DNA of 64,000 nucleotides from Clostridiisalibacter paucivorans DSM 22131 (GCF_000620125.1 NZ_JHVL01000001.1:1-64000); one strand, 5' to 3'. Positions 1 to 64,000 are shown, counted from the first letter of the stretch. Notes: a model not told the origin generated them from the sequence alone. Made by a program: numbers and translations.

Positions 1-395
1 TGTCCCCATCTTCCATTGGGTAACAAATATGGAGCCATACTCATATTTTCTGTTCCTCCAGCCAATATTACATCTGCATCTCCCAATGCTATAAATTGGG
101 CTGCCATACTTACTGTTCTAAGTCCTGAACCACACACTTTATTTATTGTAATTGCTGGTGTCTCTTCAGGTAATCCTGCTGCTATTGTTACTTGTCTTGC
201 TGTATTTTGTCCTATTCCTGCTTGAAGCACATTACCAAACAATACTTCTTCTATCATCTCTGGCTTTATTCCTGCTCTTTCTATCGCTGCCTTTACTGCT
301 ACAGCTCCTAGCTTTACTGCATCTACATTTTTGAATGCTCCACCATATGTTCCTAGTGGTGTTCTCACTGCACTGGCTATTACTACTTCTCTCAT
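1..395 (-). CDS. thl: Acetyl-CoA acetyltransferase (thiolase), N-terminal part, runs off the window
   Basis: About 131 N-terminal residues are present; the rest lies beyond base 1. The protein opens [19 protein letters not shown], the usual thiolase start. The active-site cysteine is in NKVCGSGL near residue 88, followed by [10 protein letters not shown], typical of degradative/biosynthetic thiolases that interconvert two acetyl-CoA and acetoacetyl-CoA in the cytoplasm. The ATG at 395-393 is preceded by an AGGAGG site. A -24/-12 promoter lies about 75 bases upstream and the gene for a sigma-54 activator lies beyond it, so expression is probably sigma-54 dependent. In amino-acid-fermenting clostridia such a thiolase feeds butyrate formation or acetoacetyl-CoA breakdown; which applies here cannot be told from this fragment. 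Confidence 0.93.
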
Positions 396-470
396 CAATA
401 TAACCTCCTATAATTAGTTTGATTTATTTTTTTAAAGTTTGAAATTAATTTTAGTTTCGCTTTAATATTA

Positions 471-488
471 AAGCAAGTATCATGCCAA
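471..488 (-). promoter_or_regulatory. Sigma-54 (-24/-12) promoter for the thiolase gene
   Basis: Read on the minus strand the site is TTGGCATGATACTTGCTT. It matches the sigma-54 consensus TGGCAC-N5-TTGCW, with exactly ten bases between the GG (genomic 485-486) and the GC (473-474). It lies about 75 bases before the thiolase ATG, and a gene for a sigma-54 activator with a GAFTGA loop is next door. Confidence 0.82.
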
Positions 489-565
489 TTATTAAATATA
501 TATTTGTGCAGTCTGAAAACCTGTATTTTTACACCTTATCTACATAAGCTAATTGTTTTTTGATA

Positions 566-592
566 AATTGGAATTTTCTCAACTTTCCAATT
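566..592. promoter_or_regulatory. Inverted repeat, possible upstream activator site
   Basis: AATTGGAA at 566-573 is mirrored by TTCCAATT at 585-592 with an 11-base gap. It lies about 80-105 bases upstream of the -24/-12 promoter, the usual distance for an enhancer-binding protein. The rest of the 396-723 gap shows only the promoter and the terminator described separately. Assignment as an activator site is inference from position and symmetry. Confidence 0.4.
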
Positions 593-678
593 ATTATAGA
601 TTTATTTCTACACTTTCAATAAAGCTCAATTGTGGTATAGCGTTTTCCTGTCAACTACCAGAGATTAAAAAATTAACA

Positions 679-731
679 AAGTGTAGATTTTTTGATACAC
701 ACCTTCTGTATGTATCTATAAATCTACACTT
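679..731 (-). terminator. Long hairpin terminator overlapping the stop of the sigma-54 activator
   Basis: AAGTGTAGATTT (679-690) and AAATCTACACTT (720-731) form a perfect 12-bp stem, extended inward by GATACA/TGTATC. On the minus strand it is followed within a few bases by a T-rich run. The stem contains the TAG stop codon of the upstream regulator. Confidence 0.7.
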
Positions 732-2475
732 CTATTCTATACATATCCATTTTTTTATACAATGCCGTTCTATGTATTCCCAACTTTTTGGCCGCCAAAG
801 TTTTATTGCCGGCTGATTGCTTTAGTGCCCTTTTTATAGCATCTATTTCAGCATCTGCCACGATCTTCTTCAACAATACTGTTTCTTCTTCGTTTTCCAA
901 TATAGCCTCTATCTCTTCATCTATTAGATATTCAGGCAAATCTTTAGGATATATGGTGTTTCCACTAGCTATATTTAATGATCTCTCTATTATATTTCTA
1001 AGCTCCCTTACATTTCCTGGCCAACTATGTTTTTTTAAAACCTTTATAGTATCATCAGCTAAATCTTTCTTTTCCATATCTAGTTTTACTACTAAATCAT
1101 CCAATATATACCGGGATAATAGTTCTATATCGTCTTTCCTCTCTCGCAGAGGTAATATATTAATCCTTATAACATTTAATCTATAATATAAATCTTGTCT
1201 GAATTTACCTCTTTTTACGGCATCCTCTAAGTTTTCATTTGTAGATGAAATTATTCTTATATCTAGATCTATCTTCATAGTACCGCCTATTCTTTCAAAT
1301 GCCCTTTCTTCTAAAACTCTTAAAAGTTTTGCTTGCATTTCCATAGGCATGGAACCTATTTCATCTAAAAGTATGGTTCCTCCATTGGCCAGTTCAAATT
1401 TACCTGGTTTTCCCTCTCTTTTTGCTCCAGTAAATGCCCCTTCTTCATATCCAAAAAGTTCTGCTTCTAAAAGTTCTCTAGGTATTGCAGCACAATTAAT
1501 AGATATAAATGCCCCATACTTTCTGTGACTAGCCTTATGTATAGCATGGGCAAAAAGTTCCTTACCTGTGCCACTTTCTCCATCTATTAGTATTGTGGAA
1601 TTACTTTCGGCAGCCCTTTGAGCAATCTCCTTTAAATGTTCCATTTTTTTATTATTGGTTATTATATTCTCGAAAGAATATTTAGCTTCCTGCATCCTCT
1701 GGATTTCATCCTTATATGAATCAAATTTCTTCTCCAGCTGCAATAACTTTTGAACTAAAGATTTGAGCTCCTTTACATCTTTAAATAATACAGTCCCTAC
1801 TGCCCCTATGACCTCTCCATTCTTTACTATGGGAGTACGACTAGCTATCATATCATGACCCTGTATTCTCTGCACCTGACATAGTTCTTTAATTCCAGTC
1901 TTAGCTACTATATGTATCCTTGTATTATCTATGACATCTTCTACCGGTTTCCCCAATACATCTTCTTCTTTAATACCCATCAATTTTTCATAATTAAATT
2001 TTACTATTCTACCCTCTCTATCCACTAATACTATGCCTTGATATGCATTGTCTAATATATCTTCCATAGTTTCTAAACTATTTTTCATTTCTTTTAATTG
2101 ATTTTCAGAGTCCTTTTCTTCTGTTACATTTCGTATTATTATAATAGTTGCTATAAGCTTTCCATTGCTTATAAAAGAGTTGCTTTTCAATGTTATATGT
2201 TTATTGTTCAACCTGAAATTAGTGCTTGATTTTCCTGTTTTTTTTAATAACTCTTTCACCAATTCTTTTTGTCTACATACTTCATCAAAGCTCTTATCGA
2301 TCATCTCAGTTCTTTTCATACTTAATAAATCTTCGCTTAATCTGTTGGCATATATAACCTCACCAAAGGGATTAATCAAAACTATTCCATCAAAAACAGC
2401 ATTGAAAATATTATCTAAAAAATTAAACTTTTCCTTATTATCAAGTTTAGAAAAAAGATAATCAATTATATTAAT
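724..2475 (-). CDS. PAS-domain sigma-54-dependent transcriptional activator
   Basis: Cytoplasmic enhancer-binding protein. With the start chosen here it is about 583 residues: two PAS regions (roughly 15-80 and 140-240), a AAA+ sigma-54 domain with Walker A GESGTGKE, the sigma-54 contact loop GAFTGA and Walker B GGTILLDE, and a Fis-type C-terminal helix-turn-helix (NKTLAAKKLGIHRTALYKK). It should activate the thiolase promoter downstream, probably on binding a small metabolite in a PAS pocket. The first ATG/GTG/TTG in frame is a TTG at 2379, which would cut into the first PAS domain. The frame stays open and PAS-like (FNFLDNIFNAVFDGIVLINP) up to about 2505, and a ribosome site AAAAGGGG lies 9 bases before an ATT at 2475. 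Initiation at ATT is therefore proposed; the TTG is the conservative alternative. Confidence 0.88.
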   Translation of the reverse strand: MNIIDYLFSKLDNKEKFNFLDNIFNAVFDGIVLINPFGEVIYANRLSEDLLSMKRTEMIDKSFDEVCRQKELVKELLKKTGKSSTNFRLNNKHITLKSNSFISNGKLIATIIIIRNVTEEKDSENQLKEMKNSLETMEDILDNAYQGIVLVDREGRIVKFNYEKLMGIKEEDVLGKPVEDVIDNTRIHIVAKTGIKELCQVQRIQGHDMIASRTPIVKNGEVIGAVGTVLFKDVKELKSLVQKLLQLEKKFDSYKDEIQRMQEAKYSFENIITNNKKMEHLKEIAQRAAESNSTILIDGESGTGKELFAHAIHKASHRKYGAFISINCAAIPRELLEAELFGYEEGAFTGAKREGKPGKFELANGGTILLDEIGSMPMEMQAKLLRVLEERAFERIGGTMKIDLDIRIISSTNENLEDAVKRGKFRQDLYYRLNVIRINILPLRERKDDIELLSRYILDDLVVKLDMEKKDLADDTIKVLKKHSWPGNVRELRNIIERSLNIASGNTIYPKDLPEYLIDEEIEAILENEEETVLLKKIVADAEIDAIKRALKQSAGNKTLAAKKLGIHRTALYKKMDMYRIEV

Positions 2476-2531
2476 AGTAATACACCCCTTTTGAAATACA
2501 GTTATTAATTAATAATAATGAATCCCTTTTG

Positions 2532-3653
2532 CTAGCAACTAAAAACTGATTTTATAATCTCAACTATTTTTTCAGCTGCTTTCCCGTCTCCATAGGGATT
2601 TATAGCGTTGGCCATTTTTTTATACTCTTCCCCATTATTTATTAACAAGTTCAAGTTATCATATACATTTTTTTCTTCTATCCCTACCAATTTAGCTGTC
2701 CCTGCTTCTATTCCCTCTGGTCTTTCTGTTTCTTTTCTTACAACTAATACTGGTTTTCCCAACGATGGTGCCTCTTCCTGTATACCACCTGAATCTGTAA
2801 CCACGATATGACATCTAGACATCAGATTGGCAAAGGGTAGATAATCTATGGGCTCTATCAAATGCACCCTTTGCATATCTCCCAATATTCTATTGGCTAT
2901 TTCTCTAACCTTTGGATTTAAATGTACAGGAAATACAACCTCTACATCCTCATTATCCAATACCACCCTTTTTACTGCCGTAAATACATTTTCCATAGGT
3001 GCCCCTAGATTTTCTCTCCTATGGGATGTCAACAATATCACCTTTTTATTCTCATAATCTATATTATTTAATAATGGATTTTCAAATATATAATCATCAG
3101 ATATTACTTCGAATAGTGCATCTATAACTGTATTTCCTGTTATAAATATTTTTTCATCACTATATCCCTCTTTTAACAGATTATCTCTACTCTGTTCTGT
3201 AGGTGCAAAATGAAAATCAGTAACTACACCAGTCAATTTTCTATTAGCTTCTTCTGGATATGGAGAATAAATATTACCGCTTCTCAATCCCGCTTCAACA
3301 TGTCCTATCTTTACCTTGTGATAAAAACCTGCCAATGCCCCAGCAAAAACTGTAGTAGTATCACCTTGCACTAACATAACATCTGGCTTTACCTCTGTTA
3401 TAACCTTCTCTAGCCCTGACAATGCACGATTAGTTATTTCAGTAAGGGTCTGTCCAGATTTAAATATATTTAAATCATACTGGGGAGTTATTCCAAATAT
3501 ATTTAGAACTTGGTCCAGCATCTCTCTATGTTGTGCAGTCACACATACAGTACTCTCTATATTAGGATTTTTCTCCATAGCCTTAACAATGGGAGCCATC
3601 TTAATTGCTTCAGGTCTTGTCCCAAATACTATCAATGTCTTTATTGTCTTCAT
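2532..3653 (-). CDS. mnaA: UDP-N-acetylglucosamine 2-epimerase (non-hydrolysing)
   Basis: 373 residues, the normal length for the family. It converts UDP-GlcNAc to UDP-ManNAc in the cytoplasm for teichoic-acid-like or secondary cell-wall polymers. Visible motifs include the N-terminal VFGTRPEAIKMAPI, the QGDTTTVFAGAL and HVEAGLRSG segments, LTSHRRENLG and the UDP-binding VTDSGGIQEEAPSLGKPVLVVR. An ATG at 3653 follows a GGGAGAA ribosome site. It follows the tagO-type gene in the same direction with a 62-base gap; together they would supply and start a lipid-linked polymer, plausibly the anchor for the SLH proteins of this window (inference). The alternative name is wecB. Confidence 0.96.
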   Translation of the reverse strand: MKTIKTLIVFGTRPEAIKMAPIVKAMEKNPNIESTVCVTAQHREMLDQVLNIFGITPQYDLNIFKSGQTLTEITNRALSGLEKVITEVKPDVMLVQGDTTTVFAGALAGFYHKVKIGHVEAGLRSGNIYSPYPEEANRKLTGVVTDFHFAPTEQSRDNLLKEGYSDEKIFITGNTVIDALFEVISDDYIFENPLLNNIDYENKKVILLTSHRRENLGAPMENVFTAVKRVVLDNEDVEVVFPVHLNPKVREIANRILGDMQRVHLIEPIDYLPFANLMSRCHIVVTDSGGIQEEAPSLGKPVLVVRKETERPEGIEAGTAKLVGIEEKNVYDNLNLLINNGEEYKKMANAINPYGDGKAAEKIVEIIKSVFSC

Positions 3654-3715
3654 ATGTATTCTCCCTTCATTATATCATACAAAAATAGGCAAGAATATCT
3701 TCTCGCCCTTTTATT

Positions 3716-4795
3716 TTATCTCTTATTTTTTAAATGTTTTTCATTGTTTATATCATTTACACTCATTTGTGTCATTAAAAGAGCAGTAGGAATAAATATT
3801 ATTCCTAGAACTGTAAGACTCATATTGGGCTCCATTCCACTTAATTTTACTGCCAACATTCCCAATCCAATGCTTATTACATATAATATTAATACAGTTT
3901 GTCTTTGACTAAGTCCTCTTTCCAACAATCTGTGATGTAAATGGCCCTTATCCGCTTCCATTATGGGCCTTCTCTTTATAAGTCTTCTAAGAATTGCACA
4001 AGCTGTATCAAATATGGGTAATCCCAATATAATCACTGGCAATATTACAGACACAGCAGTTACACTTTTCATAACTCCTCTTATGGACATGACCGCTAAC
4101 ATATATCCTAAAAATAGCGATCCAGTATCACCCATAAATATCTTTGCAGGATTAAAATTATGGGGTAAGAATCCCAATGCAGCTCCTGCAACTATGGCCG
4201 CCATAGTCATAACTACTGTATAGATAGGGTCTATTCCCACAAATCCTGAGGCTACAAAAAGCATAGACATAGATGCTATACCAGCTACCCCAGCTGCCAA
4301 ACCATCAAGACCATCTATAAGATTTAATGTATTAGTTATTCCTACAATCCATATCACTGTTATAGGAATAGAAAAACCATTTAATGATAATGTTGCATAT
4401 CCCGACTCAAAGGGATCATTTATAAATGTTATCTTAATACCTCCAAAAACAACTACCATAGCAGCCAATATCTGTAAAAAAAGTTTTGTTTTAGCCGACA
4501 TTGGCTTTATATCATCAATTATACCAGTAAGTGTTATTATAGTTCCTCCTAAAATAATAGCCATTAATTCCTTATCCATTGTTATTTCTCCTAAAAATAC
4601 AAATACTACAAGGCATATTACAGTGGAAAAGTATATGGCTAATCCTCCTAATCTAGGTATAGGTTTTTTATGGACTCTCCTGCCATCCTTTGGTATGTCA
4701 ATTGCTCCCAATTTATACGCAAATTTTTTAGCAAAAGGAGTTGCTATGTAAGATATAACTAATGCAATGAAAAATGGAACATAGTATTTATACAT
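3716..4795 (-). CDS. tagO: Undecaprenyl-phosphate GlcNAc-1-phosphate transferase (MraY/WecA/TagO family)
   Basis: 359-residue polytopic membrane enzyme that moves a sugar-1-phosphate from a UDP-sugar to undecaprenyl phosphate, the first step of wall polymer synthesis. Family motifs are clear: GAIDIPKDGRRVHKKPIPRLGG at the N terminus (the signature lies around residues 31-52), GIIDDIKPMSAKTKL, NTLNLIDGLDGLAAGV, the catalytic-loop FNPAKIFMGDTGSLFLGY and the basic HLHHRLLERG near residue 287. The ATG at 4795 follows GGGAGTG. It shares direction and probably a transcript with comEB upstream and mnaA downstream. Substrate choice (GlcNAc versus another HexNAc) cannot be read from sequence alone. 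Confidence 0.95.
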   Translation of the reverse strand: MYKYYVPFFIALVISYIATPFAKKFAYKLGAIDIPKDGRRVHKKPIPRLGGLAIYFSTVICLVVFVFLGEITMDKELMAIILGGTIITLTGIIDDIKPMSAKTKLFLQILAAMVVVFGGIKITFINDPFESGYATLSLNGFSIPITVIWIVGITNTLNLIDGLDGLAAGVAGIASMSMLFVASGFVGIDPIYTVVMTMAAIVAGAALGFLPHNFNPAKIFMGDTGSLFLGYMLAVMSIRGVMKSVTAVSVILPVIILGLPIFDTACAILRRLIKRRPIMEADKGHLHHRLLERGLSQRQTVLILYVISIGLGMLAVKLSGMEPNMSLTVLGIIFIPTALLMTQMSVNDINNEKHLKNKR

Positions 4796-4870
4796 ATTAA
4801 CACTCCCTATATCAAATTAAAACAAGCTTCAGTATGATTTTACTCTATTCCATATTACAAGTCAAGAATA

Positions 4871-5359
4871 TTAATATCCCATCTTTCCTTTTAAAGACTC
4901 ATCATTATCAATCCAATCCTGTACTTTCTTTACTCTATATTTATTTTTAGTATCCCTTATTATTACTTCTTTGATACCTGCGTTAATTATAAATCGCTTA
5001 CACATAGCACAAGAATCAGCATTTGTAACAAGTATATCGGTCTTCTTATCCCTTCCAACCAAATACATTGTGCTACCTATCATATCTCTTCTACTACAAC
5101 TTATTATTGCATTTTGTTCTGCATGAACAGACCTACATAGTTCATATCTTTCTCCTCTAGGCACTTCCATTTTTTCTCTCATACAAAAATTTAAATCTAT
5201 ACAATTTTCCCTGCCCCTAGGTGCACCAGAATATCCTGTAGATATTATTTCATCATTCTTTACAATAATAGCACCAAAATTTCTCCTTAGACAGGTTCCC
5301 CTCTCTAAAACAGTTTCCGCTATATCTAAATAATAATTATGCTTGTCCCTTCTATCCAT
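4871..5359 (-). CDS. comEB: Deoxycytidylate (dCMP) deaminase, ComEB type
   Basis: About 162 residues. It deaminates dCMP to dUMP, supplying thymidylate synthesis. The zinc-dependent cytidine deaminase signature is present: HAEQNAI with the catalytic Glu, and the cysteines of SCAMCKRFIINAG. An N-terminal segment with TCLRRNFGAIIV and a CIDLNFCMRE cysteine pair is also seen, as in the clostridial enzymes. Two ATGs compete (5368 and 5359). The ribosome site AAAGGGA nearly touches the first and is well spaced from the second, so 5359 is chosen. It lies between upp (upstream, across a repeat element) and tagO. Confidence 0.93.
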   Translation of the reverse strand: MDRRDKHNYYLDIAETVLERGTCLRRNFGAIIVKNDEIISTGYSGAPRGRENCIDLNFCMREKMEVPRGERYELCRSVHAEQNAIISCSRRDMIGSTMYLVGRDKKTDILVTNADSCAMCKRFIINAGIKEVIIRDTKNKYRVKKVQDWIDNDESLKGKMGY

Positions 5360-5413
5360 AAATATCATTTCCCTTTTTAAAATTTTTATTCCATTATACC
5401 ATATTATAAAAAA

Positions 5414-5498
5414 TAGTTAGTAGTTTAATGATGAAATCCACAGAATTCCCACCATTAACTACTAACTATCAACTAATCACTACCAACTACAAACTATA
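5414..5498. repeat. Heptad hairpin element E1
   Basis: Copy of the intergenic element family. It has a short left arm (TAGTTAGTAG), a core (AATGATGAAATCC, then a slightly altered right half, then CCACCAT) and a long right arm of CTAACTA-type units. The TGA stop of upp directly abuts its right edge. Confidence 0.8.
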
Positions 5499-6128
5499 TC
5501 ATTTCGTTCCAAATAATCTATCTCCTGCATCTCCTAATCCTGGTACAATATATGCGTGGTCATTTAATTTTTCGTCAATACCTCCAACATATATGTCTAC
5601 ATCTGGATGTGCTTCCTGAACTACTTTCACTCCTTCTGGAGCTGCTATAATACACATAAGCTTTATAGATGTAGCCCCTCTATCCCTTAGAAATTTTATT
5701 GCAGCCTTAGCCGAGCCTCCTGTAGCCAACATAGGGTCTACTACTATAAGCTCCCTCTCCTCCACGTCACTAGGTAACTTACAATAATATTCAACTGGCT
5801 CTAAAGTCTCTGGATCTCTATAAAGTCCCACATGTCCAACTTTTGCTGCTGGCAATAGACTAAGCATACCTTCAACCATGCCTAATCCAGCTCTCAATAT
5901 AGGTACTATACCCAATTTTTTTCCTGCTATAACTTGAGAAGTAGTTTTAGATACTGGTGTTTCTATTTCTATATCTTCTAACGGAAGGTTTCTAGTTACT
6001 TCATATCCCATCAACATAGAAAGTTCTTTAACCAACTCTCTAAACTCTTTAGAACCCGTATTCTTATCCCTCATAAATGTAATCTTATGTTTAATCAACG
6101 GATGATCCATGACAAAGACTTTACCCAT
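5499..6128 (-). CDS. upp: Uracil phosphoribosyltransferase
   Basis: 209 residues, full length. It makes UMP from uracil and PRPP for pyrimidine salvage. Recognisable segments are [16 protein letters not shown] at the N terminus, [16 protein letters not shown], the PRPP loop [12 protein letters not shown], and the C-terminal uracil-binding [20 protein letters not shown] followed by [13 protein letters not shown]. The ATG at 6128 is preceded by AAAGGAG. It sits in the conserved run tsaC-ptp-rpiB-upp-comEB, probably cotranscribed with rpiB 57 bases upstream. Confidence 0.97.
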
Positions 6129-6184
6129 ATAAAAACTCCTTTCAATTTATTAATTTTATATCGTCCATTTTTTTACCCAAACTA

Positions 6185-6634
6185 TTATACCATATACTTC
6201 TTTTCTATGTCAGTTATTTTATTAACTCTTCTTTCATGTCTACCACCTTGGAATTCTGCATTTATCCATGAATTTACAATTTCTAAGGCTAAATCCTTTC
6301 CTACAACCCTTCCTCCCAATGCCAACATATTGGCATTATTGTGTTCCTTGGCCATCTTTGCAGAATAACAGTCTCCACATAATGCACATCTTATACCAGC
6401 TACTTTATTTGCTGCAATAGAAATACCTATCCCTGTTCCACACACAACTATACCATTGCTGCACTTTCCATCCTTTACTGCTTCAGCCACCTTATATGCA
6501 AAATCAGGATAGTCTACAGATTCTGATGAATTAGTCCCACAATCTACAACATCTACACCTTTATCTAATAAGTATTTCTTTACATGTTCCTTTAATTCTA
6601 ATCCTCCATGGTCACTTCCTATAGCTATCTTCAT
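6185..6634 (-). CDS. rpiB: Ribose-5-phosphate isomerase B
   Basis: 149 residues, the usual RpiB length. It interconverts ribose-5-phosphate and ribulose-5-phosphate. The family start MKIAIGSDHGGLELK and the active-site segment CGTGIGISIAANKVAGIRCALC (positions about 66-87, with the catalytic Cys) are intact, as is HNNANMLALGGRVVG. A longer reading from 6700 adds 22 residues with no homology. The ATG at 6634 has a strong GAGGAGG site and is chosen. It works with tal and the fba/glpX genes elsewhere in the window in non-oxidative pentose phosphate flux. Confidence 0.95.
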   Translation of the reverse strand: MKIAIGSDHGGLELKEHVKKYLLDKGVDVVDCGTNSSESVDYPDFAYKVAEAVKDGKCSNGIVVCGTGIGISIAANKVAGIRCALCGDCYSAKMAKEHNNANMLALGGRVVGKDLALEIVNSWINAEFQGGRHERRVNKITDIEKKYMV

Positions 6635-6670
6635 CAAAATTTTCCTCCTCTTTTTACTTCTTAAATAAAT

Positions 6671-6724
6671 TATTGAAATCCAAATAATTTCTACCACCAA
6701 CTACTAGCTACGAACTACCAACTA
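6671..6724. repeat. Heptad hairpin element E2 (half copy)
   Basis: Degenerate core (ATTGAAATCC, ATTTCTACCACC) followed by the right arm CTACTAGCTACGAACTACC and AACTAT. The TAG stop of the phosphatase gene is inside the arm (6708-6710) and its last residues VGSS are encoded by the heptads. Confidence 0.72.
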
Positions 6725-7169
6725 TCTTCTTAACTATCTCCTCCACAGCATCCTTTATTTCTTTAGCCGTTTTTTTATATACATCTATGGACTGTCCATA
6801 TGGATCTAATGCATCTTCTTTTATACCATAGGCATATTCCTTCAATGTATATACTTTATCTTTCACATTAGGTATACTCTTTAATATACTTTCCTTGTGA
6901 TTTGAAGTCATGGTAAGTATCAAGTCTGCATTATTAATCATATCTCTAGTTATTTGGTTAGATGAATAGTCTTTTATATCTATGCCGTATTCCTTCATGG
7001 CAATTATGGCTTCTTTAGACGGGGACAATCCATCCATTGTAAATAACCCAGCAGATTGAACCTCTACATCTTTATATTTCTCACCGTAATTACTCAAGAC
7101 ATTATTTAGTATACCCTCAGCCATGGGACTCCTACATGTATTTCCAGTACATACAACTAATATATTCAA
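6708..7169 (-). CDS. Low-molecular-weight protein tyrosine phosphatase family protein
   Basis: 153 residues. The P-loop CTGNTCRSPMAEG at residues 7-19 carries the catalytic Cys and Arg. The general-acid Asp is in DPYGQS near residue 122. In Firmicutes the homologue next to tsaC (YwlE) acts as a protein-arginine or tyrosine phosphatase; which residue type is used here is not decided by sequence. The ATG lies 13 bases after the tsaC stop, so the two genes are coexpressed. The last four residues (VGSS) and the TAG stop are supplied by repeat element E2, so the native C terminus may have been altered by that element. Confidence 0.92.
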   Translation of the reverse strand: MNILVVCTGNTCRSPMAEGILNNVLSNYGEKYKDVEVQSAGLFTMDGLSPSKEAIIAMKEYGIDIKDYSSNQITRDMINNADLILTMTSNHKESILKSIPNVKDKVYTLKEYAYGIKEDALDPYGQSIDVYKKTAKEIKDAVEEIVKKIVGSS

Positions 7170-7181
7170 AATATCAGCTCC

Positions 7182-8240
7182 TCATATATACATTATATCT
7201 CCACCAGATGCTTTGTTCATTCTATTCATTATTGCCATACCTATACCATTCTCTTCTATTCCTTCAGCCAAAATTATATCTACATTTAACATATCAAAAT
7301 CTCTCAATACTTTAAAAAGATTAGTAGCTATGGTTTCAGGACATTTTCTATTTCCTACTACAATGATATTTCCTTCTTTATATCTATCCTTTGTCTCTGT
7401 AGTAGCCATTATTCCAACACTAAGCCCTTTATCTACATATTCTGTAACCAATTGATTTATTTTATGTGATACTTTGTAGATATCACCTTGGACTATCTTC
7501 ATTTTTGCTTTAGGGGCATAATGCTTATATTTTTGACCAGGAGATTTAGGAATTAATTTATCATCCTTTTGAATTATTGCTGGGTCTACATTTACTTTAG
7601 GAAAAATAGTCAGGATATCCTCCTTTGTTATACCTCCAGGTCTTAATATAGTAGGTATGCCAGCAGAAAGGTCTAAAACTGTAGATTCCAATCCAACACC
7701 TGTAGGACCACCATCTATTACCATATCTATCTTTCCCATAAGATCTGCTATCACATGTTCCGCTGTAGTGGGGCTAGGCTTTCCCGATGTATTGGCACTA
7801 GGTGCAGCTATAGGCATATCTGCACTTTTTATCAATGCCCTAGCTATACTATGACTAGGCATCCTAATTGCTACAGTATTTAAGCCCCCAGTTATTTTAA
7901 GTGGTATCTTTTGGCTCTTCTCAAATATTATAGTCAACGGACCAGGCCAAAATTTATCCATAAGCCTCCTAGCTTCCACAGGTACTTCCCTAACCAATGG
8001 ATATATTTCTTCTATATCAGAAATATGCACTATTAAGGGATTATCCTGTGGTCTTCCCTTTGCTTCAAATATCTTTGATATAGCACCTTCATCCAATGCA
8101 TTTGCACCAAGACCATATACAGTTTCTGTGGGAAAGGCTACAGTTCCTCCATTTTTTAATATATCTCCACCTATTTTAATCTTATCAAAATCAATACTAT
8201 TAGGGTCTATATCAAAAACCCTAGTGACTTTAGTTTCCAT
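7182..8240 (-). CDS. tsaC: L-threonylcarbamoyladenylate synthase (Sua5/YwlC type)
   Basis: 352 residues. It makes threonylcarbamoyl-AMP from threonine, bicarbonate and ATP for the t6A37 modification of ANN-decoding tRNAs. The N-terminal YrdC domain (about 20-210) shows GGTVAFPTETVYGLGANA, KGRPQDNPLIVH, AIRMPSHSIA and PSANTSGKPSPT. After a linker with SPGQKYKHYAPKAKM comes the C-terminal Sua5 domain (about 245-352), making it the long YwlC/Sua5 form rather than the short TsaC form. The ATG at 8240 follows GAAGAGGG. It heads the minus-strand run to ptp and rpiB and is divergent from the ZIP transporter. Confidence 0.95.
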   Translation of the reverse strand: METKVTRVFDIDPNSIDFDKIKIGGDILKNGGTVAFPTETVYGLGANALDEGAISKIFEAKGRPQDNPLIVHISDIEEIYPLVREVPVEARRLMDKFWPGPLTIIFEKSQKIPLKITGGLNTVAIRMPSHSIARALIKSADMPIAAPSANTSGKPSPTTAEHVIADLMGKIDMVIDGGPTGVGLESTVLDLSAGIPTILRPGGITKEDILTIFPKVNVDPAIIQKDDKLIPKSPGQKYKHYAPKAKMKIVQGDIYKVSHKINQLVTEYVDKGLSVGIMATTETKDRYKEGNIIVVGNRKCPETIATNLFKVLRDFDMLNVDIILAEGIEENGIGMAIMNRMNKASGGDIMYI

Positions 8241-8430
8241 TATATTTACCCTCTTCCTAATAAATTCTAACCTTTATTATATAAAATTAATTCTTAATTC
8301 TCAATTCTAAACTCCAGACTGTCTTCATAAAATATAGTAAAATCACTATTTTTTTGTTATTACCATTATACATTATTCTTATTTTATATAATTTCCTATC
8401 TCCAAAATAATAGAAAGCAGGTGTAATAGT

Positions 8431-9168
8431 TTGGACCAATTAGTAATAAATACTACAATCAGTACATTAGTGGGTGTTATAGGCACAGGAATTGGTGGTA
8501 TTATATCTGTCCTTTTAGTAAGACCTAATAAAACTTTATTAGACACATTAATGGGACTAACTGGAGGGATAATGTTATCAATAGTAACATTTGATTTATT
8601 GCCAGAAGCTGAAAATATAGGTGGCATATATATTGAAATTATGGGTATAACCATAGGAGTAGTCGTTGTACTATTTATAGAAAGCGTGTTAAATTTTAAT
8701 ACGAATTCACTATATAAACACAATAATAGATTCTTAAAGACAGGTATAATAATGGGTACAGGCATAGCAATACATAATTTCCCCGAAGGACTTGCCATAG
8801 GGGCTGGCCTTACATTCACTATAGAAATGGGCATAAAAGTAGCCATATTAATGGCTTTTCATAATATCCCTGAAGGTATGGCCATGGGCACCCCCCTTAG
8901 AATAAGTGGCTTCTCCAAATTAAAAGTATTTTTCTTTACATTATTAGCTGGTATACCCACTGGTATAGGTGCATTTATCGGCACCTTATTAGGCAATATC
9001 TCTGATAAATTTATAGCATTTTGTCTATCCTTAGCAGGAGGTGCTATGCTTTATATAATTATTGATGAAATAATCCCCACTTCTAAAGATAGAAAAAACA
9101 ATAAGTTATCCTCAATTGGGTTTTTACTGGGTTTGATGCTGGGGCTTATCATCATAGGCAATCTTTAA
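8431..9168 (+). CDS. ZIP family divalent metal transporter
   Basis: 245-residue membrane protein with about eight helices. The two metal-binding helices are plain: HNFPEGLAIG near residue 113 and HNIPEGMAM near 143, as in ZupT/GufA zinc or iron importers. The start is the TTG at 8431 after AAGCAGGTG; no ATG fits in frame nearby. It is one of few plus-strand genes in this half and is divergent from tsaC. Its last 45 bases overlap, antisense, the 3' end of the CPA2 antiporter. The metal is not assignable; zinc is the common default. Confidence 0.9.
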   Translation: MDQLVINTTISTLVGVIGTGIGGIISVLLVRPNKTLLDTLMGLTGGIMLSIVTFDLLPEAENIGGIYIEIMGITIGVVVVLFIESVLNFNTNSLYKHNNRFLKTGIIMGTGIAIHNFPEGLAIGAGLTFTIEMGIKVAILMAFHNIPEGMAMGTPLRISGFSKLKVFFFTLLAGIPTGIGAFIGTLLGNISDKFIAFCLSLAGGAMLYIIIDEIIPTSKDRKNNKLSSIGFLLGLMLGLIIIGNL

Positions 9169-10299
9169 AAGTATTGGAGTTATTATGGTAGATACCAATA
9201 CCAATAAAATTATAGATGCAAATACCTCCTTAGTTATGACACCTATTTTAACCCCTAGATTAGTTACTATTAGTGCCACCTCTGCTCTGGGAATCATCCC
9301 TATACTTATCTGTAATGCCTCTCTATTGTTGAAATGGGATAACTTAGCTCCCAGTCCACATCCTATTACTTTACCTAATATAGCTGCAATTATAATTACT
9401 ACAGTCAGTCCTATATTCCCTCCAACATCATCAAGCCTTACAAATAGACCTATATTTACGAAAAACACTGGTGTAAATATAGAATAGGCTATTTTTTGTA
9501 CTTCAAAGGACACCCTATTCCTATGGGGAGTAGTAGAAAATACTATACCTGTAAAATAAGCCCCTATAATTGCCGCTACTCCTAAACTCTCTGCAAAAAA
9601 TGCTGCTAGAAAGCAAAATATCAATGCAGATACCAATACCCTGTCCTCTCTGCTTAAGAACTCCTTATATCTTGTAAGATACTTAGAAAATACCATTCCC
9701 AATCCTATAGATAAAAGGAAAAATACTATTATCTTACCGACTACAAAAAATAATTCTCCACTACCAGAAGTAGGATTGATTAGTCCTACAACTAAAGTAA
9801 GTAATATTATACCTACGACATCATCTATAATAGCAGCCCCTAAAACTGCTATTCCTTGTTTCGTTCTTAGTCTGTTCATTTCTCGCAATGCTTGTACTGT
9901 AATACTGACGCTGGTAGCTGTAAGTATTACCCCTACAAATAACCCTTCAGTAATATCCGATTGTGGTTTCATAACCTTTACTGCTAAAAAACCCAATAGA
10001 AGTGGAAATACAACTCCACCCAAAGCTACAGATGCAGAAGACTTACTGGATGACTTTAAATCATCAATATCTGTCTCAAGCCCTGCAATAAACATAAGTA
10101 GTATTACTCCTATTTCAGCCATATAACTTATAAATTCCGTCTCTTTTACTATATTTAAAACAGAAGGTCCTATTACAAGACCTGCTATTATCTGTCCCAA
10201 TACTGCTGGTTGCTTCAATTTTCTGCTAATATATCCTCCCAAATTAGCAAAGAGAAGAATAAGGGCTAAATCTAATAAAAATTTAAAACCCTCCCCCAT
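9124..10299 (-). CDS. CPA2 family cation/proton antiporter (NapA/KefB-like)
   Basis: 391 residues, about 12 membrane helices, no C-terminal RCK domain. The N-terminal KLKQPAVLGQIIAGLVIGPS is the CPA2 signature, and the unwound transport helix with paired acidic residues is AAIIDDVVGIILL near residue 157. MIPRAEVALIV near 338 is also typical of NapA-like exchangers. It most likely exchanges Na+ or K+ for H+. The ATG at 10299 follows AGGAGATGATTTC. The gene has been placed between prfA and tsaC, which are usually close neighbours in clostridia. Its 3' end overlaps the convergent ZIP gene. Confidence 0.9.
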   Translation of the reverse strand: MGEGFKFLLDLALILLFANLGGYISRKLKQPAVLGQIIAGLVIGPSVLNIVKETEFISYMAEIGVILLMFIAGLETDIDDLKSSSKSSASVALGGVVFPLLLGFLAVKVMKPQSDITEGLFVGVILTATSVSITVQALREMNRLRTKQGIAVLGAAIIDDVVGIILLTLVVGLINPTSGSGELFFVVGKIIVFFLLSIGLGMVFSKYLTRYKEFLSREDRVLVSALIFCFLAAFFAESLGVAAIIGAYFTGIVFSTTPHRNRVSFEVQKIAYSIFTPVFFVNIGLFVRLDDVGGNIGLTVVIIIAAILGKVIGCGLGAKLSHFNNREALQISIGMIPRAEVALIVTNLGVKIGVITKEVFASIILLVLVSTIITPILLKIAYDDKPQHQTQ

Positions 10300-10329
10300 G
10301 AAATCATCTCCTAACTATTTTTTGTACTT

Positions 10330-11397
10330 TTATTGAACATGCTTAAGCTTTTCAGTTTGGTCAGTAGTGATAAGGGCATCTATCATCTCATCTATGTCCC
10401 CATCTAGAAAATTCTCCAATTTATATATAGTCATATTTATTCTATGGTCACTGACCCTACCTTGTGGAAAATTATATGTTCTAATCCTTTCACTTCTGTC
10501 TCCTGTACCTACTTGACTCCGTCTAGCTTCAGCGATTTCTGCACTCTGTTCCCTTTGAACCTTTTCATAAATTCTGGCTTTTAGTACCTTAAATGCCTTT
10601 TCCTTATTTTTTAACTGGGACTTCTCATCTTGCATAGCTACAACTGTTCCTGTAGGTATATGGGTAAGTCGTACAGCAGAGTCTGTAGTATTAACACTCT
10701 GTCCACCATTTCCTGAAGAACGATATACATCTACCCTTACATCATTTAAATCTATTTCCACTTCCACATCGTCTACCTCTGGCAATACTGCAACCGTAGC
10801 TGTGGATGTATGGATTCTACCTCCAGATTCAGTAGTGGGTATCCTCTGTACCCTATGCACTCCACTTTCATATTTGAGTCTACTATAGGCACCTTTACCC
10901 TTTACCATGAATATAACTTCTTTTACTCCACCTACTCCCTGGCTATTGGAACTCATAATCTCAACCTTCCATCTGTTACGCTCAGCATATCTAGAGTACA
11001 TCCTAAATAAATCACCAGCAAAAAGTCCTGCCTCACTTCCACCTGCCCCAGCTCTAATTTCCACTATAACATTTTTAGAGTCATTGGGATCTTTAGGGAT
11101 GAGCATCATCTTCAATTCTTCCCTTAATTCTTCTAATCTTGCTGTTAATTCATTGACTTCTTCTTTTACCATCTCCTTAAAGTCTTCTTCCAACTTATCC
11201 TTTAACATTTCCTTGGCATCATCCAATTCATTAACTATATCGTTATACTCCCTATATTTCATAACTATGGGTTCCAATTCTGCATGCTCTTTTATATACT
11301 TCTGCCACTGTTCTCTGTCATTTATTATATCAGGGTCCCCAACTTTCATACTTAAATCTTTATACCTTTGTTCTAAAAAATTCAACTTTTCTAACAT
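10330..11397 (-). CDS. prfA: Peptide chain release factor 1
   Basis: 355 residues, full length. It reads UAA and UAG stop codons. The codon-reading region contains the PxT tripeptide as [12 protein letters not shown], and the peptidyl hydrolysis motif [10 protein letters not shown] carries GGQ. It is directly followed by [13 protein letters not shown], typical of RF1. UAG recognition matters here because many genes in the window end in UAG codons supplied by the repeat elements. It follows the chromate-transporter pair and prmC, whose product methylates the GGQ glutamine. Confidence 0.98.
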
Positions 11398-11457
11398 TTA
11401 TTTCACCTCAACAAATAAAATTCACTAACTATATATTATATCACATTTCAAGTATCA

Positions 11458-11976
11458 TCAATACAGTATTACCCCCAAAATCCCAGAAAAAACTATTCCC
11501 AATATGGGGTTAACCTTTTTCCATGTCAATAAAAAAAATATAACTAACCCTATTACAGGTCCCTTTATATCTACAAAGGTATCCTTAGCCACTAATAATG
11601 CAGCAGATGCTATAAGACCTATGACTACAGGTCTTAAAAAAGAAAAAACAGATTTCATAGCAGGTGTATCTTTAAATTTCTCTATAAATGAAATTATAGT
11701 TAAAATGATAATAAAAGAGGGTAGCACTACTGCCAGTGTAGCCGCAATAGCCCCAGGTACCTGAGCCACTCTATATCCAATAAATGTGGCACTATTTATA
11801 GCTATAGGCCCTGGAGTTATTTGGGATATGGCCAATACATCTATAAACTCCTTACTAGTAAGCCAATGATGATTTTTTATTACTTCCTGTTGAATAAAGG
11901 GTAACATGGCATACCCTCCACCAAAACTAAATATCCCTATTTTAAAAAAAGTTGTAAACAATTTCACTAAAACCAT
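11458..11976 (-). CDS. Chromate transporter-type membrane protein, half-size (second of pair)
   Basis: 172 residues, one CHR domain with about six helices. FFKIGIFSFGGGYAMLPFIQQE and QITPGPIAINSATFIGY (the CHR motif) are present. Half-size CHR proteins work as encoded pairs of opposite topology, and its partner ends 16 bases upstream. The family includes chromate exporters, but many members sit in genomes with no chromate resistance, so the physiological substrate (sulfate or another anion) is unknown. Confidence 0.88.
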   Translation of the reverse strand: MVLVKLFTTFFKIGIFSFGGGYAMLPFIQQEVIKNHHWLTSKEFIDVLAISQITPGPIAINSATFIGYRVAQVPGAIAATLAVVLPSFIIILTIISFIEKFKDTPAMKSVFSFLRPVVIGLIASAALLVAKDTFVDIKGPVIGLVIFFLLTWKKVNPILGIVFSGILGVILY

Positions 11977-11992
11977 CTTTTATCTTTCCTTT

Positions 11993-12520
11993 CTATAATT
12001 CAACCTTCATACCAATTAATATACTGGCCAATATTATCCAAACAGGACTTATATTAAATATCATTATCATAAACAATGCCCCTAAAGATATTATTATTTT
12101 CTTTCCCTTTAGATTTGCCGATTTAGCTAGCTTATATACAGAAGAAAGAATCAGGGCTACCACTGCTGGTCTTATGCCCTTAAATGCCCTATCCACTACA
12201 GCATTGTCTCTATATTGATATAAAAATGTAACCACTATAATTATTATTGTAAAAGATGGAATCACCGTTCCCAATGTGGAAAATATAGCACCCTTTATTC
12301 CATTTATTTTATATCCAATATATATGGAAGTATTTACTGCTATAGCACCAGGGGAAGATTGAGCTACTGCTATGGCATCTAAAAACTCTTCATCAGTAAG
12401 CCACCCCTTTTTATCCACTACTTCATCTTGTATAATGGGCAACATCGCATACCCTCCACCTAAGGTAAATGCTCCAATTTTAAAAAATGTGATAAATAGT
12501 CTAAATAAAAGCATAGTCAT
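11993..12520 (-). CDS. Chromate transporter-type membrane protein, half-size (first of pair)
   Basis: 175 residues with one CHR domain: FFKIGAFTLGGGYAMLPIIQDE and AVAQSSPGAIAVNTSIYIGYK. It pairs with the gene immediately downstream. The ATG at 12520 overlaps the prmC stop in the arrangement TGATG, so it is translationally coupled to prmC. An in-frame TTG three bases earlier is less likely. Confidence 0.88.
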   Translation of the reverse strand: MTMLLFRLFITFFKIGAFTLGGGYAMLPIIQDEVVDKKGWLTDEEFLDAIAVAQSSPGAIAVNTSIYIGYKINGIKGAIFSTLGTVIPSFTIIIIVVTFLYQYRDNAVVDRAFKGIRPAVVALILSSVYKLAKSANLKGKKIIISLGALFMIMIFNISPVWIILASILIGMKVEL

Positions 12521-13410
12521 CAATTCTCCTTTTGAATCTTACCTATAACAACCCTATCCATACCTGCTAAATCCTTAATTATATCGATTTCCACATATCC
12601 TTCTGACTTCATTAGTTCCGATACTGAATCCCCTTGATCATACCCTATCTCAAATGCAAGGATTCCTCTATTTATTAAATATCTTTTAGCTATAGGTATA
12701 ATCTCTCTATAATAGTCTAGACCGTCATCTCCACCGTCTAATGCCAATTTAGGCTCATAGGTAGATACTTCAGTCTGTAACTGGGCTATCTCATTGGACT
12801 TTATATAGGGTGGATTAGATACTATTATATTAATTCTATCATCTAAGTGGAATTTTTCTAAGGGATTTATTAAATTACCCTTTAAAAAAACAACTCTGTC
12901 TTCCAATCCTATGTCTTTGCAATTTTTATTTGCAATGTTAAGTGCCTTATCACTTATATCTATGGCATAGATATATGCTCCTTTTATATAATAGGCAAGA
13001 CTCAATGCAATAGCACCGCTTCCTGTTCCTATATCCACTATATTAATCTTATTACCTGTATGACCCATAGCCTTAACTCTATCAATAATACTCTCTACCA
13101 ATATCTCAGTATCTGGCCTCGGAACTAATACTCCCGGTTCCACATAAAAATCTAATCCCATAAATTCTTGTTTTCCTATTATGTATTGTAATGGATACCC
13201 TTTTTTTCTCTTTTTGACTAAATCCATTAATTTATCCACAGTTTCTTGTTCCAATATTTGATCTCTGTGAACAAATAGATAGGTCTTATCCACATTAAGC
13301 ACATATGTCATCAGTAATTGAGCATCAAGAAAGGGATTGTTTAAATCCCCTTCTTCAAGTTCATCTAATATTTTTTTCAAAGTATTGGCAACAGTATTTC
13401 CCTCTACCAT
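12520..13410 (-). CDS. prmC: Release factor glutamine N5-methyltransferase
   Basis: 296 residues. It methylates the glutamine of the GGQ motif in RF1/RF2 using SAM. A helical N-terminal domain is followed by the Rossmann fold with VDIGTGSGAIALSLA and the catalytic NPPYIKS near residue 198. EPGVLVPRPDTEILVE is also typical. The ATG at 13410 follows GGGAGG and overlaps the end of the DUF1385 gene by seven bases, so the two are coupled. The order DUF1385-prmC-(CHR pair)-prfA is a variant of the common clostridial order. Confidence 0.96.
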   Translation of the reverse strand: MVEGNTVANTLKKILDELEEGDLNNPFLDAQLLMTYVLNVDKTYLFVHRDQILEQETVDKLMDLVKKRKKGYPLQYIIGKQEFMGLDFYVEPGVLVPRPDTEILVESIIDRVKAMGHTGNKINIVDIGTGSGAIALSLAYYIKGAYIYAIDISDKALNIANKNCKDIGLEDRVVFLKGNLINPLEKFHLDDRINIIVSNPPYIKSNEIAQLQTEVSTYEPKLALDGGDDGLDYYREIIPIAKRYLINRGILAFEIGYDQGDSVSELMKSEGYVEIDIIKDLAGMDRVVIGKIQKEN

Positions 13411-14357
13411 AAATCTGCCTCCCTATCATCTACTAATACTGACTTCAATGCAGCAAGAGCTACCTCCAGCTGAGAATCATCTGGCTCATTGGTAGTTATC
13501 TTTTGTAGCATAAGTCCAGGATAAGAAACTATTCTAGCTACTAAACTATTACTCCTTCCTATCCTCTTATTTATTTCGTAGGATATTCCAGCTATTACAG
13601 GCAACATAACTATTCTTGATACAAATCTCATCAAAGGATTTGGCCATCCAAAGAAAGAAAATACTATTATACTAACCATCATAACCATGAACAAAAAACT
13701 AGTTCCACATCTAGGATGTAATGTAGTATATTTTTTAGCATTTTTTACAATTAGCTCTTCCTCATTTTCATAACAATGTATAGATTTATGTTCTGCGCCA
13801 TGATATTCAAATACCCTCTTTATATCTTCCATTTTAGACACAGCGTATATATATATGAGAAATATAGTTAATCTTACTAGTCCCTCCACTAAATTGAGAA
13901 CTAATGGTGTTTCTATTTTATTCTTTAAAAAATTAGTCAAAAATGAAGGTCCTAATATAAATAATCCTACTGCTAAGATTATGGAAATAAATACAGATAG
14001 ATATATGGCAATATCATCTGCCTTATCCTTAAATACCTTTTCTAAAAATTTATCTACTTTTCCTGGTTGGGCATCCTCCTCTTCATAAAACTGAGCAGAA
14101 TACATTAAAGACCTTGTTCCTATAACCATAGCTTCTATTAATGCAACTGTACCTCTAATAAATGGCAGTTTCAAGAATCTATATTTATCAGATAGTGAAC
14201 TCACTTTTTCATTCTTTAATTCTATCTTCCCATCAGGCTTTCTAACTGCAATAGATATGTCTTTAGGGCCTTTCATCATAACTCCTTCAATTAATGCCTG
14301 GCCTCCTATGCTGGTCATATGTTTAGGTTTTCTATTTACTGTTTTTATCTTTTTCAC
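13404..14357 (-). CDS. DUF1385 (YqhQ-like) membrane protein
   Basis: 317 residues. It starts with the conserved SIGGQALIEGVMMKGP, then IRGTVALIEAMVIGTRSLMYSAQF and the metal-binding-looking EYHGAEHKSIHCYEN and TLHPRCGTSFLF. Several membrane helices are visible between residues 110 and 260. The family is widespread in Firmicutes next to prmC/prfA and rpmE. Its molecular role is not established; the His/Glu/Cys motifs suggest a metal site (inference). The start is GTG at 14357 after a weak AGGTAG site. Methionine 14 is an alternative. Confidence 0.9.
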   Translation of the reverse strand: MKKIKTVNRKPKHMTSIGGQALIEGVMMKGPKDISIAVRKPDGKIELKNEKVSSLSDKYRFLKLPFIRGTVALIEAMVIGTRSLMYSAQFYEEEDAQPGKVDKFLEKVFKDKADDIAIYLSVFISIILAVGLFILGPSFLTNFLKNKIETPLVLNLVEGLVRLTIFLIYIYAVSKMEDIKRVFEYHGAEHKSIHCYENEEELIVKNAKKYTTLHPRCGTSFLFMVMMVSIIVFSFFGWPNPLMRFVSRIVMLPVIAGISYEINKRIGRSNSLVARIVSYPGLMLQKITTNEPDDSQLEVALAALKSVLVDDREADLW

Positions 14358-14400
14358 CTTATCTACCTACTTCCTAATAATTGTATATAGTCGTGAGATA

Positions 14401-14431
14401 ATTATAACATAATAATACAGGTTATTGCCAA
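14401..14431 (-). promoter_or_regulatory. Probable promoter for the DUF1385-prmC-CHR-prfA run
   Basis: Minus-strand TTGGCA, 19-base spacer, TATAAT with an extended -10 (TGTTATAAT). The spacing is long, but the extended -10 compensates. It is the best candidate in the 242-base gap shared with the divergent chemoreceptor gene. Confidence 0.45.
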
Positions 14432-14599
14432 ACCTATATTATTACAAAGATATAAAATAATAGTTAATAGTAATATAATCTAAAAATACCATTCCAAACA
14501 ATGGAATTTATTTTCACTATCTGATATTATATATACTGTATAATTAAATTTAGCATAATTAACTTCTTAAAACATAATTTTGAAGGGGGACCAATACTT

Positions 14600-16594
14600 A
14601 TGAAAAGTATAAGACTAAAATTTGTAGTACCATTTTCTATATTAATCCTAATACTATGTACAGTATTAAGTTCGGTGGCATATTGGATATCTTCAGACAC
14701 TATAATTAATAATGTAACTCAAGAATTACCTCAAAAGGCCAATGATGCTGCAAAATTTATAAATGCCAAAGTAGAAAAAGAATATGGCGTATTGGAGCAA
14801 GTAGCCAAAGAAGACATATTTACCAATGAAGAATTCACTTGGCAACAGAAAAAAAATTATTTAAAAGGTATATGTGATAAATTAGGTTATAAGGCAATGG
14901 GCATAACAGATGACGAGGGTATATTATTTTCTACGGAAAATACAGTGGCAAGCTTTAAAGATGAAAACTATATTAAATCAGCATTATATGGAAAAAATGC
15001 CATATCTAATCCTATGATAAGCAAAATAGACCAAACTATGGAGATAGCATTTTCAGTCCCTATAAGAAAAGACGATGTAGTGGTAGGCGTTTTAGTAGGA
15101 TTTAGAGATGGCAATTATTGGTGTGATTTAATAGAAGATATCAGCTTTGGCGAATCGGGAGAAGCCTTTATATTAAACGAAGTAGGTACTGTTATAGGAC
15201 ATAAAAATCCTGAATACGTTATACAAGATATTAATTACATAAAGATAGTAAAAGAAAACCCCAGCCTTCAAGCCCTATCTGAATCAGCTAAAAAGATGAT
15301 AGCAGGTCAACAAGGATATGGCGAATACACTATTGAAGGTATGCCTAAATATATAGGATACAGCCCAATAGAGAACACATCTTGGTCCATGGGGATGACT
15401 GTTAATAAGGATGAAATGCTTTCAGGGCTAGATAGAATTAAATCATTTTCTATATTGGGCACTATAATAGCATTGGGATTAGGTATACTATTTACATCCA
15501 TTCTTAGTGTAATTATTGCTAAACCTATAATTACAGTTGCAAACAGAGCTGAAGAAATGTCTAAATTAATATTTGAAAATAATATAGAGCAAAAGTATAT
15601 AGATAGAAATGATGAAATAGGCACAATGTCTAAGGCATTTCAAATGTTGATAGAAAATTTAAGGTCATTTGTATCTAATGTAGCTGATTCTTCAGAACAG
15701 GTGGCATCATCGGCCGAAGAACTTACTGCTACATCTCAACAGTCAGCAACAGCTTCTGAAAGTATAGCATCATCGTCAAATGAAATGGCCAATAGTGCCG
15801 ATACACAACTAAATGAAATAGTCAATGTAGTAGATGCAATGGAAAATATAGCAGAGAGTATTGAAAATATAGCAAATAACTCCAATGAAATAAAAGATAT
15901 GAATAATAAAACTTTATCAGCATCCAATGATGGAAAAAATCAAATGGATAATGTAATAACCAAAATGAAAAGTATCGAAACCAGTAGTAATAATATAAAA
16001 ATGTCCCTACAGGATATAAACAACAGTTCAGTAAGGATGAACGATATTATCGAGTTGATTATGGATATATCTGAACAGACAAATTTATTAGCACTAAATG
16101 CTGCCATAGAGGCTGCTAGAGCGGGAGAACATGGTAAGGGATTTGCTGTAGTGGCAGAAGAAGTAAGAAAATTGGCAGAGGAATCTCAACATGCTACAGA
16201 AGATATAAGTAAATTGATTTTAGAAAATCAACAGAGAATAGAAAAGACAAACTCAATTATGGAGAAGGATTCTGAAAATGTAAATGATGGTATAAATGCA
16301 GTAAATAATGCCAAATCTTCCTTTGACAATATAGTAAAGTCGATTGAAAATATGACACAACAAATAAATGATATCGCACAATATGCAAACAAAGTATCTT
16401 CAGAAAGTCAACATATAATGGATTCAGCAGAATCCATAGAAAGCACAAGCAAAAGGGTTGCTGGTGAAATACAAAATGTATCTGCTGCCACTGAAGAACA
16501 AACAGCATCAATGGAAGAGATATCTTCTGCCTGTGAAAGCTTGGCACAATTGGCTCAAAATCTACAATCAGAGATATCGAAATTTAAATTATAA
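14600..16594 (+). CDS. Methyl-accepting chemotaxis protein with dCache-type sensor
   Basis: 664 residues. Helix 1 (about 7-32) and helix 2 (about 282-306) bracket an extracellular ligand-binding region of some 250 residues that looks like dCache_1, for example [24 protein letters not shown] domain (about 308-360) and the cytoplasmic signalling hairpin follow. The tip is [41 protein letters not shown]. The C terminus [20 protein letters not shown] holds methylation-type Glu/Gln. The ATG at 14600 follows GAAGGGGG. No che or flagellar genes are nearby. The ligand is unknown; dCache receptors of clostridia often sense amino acids. Confidence 0.95.
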
Positions 16595-16604
16595 TTTAAA
16601 CTCT

Positions 16605-16651
16605 ATAGTTGGTAGTTAATGGTTTATATCATCCCATTAGCTACCAACTAT
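16605..16651. repeat. Short heptad hairpin element E3 between convergent genes
   Basis: ATAGTTGGTAG with TTAATGG on the left pairs with CCATTAGCTACCAACTAT on the right, giving a near-perfect hairpin between the convergent mcp and ribH genes. It lacks the central core of the longer copies. It is well placed to stop transcription from both sides. Confidence 0.75.
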
Positions 16652-16670
16652 TTAATATAAAATATGGATA

Positions 16671-17129
16671 TTATTTCTTCATCAAATTTGCCATTTCTAT
16701 GGCTGTTACTGCTGCATCAAACCCCTTATTACCTGCCTTAGTTCCTGCCCTTTCTATTGCTTGTTCTATGGTATCGGTAGTAAGTACTCCAAATATTATT
16801 GGTACATCGGATTCTAAAGATACATGGGCAATCCCCTTGGCTACTTCACTAGACACATAATCAAAATGAGGAGTAGAACCCCTTATTACTGCCCCTAAAC
16901 ATATAACTCCATCATATATGCCTTTTTTAGCCATTTGTTTAGCCATAAATGGTATCTCAAAGGCACCTGGAACCCATGTCAACTCTATATCATCTTCGTT
17001 TACTCCATGTCGTTTTAATCCATCCAATGCTCCATCTAAAAGTTTCCCTGTTATAAATTCATTGAATCTCCCTGCTACTATACCTACTTTTATACCTTCA
17101 CCTATTAATTTTCCCTCATAAATTTTCAT
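16671..17129 (-). CDS. ribH: 6,7-dimethyl-8-ribityllumazine synthase
   Basis: 152 residues. It condenses 3,4-dihydroxy-2-butanone 4-phosphate with the ribitylamino-uracil to lumazine, the penultimate step of riboflavin synthesis, in an icosahedral or pentameric shell. [35 protein letters not shown] and the catalytic-site [18 protein letters not shown] are intact, with His in TPHFDYV. It is the last gene of the rib operon and starts one base after the ribBA stop. Confidence 0.97.
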
Positions 17130-17130
17130 G

Positions 17131-18351
17131 CTATTTAGCCTCCTTAAAGTTTAACATATGTCCCATTTTTTCCTTCTTAGTCTCTAAATAATATTTATTT
17201 ACATCATTAGTTCCCACATCTAATGGGATTCTCTCTAATATCTCTATTCCATATCCTGATATACCTGATATCTTTTTAGGATTATTAGTCAACAATTTTA
17301 CCTTTTTAGCACCTAAATCAGCCAATATCTGCGCACCTATTCCATAATCCCTCAAGTCATCTGGAAAACCCAATGCTATATTGGCCTCTACAGTATCCAT
17401 ACCTTCGTCCTGTAATGTATAGGCCTTTATCTTATTTATAAGTCCTATTCCCCTTCCCTCTTGTCGCATATATAATATTATTCCCTTTCCTTCTTTCTCT
17501 ACAGTATTCATGGCTGTATGAAGTTGGTCACCACAATCGCATCTCATTGAACCAAATGCATCTCCTGTAAGACATTCCGAATGTACTCTTACCAATGTTT
17601 GTGTATCTGGACTTATCTCTCCTTTTATCAATGCAACATGCTGAGACCCTGTCAATTTATCCACATATCCTACAATCTTAAACTCTCCATACTTCGTAGG
17701 CATCTTTGCCTCTCCATCTCTTGAAACTAAGCTCTCTCTTTTAATCCTATAAGAAATTAAATCTGCTATAGTTATGATTTTAAGGTCATGTTCTTTAACA
17801 AATTCCATAAGTTGTGGCACCCTAGCCATAGTGCCATCATCGTTCATGATCTCACATATTACCCCTGCTGGGTAAAGTCCTGCAAGTCTAGCCAAATCTA
17901 CAGTAGCCTCAGTATGACCAGCCCTCTTTAATACTCCTCCCTTTTTAGCCTCTAAGGGAAATACATGTCCTGGTCTATTAAAATCTCCTGAAATGGCATT
18001 GGAGTCTAATAATTTAGATATAGTATATGCCCTCTCATGGGCAGATATCCCTGTAGTAGTCTCTCTATGATCTACAGATACAGTAAATGCTGTCTCCTTT
18101 GGGTCTGTATTCATGGAAACCATTGGATATATATCTAATTCCTTTAATCTCTCTTTCATCATAGGTACACATACTAATCCTCTACCATATTTAGTCATAA
18201 AGTTTACGGCCTCTCCTGTAACCATCTCACCAGCCATAATCAAATCCCCTTCGTTTTCCCTATCCTCATCATCTACCACAACTACCATCTTGCCCCTTTT
18301 TATATCCTCCACAGCCTCTTCTATAGTGTTAAATTTATACATATTATTCAC
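17131..18351 (-). CDS. ribBA: Bifunctional 3,4-dihydroxy-2-butanone-4-phosphate synthase / GTP cyclohydrolase II
   Basis: 406 residues. The N-terminal RibB part (about 1-205) has [20 protein letters not shown] and [15 protein letters not shown]. The C-terminal RibA part (about 210-400) has the zinc cysteines in [17 protein letters not shown] and the GTP-site [10 protein letters not shown]. It forms both precursors of riboflavin. It is the third gene of the operon, ten bases after ribE, and is controlled by the FMN riboswitch upstream of ribD. Confidence 0.97.
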
Positions 18352-18361
18352 CTCTCATTAT

Positions 18362-19012
18362 TTATACAAAACCATTTTCTCTTAACAAATCCATGGAAAT
18401 CTCTTTCTTATCATGGCTATATTCTTGATATCCCATTATTTTCTCAACATATTTCCCTATCATGTCGCATTCTATATTTACATAATCTCCGATACCCTTA
18501 GTCAATAAGATGGTATCTTGAGCAGTTGTGGGAATTATAGATACCTTGAAAGAATCCTTATCCACATAAGCCACAGTAAGACTAATACCATCTATGGCAA
18601 TAGACCCTTTATTGACTATATATTTCAGCATATCTTGACTAACCTTTATTTCTACCCAAGTAGCATTATCGTCATTTACCCTAGATACTATTTTGCCCAT
18701 ACCATCTATATGACCAGAAACCATATGCCCTCCTAATCTATCTCCTATTCTCAATGCCCTCTCTAAATTCACTCTATTCCCAACATTTAGAAAATTCAGA
18801 TTGCTTTTATCCATAGTTTCAGGCATCACATCGGCATAGAAAATATAATCTTCATAATGAAAAACTGTAAGGCATACTCCATTGGTACTTATGCTATCTC
18901 CCACCTTTACATCTTCCAATACCTTTTCACATCCAATACCTATCTTGATAGAATTATGTCCCTTAGTCACAAACTTTACTACTCCTATCTCTTCAACTAT
19001 CCCAGTAAACAT
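18362..19012 (-). CDS. ribE: Riboflavin synthase alpha chain
   Basis: 216 residues made of two homologous lumazine-binding halves (about 1-97 and 98-200). The N terminus MFTGIVEEIG and the paired VCLTV/ISLTV and GGHMVSGHIDGMG motifs identify it. It dismutates two lumazine molecules to riboflavin. The ATG at 19012 is used; an earlier TTG at 19021 overlaps the ribD stop and is a poorer fit to the family start. Confidence 0.96.
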   Translation of the reverse strand: MFTGIVEEIGVVKFVTKGHNSIKIGIGCEKVLEDVKVGDSISTNGVCLTVFHYEDYIFYADVMPETMDKSNLNFLNVGNRVNLERALRIGDRLGGHMVSGHIDGMGKIVSRVNDDNATWVEIKVSQDMLKYIVNKGSIAIDGISLTVAYVDKDSFKVSIIPTTAQDTILLTKGIGDYVNIECDMIGKYVEKIMGYQEYSHDKKEISMDLLRENGFV

Positions 19013-19017
19013 ATATA

Positions 19018-20112
19018 TCAACCTACCTTTACATATCCCTCTACTAATATATCACCGTCAAAATTAGAAATATTAGTATCTTTAAGCTGTACACCATTTC
19101 TTATAAACTCAAATCCCTTTCCTTCTACAGGAGTTTTAGCATCTTTACCTCCTATTATCTTAGGAGATATGAAAGCCATAACTTTGTCCACTATCCCTGA
19201 CGATAATGCACTAAAATTTAATGTGCCACCCCCTTCTAATAACACACTATCTATACCTCTATTTCCCAATTCGTCCATCAATATATCTAAATCTACTAAC
19301 TTATTCTTCATGGGTATCTTCAATACTTCTATGCCCATATCTTTAAGACTAGTTACCTTTTCTTTATCTACCTTACTGGCTGCAATTATAGTTTTTACAT
19401 TGGAACTAGTTTTAACAATTTTAGTATTTAAGGGTATTCTCAAATTAGTATCTACTATAATCCTTATAGCATCCTTACCTTCCTTCTCTGTCAATCTAGT
19501 TGTAAGTAAAGGGTCATCATTTAAAACTGTCCCTATACCAACCATAATACCCGAGACCCTATGTCTCAATTGATGCACATACTCTCTAGACCTTTCATTA
19601 CTTATCCAACGAGAATCTCCTGTATATGTGGCTATCTTGCCATCCAATGTCATAGCTGTCTTCATAATGCAGAATGGTCTATTTTTTGTTATATATTTCA
19701 CAAATATTTCATTAAGAACCCTTACGTCTTCTTCCAATACCCCTGTTACTACATCTATACCATTTTCTTGGAGGATTTTAATTCCTGTGCCACAAACCTT
19801 GGGATTAGGATCAACCATACCTATTACAACCCTTTTTATACCCCTATTTACTATCTCGACGGCACAGGGTGGGGTTTTACCATAATGGGAACATGGCTCC
19901 AAGGTCACATACATTGTAGCCCCTGATATGTCCTCTACTGCATTTCTAAATGCCTCTATCTCTGCATGATATCCTCCATAGGCTTTATGATAACCTTCAC
20001 CGATTATCCTTCCCCCTTTTACTATTACTGCCCCCACCAATGGATTGGGATTTACATATCCTATCCCTCCTGTTGACAACTCTATAGCCCTTTTCATGTA
20101 GAACTCATCCAA
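19018..20112 (-). CDS. ribD: Bifunctional diaminohydroxyphosphoribosylaminopyrimidine deaminase / reductase
   Basis: 364 residues. The N-terminal zinc deaminase (about 1-145) shows HAEIEAFRNA and EPCSHYGKTPPC. The C-terminal NADPH reductase (about 146-364) shows MTLDGKIATYTGDSRWIS and LLEGGGTLNFS. It carries out two early riboflavin steps. The start is TTG at 20112 after AAGGTGGTGA. It is the first gene of ribD-ribE-ribBA-ribH, and its leader holds an FMN riboswitch plus terminator. Confidence 0.96.
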   Translation of the reverse strand: MDEFYMKRAIELSTGGIGYVNPNPLVGAVIVKGGRIIGEGYHKAYGGYHAEIEAFRNAVEDISGATMYVTLEPCSHYGKTPPCAVEIVNRGIKRVVIGMVDPNPKVCGTGIKILQENGIDVVTGVLEEDVRVLNEIFVKYITKNRPFCIMKTAMTLDGKIATYTGDSRWISNERSREYVHQLRHRVSGIMVGIGTVLNDDPLLTTRLTEKEGKDAIRIIVDTNLRIPLNTKIVKTSSNVKTIIAASKVDKEKVTSLKDMGIEVLKIPMKNKLVDLDILMDELGNRGIDSVLLEGGGTLNFSALSSGIVDKVMAFISPKIIGGKDAKTPVEGKGFEFIRNGVQLKDTNISNFDGDILVEGYVKVG

Positions 20113-20158
20113 GGAATCACCACCTTTAAAATGTAAATCTAATTTTTATAAAAATAAA

Positions 20159-20190
20159 AAACCCTAAAGATATAGATATCTTCAGGGTTT
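20159..20190 (-). terminator. Intrinsic terminator of the FMN riboswitch
   Basis: AACCCT and the following bases pair with the AGGGTT side (AAACCCTGAAGATATC on the minus strand), followed by a T-rich run. It sits about 45 bases after the aptamer and about 45 bases before ribD, as expected for an FMN-dependent OFF switch. Confidence 0.85.
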
Positions 20191-20233
20191 ATACTCAAAA
20201 TTTATGCTCAAAAAATATGCAAAATAATTAAGC

Positions 20234-20354
20234 ATCTTCCTTCTTTCATCCAGACTTTACTGTCGGTCTCGGAGTTTCACCGAGTCAGCTCCTTATATAA
20301 GGAGGTCGCGGACTTTACCGCCGGTCGGGAATTTCACCCTGCCCTGAAGGTCTT
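20234..20354 (-). promoter_or_regulatory. FMN riboswitch (RFN element)
   Basis: The minus strand reads AAGACCTTCAGGGCAGGGTG, AAATTCCCGACCGGCGGTA, AAGTCCGCGACC and later CCGACAGTAAAGTCTGGATG, the highly conserved RFN blocks, closing with GAAGGAAGAT that pairs with the 5' strand. FMN binding favours the downstream terminator and shuts off the rib operon. Confidence 0.97.
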
Positions 20355-20380
20355 AATCAATATATTCTATTTTCACATTT

Positions 20381-20409
20381 ACTATACCACCTTTTTTATA
20401 GTCTGTCAA
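20381..20409 (-). promoter_or_regulatory. Sigma-A promoter of the riboflavin operon
   Basis: Minus-strand TTGACA, 17-base spacer, TATAGT. Transcription would start about 20 bases before the FMN aptamer. Confidence 0.82.
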
Positions 20410-20426
20410 CATACCTTTTCAAAATT

Positions 20427-21563
20427 TTATCTAAAGGCATTACCACTTATAATCATCTTTTGAACTTGATTTGTGCCTTCATATATTTGAGTAATTTTAG
20501 CATCTCTCATCATTCTTTCAACGGGATAATCCTTCATAAATCCATATCCCCCCATTAGTTGGACAGCATTGGTAGTAACATACATGGCAGCATCTGTAGC
20601 CACTAATTTGGCCCTAGCAGCCGATACTGAATAAGGTTTACCCTCCTGTTTATCCATTGCAGCTTTATAAACAAGATATCTTGCCTGTTCAATCTTTGCA
20701 TCCATATCTGCTATGATCCATTGTAACCCTTGGAAACTACTTATGGGTTTACCAAATTGTTTTCTCTCCTTCATATATTTGATAACTTCATCAAAAGCAC
20801 CTTCCGCTATACCCAAACCTTGGGCGGCCACTCCTATTCTACCTCCATCTAAAACAGCCATAGCTATACGAAAACCTTTTCCTTCGTCTAAAACTAAATT
20901 TTCTGCTGAGACTTCACAATCTTCAAAAATAATTTCAGACACTTGAGCTGACCTAATTCCCATTTTATTCTCTATCTTTCCTATAGACAACCCTTCAGAT
21001 TCTCTATCAACTATAAAGGCAGATATCCCCCTAGTGCCTGCATCTTTATCTGTCTTGGCAAATACTAGATAGACATCGGCCAATGGACCATTTGTTATAA
21101 AACATTTCTTTCCATTTAATACATACTTATCTCCTCTTTTTTCAGCAACAGTCTCAACACCTGAAGCATCTGTACCTGCATTGGGCTCTGTCAAACAAAA
21201 TGCACCTATCTTTTCTCCACTGGCTAAAGGTTTCAAGTATTTTTCTTTTTGTTCTTCACTGCCAAATTTATCTATTCCGCCGGCACATAATGACACCTGT
21301 ACAGAATAGGCTATTCCTGTAGACCCACAGACCTTTGATATTTCTTCAACTGATAATATGTAAGATAGATAGTCCTTTGCCCCATTTACTTTTTCATCAA
21401 ATGGTAATGCAAATAATCCCATTTTAGCCATATCTTTAAATGCATCCATATTAAATTCGCCTTTTTCTTCTAATTCCATCGCAAAAGGTTTAATTTTATT
21501 TTCTGCAAGTTCTTTCACACTATTAACCACCATTTGTTGTTCACTACTTAAATTAAAGTCCAT
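20427..21563 (-). CDS. Acyl-CoA dehydrogenase (short-chain type)
   Basis: 378 residues, the standard flavoprotein length. AFCLTEPNAGTDASG, KCFITNGPLADVYLVFAKT and GIRSAQVSEIIFEDCEV are FAD/substrate motifs. The catalytic base Glu is in QIYEGTNQVQ near residue 364. It oxidises an acyl-CoA to the enoyl-CoA, or runs in reverse as in butyryl-CoA formation with an electron-transferring flavoprotein. No etfAB genes are adjacent, so its partner is elsewhere. It is divergent from an HxlR regulator with two promoters in the gap, suggesting local control. Confidence 0.93.
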   Translation of the reverse strand: MDFNLSSEQQMVVNSVKELAENKIKPFAMELEEKGEFNMDAFKDMAKMGLFALPFDEKVNGAKDYLSYILSVEEISKVCGSTGIAYSVQVSLCAGGIDKFGSEEQKEKYLKPLASGEKIGAFCLTEPNAGTDASGVETVAEKRGDKYVLNGKKCFITNGPLADVYLVFAKTDKDAGTRGISAFIVDRESEGLSIGKIENKMGIRSAQVSEIIFEDCEVSAENLVLDEGKGFRIAMAVLDGGRIGVAAQGLGIAEGAFDEVIKYMKERKQFGKPISSFQGLQWIIADMDAKIEQARYLVYKAAMDKQEGKPYSVSAARAKLVATDAAMYVTTNAVQLMGGYGFMKDYPVERMMRDAKITQIYEGTNQVQKMIISGNAFR

Positions 21564-21608
21564 TACATTATTACCCCCTTAAATATTTTAGAATTTTCTT
21601 TATTTTTA

Positions 21609-21637
21609 ATTTTATTTGATTTAATACTTTATATCAA
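21609..21637 (-). promoter_or_regulatory. Promoter for the acyl-CoA dehydrogenase gene
   Basis: Minus-strand TTGATA, 17-base spacer, TAAAAT. It lies in the divergent region with the HxlR gene, where several TACTTGATA/TAAAGTA-like half sites occur. Confidence 0.6.
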
Positions 21638-21746
21638 GTACGCACTTATAAGGTATATAGTGTTTAATATGATACTTTATTTCTAATTGATACTTTAAAA
21701 GTCTTTTACCCACACTAAATCAATAAAATTTTTCCCTCCTTTTCAG

Positions 21747-21775
21747 TTGAGGTTTATATTAGTTTGGTATATAAT
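21747..21775 (+). promoter_or_regulatory. Promoter for the HxlR regulator
   Basis: TTGAGG, 17-base spacer, TATAAT. The predicted start of transcription is near 21782, giving a leader of about 85 bases to the TTG start codon. Confidence 0.65.
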
Positions 21776-21867
21776 GAAGATATATTAAGTACAAACTTTT
21801 ATGCTTTATAATGCCTAATTTGATATCTAGTATCATAAAGATACTTAGTAGAAAAGGGGTGGATCTC

Positions 21868-22266
21868 TTGTCAAATGTAACTCAATCAAAAGTCAAAGAA
21901 AAGAATTATCCCTGTGGAATGGAATTAACCATGGACATCATAGGAGGAAAATGGAAAAATGTAATACTTTGGCATCTGAGGAATAGGACATTAAGATTTA
22001 GTCAACTTAAAAGAAGACTGGGAGATATTACTCAAAAGATGTTAACTCAACAACTTAGGGAGCTAGAAGCCGATGGTCTAGTAAATAGAAAGGTTTACCC
22101 TCAGGTTCCTCCCAAAGTAGAGTACAGTCTTACTGATTATGGTAAGACCATTATTCCACTACTATATGAACTATACAAATGGGGTATATTTTATTCTAGA
22201 GAATTTGGAGTATGCCTCGAAGTGGAAGACAAAATATTAGATAAAATTATAAAAAAAGAGATATAG
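21868..22266 (+). CDS. HxlR-family winged-helix transcriptional regulator
   Basis: 132 residues with the start chosen here. A conserved cysteine near the N terminus (NYPCGMEL) and MDIIGGKWKNVILWHL are the HxlR/YodB signature; in that family the Cys often senses thiol-reactive electrophiles or oxidants. The winged helix continues with FSQLKRRLGDITQKMLTQQLRELEADGLVNRK. A TTG at 21868 has a near-ideal AAAGGGGTG site 6 bases upstream. The in-frame ATG at 21811 has none. It probably regulates itself and the divergent acyl-CoA dehydrogenase (inference). Confidence 0.92.
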   Translation: MSNVTQSKVKEKNYPCGMELTMDIIGGKWKNVILWHLRNRTLRFSQLKRRLGDITQKMLTQQLRELEADGLVNRKVYPQVPPKVEYSLTDYGKTIIPLLYELYKWGIFYSREFGVCLEVEDKILDKIIKKEI

Positions 22267-22294
22267 AAGCCATTACTCGGTTTCTATATCTCTT
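22256..22294. terminator. Bidirectional terminator inside the converging 3' ends of hxlR-type gene and tdk
   Basis: AAGAGATATAGAA (22256-22268) pairs perfectly with TTCTATATCTCTT (22282-22294), with a run of A on the left and T-rich flank. The left arm includes the last codons and stop of the regulator; the right arm encodes the last residues of thymidine kinase. Confidence 0.8.
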
Positions 22295-22872
22295 CTAGGC
22301 ACTTCATGATGTAGTCTGCATCTTGCTTCATAACTCTCTTTTGCTCCAACTAAAATAGTTGGGTCATTATATGCTGCTGGTTTTCCGTTTATAAGTCTTT
22401 GAGTTCTATTTGCAGGGCTACCGCATTTCATACATACAGCAGTAAGCTTGTCTACAAATTCAGCTATAGCTAAAAGTTTGGGAGTAGGCCCAAAGGGCTC
22501 CCCTCTAAAGTCCATGTCCAAACCTGCTATTATTACTCTCAATCCCTTATCTGCTAGATTCCTACATATATGTATTATATCATCGTCAAAAAATTGTACC
22601 TCATCTATTCCAACTACCTCTGTGTCCTCTTTAATCAAATCAATTATCTCTTTAGAACTGTCTACACATTCTCCACAAATTTTTTCCCCATTATGGGATA
22701 CAACTTCATTTATGCTATATCTATTATCTATTTTAGGTTTAAATACTTGAATATTTTGTTTAGCTATCTCAGCTCTTCGAAGTCGTCTAATTAATTCCTC
22801 ACTTTTTCCACTATACATAGGACCTACAACTACTTCTATCCACCCGTGGTGGTTTGGGCCATACATATCCAT
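22273..22872 (-). CDS. tdk: Thymidine kinase (type II)
   Basis: 199 residues. It phosphorylates thymidine with ATP. The P-loop is [17 protein letters not shown] and the Mg-binding segment is [13 protein letters not shown]. The zinc-binding lasso uses [13 protein letters not shown] and the C-terminal CRLHHEVPR. It is encoded downstream of rpmE in the conserved rho-rpmE-tdk order. Its 3' end is shared with a convergent-gene terminator hairpin. Confidence 0.97.
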
Positions 22873-22993
22873 AAATCACTCCCATTCCAAATTTAAAATC
22901 AGTATATAGATACCCAAGTCTAATTTCCAATATACTCAAATATTAATAAAATAGAACATTGATACAAAATTGGTCATCTATAACAAAACACAA

Positions 22994-23022
22994 GGGTTAG
23001 AAGTATATTTCACTTCTAACCC
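22994..23022 (-). terminator. Terminator after rpmE
   Basis: GGGTTAGAAGT pairs with ACTTCTAACCC around a 7-base loop. On the minus strand the stem is followed by TTGTGTTTTG. It lies 14 bases beyond the rpmE stop. Confidence 0.82.
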
Positions 23023-23035
23023 TATACAATCGATA

Positions 23036-23245
23036 TTATTCCATTCCATATTTTTTCTTAAACTTGTCTACACGTCCGCCTTTATCTACAAACTTTTGCT
23101 TCCCTGTAAAGAATGGATGGCATTCTGAGCAAATCTCAACCTTTAATTCATCTTTTACTGATCCTGTTTCGAATGTATTTCCACAAGCACAACGAACTAC
23201 TGCTTTTTTATATTCTGGATGAATTCCTTTTTTCACTGAAATCAC
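23036..23245 (-). CDS. rpmE: 50S ribosomal protein L31, zinc-binding form
   Basis: 69 residues. The four metal ligands are visible: [11 protein letters not shown] and [14 protein letters not shown], so it is the C+ (zinc) type. The C terminus [17 protein letters not shown] is canonical. Genomes with this form often carry a zinc-free paralogue elsewhere. It has its own promoter and terminator. Confidence 0.98.
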
Positions 23246-23305
23246 CTCTTTCCTAATAGCTTTATTTTATTATATAATAATAATCCTTTACTTTTCAACT
23301 AATAC

Positions 23306-23334
23306 ATTATAGCATGTAAAAAATATCTTTGCAA
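23306..23334 (-). promoter_or_regulatory. Promoter for rpmE
   Basis: Minus-strand TTGCAA, 17-base spacer, TATAAT, about 60 bases before the rpmE start. A second weaker set (TTGAAA/TATAAT, 18 bases) lies downstream of it. Confidence 0.6.
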
Positions 23335-23368
23335 GAAAAAGATTATATCAGATTGGAATTCGACTCAT

Positions 23369-25057
23369 TTATTCTTTTACTCTAGCCTTCTTAAGTAAAT
23401 CCTCCTCTTTAACAGATTTTCCAAATACACTCACTATACCAATAAGTATAGCTACACCGATTATAAGTATAATTATTGGATGAATTGAAAAGATACTTGC
23501 AATTAAATAGGATAATCCTGCCACCGCCGCCACTGTAAAGGCATAAGGCATTTGTGTCTTAACATGGTCTAAATGATCTGCCCCTGATGCCATGGATGAC
23601 ATTATGGTAGTATCCGAAATAGGTGAACAATGATCTCCCAATATTGCCCCTGATAAGACAGTTCCCAAAGAAATTGTAAGCATATGAGGATCGCCTCCAT
23701 CTTGAACAAAGGCATAGGCCATTGGAACAGCCAATGGTATTACGATTGCCATAGTCCCCCAAGCAGTTCCTGTTGCAAAGGATACAAGCGCTGATAATAC
23801 AAATATGATTATAGGTAATACCGCAAATGGAATAGTATCTGAGATTCGTCCTACTAAAAATTCAGCAGTTCCCACATCACCAGTCACACTACCTAATGAC
23901 CACGCTAAAACTAAAATCATACATGCTATAACCATAGATTTAGCTCCATCTACCCACGAATCCATGGCTTCGTCAATAGTAAATATCTTTTGTGCTACTC
24001 CCATAATTACAGCTACTATACCTGATACAATAGATGCCCAAAGTAATACTATACTAGAATCTGCTTCACCAAAACAAGCACGAATACCTGACATAGTAAA
24101 TGGGTCTACATTTCCTTCCAATAACACATAGCCATTGTACCATAGTCCTACAAAAGCCACAACAATTAATGTAAGAATTGGAACGATTGCATTAGAAACC
24201 TTTAGCTTAATATCTTTCTTTATCTCCATATTAGTTATTTCATCACTAGTCATAGGCTTTGACCCATCAGCTATCAACTTACCTGTAAGTCTTGCCCTCT
24301 TCTCTGCCCTATACATAGGTCCAAAGTCTCTTTGCATTAATACTAATACTAAAATGAATATTAGTGCATAAACACAATAATAGCTGTATGGGATTGTCTT
24401 TAAAAATACTTCATAATAATTTGCATCAATACCCAATCTTTCGTAAATGTTTTTTATTACCCCTATTTCATACCCAACCCATGTAGATATCAAAGCAATA
24501 CCTACTATAGGTGCAGCAGTAGAATCTATAAGGTATGAGAATTTTTCTTTAGATATCTTGTTTTTATCAGTAAGTGGTCTCATAGTTGGTCCCACTATAA
24601 GGGTATTTGCATAGTCATCAAAAAATACAAATACACCAAGCAATATTGTATACAACTGAGCAGTTCTAGGATTTTTCACCTTTTTTCCTACTGCTTCTGC
24701 CACTGCCAGGGTACCACCCATTTTACTAATAACACCCACCATACCTCCTATGGCCAATAGGAAAATAATTATAGCAGCATTCCATGAATCAGATAAAGAA
24801 CCCAATATGTATTTATCCATAGTCCTTAACAATCCATAAAATGGATTCCACCCTGCCAACATAGTTGAGCCAACCAATATCCCTAAAAATAGTGATATCA
24901 ATACTTGTTTAGTGATAAAGGCTAAAACAATTGCCAATAATGGCGGCAACAAAGATATCCACCCAAAACTAGCTTCAGTCTCACCTTCTGCAAAAACAGG
25001 TAATGCCAGAAATAAAATACCTAATAATACTAATAAAGCAATTCTAAACTTTTTCAT
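23369..25057 (-). CDS. NhaC-family Na+/H+ antiporter-type transporter
   Basis: 562 residues, about 12-13 membrane helices preceded by a signal-like hydrophobic start (LLGILFLALPVFA). LLAIGGMVGVISKMGG, GVFVFFDDYANTLIVGPTM and LGDHCSPISDTTIMSSMAS are diagnostic of the NhaC/YuiF group. Members exchange Na+/H+ or combine this with organic-acid or amino-acid exchange; the substrate is not resolved. It interrupts the usual rho-rpmE adjacency. An extra terminator-like hairpin lies in its leader. Confidence 0.9.
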   Translation of the reverse strand: MKKFRIALLVLLGILFLALPVFAEGETEASFGWISLLPPLLAIVLAFITKQVLISLFLGILVGSTMLAGWNPFYGLLRTMDKYILGSLSDSWNAAIIIFLLAIGGMVGVISKMGGTLAVAEAVGKKVKNPRTAQLYTILLGVFVFFDDYANTLIVGPTMRPLTDKNKISKEKFSYLIDSTAAPIVGIALISTWVGYEIGVIKNIYERLGIDANYYEVFLKTIPYSYYCVYALIFILVLVLMQRDFGPMYRAEKRARLTGKLIADGSKPMTSDEITNMEIKKDIKLKVSNAIVPILTLIVVAFVGLWYNGYVLLEGNVDPFTMSGIRACFGEADSSIVLLWASIVSGIVAVIMGVAQKIFTIDEAMDSWVDGAKSMVIACMILVLAWSLGSVTGDVGTAEFLVGRISDTIPFAVLPIIIFVLSALVSFATGTAWGTMAIVIPLAVPMAYAFVQDGGDPHMLTISLGTVLSGAILGDHCSPISDTTIMSSMASGADHLDHVKTQMPYAFTVAAVAGLSYLIASIFSIHPIIILIIGVAILIGIVSVFGKSVKEEDLLKKARVKE

Positions 25058-25121
25058 ATTATCCCTCTCTATAAAATATTTTTGTAAACCCCTAGGCCCC
25101 CTTTTTAATAAATTTTATTAT

Positions 25122-25169
25122 AAAAAAGACAGTTATATATAGTAAATAAAATTACTAATATTACTGTCT
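25122..25169 (-). terminator. Hairpin with U-run in the nhaC-type gene leader
   Basis: AGACAGT (25127-25133) pairs with ACTGTCT (25163-25169), extended by AGTAA/TTACT; on the minus strand it ends in TTTTTT. It lies between a good promoter and the coding start, so it either ends rho transcripts or attenuates the antiporter gene. The remainder of the 295-base gap shows nothing more. Confidence 0.6.
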
Positions 25170-25214
25170 ATTGAATCCTAGTGTATAAATATTACAAATA
25201 GAATAGAGAGAAGT

Positions 25215-25243
25215 ATTATATTTTTTGCAATTTGAATTAGCAA
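25215..25243 (-). promoter_or_regulatory. Promoter for the NhaC-type gene
   Basis: Minus-strand TTGCTA, 17-base spacer, TATAAT. The predicted leader is about 150 bases. Confidence 0.6.
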
Positions 25244-25352
25244 TCCATTTGCTTTTAAAAAAGTTTGATATATAATAGACAATCTTCGTTTCTATTATAT
25301 TCCAAATATTCTTTCATGTCAATTGAGAACTATAATATTTTTCCAATTAATT

Positions 25353-26687
25353 TTATAATTCTCTTATCTTACTCCTCATTATATTTACAAATTGCTCATT
25401 GGTCTTAGTTGACATCAGCCTATCCAATAATACCTCTGCTACATCAGCAGTGGAAGTATTGCCCAATGCCTTTCTTATATTCCATATAGTCTCAAGTTCT
25501 TTCTGGCTAAGGAGTAATTCCTCTCTTCTAGTACCTGATTTATTCATATCTATAGCAGGGAAAATTCTCTTTTCAGATAATCTTCTATCTAAATGCACCT
25601 CCATATTTCCTGTCCCCTTAAATTCTTCAAATATCACATCGTCCATCCTGCTACCTGTCTCTATAAGAGCTGTAGCTAAAATAGTAAGACTACCTCCATT
25701 CTCTATATTCCTTGCCGCACCAAAAAATCTCTTAGGTTTGTGTAAAGCCCCAGGATCTAATCCACCTGAAAGAGTTCTGCCTGTAGGAGGTATAGTTAAA
25801 TTATATGCCCTAGCTAATCTAGTTATACTATCTAAAAGTATAACTACATCTTTATTATGTTCTACTAATCTCTTGGCCCTCTCCAAAACCATCTCAGCTA
25901 CTTTAGTATGGTGTTTCGGAAGTTCATCAAATGTAGAATATACAACATCCCCTTTAACAGATCTCTGCATATCTGTTACTTCTTCAGGTCGTTCATCTAT
26001 CAACAATATTATTATCTCTATATCGGGATAATTTTGCGCGATACTATTGGCAATCTTCTTCAAAAGGATAGTTTTACCTGCCTTAGGGGGAGCAACAATC
26101 ATCCCTCTTTGTCCCTTACCTATAGGTGCTATTAAATCTATTATTCTAGTTGAAAGTTCATTAGGAGAAGTCTCTATAGTTATTCTTTCCTCTGGATATA
26201 TAGGTGTAAGGGTATCAAAATCTGGTCTATTGGTTGCAAAGTCTGGATCTAGACCATTGACCTTTTTTACATATAATAACGCCTTATATTTCTCACCAGA
26301 TTTCGGTGGTCTAGTTATACCGAATACCTTGTCTCCCGTTCTCAAATTAAATCTTCTTATCTGAGAAGGAGATATATATATATCATCATCACTGGTAAGA
26401 TAATTTTCACATCTCAAAAATCCATATCCATCAGTATGTAATTCCAATATTCCTTCAGCAGTATTTATATCTTCACTTTTATCAATCTCATCAGAAAGTC
26501 TATCGGGTAGGCCTTGTTTATGTCTTTCTTTTTTTACTATCTTTTTTACACTATCTGTATCTCCTACTTCCTTTATCTTTTCAATCAATTCATTCTTTCT
26601 GTATTTTGTGCACCCCTTTATTCCCAACTCTTTGGCAATATTTCTGAGGTCTTCTAATTTATAATCTTTAAAATTATCAATACTCAA
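25353..26687 (-). CDS. rho: Transcription termination factor Rho
   Basis: About 444 residues. An N-terminal LAF/SAP-like helical part is followed by the RNA-binding cold-shock fold ([34 protein letters not shown]). The ATPase domain has Walker [17 protein letters not shown] and Walker [18 protein letters not shown], plus the Q-loop region [25 protein letters not shown]. The ATG at 26693 almost touches the GGAGG site. The TTG two codons later has proper spacing and is used here. A long leader precedes it. Confidence 0.96.
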
Positions 26688-26693
26688 ACTCAT

Positions 26694-27129
26694 ACCTCCA
26701 TAATATAAAATGTACTATAACCTAACTATATAAACAAACTCTTTGCTATCTGGAAAATAATAAGATATACCCTTTTAAATCTAGGAGTTAATTTCATATT
26801 GTATGAAAAAATATATAAACTATCAAAAGCAAGTAGAATCAATACAATTCAAGTGTATGAACTTATTTACTTTGTGTAAATACATTAAAAGGGAAAGTTC
26901 AAAAGAAAGGTTTAATCAATGTAATATTACCATTTCATCTAGGATAAGTCAACAAGTTTTAGTTGGTAGTTAATAGTTAGTAGTTCGTAGTTGACTATAA
27001 AAAACCCTAGGTTCTCATCATTAGACTACTAACCACTAACCATTAACCACTAACTTTTTTATGTTTTATACCTCTGTCATAGCTATATGTTTGTAAACAA
27101 TTCCAGTTAATAGTCAGTAATACTACTAA
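26694..27129 (-). promoter_or_regulatory. rho leader region with promoter (435-base gap)
   Basis: A promoter TTGACT, 17-base spacer, TAATAT lies at 26924-26952, giving a leader of about 220 bases. The leader is AT-rich with weak local inverted repeats; rho leaders are autoregulated by attenuation in some bacteria, but I see no decisive terminator here. The rest of the gap is repeat element E4. Confidence 0.5.
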
Positions 27130-27136
27130 CTACTTA
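26960..27136. repeat. Heptad hairpin element E4 (compound)
   Basis: Left arm TAGTTGGTAGTTAATAG and TTAGTAG, a variant core around AAACCCTAGGTTCTCATCAT in reverse orientation, a right arm of CTAACCA/CTAACTA units, then a second small arm at 27105-27136. The TAG stop of the adjacent glpX gene (27130-27132) lies in it. Confidence 0.75.
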
Positions 27137-28113
27137 GCATAAGCAGGCTTTTTATCTAATTTATGAATAGCCTCTACAAATCTTATTGTGCCTGTCTCTG
27201 CCCTAGTAACCATAGAATATGTCTTTGCCGTATTATTTTCATAATATACAACACCTTTTAAGAAATCTCCATCTGTTATACCAGTAGCTGCAAAAAATAT
27301 TTCATTGCCCTTTGCTAAATCTTCCATATTAAGTACTTGATTTATATCTTTAATACCCATTTTTTTACATCGTTTCATTTCTTCATCTGCAGAATTATAT
27401 ATCCCTGGCATCAATCTTCCTTGAAAGTGTCCGCCTAAGCATTTAAGTGCTGCTGCTGCTATTACTCCTTCTGGTGCTCCTCCGATACCCATAAGCATAT
27501 CTACTCCTGAGTGTTCAAAACACGCCGCTATAGCTGCTGCCACATCTCCATCTCCAAAAAGCTTTATCCTTGCTCCAGCCTTTCTGATTCTCTTTATCAG
27601 CTCCTCATGTCTAGGTCTATCTAGCATAGTAACTGTTATATCTGATATATCCTTGTTTAGTGCCTTAGATAATGATTTAAGGTTTTCTTCTACAGGGGCT
27701 GCTATATCTACTTTCCCTGCCGCCTTAGGTCCCACTGCTATTTTGTCCATATACATATCAGGGGCATGCAGTAAACATCCCTCTGGTGCTATAGCTACCA
27801 CTGCTATAGCATTGGGTAGACCCTTTGCCACAGCTGTAGTGCCATCCAATGGGTCCACAGCTATATCTACCTTCATACTTCCCTCTCCACGTTTTCCTAT
27901 TTCTTCACCTATATAAAGCATAGGTGCCTCGTCCATTTCTCCTTCTCCAATAACCACTGTACCTTCTATGTCTATAGTGTCAAACATTCTTCTCATACCA
28001 TCTACAGCTGCTTGATCCGCTGCAATTTTATCTCCTCTACCCACATGTCTAGCACTACCTAATGCTGCCGCTTCTGTAACCCTCACAAGGTTTAAAGCAA
28101 GATCTCTGTCCAC
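27130..28113 (-). CDS. glpX: Fructose-1,6-bisphosphatase class II (GlpX), copy 2
   Basis: About 327 residues. It hydrolyses fructose-1,6-bisphosphate to fructose-6-phosphate. Motifs are GRGDKIAADQAAVDGMRR, GTVVIGEGEMDEAPMLYIGE, the Mg site DIAVDPLDGTTAVAKG and GIGGAPEGVIAAAALKC. An ATG at 28134 would place the AAAGGAGG ribosome site inside the coding sequence; GTG at 28113 has correct spacing and matches the start of the neighbouring paralogue (MDRDLALNL versus MNRNLAISL). Its stop codon is part of repeat element E4. Confidence 0.94.
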   Translation of the reverse strand: MDRDLALNLVRVTEAAALGSARHVGRGDKIAADQAAVDGMRRMFDTIDIEGTVVIGEGEMDEAPMLYIGEEIGKRGEGSMKVDIAVDPLDGTTAVAKGLPNAIAVVAIAPEGCLLHAPDMYMDKIAVGPKAAGKVDIAAPVEENLKSLSKALNKDISDITVTMLDRPRHEELIKRIRKAGARIKLFGDGDVAAAIAACFEHSGVDMLMGIGGAPEGVIAAAALKCLGGHFQGRLMPGIYNSADEEMKRCKKMGIKDINQVLNMEDLAKGNEIFFAATGITDGDFLKGVVYYENNTAKTYSMVTRAETGTIRFVEAIHKLDKKPAYAK

Positions 28114-28182
28114 AAATGTGACCTCCTTTTTCATTGAATTCTATAAATAGTATATTCCAATCCTTCATATATTGTCAATTAT

Positions 28183-28348
28183 TTAGCTCTTGGTTGTTAG
28201 TTCTTAGTTCTTGGCTCTTAGTTCTTAGTTCTTGGCTCTTAGTTCTTGGTTCTTGGTTGTTAGTTGTTGGTTCTTAGGGGAGTTTATTGAAATCCGTAGG
28301 ATTTCAATAAAAGACTACCAGCTACAGACTACCGACTCCAGACTCTCC
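28183..28348. repeat. Heptad hairpin element E5 between the two glpX genes
   Basis: Left arm rich in TTCTTAG/TTCTTGG units, core TTGAAATCCGTAGGATTTCAA, right arm ACTACCAGCTACAGACTACC and so on. The TAG stop of glpX copy 1 (28348-28350) touches its end. Confidence 0.75.
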
Positions 28349-29352
28349 TACACCATATGCTTTTTCATTAAGTCTTCCATTATATCTGTTTTATCTAATT
28401 TATGAACAGCCTCTACAAATCTTATTGTACCTGTTTTAGCCCTCATAACTACAGAATGGGTCTTGGCATGATTATTACCATAATAAAGCACTCCTTTAAG
28501 TAAATCTCCATCACTTATTCCTGTTGAAGCAAAGAATACTTCATCTCCTTTGACTAAGTCCTCCAATTTTAAAATTTTCTTCAAGTCCTTTTCATACCAT
28601 CCCAATTCCTTACATCTTTCCATTTCTTCGTCAGACATAGGGTACAGCTGACCTTGCAATTCTCCACCCATACATTTAAGGGCTGCCGCTGCTATTACTC
28701 CCTCTGGCGCTCCTCCTATACCCATAAGCATGTCTACTCCTGTATCTTCAAATCCTGTTGCTATAGCTGCCGCCACATCTCCTTCTCCAAAAAGTTTTAG
28801 CCTTGAACCAACCTTTCTTATTTCCCTAATCATATCATAATGTCTAGGTCTATCCTGTACTATTACAGTAAGGTCTGCTACATCTTTATCCAAGGCCTTG
28901 GCAACTGACTTTATATTTTGTTCTACACTGGCATTTATATCTATCTTCCCCGCTGCCTTTGGTCCAACTGCTATTTTTTTCATATATGTGTCAGGGGCAT
29001 TTAGCAAACAACCCTTTGGTGCCATAGCTATTACAGCCACAGCATTTGGAAGACCCTTTGCAACTAGAGTTGTTCCATCTAAAGGATCAACTGCTATGTC
29101 TACCTCCATACTATCCTCTCCCCCTGCACCTATATGCTCTCCTATATATAGCATGGGAGCCTTATCCTTTTCTCCTTCTCCTATTACTACAGTACCCCTT
29201 ACATTAACCAAATCAAATGCCTTTCTCATACCATCCACCGCTGCTTGGTCAGCACCAATCTTATCTCCTCTACCCATGTATCTAGCTGAAGCCAATGCAG
29301 CTGTTTCTGTAACCCTTATAAGGGATATGGCTAAATTTCTATTCATTAACAT
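28348..29352 (-). CDS. glpX: Fructose-1,6-bisphosphatase class II (GlpX), copy 1
   Basis: 334 residues, tandem paralogue of the next gene, closely similar over the whole length (GRGDKIGADQAAVDGMRK, GTVVIGEGEKDKAPMLYIGE, DIAVDPLDGTTLVAKG, GIGGAPEGVIAAAALKC). All metal and substrate motifs are kept in both copies. Differences concentrate in the C-terminal third. It follows tal in the fba-tal-glpX run, which would interconvert triose, hexose and pentose phosphates. ATG at 29352 has AGGAGG 8 bases upstream. Confidence 0.94.
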   Translation of the reverse strand: MLMNRNLAISLIRVTETAALASARYMGRGDKIGADQAAVDGMRKAFDLVNVRGTVVIGEGEKDKAPMLYIGEHIGAGGEDSMEVDIAVDPLDGTTLVAKGLPNAVAVIAMAPKGCLLNAPDTYMKKIAVGPKAAGKIDINASVEQNIKSVAKALDKDVADLTVIVQDRPRHYDMIREIRKVGSRLKLFGEGDVAAAIATGFEDTGVDMLMGIGGAPEGVIAAAALKCMGGELQGQLYPMSDEEMERCKELGWYEKDLKKILKLEDLVKGDEVFFASTGISDGDLLKGVLYYGNNHAKTHSVVMRAKTGTIRFVEAVHKLDKTDIMEDLMKKHMV

Positions 29353-29424
29353 ATTTTTTACCTCCTGTTTTTAAATGACAATAGGGATAAACAAAGGAAG
29401 ATCCCCCTCTGCTTATCCCTTATC

Positions 29425-30069
29425 TTATCTACTAACTGACTCCCAATCCTTTAAAAATCTTTCTATGCCCTTGTCTGTCATAGGGTGTAATGCCATCTTT
29501 TCCAATACATCAAAGGGAATAGTAGCTATATCAGCCCCCATTTTGGCTGACTCCATTACATGTATAGGATGTCTTATACTGGCAGCTATTATCTCTGTAT
29601 CAATTTCATGCATATAAAATATATCCACTATATCTCTTATTACATCCATGCCTTTATTTCCTATATCGTCCATTCTACCTATAAAAGGACTCACATAATT
29701 GGCTCCAGCCCTTGCAGCTAATAATGCTTGATTCGCAGAAAAAACTAGAGTTACATTGGTTTTTATTCCCCTTTGGCTAAGGATTTTTACTGCCTTTAAT
29801 CCTTCTTTAGTCATGGGAATTTTTATTATAACATTTTTATGGATTTTAGATAACTTTTCAGCTTCATTCACCATACCCTCTGCATCAAGACTGATTACCT
29901 CTGCACTTATAGGACCATCAACTATATCTACTATTTCTTTAATTACTTCTTTAAAATCCCTGCCCTCCTTAGCTATAAGGGAAGGATTTGTTGTCACTCC
30001 ACAGATAACTCCCCAATCGTTGGCTTCTCTAATCTCGTCAACATTGGCAGTATCTATAAATAATTTCAC
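29425..30069 (-). CDS. tal: Transaldolase-like protein (TalC/MipB family)
   Basis: 214 residues, the short transaldolase / fructose-6-phosphate aldolase type. [36 protein letters not shown] opens at residue 1, the Schiff-base Lys is in [15 protein letters not shown] near residue 86, and [14 protein letters not shown] follows. It starts at a GTG after GGGGGTGATATAG, 24 bases downstream of fba. Transaldolase activity is more likely than F6P aldolase given the company of fba and glpX. Confidence 0.94.
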
Positions 30070-30093
30070 CTATATCACCCCCTATTAGGTGCT

Positions 30094-30951
30094 TTACTTC
30101 CATGCATTTCCTGCTGAATTAAACATAACCATCTTCTCTGCTATTACTTTCCTCATCTCATCTCTGGCAGGACCTACAATCTTTCTTGGATCATATACAT
30201 CTGGATTTTCTGATACAAATTTTCTAACGGCTCTATTAAATGCTTGCCTTATATTAGTATCTATATTGATTTTATTAATACCTAAACTTACTGCCTTTTT
30301 GATGCTCTGTTCTGGAACTCCTGAAGAACCATGAAGCACTAGAGGCATATCTAGTCTTTCTTTTATTACTTTTATTCTATCAAAATCTAATTTCGGTTCT
30401 CCCTTATATGGACCATGGGCAGTTCCCACCGCTATAGCTAGAGAGTCTAATCCTGTTTCCTTTACAAACCTCTCAGCTTCATCAGGGTCTGTAAACGTAG
30501 CCTCCCTTTCGTCTACTGTTATATCATCTTCTGTTCCACCTATCTTACCTAGTTCCGCTTCCACAGACACCCCTACTGCATGGGCAATATCTACTATATC
30601 TTTAGTTATTTTTATGTTTTCATCCAAAGGATGCTTAGATGCATCTATCATTACTGATGTAAATCCATGTCTTAAGCAAAGCATAATCTGTTTGAAATCT
30701 GTACCATGATCCAAATGTATTGCAACTGGAACAGATGAATTCCTTGCAGCTATTTTAGACATCTCTGCTATGTACTCTACCCCTGCATACTTTAGTCCGC
30801 CTTGGCTGGCCTGAAGTATTACTGGAGACTTTGTTTCCTCTGCTGCCTCAATTATTGCCTGAACAATCTCCATATTGTTTACATTAAAAGCTCCTACAGC
30901 ATAACCATGCTCATGGGCATGGTCCAATATTTGTTTACCTGAAACTAACAT
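30094..30951 (-). CDS. fba: Fructose-1,6-bisphosphate aldolase, class II
   Basis: 285 residues. It cleaves fructose-1,6-bisphosphate to DHAP and glyceraldehyde-3-phosphate. Zinc ligands are visible: HLDHGTD near residue 80, AELGKIGGTEDD near 134, GTAHGPYKGEPKLDF and VLHGSSGVPEQSIKKAV. The end KKAVSLGINKINIDTNIR is typical. ATG follows AGGGAGG. It leads the fba-tal-glpX run. Confidence 0.96.
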   Translation of the reverse strand: MLVSGKQILDHAHEHGYAVGAFNVNNMEIVQAIIEAAEETKSPVILQASQGGLKYAGVEYIAEMSKIAARNSSVPVAIHLDHGTDFKQIMLCLRHGFTSVMIDASKHPLDENIKITKDIVDIAHAVGVSVEAELGKIGGTEDDITVDEREATFTDPDEAERFVKETGLDSLAIAVGTAHGPYKGEPKLDFDRIKVIKERLDMPLVLHGSSGVPEQSIKKAVSLGINKINIDTNIRQAFNRAVRKFVSENPDVYDPRKIVGPARDEMRKVIAEKMVMFNSAGNAWK

Positions 30952-31020
30952 TATAAAAAACCTCCCTCATTATATAATCATAATTTATAATAAATTAAGA
31001 CTTTCCAGTAGGAAATTATA

Positions 31021-31665
31021 TTATTTATTTTTATCCTTTATAGCATCTATACATTCAAATCTGTGCTTATGCATAATAATCTTATTTATTTTAGAAATCC
31101 TATTGAAATCTTCTTTGTTCTCAGCATAAATTAACTGTATACTACCACAATTAACACATTTTAGCTCTATTCTATCTTCAAATAAATCTATCTTTATCCT
31201 TCCCTCTCCACAATCACATAATATATTGCCTGTATTCTGTAATTCTCTTATTTTATTCACGCACTCCATCATTATATCAAAATTACTAAAATAATCATAG
31301 AATTTAAGTTCATTTAATACTTTAGAGGATTCTTCTTTATAGTTTTTAATTATCTCATTTGTTGATATATTATCTCCAATAAAACATAGTTTTGGACCTT
31401 CAACACATCTTATAAATATGTTTCCCTCTAATAATTGTTTTAATGTATATTTGTATGTATGTATCCTTTCACATATATAACAAGGTATTTTAAACCAAAA
31501 ATAATTGTGCTCGTCTTTTTTTATAGTAATATGAGACTGACCACAATGACATTTAAAATAAATATTTTCATTAGTTCGAAATTGGAACAAAGAAAACCCT
31601 TGAACCGTTAGCTCCCCACAATTGCTACACCGTATAGCCAATGATATATTAGTATCCAAAACCAA
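31021..31665 (-). CDS. Hypothetical protein with repeated CxxC zinc-ribbon motifs
   Basis: About 214 residues, function not recognised. Cysteine pairs of zinc-ribbon type recur: CSNCGE near the N terminus, CHCGQ, CYIC, CDCGEG and CVNCGS, suggesting at least two structural zinc sites and a duplicated ribbon arrangement. No membrane segment or signal peptide. The GTG at 31674 lies inside the ribosome site GGGAGGTG; the TTG at 31665 is correctly spaced and is used. It precedes fba in the same direction by about 70 bases and may be cotranscribed. Confidence 0.8.
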   Translation of the reverse strand: MVLDTNISLAIRCSNCGELTVQGFSLFQFRTNENIYFKCHCGQSHITIKKDEHNYFWFKIPCYICERIHTYKYTLKQLLEGNIFIRCVEGPKLCFIGDNISTNEIIKNYKEESSKVLNELKFYDYFSNFDIMMECVNKIRELQNTGNILCDCGEGRIKIDLFEDRIELKCVNCGSIQLIYAENKEDFNRISKINKIIMHKHRFECIDAIKDKNK

Positions 31666-31748
31666 CAGATACACCTCCCACTATATATACTATTTCTATA
31701 TAGATTTTAAAATTCCTGCATCTGAGATTTTTTTTGAATACTAACTAA

Positions 31749-31774
31749 AGAGCAGAGGAATTTCCCTCTGCTCT
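31749..31774 (-). terminator. Terminator after kce
   Basis: AGAGCAGAGGAA pairs with TTCCCTCTGCTCT (one bulge). It lies directly after the kce stop codon; the following T-run is short (CTTTAGTT). Confidence 0.7.
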
Positions 31775-31778
31775 CTTT

Positions 31779-32594
31779 CTATTTCTTTATGCTTAAAATT
31801 TTTCTTGTTTCATCTGGAGTAGCAATCTCTCTTCCCAATTCATTTGCTATCCTTACTACCTTTTCTACTAATTCTGCATTAGAATTAGCCATCTTGCCCT
31901 TTTCTATATATACATTATCTTCAAATCCAACTCTTACATTTCCACCCATAGCTATAGCTATAGCAGCCATTGGGAATTCATGTCTTCCTATTCCTGCAAC
32001 TGTCCAAGTTGCATCCTCTGGAATGCTGTCTACCATATAACTTAAGTCCCTAGCTGTAGCACTCATTGCAACGCCAAGTACAAAGTTAAAATGTAATGGG
32101 CCTTCTATAAAACCTTGTTTATGATATTTGATTGCTGCATCTACCATACCCTTGTCAAATACCTCTATCTCTGGTTTTATATTTCTTTCCTTCATTATTG
32201 TAGCAAAATTCTTTATAGTGGTTTCTGTATTTACAAATATCTCATCTCCACCAAAGTTTAATGTACCACAATCAAGGGTTGCCATCTCTGGCATAAGTTC
32301 AGTTGGTTGAAGTCTTTCTTCATCGCTCATACCCACTGCTCCACCAGTTGATGGTTGCACTATAACATCTGGGCATCTTCTCTTTATTTCATCCATACAA
32401 GCTTTGAATCTTTCCTTACTTTGAGTAGGTGTTCCGTCATCTTCTCTTACATGAAGATGTATAATACTGGCCCCTGCCTTATATGCTGCTTCTGCTTCTT
32501 TTCCTATTTCTTCTACAGTATAAGGTACAGCAGGATTATTTTCCTTAGTCACTTCTGCACCACATATAGCAGCAGTAATTATTAATTTCTCCAT
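31779..32594 (-). CDS. kce: 3-keto-5-aminohexanoate cleavage enzyme
   Basis: 271 residues, BKACE family. In lysine fermentation it reacts 3-keto-5-aminohexanoate with acetyl-CoA to give 3-aminobutyryl-CoA and acetoacetate. Zinc ligands are the histidines of ASIIHLHVRE near residue 47 and the Glu of VRVGFEDN near 229. VQPSTGGAVGMSDEERL and LDCGTLNFGG are family motifs. The specific call over other BKACE members rests on the adjacent kal gene. ATG follows AAAGGGG. Confidence 0.92.
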   Translation of the reverse strand: MEKLIITAAICGAEVTKENNPAVPYTVEEIGKEAEAAYKAGASIIHLHVREDDGTPTQSKERFKACMDEIKRRCPDVIVQPSTGGAVGMSDEERLQPTELMPEMATLDCGTLNFGGDEIFVNTETTIKNFATIMKERNIKPEIEVFDKGMVDAAIKYHKQGFIEGPLHFNFVLGVAMSATARDLSYMVDSIPEDATWTVAGIGRHEFPMAAIAIAMGGNVRVGFEDNVYIEKGKMANSNAELVEKVVRIANELGREIATPDETRKILSIKK

Positions 32595-32624
32595 CTCTTA
32601 TTCCCCTTTCATTTCTTAAAACAA

Positions 32625-33008
32625 TTATTTCCTTTGCTTGTCCTTTGGCACAACACAAGTACCTTCAGCTTTGCATACTACTATAGGCTCTTCCAATAAG
32701 TCACAAGCAGAATCATTTATATCTGGTCTTGGAATTATCACCTTTCTTGCCTCAAATACCATTTTTCTGGAACTATTTCCCTCTTTAACGATTTCCCCTA
32801 CAGCTTCAATATAGTCCCCTGCATATACAGGTGCAGTAAACTCTACCTTATCATACCCTGCAAATAGACCTTCATCTCCGTCATTTCTGATAAGTAATTC
32901 TGTAGCTACATCTCCAAATAATTGAAGCATCTTAGCTCCATCCACTAGGTTGCCACCGTAGTGTGCATCATGCATACTCATCCTTAATCTAATCATTGCT
33001 TTTTCCAT
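32625..33008 (-). CDS. kal: 3-aminobutyryl-CoA ammonia lyase
   Basis: 127 residues, hot-dog fold type. It removes ammonia from L-3-aminobutyryl-CoA to crotonyl-CoA, the step after Kce in lysine fermentation to acetate and butyrate. The segment [22 protein letters not shown] and [20 protein letters not shown] fit this family. It precedes kce by 30 bases on the same transcript. The aminomutase and dehydrogenase genes of the pathway (kamA, kamDE, kdd) are not in this window. Confidence 0.9.
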
Positions 33009-33087
33009 AAAAAGTACCTCCTCTTTTGGGTTTTATAGTATGTTGTCCCCAGTTGTTATATGTATACCAATCTGGAGTTTCATTTAT

Positions 33088-33115
33088 ATAATACCACATT
33101 TTTTAATTATATCAA
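33088..33115 (-). promoter_or_regulatory. Promoter for kal-kce
   Basis: Minus-strand TTGATA, 16-base spacer, TATTAT; the leader to the kal ATG is about 75 bases. Confidence 0.6.
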
Positions 33116-33137
33116 GTATTATTAATTAGACAAAACA

Positions 33138-33169
33138 AAAAGGAATACAGTTTATGCTGTATTCCTTTT
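33138..33169 (-). terminator. Terminator after the RND-A / TetR operon
   Basis: AAAGGAATACAG pairs with CTGTATTCCTTT around a 6-base loop. Both flanks are A/T runs (TTTTTGTTTTG on the minus strand), so it may act in both directions. Confidence 0.82.
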
Positions 33170-33184
33170 GTAGAAAATATACAG

Positions 33185-33283
33185 TAAGTTAATAGTTAAC
33201 AGCTAGCAGTTATTAGTCTAATGATGAAATCCTATGGATTTCTACCATCCACTACCGATTACCAACTACTAACTACCAACTAC
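33185..33283. repeat. Heptad hairpin element E6
   Basis: Left arm GTTAATAGTTAACAG, full core CTAATGATGAAATCC, TAT, GGATTTCTACCATC, right arm of CTAACTA units. It supplies the last residues (VGS) and the TAG stop (33269-33271) of the TetR gene. Confidence 0.8.
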
Positions 33284-33868
33284 ATCCCTATCTACCATTC
33301 CTTCAAGCATCATATCTATAGGTAGAGCAGGGTCTATATTACTATATTTTTCTTTATCAAAGTTAAGCCTTTTTCCATAATAGACCCTTATAGTTCCAGA
33401 AAGGGCCAATGTAGCCAATTCTGCATTTAAATCCTTTCTTAGTTCTCCACTATCTATAGACTGTTGTATTACTTCCTGTAACACTTTTATCAACTCAGTC
33501 TTTTTTTTCATCATCCATACCTTAACGTCATCAGACAAAACACTGACACTATTCATTACATTTTCTGCTAAGTCCATATATTCACTTAAAAACCTTCCAT
33601 TAAATGCAGAAAAAGCTATCAATTTATCCCTTATAGGGCCTTCCATATCTAATACTTTCTCTTCTTCTTCTTTATACTTTATTAAAGTATATTTTAGCAT
33701 CTCATGGAATAGGTGTTTTTTTCCTTTGAAGTACTCATAGAGAGTGCCTTTCCCTATACCAGCTTCTTTGGCTATCCCTTCCATTTTTGCTGTATGGTAT
33801 CCCTTTGTGGAAAATATCCTTAGACTAGCTTCTAATATCTCTATTCTTCTATCCTTTTTAGCAACTAT
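33269..33868 (-). CDS. TetR/AcrR-family repressor of pump A
   Basis: About 199 residues with the start proposed here. The N-terminal helix-turn-helix reads RRIEILEASLRIFSTKGYHT followed by AKMEGIAKEAGIGKGTLYEYFKGKKHLF. The first ATG (33784) lies inside this domain and would delete helix 1. The frame stays open back to the TAA stop of the pump gene, and the first codon after that stop is ATA, 8 bases after a perfect AGGAGG located in the pump gene end. Initiation at ATA (or the next codon GTT) by coupled re-initiation is proposed. Candidate operators GACTGGTCRGTC lie at the adaptor promoter and upstream of the 382-residue TolC-like gene. The C terminus is shaped by element E6. Confidence 0.87.
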   Translation of the reverse strand: MVAKKDRRIEILEASLRIFSTKGYHTAKMEGIAKEAGIGKGTLYEYFKGKKHLFHEMLKYTLIKYKEEEEKVLDMEGPIRDKLIAFSAFNGRFLSEYMDLAENVMNSVSVLSDDVKVWMMKKKTELIKVLQEVIQQSIDSGELRKDLNAELATLALSGTIRVYYGKRLNFDKEKYSNIDPALPIDMMLEGMVDRDVVGS

Positions 33869-36800
33869 TTATAACACCTCCTGTTGCTTTCTACCAGATA
33901 TCTTCCTTTTTACAAAATTAGTTATATCATCAAATATTGTATATACCACTGGTATAAATACCAATGTGAGTAATGTAGAAAGCAATAGTCCACTAATAAC
34001 CACTGTTGCCATAGGCGCTTGGGCCTCTGCCCCTTCTCCTATACCTAATGCCAATGGAATCAATCCCAATACTGTGGTAGATGTAGTCATCATTATAGGT
34101 CTAAGCCTTATAGGTCCTGCATTTACTATGGCCTCTGTCCTAGTTTCACCATTTCTTCTTCTAGTATTTATATAGTCAATAAGCACTATGGCATTATTTA
34201 CTACTATACCTGCAAGCATAATAACTCCAATAAATGCAGGTACACTTAACGACCTTCTAGTTATAAATAGTCCCAATGCTCCTCCTGCCAATGCAAGGGG
34301 CACTGAAAGCATTATTGTAAATGGATGTAGTAACGACTCAAACTGAGATGCCAATATCATATATACCAATATAACTGCAAGAATCAATGCCATGGATAAA
34401 TCTTGAAATGCTTCTACCATTTCCTTATTTTCTCCACCAAATTCATAGGTATATCCCTTAGGCATATTATATTTATCCATCTTAGCTGCTATATCTTCAG
34501 ATATACTCTTTAAATCTCTCCCCATTATTTGACTGCTTATGGTTACAACCCTTGACTGGGCATCCCTTTGTATGGAAATAGGTCCCTTTTCCACATCTAT
34601 ATATGCCACTTGACTAAGGGGTACATTTATGCCCGATGGGGATTGTATATATATCTGTTGAAGATTTTTAATGCTCTCTTTATATATTTCATCTCCCTTA
34701 ACCATCACATCTATTTCATCACCATTGTATTTATATCTGGTGGCCAATTTACCATCTATTGTGCCTTTTACAGCAGAAGCTACTTGAGCTGCTGTAATTC
34801 CGTATTGAGAAGCATTTTTTCTATTTATTTTTATCTGTACCTCTGGAATACCGTCTTCAAGGCTACTCTCTACTTCCCTAGTACCAGGTACAGATTCAAC
34901 TATTCCCTTGAATTCATTACCTATTTTCTTTAATTCCTCTATGTCATCACCTTTTACTGATATGCTAATTGGAGAACCAGAACCTCCTCCCATACCCATA
35001 CTTGAGGCAACAGATACTCCCTTTTCCGCTCCAGGGATATCTTTTATCATAGTCCTTACTTCGTCTGCTATTTCCTTTATTGAACGCTCCCTTTCAGTTA
35101 ATCCTACAGTCATTACATCTATTGAACCCTTATTAGTACCATTATTACCAAAGGACATATTATTTGACCCTATACTGGAAAATACCTTTTCTATCTCTGG
35201 TATATCCTCTAACATACCTTCTATCTCGGTAATTATCTCATTGGTCTCTTCAATCTCTGCACCATCGGGTAATTCAACACTTATAGTCAACTGACCCTCA
35301 TCTGTACTTGGAAAGAACTCTGCCCCAACACTGGTTATAGACACCATACTTATAATAAATACTAGCACACCAGCGAAAATTGTTGTCTTTCTATGGGATA
35401 AACTCTTTGTAAGTAATCCCTTATACATGGCCTCAATTTTGAAGAATATTCTATCAAATAGATCATACAAAAATGAGAACAATCTAAATCTAGAATGATG
35501 TGTCTTTCCTTGCTCTTTATCTACTTTGAGTAGTTTTGAAGAAAGCATAGGTATCAATGTCAATGACACACCCAATGAAGCCAATAAAGACATCGTTACT
35601 GTCAATGCCAGCTCTTTAAATATAGTAGAGGTTATTCCCTCAACAAATACTATAGGTAAAAACACTGCTATAGTAGTAAGGGTAGATGCTGTAACTGCCA
35701 TGCCTACTTCACTTGCACCCTTTATCGCTGCATCTTTTCTAGAATATCCCTCTTGTCTGAATCTATATATATTCTCTAACACAACTATGGCATTATCTAC
35801 AAGCATACCTGTACCCAATGCCAACCCTCCAAGGGTCATAAGATTCAGCGTTATATCATTAAAATATATCAATATAAATGTGGCTATTATAGAAATAGGA
35901 ATTGCAGTTCCTATTATAAATGTAGTCCTTATATTTCTTAAGAACAAATATAGGATAAATATAGCCAGTAATGCACCTATCAATGCATTCTTAACCACAT
36001 TATTTATAGAATCCTGGATGTAGTCTGATTGGTCAAACATAGTCCTTATATTTATGCCCTCATATTCTGAAGCCAATTTTTCTATCTCAGAGTTCACAGT
36101 ATTTGCCACAGAAACAGTATTAGTTCCCGATTGCTTCCTTATTGATATGGTTATACTATTTTCTCCATTTGTTCTAGATATACTGCTTATATCCTTAGGA
36201 GCCAATGTTACAGTTCCCAAATCTCTCAGATAAACTGTTCCTCCTTGGGGTAATGCAATGGGAAGTTCTTCTATCTCTTCTATATCTTCAAACTCTCCCA
36301 TAGTCCTAATGGTCAGTTCTTTATTTCCCTTCTTTACTGCACCACCAGGCTGATTTAAGTTTTCCCCACCGATTATTTGAGATAAATAATTTATGGATAA
36401 TCCATATCCTTGGAGTTTTTGTCTATTTACCTTTATCTCTACCTGATTTTCATATCCTCCCATTATATCAACAGAGGCAACCCCCTCAAGTCTCTCTATC
36501 TTAGACTTCATCTCATCTTCAGCAAGACTTTGAATATATGCCAAATCCTTATCTCCTGAAAGAGATACTACCATTATAGGCATAGCATTGGGGTCTATCT
36601 TCATTACCATAGGGGAAGATGCATCATCAGGTAAAAATCCCTTTATCATATCTATCTTCTCTCGCATTTCCAACGATGCAAAGTCCATATCGGTACCATA
36701 GTTAAATTCTGCTATAACTAATGAATTTCCCTCAGAAGAACTTGAACTTACATTTTTTATATCTCCTACAGTAGCTATAGACTCTTCAACAGGCTTAGTT

Positions 36801-36988
36801 ATGAGCTTTTCTATCTCTTGAGGTCCAACCCCTGCATATGATGTGGATACAATAGCTACAGGCACCTCTATCTTAGGTAGTAAGTCTATGGGCAATCTAC
36901 TCAAAGACACTACTCCTAAAAGTACGATTATAAAAATAACCATCAATATAGTAACAGGTCTCCTTACTGATAAACTAGAAATATTCAT
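33869..36988 (-). CDS. RND efflux transporter permease (HAE1/AcrB type), pump A
   Basis: 1039 residues, full RND length with 12 helices in two repeats and two large extracytoplasmic loops. MNISSLSVRRPVTILMVIFI opens helix 1. The proton-relay Asp of helix 4 is present in GMLVDNAIVVLENIYR near residue 400; helix 10 carries GIVVNNAIVLIDYIN. Its ATG overlaps the adaptor stop by one base (TAATG). In diderms such pumps export drugs, detergents, metals or lipids through a TolC channel. In S-layered Firmicutes related proteins (SwrC/YerP) export amphipathic peptides and fatty acids. The substrate here is unknown. Confidence 0.94.
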   Translation of the reverse strand: MNISSLSVRRPVTILMVIFIIVLLGVVSLSRLPIDLLPKIEVPVAIVSTSYAGVGPQEIEKLITKPVEESIATVGDIKNVSSSSSEGNSLVIAEFNYGTDMDFASLEMREKIDMIKGFLPDDASSPMVMKIDPNAMPIMVVSLSGDKDLAYIQSLAEDEMKSKIERLEGVASVDIMGGYENQVEIKVNRQKLQGYGLSINYLSQIIGGENLNQPGGAVKKGNKELTIRTMGEFEDIEEIEELPIALPQGGTVYLRDLGTVTLAPKDISSISRTNGENSITISIRKQSGTNTVSVANTVNSEIEKLASEYEGINIRTMFDQSDYIQDSINNVVKNALIGALLAIFILYLFLRNIRTTFIIGTAIPISIIATFILIYFNDITLNLMTLGGLALGTGMLVDNAIVVLENIYRFRQEGYSRKDAAIKGASEVGMAVTASTLTTIAVFLPIVFVEGITSTIFKELALTVTMSLLASLGVSLTLIPMLSSKLLKVDKEQGKTHHSRFRLFSFLYDLFDRIFFKIEAMYKGLLTKSLSHRKTTIFAGVLVFIISMVSITSVGAEFFPSTDEGQLTISVELPDGAEIEETNEIITEIEGMLEDIPEIEKVFSSIGSNNMSFGNNGTNKGSIDVMTVGLTERERSIKEIADEVRTMIKDIPGAEKGVSVASSMGMGGGSGSPISISVKGDDIEELKKIGNEFKGIVESVPGTREVESSLEDGIPEVQIKINRKNASQYGITAAQVASAVKGTIDGKLATRYKYNGDEIDVMVKGDEIYKESIKNLQQIYIQSPSGINVPLSQVAYIDVEKGPISIQRDAQSRVVTISSQIMGRDLKSISEDIAAKMDKYNMPKGYTYEFGGENKEMVEAFQDLSMALILAVILVYMILASQFESLLHPFTIMLSVPLALAGGALGLFITRRSLSVPAFIGVIMLAGIVVNNAIVLIDYINTRRRNGETRTEAIVNAGPIRLRPIMMTTSTTVLGLIPLALGIGEGAEAQAPMATVVISGLLLSTLLTLVFIPVVYTIFDDITNFVKRKISGRKQQEVL

Positions 36989-38121
36989 TATTTCTCACCT
37001 CTTACTACCTTTACTTTTGTACCATCTTCAACAAAGTTCTGTCCCTTTATTATTACTTTATCACTTTCACTTATACCGCTTTTAATCTCTATATATGTTC
37101 CTGTATCAAGACCTGTATCTACTTTTTTCACTTTTGCATTTTCATTTGATAACACATATACTATAGTTTCCCCTTCATTATCCAATACTGCCTCACTAGG
37201 TATTACATTTACGTTTTCTTTTATATCAGTATCTACCTTTACCTTTACAAACATACCTGGTTTTATGGTATGGTCTTTATTACCTATATATATCTTCACA
37301 GGATATAACTGCGTTCTAGGGTCTGTAGTGGGACTTATAGTATCTATTTTCCCTACAAATTCTTCCTGTGATGCAGACGGTATCTCCACATTTACACTCT
37401 TATCCTTATACAATTGATTAATAATATTTTCCGATATATCTACTTGTACATATACCTTATCCATATCTACAATAGTTACTGCAGCCTGTGCATTGGACGC
37501 AAACTCCCCTGCCTCTATATTTACTGCCGATACTACTCCACCTATTGGAGATTCCACCGAGGCATTTTCCATTGCCTCTACTGCTTGGTCATATCCTACT
37601 TGTGCAGTATTTAACTGCGATTTAGCTGCCTCTAACGAATTATCTGAAGCAGCTACCTTAGCCTGCTCAAATTGTGCCTCAGATATGGCACCCTCTTGAT
37701 ACAACTCCTTTGACCTTTCAAATGCCTTCTTTGCATTTTGTATTTTTTCTTCAGTTAATTTATAATTTGCCTTAGCTCCATCCAATGCTACCTTTGCATT
37801 GTCTACTGCATCTTGTATATCATCTTTTTCTAGAGTAAATAATACTTGATCTTTTGCTACCTTATCTCCTACCTTTATATTTGTTGATTCTACTTTTCCT
37901 GGTACTTTAGGCATAACCATTACTTCCTTATTGGCAAATACCTTACCACTAAAAACTATTTCATTGGAAATAGTCTTTTTTTCTATTTTACCTATTTCCA
38001 CAGGTACATAGTTTTCTTCTACTTTGGTCTTATCTACTGCCTCTTCTTTAGAGCCACATCCTACTACTAGACTGACTATTAAAATTATTCCCAGAAATAA
38101 AACCACGATTTTTTTTGCCAA
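36988..38121 (-). CDS. RND periplasmic-adaptor-type lipoprotein (MFP), pump A
   Basis: 377 residues. A lipoprotein signal ends at LVVGC, anchoring it to the outside of the membrane. Then follow a barrel-sandwich/lipoyl half (MPKVPGKVESTNIKVGDKVAKDQVLFTLE), a helical hairpin of about 90 residues (coiled coil, roughly 100-185), the second lipoyl half and two beta-barrel domains. The TTG start at 38121 has AAGGAGG 8 bases upstream. It is first in the operon adaptor-pump-TetR, behind a strong promoter with a TetR-type operator. Confidence 0.93.
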   Translation of the reverse strand: MAKKIVVLFLGIILIVSLVVGCGSKEEAVDKTKVEENYVPVEIGKIEKKTISNEIVFSGKVFANKEVMVMPKVPGKVESTNIKVGDKVAKDQVLFTLEKDDIQDAVDNAKVALDGAKANYKLTEEKIQNAKKAFERSKELYQEGAISEAQFEQAKVAASDNSLEAAKSQLNTAQVGYDQAVEAMENASVESPIGGVVSAVNIEAGEFASNAQAAVTIVDMDKVYVQVDISENIINQLYKDKSVNVEIPSASQEEFVGKIDTISPTTDPRTQLYPVKIYIGNKDHTIKPGMFVKVKVDTDIKENVNVIPSEAVLDNEGETIVYVLSNENAKVKKVDTGLDTGTYIEIKSGISESDKVIIKGQNFVEDGTKVKVVRGEK

Positions 38122-38156
38122 AATAAATACCTCCTTACTTAAACTTTTCCAGAACT

Positions 38157-38168
38157 GACTGGTCGGTC
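38157..38168. promoter_or_regulatory. Candidate TetR operator at the pump A promoter
   Basis: GACTGGTCGGTC, almost the same as the GACTGGTCAGTC found upstream of the 382-residue TolC-like gene. It lies about 10 bases downstream of the -10 box, covering the predicted transcription start. Confidence 0.7.
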
Positions 38169-38178
38169 GATAAAACTA

Positions 38179-38207
38179 ATAATATACCATAATTATCTAA
38201 CTGTCAA
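38179..38207 (-). promoter_or_regulatory. Promoter of the pump A operon
   Basis: Minus-strand TTGACA, 17-base spacer, TATTAT. Confidence 0.8.
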
Positions 38208-38259
38208 TACATTTTTACACAAAAATAACATAGCAGATTATTGACAAAAATATAAAAAA

Positions 38260-38371
38260 GTTAGTAGCCTGTAGTACAATGATGAAATCCATAGGGTTTC
38301 CACCATCAACTACGAACTACCAACTACTAACCACTAACTACCAACTACTAACTATCAACTAATACCTAATA
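38260..38371. repeat. Heptad hairpin element E7
   Basis: Short left arm GTTAGTAG, core CAATGATGAAATCC, ATA, GGGTTTCCACCATC, long right arm of CTAACTA/CCAACTA units. The TAG stop of the SLH gene (38366-38368) is in the arm. Confidence 0.8.
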
Positions 38372-40276
38372 CTCCTGTACTATAATAACGGTCTTAGCTG
38401 TAAATACGCCCTCTTCATAATTACCTATTACTAATATCTCGTCGCCTTCATCTAATCTCCTTAGAGATGTTTCATCTCCATCTTCATCTATATATGTGGT
38501 ACGACTATCTACATCTATTCTTATATTTTCCTTATCTCCAGATGCATTTATTGTAGATATTGTTATCACATCTGCCTTACTATTTATCCACTCTATTATA
38601 CCTTCATATCTATCGTTTTGGTTTCTAGATATGGCATCTATCTCTACTACTTCATTTCCTTCTATTTCTACCTCTACAGAGTAACCTAGTTTAAGGTCAT
38701 AAATAGTGGACGTCTTTCTATCTATCTTCAAGTCTACTCCCTTAGCTACATCATATGTTTTTTCGTCTCCATCATCATCTCTAATGGTCATTGTAGTACC
38801 TTTACTACTTATATTTATAGCCGTTACAGTTCCCTCGTCATCGTCTTCTACTACATCCGCCTCTATATCTGTCACTACATCATATTCTATATCTAACTTT
38901 ACTTTGTCTCCCTTTCTGAGGTCTGTTATCTCTGCATTCCTATTATTTCTCTCTATATCAACCCTTTTATCTACATCAAATTTATACTCATTATCATCTC
39001 TATCTACCACAACAATCTCTGGCTCAGGGTCAAATATAATCTTCTTTATAGTCCCTTTTAATCTCCAGTCACTACCTTTAACGTCTATTTCTACAATCTT
39101 ACTGTTTTTAACCTTGAACTCTCCCTTGTCTTCATCATCCAACTCATCTACATCAGCCTTTTCACCATTTAGTCTTATATCTGCATCTTCATCTACTTCA
39201 AAGGTCTTCTTCTCTGTATCATCGTCATCGTCATCTTCGTCCTCTTTATACTCTATTCTTATTTTATATGGGTCTCCCTTATATATCCTGTCTATCTCTC
39301 CTGTATACTCTTCCTCTATACTATTTGCTTCCAATAATACTACCTTTTTATCCCTTGTAACCCTAGCCTCTTTTAGCTCCAAACCTTCTGTAATATCTTC
39401 AGCATCTGACTTTCTGCCATCAATCTCTATCTTAGCATCATCATGAAGAATATATGTATCCTTATCTCCATCTTCATCCTTTATAGTTATATATAAATCC
39501 CCTGTAGATTTAAACATACTGTATATGGTACCTTCTATCTTCTTAGCATCATCTATTAAATCATCGTCTATTTCCTCAGGTACATCGGGTTTTATATTAT
39601 TCCTATCTATATAGTCATATGCTACCGAGAGCATTTTAGCCATTTCTGCCCTACTTATAGGTTTTTTAGGGTTAAACTTACCTTCTGAATCTCCCTTTTT
39701 ATTTATTACTCCCTTATCTACCATTACTTCCACATATGCCTGTACCTGTAAAGGCATTAGCTCTCTATCGATAAAGGGTAAATCTATTATTATTTTATTT
39801 TTGGCTTCCTGTTCTAAATCCATTGCCCTAGTAAGGTATACACATAATTCATATCTAAATGCATTTTGTGGAGAACCATTTTTATTGAACCTTTCTCTTA
39901 CCTCTTGTTCCGAAACAATTCCCGATTGTATAGCAGAAGCTACTGCATCTCTTGCCCAAGATGATACCCCTGCCCTACTCATAGTGGAGTCATATTTGTT
40001 TCTGGCATTCCTCACATCGGAACTACTTATATCTAACATATTATAGATCATAACCATTGCCTGTTCCTTAGTTACATAATTATTAGGTCTAAATGTAGCA
40101 TCTCCAGAGCCAGATATTATGCCCTTTCTATACATCTTTTCCACATATGGATTGGCCCAATGTCCATTGGGTACATCAGTAAAAACTTGAGCATATACTG
40201 AGGCACTACCTATTACCAGGAACGCTACAATAATCAATGAAAAAAACCTTGTACATTTACCCGTATCAAATTTCAT
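38366..40276 (-). CDS. Secreted SLH-domain protein with five acidic repeats
   Basis: 636 residues. A signal peptide (cleavage after ASVYA near residue 29) is followed by three SLH domains (about 30-75, 95-140, 165-225; FTDVPNGHWANPYVEKMYRKG is the first). Then come five repeats of about 78 residues, each of the form GTI..I, a beta pair with DxDGDxxTY, xVDxxxxIxIDGR, DLxxGDxV and a final VxxIEA. The repeats are rich in Asp and Glu, including a run of Asp near residue 350, and could bind calcium. SLH domains tie the protein to a pyruvylated wall polymer. It sits between the motor pair and pump A, so it may be a wall-side part of that machinery (inference). ATG follows AAAGGGGAGG. Confidence 0.9.
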   Translation of the reverse strand: MKFDTGKCTRFFSLIIVAFLVIGSASVYAQVFTDVPNGHWANPYVEKMYRKGIISGSGDATFRPNNYVTKEQAMVMIYNMLDISSSDVRNARNKYDSTMSRAGVSSWARDAVASAIQSGIVSEQEVRERFNKNGSPQNAFRYELCVYLTRAMDLEQEAKNKIIIDLPFIDRELMPLQVQAYVEVMVDKGVINKKGDSEGKFNPKKPISRAEMAKMLSVAYDYIDRNNIKPDVPEEIDDDLIDDAKKIEGTIYSMFKSTGDLYITIKDEDGDKDTYILHDDAKIEIDGRKSDAEDITEGLELKEARVTRDKKVVLLEANSIEEEYTGEIDRIYKGDPYKIRIEYKEDEDDDDDDTEKKTFEVDEDADIRLNGEKADVDELDDEDKGEFKVKNSKIVEIDVKGSDWRLKGTIKKIIFDPEPEIVVVDRDDNEYKFDVDKRVDIERNNRNAEITDLRKGDKVKLDIEYDVVTDIEADVVEDDDEGTVTAINISSKGTTMTIRDDDGDEKTYDVAKGVDLKIDRKTSTIYDLKLGYSVEVEIEGNEVVEIDAISRNQNDRYEGIIEWINSKADVITISTINASGDKENIRIDVDSRTTYIDEDGDETSLRRLDEGDEILVIGNYEEGVFTAKTVIIVQEY

Positions 40277-40357
40277 TTATATACCTCCCCTTTTAATTCA
40301 TGTTATATTATTTTATTCTTTATGTAACCCTTAAATCCTTCAAAATTATAAAGATTC

Positions 40358-40385
40358 ATGTGGAGGAAAATAATACCTCCACATT
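40358..40385. terminator. Hairpin between the OmpA-like gene and the SLH gene
   Basis: ATGTGGAGG pairs with CCTCCACAT around a 10-base loop. The T-run is weak on the minus side. It probably separates the OmpA-like transcript from the SLH gene. Confidence 0.55.
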
Positions 40386-40474
40386 TTATCTATATATTTC
40401 AAAATAAAGGGCCCCCATATTTAATCCAGTCATATATATATTCGAAAACTTTTTGAAAATTTTAAGGTATATAT

Positions 40475-41398
40475 CTATTCTTCTTCAAATAATTTTTTAG
40501 TATCATCTAAATACTCATCTATTACATTTTGAACATTTGAGTCTTTCAATATTACTGATATCTCTATCCTTCTATTTTTAGCCTTGTCCTTACTAGATGA
40601 TCCCGATGATATAGGTCTAAATTCTGAATATCCACTGGCCATAAAGTATTTGCCATAACTATTCTCTAGAGTCTTATTGGATTTCATCAGATAGTTTACT
40701 ACAGCAGTAGCCCTTTTAGTTGATAAGTCTCGGTTGTATTCTGCACTACCTGTATCATCTGTATGACCTTGTATATTTATGGCATCTATATTTTGTCTTG
40801 TACTTCTATCCTTTAGTACATTTTCAAAGGCATCTGCCAGCTTGTCCAATAATTTTTCTCCTTCAGGCTTCAATTTATAGGAATTGTAATCAAATACTAA
40901 CCCTTCATTTATAACTATATTTCCATTGTCAGCTATACTTACTATTCTATCTCCACTATCGGTAGTCTCGCCCACTTCCTTTTCTACAGACGTCTTAACC
41001 TTTTCCAATACTCCTACCCTTAAAAAAGCTATACCTTGCAGTCTTGAACGCAGATCTCCTAGTTCTCTATTGCTTTCTGCTATTATTTCCTTCTGTTCCT
41101 CTATTTTGTCTTCGGACAACTTAAGTTCTCGTTCTCCCCTCCTTACCTCTGCCTTTACATCTTCTAGTCGTTCTTCCAATATCCTAAGTTTTTCTTCGGA
41201 TTCTGATATCTCAGCCCGTGACTCTTTAAGCTGTTTTTGTGCAAATTCTAAATTGTTTCCTGCAACTATATTCTGTATATATGCCAATATCATAAGGAAA
41301 AACAATATTAACGCTATTGTAGAAATCATATCTGTAAAGGAGGGCCAAAAGTTTTGAGTATCTTCTCCTTGTTTAAAATTCCTTCTCCTCGCCTTCAT
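40475..41398 (-). CDS. OmpA/MotB-domain protein, ZorB-like motor subunit
   Basis: 307 residues. After a short basic N terminus comes one membrane helix with an Asp at its start (WPSFTDMISTIALILFFLMILAYI), the position of the proton-carrying Asp of MotB/ZorB/TolR stators. A coiled coil (about 45-120) and a C-terminal OmpA-type peptidoglycan-binding domain follow (INIQGHTDDTGSAEYNRDLS with KRATAVVNYL). There is no outer-membrane barrel. The ATG at 41398 follows AGGGGG; an earlier TTG is less well placed. It follows the MotA-like gene by 42 bases, forming a two-gene motor unit. Confidence 0.88.
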   Translation of the reverse strand: MKARRRNFKQGEDTQNFWPSFTDMISTIALILFFLMILAYIQNIVAGNNLEFAQKQLKESRAEISESEEKLRILEERLEDVKAEVRRGERELKLSEDKIEEQKEIIAESNRELGDLRSRLQGIAFLRVGVLEKVKTSVEKEVGETTDSGDRIVSIADNGNIVINEGLVFDYNSYKLKPEGEKLLDKLADAFENVLKDRSTRQNIDAINIQGHTDDTGSAEYNRDLSTKRATAVVNYLMKSNKTLENSYGKYFMASGYSEFRPISSGSSSKDKAKNRRIEISVILKDSNVQNVIDEYLDDTKKLFEEE

Positions 41399-41440
41399 AC
41401 ACAACCCCCTTTTTTCAAATACAGTAATCCATATTTAACT

Positions 41441-42385
41441 CTACTTTTTATCAGTAATTTCTTTAATCTCATTAGTAAAATCTCCAAAGGTTACATTCAT
41501 CCTTTGAATGTTTGTCCTAAGTTCATGATTAAATTGAGAAAAATCTTTGGTATTCTCAGCAAATGTATTTAGGGATTCATTAAATAACTTAACTGCCTTC
41601 AACATACTAAGAGTAGTATTCTCCATCTCTCTAGTGGCTGCTGTAAGATTTTTTCCTGAATTGTCCATAACATTTTTAAAGTTATATTCTATTTTATCTC
41701 CCAAACTTCCCATAGTGTTCTTGATATCTTCTGCTATATATGTGTACTCATTTTCCTTTTTAAACTCAAGGGCAACCTTATTGTCTAAAAATTCTTCTAT
41801 ATCAACCATAACTGCCTCTTTAGTCTCGTCTATATTAAATAGAATATTTATAAATGTTACTATTATAGACGATGCGATACCAAATAGAGATGTCACAAAT
41901 GCCACAGACATACCTTTAACAGCCTCTATAAGTCCTCCTACTATAGAATCCATACTGCTCAATACCTCTACATTGGCACTATTGGACAGTAACTCTACTA
42001 ACTTAGCTATAGATATAGTTAAACCATAAAATGTACCTAATAGTCCCAATATAATCATCAACGATACAGCGTTTTTAAAAAATCTTTCTGCTAAAAATGA
42101 ATTTCTATGAAATTTATAGAAATTGCTTTCTATTATCGCCTGAGTATTTACTTCCTCAGCATTGCTCTTTGCCCTTTCCCTATAGTCCTTTACTATTGCA
42201 TTTAATACCTCATTTGCATATCTTCCTGAATCTAGATCATTTTTTCCCATTTGTAAATCTTTGTGTAGATCTTTGTATCTATTTCTAAGTATTATACTTA
42301 TAACTATAGATGATATCAATATACCCACTATAGTTATTATTATCACTATGGCTAATGGATTTAGCTTGTTTAATACATCAACCAA
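41441..42385 (-). CDS. MotA/TolQ/ExbB-type proton channel protein with long cytoplasmic tail, ZorA-like
   Basis: 314 residues. Helix 1 is at about 10-33 and two further helices (about 105-130 and 155-190) hold the channel signature SLMIILGLLGTFYGLTISI and GLIEAVKGMSVAFVTSLFGI. A helical tail of about 120 residues follows. Topology and tail resemble ZorA, the stator of Zorya defence systems, more than flagellar MotA, which has four helices and a compact cytoplasmic loop. Start is TTG at 42385 after GGAGGG. Its partner is the OmpA/MotB-like gene downstream. No ZorC, ZorD or ZorE gene is nearby. Confidence 0.85.
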   Translation of the reverse strand: MVDVLNKLNPLAIVIIITIVGILISSIVISIILRNRYKDLHKDLQMGKNDLDSGRYANEVLNAIVKDYRERAKSNAEEVNTQAIIESNFYKFHRNSFLAERFFKNAVSLMIILGLLGTFYGLTISIAKLVELLSNSANVEVLSSMDSIVGGLIEAVKGMSVAFVTSLFGIASSIIVTFINILFNIDETKEAVMVDIEEFLDNKVALEFKKENEYTYIAEDIKNTMGSLGDKIEYNFKNVMDNSGKNLTAATREMENTTLSMLKAVKLFNESLNTFAENTKDFSQFNHELRTNIQRMNVTFGDFTNEIKEITDKK

Positions 42386-42483
42386 ATTGATCCCTCCTTT
42401 TTATGGTTTTTACTTCCATATATTATTAAGACAATTATAACATATTAGACCTATATATTTTGTGACAAGTTCCTTACAATTTT

Positions 42484-42506
42484 AAAAAGGGCCAAAGGCC
42501 CTTTTT
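42484..42506 (-). terminator. Terminator after the 486-residue TolC-like gene
   Basis: AAAAAGGGCC, AAA loop, GGCCCTTTTT; compact stem with T-run. It follows repeat element E8 and precedes the motor-pair promoter region. Confidence 0.85.
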
Positions 42507-42617
42507 AGTTCTTAGTTCTTAGTTCTTAGGTAATGGTTGAAATCCTTTGGATTTCTTCCTTGAACTATTAACTACTTACTACTAACCGCTAACTATCCCT
42601 TTACTACCAACTACCTA
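42506..42617. repeat. Heptad hairpin element E8
   Basis: Left arm TAGTTCTTAGTTCTTAG, core TTGAAATCCTTTGGATTTC, right arm of ACTACTAAC/CTAACTA units. It contains the TAG stop (42615-42617) of the TolC-like gene. Confidence 0.8.
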
Positions 42618-44075
42618 ATAAATCAAATCCCCTATATCATTGTAATATTTCATCTTTGCTAGATTGTAGCCGTATTTTATTTGTACTACCTTTTCTTCTA
42701 CCTCGGCTACTTTTTCCTCCGCTGCCAATACCTCTATTATAGTCCCTGCCGAAGACTCTAAATCAAGTTTTTTTAATAAACTGGTTTCTACGCCAAATCC
42801 CTCTTTATATTTATATTGTGCAATTTCAAGATTTTCTCGGGCTTGCTCCACCATGCCCTTGGCAGTTTTAAGCATCTCTCCAGTGCTTTTCAATGTCTCA
42901 TAGGACTGATATATGGAATTTTTCACATTCAATACAGTATCTTTATAATTTATCCTTGCCTTTTCCTTCAACAATCTAGCTTCCTTGTTTTGGAATGTAT
43001 TGCTGGGATACTTTTTCTCTACATTTTCAAAATTGGTTTCATATACTATCACTTCTCCAAAGCTCTTTCTTATTTCCAATCTTTCTTTCAACCCATTTTC
43101 AATACCATAGTCAATATCAGGTATCTCTCCCTCGTCTTCCATTACTTGAGTTAAAACCACCTCTTTATCCAATGGTATATTTATGTTTTTCTTAAACTCT
43201 GTCAACGCATTCTCATATTCTCCCAATGCCTTATTATACTCTATCTCTGTCCCCTGATAATATATTTGAGACATCAGCATATCGTCTTTGGCCTTCATTC
43301 CCTCTTCATAGCTGGCATTTACAAATTCATACTGTTTCTTTCCCCGCTCCATCGCCCTTTCTTTTACTTCCAACATCTGCTTAGCCTTTAATACATCATA
43401 ATAGCTCTTTTGTATAAGCATAGCTATCTGATTCTTATATATATCATAGGACGCCTTAGTTACTTCAAAGGCTACATTAGACATAGTAGTTAACACATTA
43501 GATGTTGCATTAACTGGTAATTGATCTAAACTATCAAAATTTAAATTCCCCGATATAGTAGTTCCTGCTGTTTGAAGTCCCTCTATAATAGATCTTTTTC
43601 CAGCCTCTAAACTGTCTTCTATATCTTTAGATGTCATATTTCCAGCCTCTAATATGCCCTTCATTTGACCTGCCGTTATTCCTGAGGGTAAATCTCTTCC
43701 TATAAGCTTTTCTACTTCCGATGCAGTTTTATCATCTAATTGATACTCATCGGGTAAAGACTCCAATTGTTCCACCTTATTTAATATCTTTCTTCCATCG
43801 CTTATCTTTTCATCTCCATCTTCCAACTTTTTACTGGCAGATTTTGCCCTTCTTTTCTTTACTTCACTTAAATCTATTTCATTTCTTACCTTTTCCAATG
43901 AAATACTATTTTCCAACCCTATTTTCACTGCTTCTTGTATATCTAATTCTAATACCTTTTCTTCTTCATCTTTAATCTCTTCACTGCTTTCACTATCATT
44001 GTCTACAGCTATGGATACTGTAGAAGTAAATATCATCATAGATGCCACAACTATTGCTAAAACCCTGTTTTTCAT
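42615..44075 (-). CDS. TolC-family protein lacking the outer-membrane barrel (TolC1, pump B)
   Basis: 486 residues. Signal peptide MKNRVLAIVVASMMIFTSTV then an acidic linker. TolC-type helices follow: AVKIGLENSISLEKVRNEID, KASYDIYKNQIAMLIQKSYY, ERGKKQYEFVNASYEEGM, and the second repeat INYKDTVLNVKNSIYQSYET with AQYKYKEGFGVETSLLKK. Where TolC proteins carry amphipathic beta strands there is only a short KKYPSNTFQNKEA segment and, in the first repeat, a helical insert of about 120 residues. So it should be an all-helical external tube or scaffold, not a pore in an outer membrane (inference). It follows marR by 17 bases under the MarR-box promoter. Confidence 0.85.
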   Translation of the reverse strand: MKNRVLAIVVASMMIFTSTVSIAVDNDSESSEEIKDEEEKVLELDIQEAVKIGLENSISLEKVRNEIDLSEVKKRRAKSASKKLEDGDEKISDGRKILNKVEQLESLPDEYQLDDKTASEVEKLIGRDLPSGITAGQMKGILEAGNMTSKDIEDSLEAGKRSIIEGLQTAGTTISGNLNFDSLDQLPVNATSNVLTTMSNVAFEVTKASYDIYKNQIAMLIQKSYYDVLKAKQMLEVKERAMERGKKQYEFVNASYEEGMKAKDDMLMSQIYYQGTEIEYNKALGEYENALTEFKKNINIPLDKEVVLTQVMEDEGEIPDIDYGIENGLKERLEIRKSFGEVIVYETNFENVEKKYPSNTFQNKEARLLKEKARINYKDTVLNVKNSIYQSYETLKSTGEMLKTAKGMVEQARENLEIAQYKYKEGFGVETSLLKKLDLESSAGTIIEVLAAEEKVAEVEEKVVQIKYGYNLAKMKYYNDIGDLIY

Positions 44076-44092
44076 ATATACAACCTCCCAAA

Positions 44093-44575
44093 TTATGCAA
44101 AGTTTTCTTTTATAAGCCCCACTTGCATCCTCTTTAACAAGTCAATCAATTGTGACTTTTGGGCATCATCCAATACACCCATAACAGACTTTGTCCACTG
44201 CTTATATTCTTCTATTATTTCACCAATAAATGCCCTTCCCTCTACTGTTATATTCGCCATTATTTTTCTTCTGTCCTCAGTGTCCCTCTTTCTCTTTACA
44301 TATCCCTGTTTCTCCAGTCTATCTATCAATCCTGTTATATTCGCCCTGGTCACCAACATACTTTCTCCTATTTCTGAAAGCATAAGCCCTTCTTCTGGTC
44401 CCGTATATAGTATCACCAAAAGATTAAATTTAGTACTGGATATATCATATCTGTTGAAAAAACTGTTATGAATTTCTTCTAATATATCTGCTGTCTTTTT
44501 TAATTCTATTATGGCTTTATTTGCTACTTCTCCTACCCACTCATAGGATTCAAATAATTTCTTGGCCTTACTCAT
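44093..44575 (-). CDS. MarR-family transcriptional regulator of pump B
   Basis: 160 residues. The winged helix is in residues about 45-120: LVILYTGPEEGLMLSEIGES with MLVTRANITGLIDRLEKQGYV and the wing RDTEDRRKIMANIT. It begins at ATG 44575 after GAGGTGACTGTGA. A palindrome-like motif TGTAAATAGTTTATAT overlaps the -35 box of its own promoter and that of the adaptor-pump B operon, making autoregulation and pump control likely. Ligand unknown. Confidence 0.92.
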   Translation of the reverse strand: MSKAKKLFESYEWVGEVANKAIIELKKTADILEEIHNSFFNRYDISSTKFNLLVILYTGPEEGLMLSEIGESMLVTRANITGLIDRLEKQGYVKRKRDTEDRRKIMANITVEGRAFIGEIIEEYKQWTKSVMGVLDDAQKSQLIDLLKRMQVGLIKENFA

Positions 44576-44619
44576 TCACAGTCACCTCTAGTCTTAATAA
44601 TTAATTTACACCCTTAATT

Positions 44620-44658
44620 ATTTTAAACTTAATATATAAATGTGTAAATAGTTTATAT
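44620..44658 (-). promoter_or_regulatory. marR-tolC1 promoter with candidate MarR box
   Basis: Minus-strand TTTACA, 17-base spacer, TAAAAT (44620-44648). The 16-base box 44643-44658 reads TGTAAATAGTTTATAT on the plus strand and recurs identically at 49004-49019, in the same position relative to that promoter. Confidence 0.75.
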
Positions 44659-44704
44659 ATTTATATTATATTGGTAAAATAAGGGACATATCTAGTCCCC
44701 TATT

Positions 44705-47700
44705 TTAGCCAGTTATCTTTTGTAAAATCTCTTTTCTCTTTTCCTTGACTTGTTTAAATACTAAAAACGCTGCTGGAATAACTATCATGGTCAACATAGA
44801 CGATACAAACAATCCAAATATCAATGAATATGCCAATGGCGCCCATAGACTACCTCCAGCCAATCCCATGGGTAACAATCCTATGGTAGTTGTCACCATA
44901 CCTATCATTATAGGTCTTAGTCTAGTAGCACTGGCTTCTTTTATGGATTCTATTAAGTCTCGACCTGACTTAGTCAATGTATTTATATAGTCTAATAGCA
45001 CTATACCATTGTTAACTACTATACCCATCAAGCTCACTGCACCCATAAGCGCCATAAATCCTATGGGATATCCTGTTATCTTCAATCCCAATATTACCCC
45101 TATAAAGGATAGTGGTATAGTTCCCATAATAATAAGGGGCTGACGAAGATCAAAGAATTGGAACATAAGTATTAGATATATTAACGCCGCTGATAAGAAA
45201 AATGGTCCTATCAATGACTCAAATGCCTCTGTTCTATCTTCATTCTCTCCACCAAATTCCAATTTATATCCAATGGGCACCTCAAAGTCTTTTAGTTTTT
45301 CTTCTACTATTTTTAATACATCCGCTGCTGTATATCCCTTTTTAGGATATAGTCCTGTGGTAATAGTCCTATCCTTATCTCTACGTAGAATTTTGTTTAT
45401 AGAAAACTCTGTCTCTATATCGGCAACCTGATTCAATGGCACATTTTGTCCTGTAATACTAGATGTCACATATATCTGTTCCAAAAGCTCCCTATTATTT
45501 TTGTCTTCTTCTGGAACCTTTAATATAACAGGTATATCATCATCACTATGAGCAGGCTTTATCTTGGTTATCTCTATACCATTTACCACCATCCTTATGG
45601 TTTTAGATATATCATAATTGGTGAGTCCAACCATATTTGCCTTGTCTTTATTTACATTTACCTTTATCTTAGGTGTCTCAAATCCAAAGTCATCTTGGAC
45701 ATTTTTTCCCTCTTCTATTTCATATAGCTTTTCCTTTATATCTCTAGATATTTTTCTCAATGTGTCTATATCTTCACCACTCACCCGTACCTGTACAGGC
45801 AATCCCACAGGCACAGCATTTTCTAGCTGTTTAACCTCTATCCTTGCACCTGGTATGGTTCCATCTAATTTCCTCTGTATATTGTCTATCTCATATTTAC
45901 TACCATTTACTATAAACTGTGCCTTATTAGATGAAATTTGATTTGGAAAGAAAGATGGATAAAATTTAGGAATCCCATCTCCTACTTTAGATAGATATGT
46001 ATCTACCTTGTCATTTTCATCTAATACATTCTCTATCTTTTCTACCACATCTCTAGTCTTTTCTACAGTACTTCCTTCCATTGTAGTCACATCTATTATA
46101 TATTGATCCCGCTCAACAAAGGGAAATAACTGCATACCCAATGTGGGAATAAGTAACCCTGTCAATGTCAATAATATTATGGCACTTACCAATGTAACCT
46201 TTGGCTTCTTCAAGGCCGCATCTAATATCTTTTTATATTTGCCCATAAAATATTCACTTAATCCACTAAACTTGGATTTCTTACTATCATCCTTCACCTT
46301 TAAAAAGCTATGTCCCATAACAGGCACCACAGTCAATGAACAAAGATAAGAACTTAAAAGTGCCACAGTTACCAATACGGGCAATGTTTTTACAAATTTT
46401 CCTGCAACACCCTTCATCATCAATAACGGTAAAAAAGATGCAACTGTAGTCAATGTTGAAGTAAGTATAGGTATCCTTACTTCTTTTATACCTTCAACTA
46501 TGGACATCTCCCTATTTAATTTTCCCCGTGTAAGATATACATCCATATTGTCATTGGCTACTATGGCATTTGCCACCATAAGACCGAGACATACAATCAA
46601 TGAAGATATGGATACTTGGTGCAATATAACTCCAGTCATCCTCATAAATAAAAATGTTGCCATTACTGATATAGGTATGGAAGATGCCACTACCAATGCA
46701 CTTCTCCATCCCATAGTTATAAGTACTACCACTAATACCAACACTATAGCCGATAAGAGGTTCTTCTCAAATACCTTTATTGCATCATTTACATATACTG
46801 CTTGGTCAGTTATCATCCTTATATGCATACCTTCAGGTAAACTCTTCTCATATTCATCTAAAAATGTATTTAGTCTCTCTCCGACCTTAACTACATTCTG
46901 ACCTTCGGAAAATTTCACAGCAATAAGTAATGCCTTTTCTCCATTGCTATTTACATATACATCCCGTTTTTTTTCCGTTTCTACCACATCTGCCACATCT
47001 TTAAGATATACCACATTTCCTTGTTCAGACATGCCTACTATGGTATTTTTGACTTCATCCAATGATTCATATTCCCCTGTAGTACTTACCGATAACTTAG
47101 TATCGCCTAATTCCATATTTCCGCCAGGAATATTTACATTGGTAGCCATAAGCATCTTACCTATTTGGTCTAAGGAAATATTGTATTGTCTCATCTTCAA
47201 TATATTCATATTTACATGGATTTCCTTATCCTCATAGCCATCTATCTTTACTTCTGCTACTCCCGACTCCCTTTCAAATCTGTCCTTTAGCTCATCTGAT
47301 ATGACCTTCAATTCATCAAATTGGAATTTATCTCCACTTACAGTTAGAAGCATTCCATAGGTTTCTACCAATTCAGTATCTATTTCTGGTTCCCAAACCT
47401 GCTCAGGAAAATCTGCCTTTGCATTGTCTACTTTATCTTTTAATTTGTTCCAAGTTTCATTTATTTCATCATCAGTTATATCTTCAAGCCTAACCACAAG
47501 GACACCTACACTGTCAAGGGAATGACTCTCCAATCTTTTGATATGATTAAGCTCTGACACTTTTTTCTCTAGGGGCTTTACTATGAATTTTTCCACATCT
47601 TCAGGGGTGGCTCCAGGATATATGACCTTAATTATGGCTCCAGGGGATACTACATTTGGATTTTCCTGTCTTTCCATATTTGCATATAGATATCCTCCCA

Positions 47701-47764
47701 TCACAAATATAAATATGGCCAACATCGCCACTATACTTCTATGCCTTATACACCATTTAGTCAT
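44705..47764 (-). CDS. RND-family permease, pump B, without the helix-4 proton-relay Asp
   Basis: 1019 residues, full RND architecture. Helix 4, which in AcrB-type pumps carries Asp-Asp or Asp-Asn, reads GLMVANAIVANDNMDVY: both relay positions are Ala-Asn (codons GCA AAT). An Asp occurs seven residues later. Helix 10 reads GIVVNNGIVLLDYIN. PGATPEDVEKFIVKPLEKKV and VERDQYIIDVTTMEGST are porter-domain landmarks. It may use an alternative acidic residue or be energised or coupled differently. The ATG at 47764 overlaps the adaptor stop by eight bases. It ends 130 bases before marR. Confidence 0.92.
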   Translation of the reverse strand: MTKWCIRHRSIVAMLAIFIFVMGGYLYANMERQENPNVVSPGAIIKVIYPGATPEDVEKFIVKPLEKKVSELNHIKRLESHSLDSVGVLVVRLEDITDDEINETWNKLKDKVDNAKADFPEQVWEPEIDTELVETYGMLLTVSGDKFQFDELKVISDELKDRFERESGVAEVKIDGYEDKEIHVNMNILKMRQYNISLDQIGKMLMATNVNIPGGNMELGDTKLSVSTTGEYESLDEVKNTIVGMSEQGNVVYLKDVADVVETEKKRDVYVNSNGEKALLIAVKFSEGQNVVKVGERLNTFLDEYEKSLPEGMHIRMITDQAVYVNDAIKVFEKNLLSAIVLVLVVVLITMGWRSALVVASSIPISVMATFLFMRMTGVILHQVSISSLIVCLGLMVANAIVANDNMDVYLTRGKLNREMSIVEGIKEVRIPILTSTLTTVASFLPLLMMKGVAGKFVKTLPVLVTVALLSSYLCSLTVVPVMGHSFLKVKDDSKKSKFSGLSEYFMGKYKKILDAALKKPKVTLVSAIILLTLTGLLIPTLGMQLFPFVERDQYIIDVTTMEGSTVEKTRDVVEKIENVLDENDKVDTYLSKVGDGIPKFYPSFFPNQISSNKAQFIVNGSKYEIDNIQRKLDGTIPGARIEVKQLENAVPVGLPVQVRVSGEDIDTLRKISRDIKEKLYEIEEGKNVQDDFGFETPKIKVNVNKDKANMVGLTNYDISKTIRMVVNGIEITKIKPAHSDDDIPVILKVPEEDKNNRELLEQIYVTSSITGQNVPLNQVADIETEFSINKILRRDKDRTITTGLYPKKGYTAADVLKIVEEKLKDFEVPIGYKLEFGGENEDRTEAFESLIGPFFLSAALIYLILMFQFFDLRQPLIIMGTIPLSFIGVILGLKITGYPIGFMALMGAVSLMGIVVNNGIVLLDYINTLTKSGRDLIESIKEASATRLRPIMIGMVTTTIGLLPMGLAGGSLWAPLAYSLIFGLFVSSMLTMIVIPAAFLVFKQVKEKRKEILQKITG

Positions 47765-48941
47765 TACTTGCAACCTCCAATTTGACTTTGTCCCCTGATT
47801 TTAATTTGTATTGTCCTTCTACTACTACCTTTTCTCCTTCATTTAGCCCCTGCAATATCTTAATCTTATCCTTTATAACCTCTCCTGTCTGTACTGGTCT
47901 TTCTTCTACCACACTTTCTTCATTTACAACGAATACCACTGCACCTTCAGTGTATTTTATTACACTATCTACAGGCAATAATATTCCTTTCATATCTTCT
48001 TTGTTTTTAGGCTGTATTTTTACCTTTGCAATCATTCCTGGTTTTATTATAAGGTCTTTATTATCTATATTTATTTTTACACCAAATGTTCTAGTCTGTT
48101 GATCCGCTGTTGTGTCGATATTTTTAACTGTTCCCTTAGTTTCTAAATCTAATCCATATATCAATACATCCACTTCATCACCTATGGTTATATTTTTTAC
48201 CATATTATCAGGGACTCCTATCTCTACTTCTAATTCATCTAATTTCCCCAATACAACTGCAGGATATCCAGGTGCGATGGTCTCTCCCGACTCAAATATG
48301 GTCTTTATTACTGTTCCATTTATAGGGCTTTTAAGTACTGTATCTGTCAATTTAGATGCTGCCAAATCCCATGCTGCCTTTGCCTGCTTGAGTTGGGTCT
48401 CTGATATACCCTCTGCATCCAATGCCTCTTGATGTTTATTTTCCGCTACTACCAATGCCGTCTCTATTTCTTCCAATGTCTTCTTTGCCACTGCACCCTT
48501 TTCATACAATCTTTTTACCCTTTCATGTTGGGTTTTGACAAAGTTAAGATTGGCTTCAGCTTGATTTATAGCTGATTTAACAGCACTTGCAGACTTCTGT
48601 TCCAATGCCTCATATTGTGCCTTTGTGGCAGTTACATTAAGCTCATAATCATGGGATTGCAGACTCATAAGGGATTGACCCTCTACAACTCTATCCCCTT
48701 CTTCCACATATATAAAATCTACTACACCAGGGACCTTAAATGCTGCCTTTATAAGTTTCCCCGGCTTTACATTACCACTAATCTCCATGTCTTGAGCATA
48801 GTTGTCAACTTTTACCTCCACTACCTTAGCAGGTTTTAAAGGTTCGCTCTCTGAAGATACTTCCTTAGAAGCACATCCAGTCAAGTTCCAAACTATGGCT
48901 ATTACCATAACTAATGCAATGAATTTTTTTAAACCTCTCAT
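47757..48941 (-). CDS. RND periplasmic-adaptor-type lipoprotein (MFP), pump B
   Basis: 394 residues. Lipoprotein signal with LTGC near residue 23 after a basic start MRGLKKF. Lipoyl halves (AAFKVPGVVDFIYVEEGDRVVEGQSLMSLQ, spanning about 62-91) flank a coiled-coil hairpin (about 95-185), followed by beta-barrel domains and GEKVVVEGQYKLKSGDKVKL. The first ATG at 48959 has no ribosome site; the ATG at 48941 follows GAGAGGTG and gives a clean signal peptide. First gene of the adaptor-pump B operon. Confidence 0.92.
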   Translation of the reverse strand: MRGLKKFIALVMVIAIVWNLTGCASKEVSSESEPLKPAKVVEVKVDNYAQDMEISGNVKPGKLIKAAFKVPGVVDFIYVEEGDRVVEGQSLMSLQSHDYELNVTATKAQYEALEQKSASAVKSAINQAEANLNFVKTQHERVKRLYEKGAVAKKTLEEIETALVVAENKHQEALDAEGISETQLKQAKAAWDLAASKLTDTVLKSPINGTVIKTIFESGETIAPGYPAVVLGKLDELEVEIGVPDNMVKNITIGDEVDVLIYGLDLETKGTVKNIDTTADQQTRTFGVKINIDNKDLIIKPGMIAKVKIQPKNKEDMKGILLPVDSVIKYTEGAVVFVVNEESVVEERPVQTGEVIKDKIKILQGLNEGEKVVVEGQYKLKSGDKVKLEVASND

Positions 48942-48980
48942 ATAAAATACACCTCTCATATTGTTTGTTTGTATATATAT

Positions 48981-49019
48981 ATTATACTAGTATATTTTAT
49001 ATATGTAAATAGTTTATAT
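48981..49019 (-). promoter_or_regulatory. Promoter of the pump B operon with candidate MarR box
   Basis: Minus-strand TTTACA, 17-base spacer, TATAAT (48981-49009). The box TGTAAATAGTTTATAT at 49004-49019 overlaps the -35 element exactly as at the marR promoter. Confidence 0.78.
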
Positions 49020-49037
49020 GTTAATTATTATTAATTA

Positions 49038-49202
49038 TTGGTTGGTAGTTCTTAGTTCTTAGTTCTTAGGTCTTAGTAAAAAAGTTAGTAGTTAGTAGGT
49101 ATTAGTTAGTAGTTTAATGATGAAATCCACAGGATTTCTACCATCAACTACTAACCACTAACCACTAACTACTAACTTATATCTACTAACTAATACCTAA
49201 CC
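49038..49202. repeat. Heptad hairpin element E9 (compound)
   Basis: Left arm in two blocks (TTGGTAGTTCTTAGTTCTTA; GTTAGTAGTTAGTAG), core TTAATGATGAAATCC, ACA, GGATTTCTACCATC, long right arm of CTAACCA/CTAACTA units. The TAG stop of the TolC2 gene (49197-49199) lies in the arm. Confidence 0.82.
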
Positions 49203-50345
49203 TATAACATTCTTTCCTAATCCCTTACTATATCTATAATCTAATAGGGCTAAGTTATAGGCGTGAATCTTGTTGTTTAGTTCTTTTTTGGCATTCATAT
49301 AGTCTATTCTAGCTTTGGTCACATCATTTAGAGTGCCTTCTCCTACCTTGTATCTCAATTGAGAGATATCATAAGATTTTTTTGCCTTATCCGATGCCTT
49401 TTGATAGGTCTTTATCTGTTTTTCTGCTGTCTCTAATGAGAGATATGCACTCCTCACTCCCATTTCCACACCTATTTTAACTGTATCTAAACTCTTTGCT
49501 GCCTCTTGTATTGCCAGTTCCTTTTCCTTATATCTGAATGTATTTGGAGTATATTTTACCTTTGTTGCCTCAAGGGATAATTTAGATAGTTCATAATTCT
49601 CCTTTACTACCTTTAGCCCTGCATTCTTTTCAAGGGCCTCTTTTACCCCTTCCTCCACTTTTATATAATCATGGGGTTCATAGGTCAACTGGCTAGTAAG
49701 TTCTATATCTGTAGTAAGGTCTAGTCCCAAGGCATTGTTAAAACTCATCCTTTGAAGCTCATAATATTTCCTTGCTTCTTCCAATCCAGACTCTGCTTGT
49801 GCCAAAGACACTTCAGATGCCAATAACTGCTGCTCAGATATAGTCCCTACATCAAACATAACCTTACTTTGATTATATATAGTTCTTGCCAATTCCAATC
49901 CCTCTTTAGCTATATCATATTGATTCTTTATTTGTTGCAAATCATAGTATGCCTTTTCCACATCATATTTGATCTGATTAGTCTTTATATCCTTATTCCA
50001 CTTAGCTATATCTACACCCAATTGTGCCGATCTCTTAGTAACACCCAAATCTTTTAATTTTTCAGTAATTGCATCAACTACACCTGAACCATATTTATCT
50101 ATTGCATCATTAGTTTTACCTATCCCATATCTTGCTTCATCATATCCTAAATCTGCCTTCTCTATATTTATATCCTGTATCTTCATATCCCTATTATGCT
50201 CCAATGCATAATCTATTGCCTCTTCCAAACTAAATTTCATAATCTCTGAGCTCTCGATATCCTTTTTATCTGTATCCGCATATGTAGTCCCAACCATGGT
50301 AAAACCCATAATTGCAATTATAGCTATAGCCAATATTCTCTTCAT
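49197..50345 (-). CDS. TolC-family protein lacking the outer-membrane barrel (TolC2)
   Basis: 382 residues, about 90 shorter than E. coli TolC. Signal peptide MKRILAIAIIAIMGFTMVGT with cleavage near ATYADT-like residues 23-25. The helical repeats are clear: YDLQQIKNQYDIAKEGLELA with FDVGTISEQQLLASEVSLAQ and, in repeat two, VRSAYLSLETAEKQIKTYQK with LRYKVGEGTLNDVTKARIDY. The place of the beta strands is taken by VKYTPNTFRYKEKE, the same pattern (Y-x-x-NTF-x-x-KE) as in TolC1. It is a separate transcript. A TetR-type operator shared with pump A lies between its promoter and start. Confidence 0.86.
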   Translation of the reverse strand: MKRILAIAIIAIMGFTMVGTTYADTDKKDIESSEIMKFSLEEAIDYALEHNRDMKIQDINIEKADLGYDEARYGIGKTNDAIDKYGSGVVDAITEKLKDLGVTKRSAQLGVDIAKWNKDIKTNQIKYDVEKAYYDLQQIKNQYDIAKEGLELARTIYNQSKVMFDVGTISEQQLLASEVSLAQAESGLEEARKYYELQRMSFNNALGLDLTTDIELTSQLTYEPHDYIKVEEGVKEALEKNAGLKVVKENYELSKLSLEATKVKYTPNTFRYKEKELAIQEAAKSLDTVKIGVEMGVRSAYLSLETAEKQIKTYQKASDKAKKSYDISQLRYKVGEGTLNDVTKARIDYMNAKKELNNKIHAYNLALLDYRYSKGLGKNVIG

Positions 50346-50368
50346 ATATTCTCCCTCCTAAATTTTCT

Positions 50369-50427
50369 GACTGACCAGTCGGTATTGTCTTGTTTATAAG
50401 GTTATATTATTTGTCCTCCATTGTCAA
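50369..50427 (-). promoter_or_regulatory. tolC2 promoter region with TetR-type operator
   Basis: Minus-strand TTGACA at 50422-50427 with TATAAC 15 bases on. The operator GACTGGTCAGTC (arms GACTG/CAGTC) is at 50369-50380, between promoter and ribosome site. It matches 11 of 12 bases of the pump A operator. Confidence 0.65.
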
Positions 50428-50589
50428 TAAAATATATATACTTTTAATAAAATTGTAATGTATAAATATGACATTAACTCCATGAGTATTAAGCACTATT
50501 ATTTAATTTTTTGTCGTGAAAAGAGGAATCTTTTACCATAATGACGAATTATTAGTTTAGAACATTTATCTTGTGAAAAGGGGGCAATT

Positions 50590-51660
50590 TTGTTGAGTAA
50601 GTCTTATAAAGTAGTATTTGTCTCAGACTTGGAGACAGATATGGTTATAGGTCAAGATGTATTTAATGAACAAGGAAATATACTTGTACCAAAGGGCTTC
50701 ACTATAAATAGTGTATATAAAATAAAAAACCTTCTAATGTCTAATAGCATTCAGATGGTCAAAATTATGGAAGAAAATGAGATTGAAGAGGACAAGACAC
50801 CAGACCCAGTATTTAAATATGTACATAATTACGCCCAAAAGTGTGAAGACATTAAAGACACCTTTGAAAAAATGGTTACGGGCAAGAATATACAAGAAGA
50901 AGAATTGAATTCTAAAGTAGAAGATACCCTGACAGAACTAAATAGCAATATAAATATATTTCAATTGATGCAAAAGGTAAAATCTATGGATGATGCCACA
51001 TTTTCCCACAGTCACAATGTATCCCTTATAAGCTATTCTATAGGTCAATGGTTAGACCTTAAGGATGAACTCCTTAAAGAATTGGCTCTAAGTGCATTAC
51101 TTATAGACATAGGTAAAATAATGGTCCCAAAGGAAATACTAAATAAAAAGGGTAAGGTTACCGAGGAAGAGTTTGAAATACTAAAAAGACATTCAACATT
51201 TAGTCACCAACTAATAGAAAAATATAGTTTCATAAACAAGAGAATCGAAAATGGCATACTCTTCCACCATGAACGATGGGATGGCAGTGGATACCCCATG
51301 GGATTAAAAGGGGAAAACATTCCACTATTTGCTAGAATCATAGCCGTAGCCGATGTATATAATGCAATAACATCCAAAAGGCCCCATCGAGATAAAAAGA
51401 CTCCCTTTGAAGCCATTAAGATAATGGAAAACAATTTTTTAGACAAGCTAGATATAAATATATTATATACATTTCTAAATAAAATAGGGGGGCTATTTAT
51501 AGGGCAAGCTATAAGATTAAACAACAATAAGACTGGAGAGATTATATTCATACCTAAAAGAAATATACATAGACCAGTAATAAAACTGGACAAAGACGAT
51601 ACCATCCTAGATTTAAATGAATCTAAAAACAAATCTTTATACATAGTTGATTTTATATGA
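50590..51660 (+). CDS. HD-GYP domain protein with altered HD motif
   Basis: 356 residues. N-terminal part (about 1-130) of the DUF3391-like or PilZ-less type, then HD-GYP domain (about 135-300). First metal His HSHNV is present, and so are HHERWDGSGYPMGLKGENIPL (GYP intact) and VADVYNAITSKRPHR. The HD dyad, normally LLHDIGK, is LLIDIGK: the His is Ile (codon ATA). Canonical HD-GYP enzymes hydrolyse cyclic-di-GMP; loss of this ligand may alter metal loading or leave a binding-only receptor. The start is TTG (50590 or 50593) after AAAAGGGGG. Confidence 0.9.
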   Translation: MLSKSYKVVFVSDLETDMVIGQDVFNEQGNILVPKGFTINSVYKIKNLLMSNSIQMVKIMEENEIEEDKTPDPVFKYVHNYAQKCEDIKDTFEKMVTGKNIQEEELNSKVEDTLTELNSNINIFQLMQKVKSMDDATFSHSHNVSLISYSIGQWLDLKDELLKELALSALLIDIGKIMVPKEILNKKGKVTEEEFEILKRHSTFSHQLIEKYSFINKRIENGILFHHERWDGSGYPMGLKGENIPLFARIIAVADVYNAITSKRPHRDKKTPFEAIKIMENNFLDKLDINILYTFLNKIGGLFIGQAIRLNNNKTGEIIFIPKRNIHRPVIKLDKDDTILDLNESKNKSLYIVDFI

Positions 51661-51663
51661 CAT

Positions 51664-51829
51664 TAGTTAGTAGTTAGTAGTTCGTAGTTTGTAGTTGGTA
51701 GTTGGTAGTTCGTAGTCCGTAGTTGGTAGTTGGTAGTTAGTAGTCGATGGTAGAAATCCTGGGGATTTCTTCATTGAGCTAATACCTACTAACTAATACC
51801 TACTAACTAATATCCACTAACTACTAACT
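51664..51829. repeat. Heptad hairpin element E10
   Basis: Left arm of about 11 units (TTAGTAG, TTCGTAG, TTGGTAG, TCCGTAG), core in reverse orientation (GATGGTAGAAATCC, TGG, GGATTTCTTCATTG), right arm CTAATAC/CTAACTA units. It starts 3 bases after the TGA stop of the HD-GYP gene. Confidence 0.82.
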
Positions 51830-51832
51830 TCT

Positions 51833-53014
51833 TTACCTATACAAATATCCCCTTGTCATGGGTAAATCATTGTTTAGTCCTTTAGTAAATAAAAATTGGT
51901 GTATATCCACTACTCCATAGTGGAAAGATGCAGCACAGGCATTTAAATACATCCTCCACATCCTTATAAATCTTTCATCGTACTTTTTCCTCACTTCGTC
52001 TATACAATCGTCGAAGTTTTCACTCCAATGTTTAAGTGTATTGAAATAATGTAGCCTTAGACTTTCCACATCTACTATATGAAAGTCAAAATCAGGCATA
52101 ACTGCGACTAATTCCCTTACTGAAGGTATATATCCACCGGGGAATATATATTTTTTAATCCATCTATTTCCTTCACTTTCCACTTGCCCAGTTATACAAT
52201 GGAGTAGAGATACTCCATAGGGTACCAGTAATCTATCTACCGTTTCCATGTATTTAGGTATATTTGCCTTACCCACATGCTCTATCATCCCTACACTTAC
52301 TACCCTGTCAAACTTTTCTCCTGTCTCTGCAAGTTCCCTATAGTCCATTAGCCTTACTTCTACTTTGTCTTTTAATCCCTCTTCAGCTATCCTGGCCATG
52401 GTCTTATCATACTGCTCTTTACTTAATGTAATACCCGTGGCATTGACTCCATATAACTTAGCGGCTTCAATTATTAGCCAACCCCATCCACTGCCTATAT
52501 CCAATAACTTATCTCCCTCACGCAAATTCAACTTTCTCAATATGTAATGTATCTTATTCATTTGTGCTTGATATAAAGAATCGTCTTTGTTCTTGAAGTA
52601 CCCACAGCTATAACTCATGGTATCATCCAACCACAATCTATAAAAATCATTACCTAGATCATAATGATAATGGATATCTTCTTTTTGTTGATTTATAGAT
52701 GTGGGTATGATCTTAGCCAATGTCTTTATAATATTGGGTTTGTTCAAAAAACTCTCTTTATTTTTATATACCGACTCTAAAACTTCCCTTAAATTTCCTT
52801 CTATTTCTATAATGCCATCCATATATGCCTCTCCAAAGGCCAACGAAGGGTCATCAAGGACCTTTTTCTTAGATACAGGTTCTCTAAACACTATGGTAAA
52901 CTGTGGATCTCCTTCACCATATATCTTTCTATCTCCATCCCAATACTCTATAGCAAAGGTATCATGGGATATATTCGAAAGATATTTATCCAAGAAAAAC
53001 TTTTCAATACTCAT
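51833..53014 (-). CDS. cfa: Cyclopropane-fatty-acyl-phospholipid synthase family methyltransferase
   Basis: 393 residues. SAM site LLDIGSGWGWLIIEAAKLYG near residue 165. YHYDLGNDFYRLWLDDTMSYSCGYF and VSVGMIEHVGKANIPKYMETV are hallmark CFA synthase segments. C-terminal FIRMWRMYLNACAASFHYG is typical too. It cyclopropanates unsaturated acyl chains of membrane phospholipids. ATG after AAGGGGG. It lies next to, and 42 bases downstream of, the SGNH-like acylation gene. Confidence 0.94.
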   Translation of the reverse strand: MSIEKFFLDKYLSNISHDTFAIEYWDGDRKIYGEGDPQFTIVFREPVSKKKVLDDPSLAFGEAYMDGIIEIEGNLREVLESVYKNKESFLNKPNIIKTLAKIIPTSINQQKEDIHYHYDLGNDFYRLWLDDTMSYSCGYFKNKDDSLYQAQMNKIHYILRKLNLREGDKLLDIGSGWGWLIIEAAKLYGVNATGITLSKEQYDKTMARIAEEGLKDKVEVRLMDYRELAETGEKFDRVVSVGMIEHVGKANIPKYMETVDRLLVPYGVSLLHCITGQVESEGNRWIKKYIFPGGYIPSVRELVAVMPDFDFHIVDVESLRLHYFNTLKHWSENFDDCIDEVRKKYDERFIRMWRMYLNACAASFHYGVVDIHQFLFTKGLNNDLPMTRGYLYR

Positions 53015-53055
53015 TTAAAACATCCCCCTTAATTTTTTGTTATATCTATATTGTA

Positions 53056-54117
53056 TCACTGGAAATCTTTGGGGGCAAATCTATAGGATTCATTCAGCTG
53101 CTTGTTAAGATTATTTAATTTCTTGTCCAAATTTTGTTCCGTAACTCTATGTTTCCCTTCAACTATGGCATCTATTATATACTCATTAATCTGTTGTGAG
53201 TGATGGGAAATGTCTTTATAGTTTTCAAAATCAAATGTTATTTCCTTTACATCTTGAAAGTCATATATATTGATATTTTCATATCCTTTGGTTTTATCAA
53301 ATATATATCTTTTCATCTCAAGCTCATTATAAAAGAGTTGTGGGTCTGATTCATAAAAGAATCTATATCTCAATATGGAATATGGGGGGTAATATACAAA
53401 AAATTCTATATCATCGTTCTTATCTATTATAGGCAATAGATTTTCATCTATACTATCCTTTATATCTTGCAATTTAAATTCCTTAAAGGGGAAATTTTTA
53501 TCTGCTTTAAACTGTTTAAAAGATGAAATCACCTTATCCTCACCATAAGTGGCAACAGACTCCCAATTATTTAATGTCTCCAATGCCTTGGGTTTCAGTG
53601 CATTCTGAACAAATATACCCTTTAGCCCTGTCATCAATGTATCTTTATTTAATAGATATCTTATATCATTTACAGGGTTATTGTCATATAGATAATATGG
53701 AAAACTCCCATAATCGTTTCTAACCCTGTGGGCATCTCCCCTAAATGCTGAATACTCTAAACACCATATCACCCTTTTTACTTTACCCGTCTCTATTGCC
53801 TTGTTGGCTATGAGATACTGCTCCCTAGCAGATCCACCAGAGATAGATAGTTTCAATGTATTTCCTCCAAACTTTTGATCCACATAGGATGACATAAAAT
53901 TTTCAGTCATGGAGGTCCCTATAATTACTGTATCGTAATCATATGTCTTGGCGAGGGCAGGGTTTTGATACCTCTGCTCTTCAGAAAATACAGGCTGATA
54001 AAAACTGGCCTTTCTATAAAATTGTAATGGGTCTATTATATAATTTATAGCTACAATTCCCAATATAAAGCCAATGGTCAATATCAAAAAGCTATAAAAA
54101 AATCTTTTATATGTCAT
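53056..54117 (-). CDS. Membrane-anchored SGNH/AlgX-like protein, probable O-acyltransferase partner
   Basis: 353 residues. One N-terminal membrane helix (about 7-28), then an extracellular alpha/beta domain. IIGTSMTENF carries a GxS-type nucleophile motif (block I), LSISGGSAREQ a following block, and KDISHHSQQIN near residue 320 the DxxH dyad of SGNH hydrolases. Paired with an AlgI-type membrane transferase 10 bases upstream, it would complete acyl transfer to an extracellular polysaccharide, as AlgX/AlgJ or DltD do. The polymer modified is unknown; the wall polymer built by TagO/MnaA is a candidate (inference). Confidence 0.8.
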   Translation of the reverse strand: MTYKRFFYSFLILTIGFILGIVAINYIIDPLQFYRKASFYQPVFSEEQRYQNPALAKTYDYDTVIIGTSMTENFMSSYVDQKFGGNTLKLSISGGSAREQYLIANKAIETGKVKRVIWCLEYSAFRGDAHRVRNDYGSFPYYLYDNNPVNDIRYLLNKDTLMTGLKGIFVQNALKPKALETLNNWESVATYGEDKVISSFKQFKADKNFPFKEFKLQDIKDSIDENLLPIIDKNDDIEFFVYYPPYSILRYRFFYESDPQLFYNELEMKRYIFDKTKGYENINIYDFQDVKEITFDFENYKDISHHSQQINEYIIDAIVEGKHRVTEQNLDKKLNNLNKQLNESYRFAPKDFQ

Positions 54118-54127
54118 ATATTACACC

Positions 54128-55519
54128 TCAAAATTGAAAATATAAAAATTCGCTTATTTTATTAAGATTTAGTATACATATAGTAGATAAAAAGGTTATG
54201 AATATAAGCCATGCCCCTGTAGGTTTAAATCTTTTGGATATAGCCAAAGAATTTGGCATGGTATTCACTACTATATACAGTAATACCAGTATTAACAGTC
54301 CCACAATGCCTTGGGGCAAATAATATGTGGCATAAAATTTCAACCCATCCAATAGGAACATCTCTTTCAATATCTTAAAGGCATCACTAAATGTATTCGC
54401 CCTAAAAAATACCCATCCCACTGTTACACATATAAAGGTAATCACTCTAGAGATAAAAAGATTCATGCCCATATTGTTACTAAATTTCCTATAAATATGA
54501 TTTATGATAAGATATAGTCCATGGAGACCTCCCCATATCACAAAGGTCCATCCAGCACCATGCCATAGTCCTCCCAATAACATAGTTATAAATAGGTTTA
54601 TATATCTTCTTACCTCTCCCTTTCTATTTCCCCCCAATGGTATGTACACATAGTCCCTTAAAAATCTAGACAATGTCATATGCCATCTTCTCCAAAAGTC
54701 TATAATACTATTTGCCTTATATGGAGAATCAAAGTTCTTAGGTATATTTATATTGAATAATAGGCCCAATCCTATTGCCATATCAGAGTAACCAGAAAAG
54801 TCAAAATACAACTGCAATGTATAGGATATAGCAGCCGCCCATGATTCCAAAGTGGTAACACTAACTGCCACATCAAATGCAGGGCTTACCCATGCAGATA
54901 ATGTATCTGCTATAACGACCTTTTTAAATAACCCTATAAAAAATACCAACATCCCCTTGGAAAGATTGGAATAATTCAATCTATATGTATCAGATTTATA
55001 AAATTGAGGAATGATTTCCTTATGGTGTACTATGGGTCCTGCTATTAGCTGCGGGAAAAATGACACAAATAATATATAATTTAAGAAGTCATATTCCTGT
55101 GTTTCTTTTCTATAAGAATCTACCAAAAAAGATATCTGCTGAAAGGTAAAAAAGGATATTGCCAATGGCAATACTATATTTACAAAATTAAAATCTGTAG
55201 AAAAAAAGCTATTTATATTGTCTATAAAAAAGTTTATATACTTAAAATATCCCAATAAAATAAGATTTGTGGACACCCCTAAAAAAAGTAAATATCTTTT
55301 GGGATAATGTATTAGTATCCTACCCATAATATAGTTAAAAATTATACTAAAAATCAATAATGGAAGATATCTTATATTCCAATAGCTATAAAAAAATAGA
55401 GATGCCCCAATAAGCACCACCTTGGACAATGTAGACGATATATATCTTGATGACATATAATACCCCAATAAAGTTAATGGGACAAATAATAGTATGAATT
55501 CAAAGGAATTAAAAAGCAT
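54128..55519 (-). CDS. MBOAT-family O-acyltransferase (AlgI/DltB type)
   Basis: 463 residues with about 11 membrane helices. Key region HMTLSRFLRDYVYIPLGGNRKGE near residue 280 and the catalytic LLGGLWHGAGWTFVIWGGLHG around residue 315 (His in WHGAGW). It moves an acyl group, usually acetyl, across the membrane to an extracellular acceptor. ATG after GGAAGGAG. It is the first gene of the pair with the SGNH-like protein. Confidence 0.93.
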   Translation of the reverse strand: MLFNSFEFILLFVPLTLLGYYMSSRYISSTLSKVVLIGASLFFYSYWNIRYLPLLIFSIIFNYIMGRILIHYPKRYLLFLGVSTNLILLGYFKYINFFIDNINSFFSTDFNFVNIVLPLAISFFTFQQISFLVDSYRKETQEYDFLNYILFVSFFPQLIAGPIVHHKEIIPQFYKSDTYRLNYSNLSKGMLVFFIGLFKKVVIADTLSAWVSPAFDVAVSVTTLESWAAAISYTLQLYFDFSGYSDMAIGLGLLFNINIPKNFDSPYKANSIIDFWRRWHMTLSRFLRDYVYIPLGGNRKGEVRRYINLFITMLLGGLWHGAGWTFVIWGGLHGLYLIINHIYRKFSNNMGMNLFISRVITFICVTVGWVFFRANTFSDAFKILKEMFLLDGLKFYATYYLPQGIVGLLILVLLYIVVNTMPNSLAISKRFKPTGAWLIFITFLSTICILNLNKISEFLYFQF

Positions 55520-55539
55520 AAAAATCTCCTTCCATTATA

Positions 55540-55695
55540 TAGTTGGTAGTTCGTAGTCCGTAGTCCGTAGTTCGTAGTCCGTAGCTTGTAGTTGGTAGTA
55601 GAAATACAGTTATTAGTTAGTGGTTAGTAGTTCAATGATGAAATCCATAGGATTTCCACCGTCAACTACTAACTAATACCTACTAACTAATAACT
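55540..55695. repeat. Heptad hairpin element E11
   Basis: Left arm TTGGTAG, TTCGTAG, TCCGTAG units, a second small arm, core TTCAATGATGAAATCC, ATA, GGATTTCCACCGTC, right arm CTAACTA/ATACCTA units. A detached right-arm fragment at 55796-55818 carries the TAG stop of the AbgT gene. Confidence 0.8.
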
Positions 55696-55764
55696 TTTAT
55701 ATCCTTGTCAATAATCTGATTATTATATAATAATAACATAATTATATATGTTAGACAATTACAC

Positions 55765-55792
55765 AAAAAAGAGACGGCAAAAAACCGTCTCT
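55765..55792 (-). terminator. Terminator after the AbgT gene
   Basis: GAGACGG pairs with CCGTCTC around a 7-A loop; minus-strand T6 follows. A textbook intrinsic terminator. Confidence 0.9.
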
Positions 55793-55815
55793 CACAACTA
55801 CCTACTAACTAATAC

Positions 55816-57357
55816 CTATATATTAATATATGCCCCTGGTCCCAATGGCAAACCAAAGAAATACCAGATAGTCATTAACAATATCCATCCCAATAAAAAT
55901 ACCACTGAATATGGTAGCATTGTGGATATCAAGGTTCCAATTCCACTATTTTTATCATATCTCTTTGCAAAAACTACTATCATCGCAAAATAGTTCATAA
56001 GGGGAGTTATGATATTGGTGGTAGAATCTCCAATCCTATATGCCGCTTGGGTTAATTCTGGGCTAAGTCCCAATCTCATCATCATAGGTACAAAAACTGG
56101 CGCCATTATGGCCCATTTAGCCGATGCTGAACCCATGAACAAGTTTAGAAAGGCTGAAATAATTATAAACCCAAATATTAGGGGCAATCCTGTATATCCT
56201 ACGCTCTTTAGGACATCTGCTCCCTTTACCGATATTATAGTTCCTAATTTGGTGTATCCAAAATAGTTTACAAACTGTGCCGCAAAAAATGCCAATACTA
56301 GATATCCTCCCATACTCTGCATGGCCTCAGTCATACCTGCAACCAAATCATTACTGCTCTTTATCTTGCCCACAGTTTTACCATATGCATAACCAGGCAC
56401 TAAGAACAGTAACAGTATAAGGGGAATTAAACCATTGTTTAAGAAATGATTCAATGTCATTTTACCCGTATCTTCATCTAGGGTTCTAAATACTCCATTT
56501 TCAGGAATCATGAATAATGCAACAATAATTATAAAAATTAGAAGTGCGATCCCTGCATTTCTCAACCCTTTATTCTCTGTTTCCGTTATTTTATCTTGAT
56601 TTGGTACGTAATCCCCTGTATATGTTCCAAGATTTTTTTCTACTATCTTTTCTGTTACAAAGGTACCTAAAAAGACCAATAGGAATGTAGATGCTATCAT
56701 GAAATAGATATTGGCAGTTGCATTGATCTCGTAACCCATTCCTGAGCTCCTAAGTGCCTCATTTGTAATCCCTGCCAATAGCGGGTCCAATGTTCCAATT
56801 ATAAGATTGGCAGAAAATCCTGCCGATACACCTGCAAATGCCGCTGCCAGACCTGCAATGGGATGTCTCCCTGCCCCTGCAAACACTATGGCACCCAATG
56901 GAATTACTACCACATATCCTGCATCCGATGCAATATTGGACATGATACCAGCAAAAACTACTATGGCTGTCAGAAGTCTAGGATGTACACCAGTTAATAG
57001 TTTTTTCAATGACACACTGATTAACCCTGTCCACTCTGCAACTCCCACACCTAACATTGCCACCAATACTGTACCCAATGGTGCAAATCCTGTAAAATTC
57101 TCTGTTGCACTATTGAATATATAGCGCAATCCATCAAAATTAAGCAGAGAAACTGCATGAACTGTTATTTTTTCTCCTGCCTTTGCATCATAATAGGTAA
57201 CATTGATTCCTTTTGCCGCAACAATGCCTGAAATAATAATTATAGCAACACTCAATATAACAAAAATCATTGCGGGATGGGGTAATGCATTCCCTATTCT
57301 CTCAATGTTTTTAAGTATACCTTTATTATTCTGCTGTCTTCCTTTGCTGTTAAACAT
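55816..57357 (-). CDS. AbgT-family transporter
   Basis: 513 residues, about 11-13 helices. Opening NIERIGNALPHPAMIFVILS, then SDAGYVVVIPLGAIVFAGAGRHPIAG, and late GDSTTNIITPLMNYFAMIVVFA are AbgT landmarks. AbgT proteins import p-aminobenzoyl-glutamate or export sulfonamide-like antimetabolites; the substrate here is open (short peptides or aminobenzoyl compounds). The ATG at 57357 follows AAGGGAGGAG; the earlier ATG at 57393 has no site. It has its own promoter and terminator. Confidence 0.92.
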   Translation of the reverse strand: MFNSKGRQQNNKGILKNIERIGNALPHPAMIFVILSVAIIIISGIVAAKGINVTYYDAKAGEKITVHAVSLLNFDGLRYIFNSATENFTGFAPLGTVLVAMLGVGVAEWTGLISVSLKKLLTGVHPRLLTAIVVFAGIMSNIASDAGYVVVIPLGAIVFAGAGRHPIAGLAAAFAGVSAGFSANLIIGTLDPLLAGITNEALRSSGMGYEINATANIYFMIASTFLLVFLGTFVTEKIVEKNLGTYTGDYVPNQDKITETENKGLRNAGIALLIFIIIVALFMIPENGVFRTLDEDTGKMTLNHFLNNGLIPLILLLFLVPGYAYGKTVGKIKSSNDLVAGMTEAMQSMGGYLVLAFFAAQFVNYFGYTKLGTIISVKGADVLKSVGYTGLPLIFGFIIISAFLNLFMGSASAKWAIMAPVFVPMMMRLGLSPELTQAAYRIGDSTTNIITPLMNYFAMIVVFAKRYDKNSGIGTLISTMLPYSVVFLLGWILLMTIWYFFGLPLGPGAYINI

Positions 57358-57398
57358 AATCTCCTCCCTTTGCTGTAAATATTTCCGCACCAAATATT

Positions 57399-57427
57399 AT
57401 TATATAAAAAAGCTTTTATTAATACAA
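57399..57427 (-). promoter_or_regulatory. Promoter for the AbgT gene
   Basis: Minus-strand TTGTAT, 17-base spacer, TATAAT; about 35 bases before the AbgT ATG. Confidence 0.65.
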
Positions 57428-57470
57428 GTTAAGTAATTGAAACAAAGGGGTATTGTTTTTGGACATAAGA

Positions 57471-57499
57471 AAACCAGTTAGAAAAATCTAACTGGTTTT
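57471..57499 (-). terminator. Terminator after the S-layer gene
   Basis: AAAACCAGTTAGA pairs with TCTAACTGGTTTT around a 3-base loop, 13 bp perfect stem directly downstream of the S-layer stop. Confidence 0.9.
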
Positions 57500-57514
57500 C
57501 AATAAGAGACTTAA

Positions 57515-60500
57515 TTATTTAACTTCAAATTCTAATGCTTTATCGTTAGATACTTCTTCTCCATCTACTTCTTTATATAAAGCATCTTTTTCAATTGTTA
57601 TTATGTCGTCTTTTTGAATTTTTTCTTCAAATCTAACAGTAAAGCTTCTAGCTGCTGAATCTCCCTTAGTAGGTCCTTCTATTGCTTTTATTCCAAAAGG
57701 CTCTATACTAAATGTATTTGTTACATCATCTGCGAAGTAAACTCTTTCACTTACTGTAAATGTAACATAGTCAGCACGACTTTGTACTTCAAAGTCTATA
57801 TCAACATCCTCAAATGAACCACTTCCGCCTGTTGTTCCTTCTTTTACATCTTCTGCTTCATCATCAACAAGTCTTTCTATAACTCTAACATTTACACCAT
57901 CTTCTACTACGAAGTATACTGCATCATCTTTTCTAAAGTTAGAGTTTGACTTCTTAGTATCTTCTTCGTATGCTACAGTCTTACTGTTCATTCTATAGTC
58001 TTTTCCATCTACAGTAATAATCTGTCCGTCTTTATCAGTAATAACTCCAGTTTTATAATCAAAGTCACCTTTATCTTTGTTATAAAGCTTCAACGTTCCA
58101 TCGCTCTTGATTTCAGCAATGTATGGTCTTTCTTTTTCTAACTTACCATCAGATACTTTATCTACTTCCGCTTCTTCTACCTTGCCAGTTTCGTATGATA
58201 CATATTCAACATAGTCATCTCCACCTTTGCTCCACTTATCTACAACGTAGATAGCTTCTTCATCTGTAGAAGATGAAGCTCCTTTTCCAACGAATACAAG
58301 AGCGTCTATGTCAATATTATTACTTCGCTTTGTAAATACAAAGAATTCAAGTTCAGAATCATAATTGTCTTCAGCCATATCATCCCAATTAGCTACTCCG
58401 AAATCATCTGAATCAAAATCCAATGTATCCATATCTAATCCTTCTCCATCGATAATAGCTGCTTTATTATCTATTGAGAAGCTTTCATTTTCAGCACCAT
58501 CTTTTGATGTAGCTAAAATACTATCTTCGCCAAAATCTCTATCCTCTCTCATTTTCCAAGAATTATCTTTGTCTGCTACATAAAACTCATCTTCTGCTAT
58601 TTCACCATTATTGTTAAGTTTAAATTTAACAACCTCACCTGCTTTAATAGCGGATATTCTCTTTGTAGCATCTTTATCATTACCAAACTCATCTAATTCT
58701 AAAGGTTCTTCTAAGTTCTTATATTCTTCTACTTCATATAAGATTTCATCTCCATCTGACTCTTCAGTCAATGTAAAGATTCTAATCTTATCATTATCTG
58801 AATATGTTCTAGTAACTATACCATATTTAAATCCAGATGTAGCGTCTGCCTCTGTAGTTAAGAAAGCAATTCTTCCTGCTACGTCTAAATATGCTACTAC
58901 ATCTTCATCATCAGCATCTTCCATATCATCTTCCCAGTTACTATCTACATTCCATTGTTTAATATCTTCAAGACCGTCAATGCTATAATAAGATTGATAT
59001 TCTCTACCATCATTATCAAATCTTGTAGTTTTAATTTCTTTGCTTCCTATCTTCACTCTATCATCTTTTACTCTTCCTAATTCGCCTTCTACTACATTAT
59101 CATCAACTACCATTACTACCGCATAATCATCGCCATCATAGTCTTGCTTTTGTACATAGATTATATTTCCTTCATCTATGTCATCTACATCAACTTTATT
59201 TCCTAATGTATCAAAAGCAAATACACCATCATAATTTCCATCTTCCCCTAAGTCCAAGTCAAAGTTTTCATCTGTTTCGTTAATACCTTCTAGCAAGCCT
59301 TTATTATTATCAAGAACTAGCATCCATGGATATGCCTCGTCAGAACCCATTACTTCAGCATAAACTATCTTATTATTCTTAACAACAAATTTACCAACTT
59401 TTCCTACTACATCATCTATATCAGTATCAATTCCATCTCTTTTATCTACAGTTATTTCATCATACTGATTATCACTTGAATCGAATACATATACCACTGC
59501 ATCTTCATCAAATTTGTAGTCATCATCATGTCTAACTAAGCCTAATTCTGTTATTTCTCCATCTTTTCCAGTAACACCGTCTACATAATCAAAATATGCT
59601 TTATCATCTTTTTCTTCTTCAAGATAAATAACATTATCATTATCATCCATGTATAGTGTTACTTCTTCACCTATAAATCTTCTTGGATTTACAAAATCCT
59701 CAAAATCAAAGTCTTTAACTTCATTTTCTCTATAAGATGTGCTTACAGAATCCTCGTATGCGTCAACATCTTCTAAGAATTTAACAGTCATTTCATCTTC
59801 TTCTAATCCATCATCTACTAATTTATCTGCTACTATTCTAACATTTTCATATTTGCTTATGTCTAATTTTTCTTTTAATAATGTCGTATCTTCCTCTTTG
59901 TATTCAGCATTTTCACCAAAAGTATCTTGCTTAATTATTTCAGCATCTAATGTATTGTCTATCATTAATGCTACAGACCCTCTATCAGCAGATCCTGTTG
60001 TTGAAAATTTAACGCCTTTAGTTATACCTTTCTCTGCTGCTTTAGCAAAGAATTTATCTGGCCAGTTTCCTGCTATAAGATCGTCTTTGTATCCAAGGGC
60101 TCTTACTAACATAGTAACTGCTTCTGCATAAGTTACATTTTTAGTAGGTAAGAATTTACCACTTGGAGTTCCTTTAATTATGTTTTGTCCAGCAGCTACA
60201 TTAATGTATCCTGTTGACCATTTTCCTACCGGTACATCTGTAAAACTACTTGAACCTGCAGCTGCATTTGCAGCATTGTCCAATCCCAATGCCTTTACCA
60301 TTAATGTTGCAAATTGTTCTCTAGTTACATCTAATTCTGGATGGTATTCTCCATCCCCCATACCACTTACTATACTGAAAGCAGATAGTCTTTCTACTGC
60401 AGCTTTAATATCTTTATCTTCGATATTCTTCACAAGATCAGTATTTGGAGCTGCTGCGAAAGCCATTGAAAAGCTTCCTAGTACCATAGCAAGGGCAAGT

Positions 60501-60523
60501 ACTATTGATAATACTCTCTTCAT
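57515..60523 (-). CDS. Main S-layer protein with N-terminal SLH domains
   Basis: 1002 residues. Signal peptide MKRVLSIVLALAMVLGSFSM ending near AFA (residue 23). Three SLH domains span about 30-195 (VTREQFATLMVKALGL; FTDVPVGKWSTGYINVAAGQ; VTYAEAVTMLVRALGY). The remaining 800 residues are very acidic, with many Asp-Asp-Asn/Asp-Gly turns, suggesting calcium-bound beta domains. SLH domains bind a pyruvylated secondary wall polymer. Strong promoter, structured 138-base leader, perfect AAAGGAGG site and strong terminator point to very high expression, as expected for the array-forming protein. Confidence 0.92.
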   Translation of the reverse strand: MKRVLSIVLALAMVLGSFSMAFAAAPNTDLVKNIEDKDIKAAVERLSAFSIVSGMGDGEYHPELDVTREQFATLMVKALGLDNAANAAAGSSSFTDVPVGKWSTGYINVAAGQNIIKGTPSGKFLPTKNVTYAEAVTMLVRALGYKDDLIAGNWPDKFFAKAAEKGITKGVKFSTTGSADRGSVALMIDNTLDAEIIKQDTFGENAEYKEEDTTLLKEKLDISKYENVRIVADKLVDDGLEEDEMTVKFLEDVDAYEDSVSTSYRENEVKDFDFEDFVNPRRFIGEEVTLYMDDNDNVIYLEEEKDDKAYFDYVDGVTGKDGEITELGLVRHDDDYKFDEDAVVYVFDSSDNQYDEITVDKRDGIDTDIDDVVGKVGKFVVKNNKIVYAEVMGSDEAYPWMLVLDNNKGLLEGINETDENFDLDLGEDGNYDGVFAFDTLGNKVDVDDIDEGNIIYVQKQDYDGDDYAVVMVVDDNVVEGELGRVKDDRVKIGSKEIKTTRFDNDGREYQSYYSIDGLEDIKQWNVDSNWEDDMEDADDEDVVAYLDVAGRIAFLTTEADATSGFKYGIVTRTYSDNDKIRIFTLTEESDGDEILYEVEEYKNLEEPLELDEFGNDKDATKRISAIKAGEVVKFKLNNNGEIAEDEFYVADKDNSWKMREDRDFGEDSILATSKDGAENESFSIDNKAAIIDGEGLDMDTLDFDSDDFGVANWDDMAEDNYDSELEFFVFTKRSNNIDIDALVFVGKGASSSTDEEAIYVVDKWSKGGDDYVEYVSYETGKVEEAEVDKVSDGKLEKERPYIAEIKSDGTLKLYNKDKGDFDYKTGVITDKDGQIITVDGKDYRMNSKTVAYEEDTKKSNSNFRKDDAVYFVVEDGVNVRVIERLVDDEAEDVKEGTTGGSGSFEDVDIDFEVQSRADYVTFTVSERVYFADDVTNTFSIEPFGIKAIEGPTKGDSAARSFTVRFEEKIQKDDIITIEKDALYKEVDGEEVSNDKALEFEVK

Positions 60524-60661
60524 GTTTGAAGTCCTCCTTTATTTTTTGTTTTTTGCGAAGGAGCTATGTAGATTCCTGTCGCCAGACCGTAAACCCCTTC
60601 CGAAACCAGTCTGACCCAAAATTTTATAGAGCAGGTATAATATGATAAATCCTGCATTCTA
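60524..60661 (-). promoter_or_regulatory. Structured 5' leader of the S-layer gene
   Basis: About 138 bases. A hairpin closes with CAGAC/GTCTG (60583-60613). Its loop carries GAAGGGG (minus strand, 60600-60594), which can pair with CTCCTTC (60563-60557), a pseudoknot-like contact. The same CTCCTT can instead pair with the ribosome site AAGGAG at 60539-60534. The two pairings exclude each other. I cannot match it to a known riboswitch class. Confidence 0.55.
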
Positions 60662-60667
60662 TACCTA

Positions 60668-60696
60668 ATTATAACACCGCCCATATGACTCGTCAA
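60668..60696 (-). promoter_or_regulatory. Promoter of the S-layer gene
   Basis: Minus-strand TTGACG, 17-base spacer, TATAAT. Confidence 0.85.
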
Positions 60697-60829
60697 TGAG
60701 ACAACAGGCTTTGTAATGAAGATGTAATATTAAGCACATCCTCCGTTGTTACATTAGTCATTATATAATATCTAGACTGAGAATTCCATTACAGGAATAT
60801 TACATTTTATTTCAGTTTGATTATGTTGG

Positions 60830-62683
<1,854 letters not shown>

Positions 62684-62695
62684 CTATATTTTTAA

Positions 62696-62750
62696 CATAA
62701 AAAGAGGGGCGAAAAATATCGCCCCTCTTTGCGCGGGGCACTAAGTGCCC
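62696..62750 (-). promoter_or_regulatory. Attenuator-like leader of pyrG
   Basis: Terminator stem AAAGAGGGGCG/CGCCCCTCTTT (62701-62730) with T5. Just before it on the minus strand is stem GGGCACT/AGTGCCC (62736-62750). The GCCCC of that stem can also pair with the GGGGC of the terminator. No promoter is visible in the 62 bases between terminator and pyrG, so pyrG transcripts must read through. Confidence 0.72.
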
Positions 62751-62795
62751 TGTGTTTTATGTTCTGCTTTTTATTCTCTTTTTTACAACTACAAT

Positions 62796-62824
62796 AGTGT
62801 ATAATATCCTCCGTACTATGTCAA
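62796..62824 (-). promoter_or_regulatory. Promoter of pyrG
   Basis: Minus-strand TTGACA, 17-base spacer, TACACT; predicted start near 62789, giving about 60 bases of leader before the terminator stem. Confidence 0.65.
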
Positions 62825-62840
62825 GGTTTTTTTATTTGTA

Positions 62841-62970
62841 TTAGTTGGTAGCTTGTAGTCCGTAGTCCGTAGTTGGTAGTTCGTAGTCTTTGGTAGTTCG
62901 TAGTCTATGGTGGAAATCCTTTGGATTTCATCATTGAACTACTAACTAATTACTACCAACTACGGACTAT
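62841..62970. repeat. Heptad hairpin element E13
   Basis: Left arm TTGGTAG, TCCGTAG, TTCGTAG units, core in reverse orientation (TATGGTGGAAATCC, TTT, GGATTTCATCATTG), right arm CTAACTA and CCAACTACGGACTAT. The TAG stop of ctpA (62967-62969) is in it. Confidence 0.82.
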
Positions 62971-64000
62971 CTCTTCAACACCTCTATTGCCTTTTCTAAT
63001 TGCATGTCTTCGTGGGTGTAGTCATATATTGCTTGGAGTAGTTCTTCTTGAGATTTTATATCTAGCTTGCCATCTTTAGACAATCCCATCTTTTCTTCGA
63101 ATTTCTTTACTGCCTTTACTGTGGAATCATCATATACTCCATCTACTTTGCCTGTATCATATCCCAATATATCCAATATCTCTTCTGCTGCCAATATATC
63201 TAGCCCAACCATATCTTCTTTTATTTCTCTGCTTTTATCTAGCTTAGATATGAGTAATGGGTCTATACCATCCATTTTATTTCTAGTTTCTACTACTATA
63301 TCGGGAGTTATACCTATACCATTTACCTTATTTTTATTGGGAGTGAGGTATTCTGCTATGGTCAATTTAATTCCCCCACCATTGGTGAGTGGTATCATCT
63401 TTTGTACACTGCCCTTACCAAATGTCTTAGCACCTATAATCTTACCCACTCCTGTATCCTTTACTGCTCCAGCAAATATCTCCGATGCACTGGCACTTCC
63501 TCTGTTTACTAATACTGCTAGATTATATTTAGGGTCTTTATTTGTTGATTTATATGAATCAGTCTTTCCATCGGCATTTTTTACATGCACTATTGGCCCT
63601 TCTGGTACAAAATATTTACTCATTTCTATTACTTGGGTCAAGAATCCTCCAGGGTTGTTTCTAAGATCGATTACTATATCTTCTATACCTTCTTTATCCA
63701 ATTCCTTCAATACATCTTCTATGTTTCTAAGGGTATTTTGATTGAACTCTGTAATCTTTATATATCCTATATTGTCTTCTAATATTTCATGGGATATGGG
63801 ATTTATCTCTATAATTTCCCTCACTATATCAAAATACAGTATGCCCGATACATTTTCTCTCAATATCCCTATCTTTATCTCAGTACCAGGTTCACCCCTC
63901 ATTATATCCATTGCCTGTTTTGATGTATATCCAACTATATCCTCACCATCTACTAACACTATCTTGTCGTCAGCCTTTATCCCTGCCTTAAATCCTGGAG
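62967..64000 (-). CDS. ctpA: C-terminal processing peptidase (S41 family), partial
   Basis: About 344 C-terminal residues; the start lies beyond base 64000. The end of a PDZ domain is present at the edge (PGFKAGIKADDKIVLVDGED). The S41 protease core follows: VIDLRNNPGGFLTQVI, nucleophile Ser in NRGSASASEIFAGAVKD and Lys in KTFGKGSVQKMIPLTNGG. After it comes a C-terminal peptidoglycan-binding domain (LDILGYDTGKVDGVYDDSTV, about the last 90 residues). It is an exported, membrane-anchored serine protease that trims cell-envelope proteins. It precedes pyrG in the same direction and its stop codon is supplied by element E13. Confidence 0.95.
   Translation of the reverse strand, partial: PGFKAGIKADDKIVLVDGEDIVGYTSKQAMDIMRGEPGTEIKIGILRENVSGILYFDIVREIIEINPISHEILEDNIGYIKITEFNQNTLRNIEDVLKELDKEGIEDIVIDLRNNPGGFLTQVIEMSKYFVPEGPIVHVKNADGKTDSYKSTNKDPKYNLAVLVNRGSASASEIFAGAVKDTGVGKIIGAKTFGKGSVQKMIPLTNGGGIKLTIAEYLTPNKNKVNGIGITPDIVVETRNKMDGIDPLLISKLDKSREIKEDMVGLDILAAEEILDILGYDTGKVDGVYDDSTVKAVKKFEEKMGLSKDGKLDIKSQEELLQAIYDYTHEDMQLEKAIEVLKR

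Follow-up and report, generated by a model that had tools for sequence, protein, structure and literature searches.

TolC-like proteins of monoderm Firmicutes have been described by Stubenrauch et al. (2022; PMC8809574), who found them encoded in operons with other pump parts. In that paper, the TolC-like protein of C. difficile has an omission in its beta-barrel domain, is shed together with S-layer proteins and is found in secretomes; one operon, in L. gingivalis, carries two TolC-like genes; and in the model put forward the TolC-type exit protein sits in the S-layer. For the adaptor side of such pumps, a motif of the form RxxxLxxxxxxS (RLS-type) binds the TolC tip, and MacA with a Ser-to-Ala change in this motif retains some activity (PMC3391258). 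A first-pass annotation of the locus examined here had held that barrel-less TolC homologues as RND partners in a presumed monoderm were poorly described. This stands only in part: both the finding and the hypothesis were already published in 2022 (PMC8809574), and the first-pass idea is therefore a rediscovery made independently. A literature search of papers open without subscription returned no further direct prior work on monoderm TolC.

The TolC1 and TolC2 genes and their operon

The window, i.e. the whole stretch of 64,000 nucleotides that was analysed, carries on its minus strand, in this order, TolC2, an adaptor, an RND permease, a MarR-like regulator and TolC1, as well as a second MFP-RND operon:

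49197-50345, minus strand: TolC2, barrel-less OEP/TolC homologue of 382 aa, the 'first' member of the pair (PF02321, 1.4e-37; AlphaFold2 model)
47757-48959, minus strand: adaptor lipoprotein of the RND type (MFP); its hairpin tip, RVKRLYEKGAVA, is an RLS-type motif with Ser changed to Ala (TIGR01730, 208 bits; tip motif)
44705-47773, minus strand: RND permease of the HAE/ACR family, overlapping the MFP by 17 bp (PF00873, 601 bits; NCBIfam RND_permease_2)
44093-44575, minus strand: putative MarR-type regulator, 17 bp from TolC1 (winged-helix MarR features, from sequence only)
42615-44075, minus strand: TolC1, barrel-less OEP/TolC homologue of 486 aa whose repeat 1 bears a helical insert at its outer end (PF02321, 2e-18; AlphaFold2 model)
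33869-38121, minus strand: second MFP-RND operon, without an OEP gene of its own; its MFP tip, RSKELYQEGAIS, is canonical

The OEP profile PF02321 matched twice in each protein, at 67 bits in TolC1 and 130 bits in TolC2 (curated cut-off 22). TolC1 and TolC2 are true two-repeat OEP/TolC homologues; the first-pass annotation had read both genes in this way and at these positions, and the two matched stretches in each, together with the TolC fold of the models described below, bear it out. Judged by eye, both N-termini resemble Sec signal peptides, with a hydrophobic stretch and an A-x-A-like site. A search of the host's own assembly (3.25 Mb, 99.2% complete) returned these two OEP genes only. 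A weak third OEP match at 37600-37848, within the MFP of the second operon (36988-38121), was rejected as a TolC gene, being the hairpin of that adaptor.

The 237-bp gap between TolC2 and the adaptor contains an inverted repeat with 47-nt arms and a promoter-like site, the latter from a scan that overall did not rise above shuffled background; these features suggest that TolC2 may form a separate transcription unit. The host genome encodes three full-length RND permeases and two OEP genes, a count which suggests that TolC1 and TolC2 may be shared among RND pumps, the second MFP-RND operon being a possible further user.

Barrel positions in the models and across the class

Template-free AlphaFold2 monomers were modelled from a three-sequence alignment of TolC1, TolC2 and a 43%-identical homologue from locus L006. 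A single-protein query of the genome contigs yielded one relative only. The start codon was omitted from both models, and a model residue number is the protein number minus one. The TolC2 model (pLDDT 79, pTM 0.72; outer ends among the least confident parts) has helices at 51-84, 103-164, 170-205, 241-263, 269-332 and 338-374. In repeat 2, at the position of TolC's second strand pair, five residues (264-268, YTPNT) join helices 241-263 and 269-332; in repeat 1 there is an ill-predicted stretch of ~18 residues with a short helix, a pLDDT under 50 and no strands. The TolC1 model (pLDDT 74, from the same alignment and likewise among its least confident at the outer ends) follows the same plan: in repeat 2 a turn of five residues (355-359, YPSNT) connects helices 332-354 and 360-424, and in repeat 1 a long insert of several helices occupies the first strand-pair position. 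The repeat-2 helices H6 and H7 are thus linked by 5 residues in both proteins, and no beta-strand was predicted at either barrel position in TolC1 or TolC2. The two linkers are located as follows:

about 49518-49553, minus strand: repeat-2 linker YTPNTFRYKEKE of TolC2, in place of two barrel strands (5-residue turn in the model; tip spacing 168)
about 42978-43010, minus strand: repeat-2 linker YPSNTFQNKEA of TolC1, in place of two barrel strands (5-residue turn in the model; tip spacing 167)

In a search of solved structures, the best matches for both models were TolC and its kin (TolC/OprM/CusC), with ~320-330 residues aligned. Against E. coli TolC (1ek9), the TolC2 model gave a Z of 25.5 over 330 residues (rmsd 5.0) and the TolC1 model a Z of 23.6 over 319 residues (rmsd 4.1), leaving ~100 of the 428 TolC residues with no counterpart in the models. 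The helices of the alpha-barrel have 62-64 residues; with a rise of 1.5 A for each residue they measure ~95 A, so that the alpha-barrel is full-length.

The number of residues between the two adaptor-docking tips, here termed tip spacing, was obtained from aligned conserved half-repeats. It is 168 in TolC2 and 167 in TolC1, as compared to 218 in E. coli TolC and 208 in both CusC and MdtP, whose tips score low in the alignment and were confirmed in position by eye. The two proteins thus fall 40-50 residues below barrel-bearing outer membrane factors. Taken together, the strand-free models, the five-residue turns and the spacing confirm the earlier claim that the barrel strands are missing: TolC1 and TolC2 are both without a barrel.

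OEP matches were found in 91 of the 293 genomes of the host's class, which is Clostridia-like judging by its content, and 82 OEP proteins, the better-scoring ones of the class, were read from fetched loci. Tip spacing lies between 151 and 187 in 79 of these 82, with modes at 168 and 174; in the remaining three it is 205-230, with inserts that are hydrophilic, charged and proline-rich and are not strands. These three (L084, L106 and L107) were considered as surviving barrel forms and rejected, given their hydrophilic inserts and genomes devoid of BamA. Barrel strands were seen in none of the 82 better-scoring OEPs measured, and BamA in none of 11 further OEP-bearing class genomes, the three with long spacing included. 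From the spacing and the absence of BamA it follows that the barrel-less form is the rule in this class. The Y-x-x-NTF linker fared differently: both linkers read exactly as the first-pass annotation had given them, but the motif occurs in only 12 of the 82 better-scoring OEPs, and it was rejected as a family signature since it marks one subgroup only.

The proposed exit tube and its alternatives

We propose that TolC1 and TolC2 are exported proteins with a TolC fold which would supply the exit part of a tripartite RND pump in a monoderm. Assembled as a trimer or tube, they would dock with their conserved inner tips on the adaptor encoded alongside them, at its hairpin tip, and the alpha-helical barrel of ~95 A would reach through the cell-wall zone toward the S-layer, which it may contact; the place of the membrane-inserted beta-barrel would be taken by a short turn or by a helical cap that is hydrophilic, there being, on this proposal, no outer membrane to insert into. 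Such a pump may serve drug or solute efflux. A wall-spanning, adaptor-docked exit tube, possibly hetero-oligomeric, is our best reading of the locus, and for an adaptor-docked helical tube through the wall zone as part of a tripartite RND pump we estimate a probability of about 0.6.

Both adaptor tips of the window, RVKRLYEKGAVA and RSKELYQEGAIS, fit RxxxLxxxxxxS, with Ala for Ser in RVKRLYEKGAVA. The RLS-type tip motif was found in 13 of 30 class MFPs, as compared to about 1 expected by shuffling, and MFP and RND partners in OEP operons were seen here and in relatives. An exit tube is favoured by the match of both models to solved TolC-type structures, the five-residue turns, the constant short spacing, the lack of outer-membrane assembly genes, the operon partners, the SLH association and adjacency described below, and the published C. 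difficile protein that is shed with S-layer proteins. The RLS-type tip in both window MFPs also speaks for an exit tube, and the alanine of the window adaptor against it; also weighing against it are the models themselves, which are monomers from three-sequence alignments and are least confident at the outer ends.

The window also encodes SLH-domain proteins:

38366-40276, minus strand: protein with an SLH domain for S-layer anchoring, 2.3 kb away from TolC1 (PF00395, 1.2e-24)
57515-60523, minus strand: large SLH-domain protein, S-layer candidate (PF00395, 1.4e-17)

Across the class, SLH domains are present in 80 of 91 genomes with OEPs and in 99 of 202 without (odds ratio 7.6, kinship ignored). 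An SLH gene lies no more than 300 bp from the OEP in five loci, where about 0.3 would be expected, and it is this adjacency that stands out; a broad enrichment of the neighbourhood was set aside, the count within 5 kb (10 loci, about 4 expected) being modest. CWB2 is the anchor module of C. difficile-type S-layers. Many such modules were found in five SLH-less genomes with OEPs (G106, G180, G275, G290 and G260), and in G275 and G180 CWB2 genes adjoin the OEP pair. At least two genomes depart from this picture: G034 has an OEP pair with MFP and RND, and neither an SLH nor a CWB2 module was found in it, while G128 has the same set with no SLH and one CWB2 match. Universal dependence on an S-layer is contradicted by these two, and a tube leading to an SLH- or CWB2-anchored S-layer can therefore not be universal. 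The first-pass idea of a tube to the S-layer is strengthened by the association across genomes and by the adjacency in some loci, but an S-layer of these two types is not obligatory.

Two OEP genes occur together in 25 of 57 loci, counting the window pair, which is split by three genes. The members of a pair (A and B) are about 19% identical to each other, compared to a mean of about 25% among As or among Bs; the nearest neighbour holds the same pair position in 47 of 48 cases, and the tree likewise separates first from second members. The distance matrices of A and B also agree (Mantel r 0.96, p 0.0001). From these comparisons the A and B paralogues diverged early within each pair lineage and have been inherited together since. 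Pairs accompany RND and MFP genes in the window, L036, L046 and L050, and ABC-type transporters, as assigned by sequence, in L072 to L075; others have no visible transporter (e.g. L041-L045, L047-L049, L051, L052, L103 and L104).

This pairing bears on how the tube would be built. One obligate hetero-oligomeric tube of alternating A and B subunits, rather than two homotrimers, is conceivable since two gene products can build a helical barrel once barrel closure is not needed. The frequency of neighbouring pairs, the low identity within them, the position-specific neighbours and the matching matrices are all in line with it, as is the retention of the pair with MFP and RND in both the window and its same-order relative L036. 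A high Mantel r, however, arises from co-inheritance alone, the window genes are kept apart by the MFP, RND and MarR genes, and window TolC1 clusters with OEPs that occur as single genes next to an MFP gene, which implies that its clade can work alone. We regard the hetero-oligomer, which overlaps the exit-tube reading, as its most interesting variant, plausible and still tentative. More doubtful is a generalization to monoderm Clostridia-type bacteria: two barrel-less TolC paralogues, dedicated to this task, of ancient divergence and passed on as one unit, might make up exit tubes that cross the wall and the S-layer and that serve RND, ABC and perhaps S-layer-linked export.

A different role altogether would be that of an adaptor-docked scaffold or cap, which stabilises the adaptor ring and the pump, or plugs it, and forms no long channel. 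The inner docking tips are kept, the outer end has neither a membrane part nor a known S-layer-binding part, and that of TolC1 bears a helical insert, all of which would suit such a role; yet the full helices of ~62-64 residues are preserved in near-constant register across the class, which is more than a cap needs, and we consider this explanation unlikely.

The exit-tube reading presupposes a single-membrane host. Profiles for BamA (PF01103), LptD (PF04453), TamB (PF04357) and LpxC (PF03331) found no match in the host's own 99.2% complete genome, in line with the monoderm cell presumed at first pass; control searches with the outer-membrane profiles matched known diderms as they should. The same genome contains 44 SLH-domain matches, and its gene content agrees with a single-membrane cell bearing an SLH-anchored surface layer. 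That the host is a cryptic diderm, with the proteins entering an outer membrane by another route, is very improbable in the face of these absences and of the strand-free TolC1 and TolC2, even though SLH proteins occur in diderm Firmicutes too and TolC homologues are normally outer-membrane proteins. That truncated or misassembled genes merely appear barrel-less is ruled out by the class survey, as the reading frames are open without stops and the missing barrel is not due to chance or truncation, the same spacing range recurring in 79 of 82 better-scoring proteins from many genomes and the other three having hydrophilic inserts.

Comparison with described systems

E. coli TolC (1ek9), CusC and OprM share with TolC2 the two-repeat helix-hairpin fold, helices of ~95 A, equatorial elements and docking tips (Z 22-26), but they contribute four beta-strands per protomer to a 12-strand membrane barrel, and these strands are missing from the TolC1 and TolC2 models. 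The HlyD/RND_mfp adaptors have a related hairpin architecture; they carry a single hairpin along with lipoyl and barrel domains, whereas TolC1 and TolC2 lack a lipoyl domain and contain two complete OEP repeats.

Should the tube model hold, the RND pumps of bacteria with a single membrane would be trans-envelope machines that move substrates past a thick wall and an S-layer, which would matter for the drug tolerance of Clostridia in the gut and in the environment, and TolC would be a helical conduit with an optional outer-membrane barrel. The uniform, precise spacing and the paired paralogues render this model directly testable.

The closest known relatives are the TolC-like proteins of monoderm Firmicutes (PMC8809574), which share with TolC1 and TolC2 the two OEP repeats, operons with MFP and transporter genes, the barrel omission, the lack of BAM and the occurrence in S-layer organisms. 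The Phyre2 homology model given there kept a reduced, hydrophilic barrel domain, whereas the template-free models of TolC1 and TolC2 are strand-free; spacing was measured on 82 proteins here, and pairing of A and B as a rule and adjacency to S-layer genes come from the present analysis and were not met in the available text of that study. Barrel-less TolC forms, reported in 2022, thus prove to be common here and often to occur in long-inherited pairs; what is new is the template-free models without strands, the spacing measured across the class, the inheritance of OEPs in pairs, the loci in which S-layer genes adjoin them, and the exceptions to S-layer presence.

OEP genes beside S-layer genes

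Genes for SLH-domain proteins, which carry an S-layer anchoring module, directly adjoin single OEP genes or OEP pairs (two neighbouring paralogues) at these loci of same-class genomes: L103 (4190-10014 region), L104, L045, L047, L098, L083 and L006. At none of these SLH-adjoining loci was a pump gene found next to the OEP genes or pairs. At two further loci, L049 (G275:C13) and L048 (G180:C25), OEP pairs are enclosed by gene clusters for cell-wall proteins with CWB2, another such module, and these surrounding CWB2 genes are of the type of the C. difficile S-layer.

Other OEP loci

Close relatives of TolC1 are encoded at L091, L109 and L111, each as a single OEP gene with an adaptor gene; two ABC-2-like permease genes take the place of RND there. 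The OEP gene of L007 (G088:C79) matched profile positions 6 to 182 and lies on a contig of 3.3 kb; it is possibly contamination from a diderm source.

Neighbours of TolC1 and TolC2

Two features of the window flank these genes:

49082-49178, inverted repeat, imperfect, each arm 47 nt long, within the intergenic gap from TolC2 to the adaptor gene
40475-42385, minus strand, two genes, one MotA/TolQ-like and one OmpA-like, that separate TolC1 from the gene for the SLH protein

The arms of the repeat are composed of TTAGTAG-like units. The products of the MotA/TolQ-like and OmpA-like genes resemble ZorA and ZorB, two proteins of the Zorya anti-phage system, with matches of 46 bits to ZorA1 and 123 bits to ZorB1. 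At 314 aa, the ZorA-like product is short.
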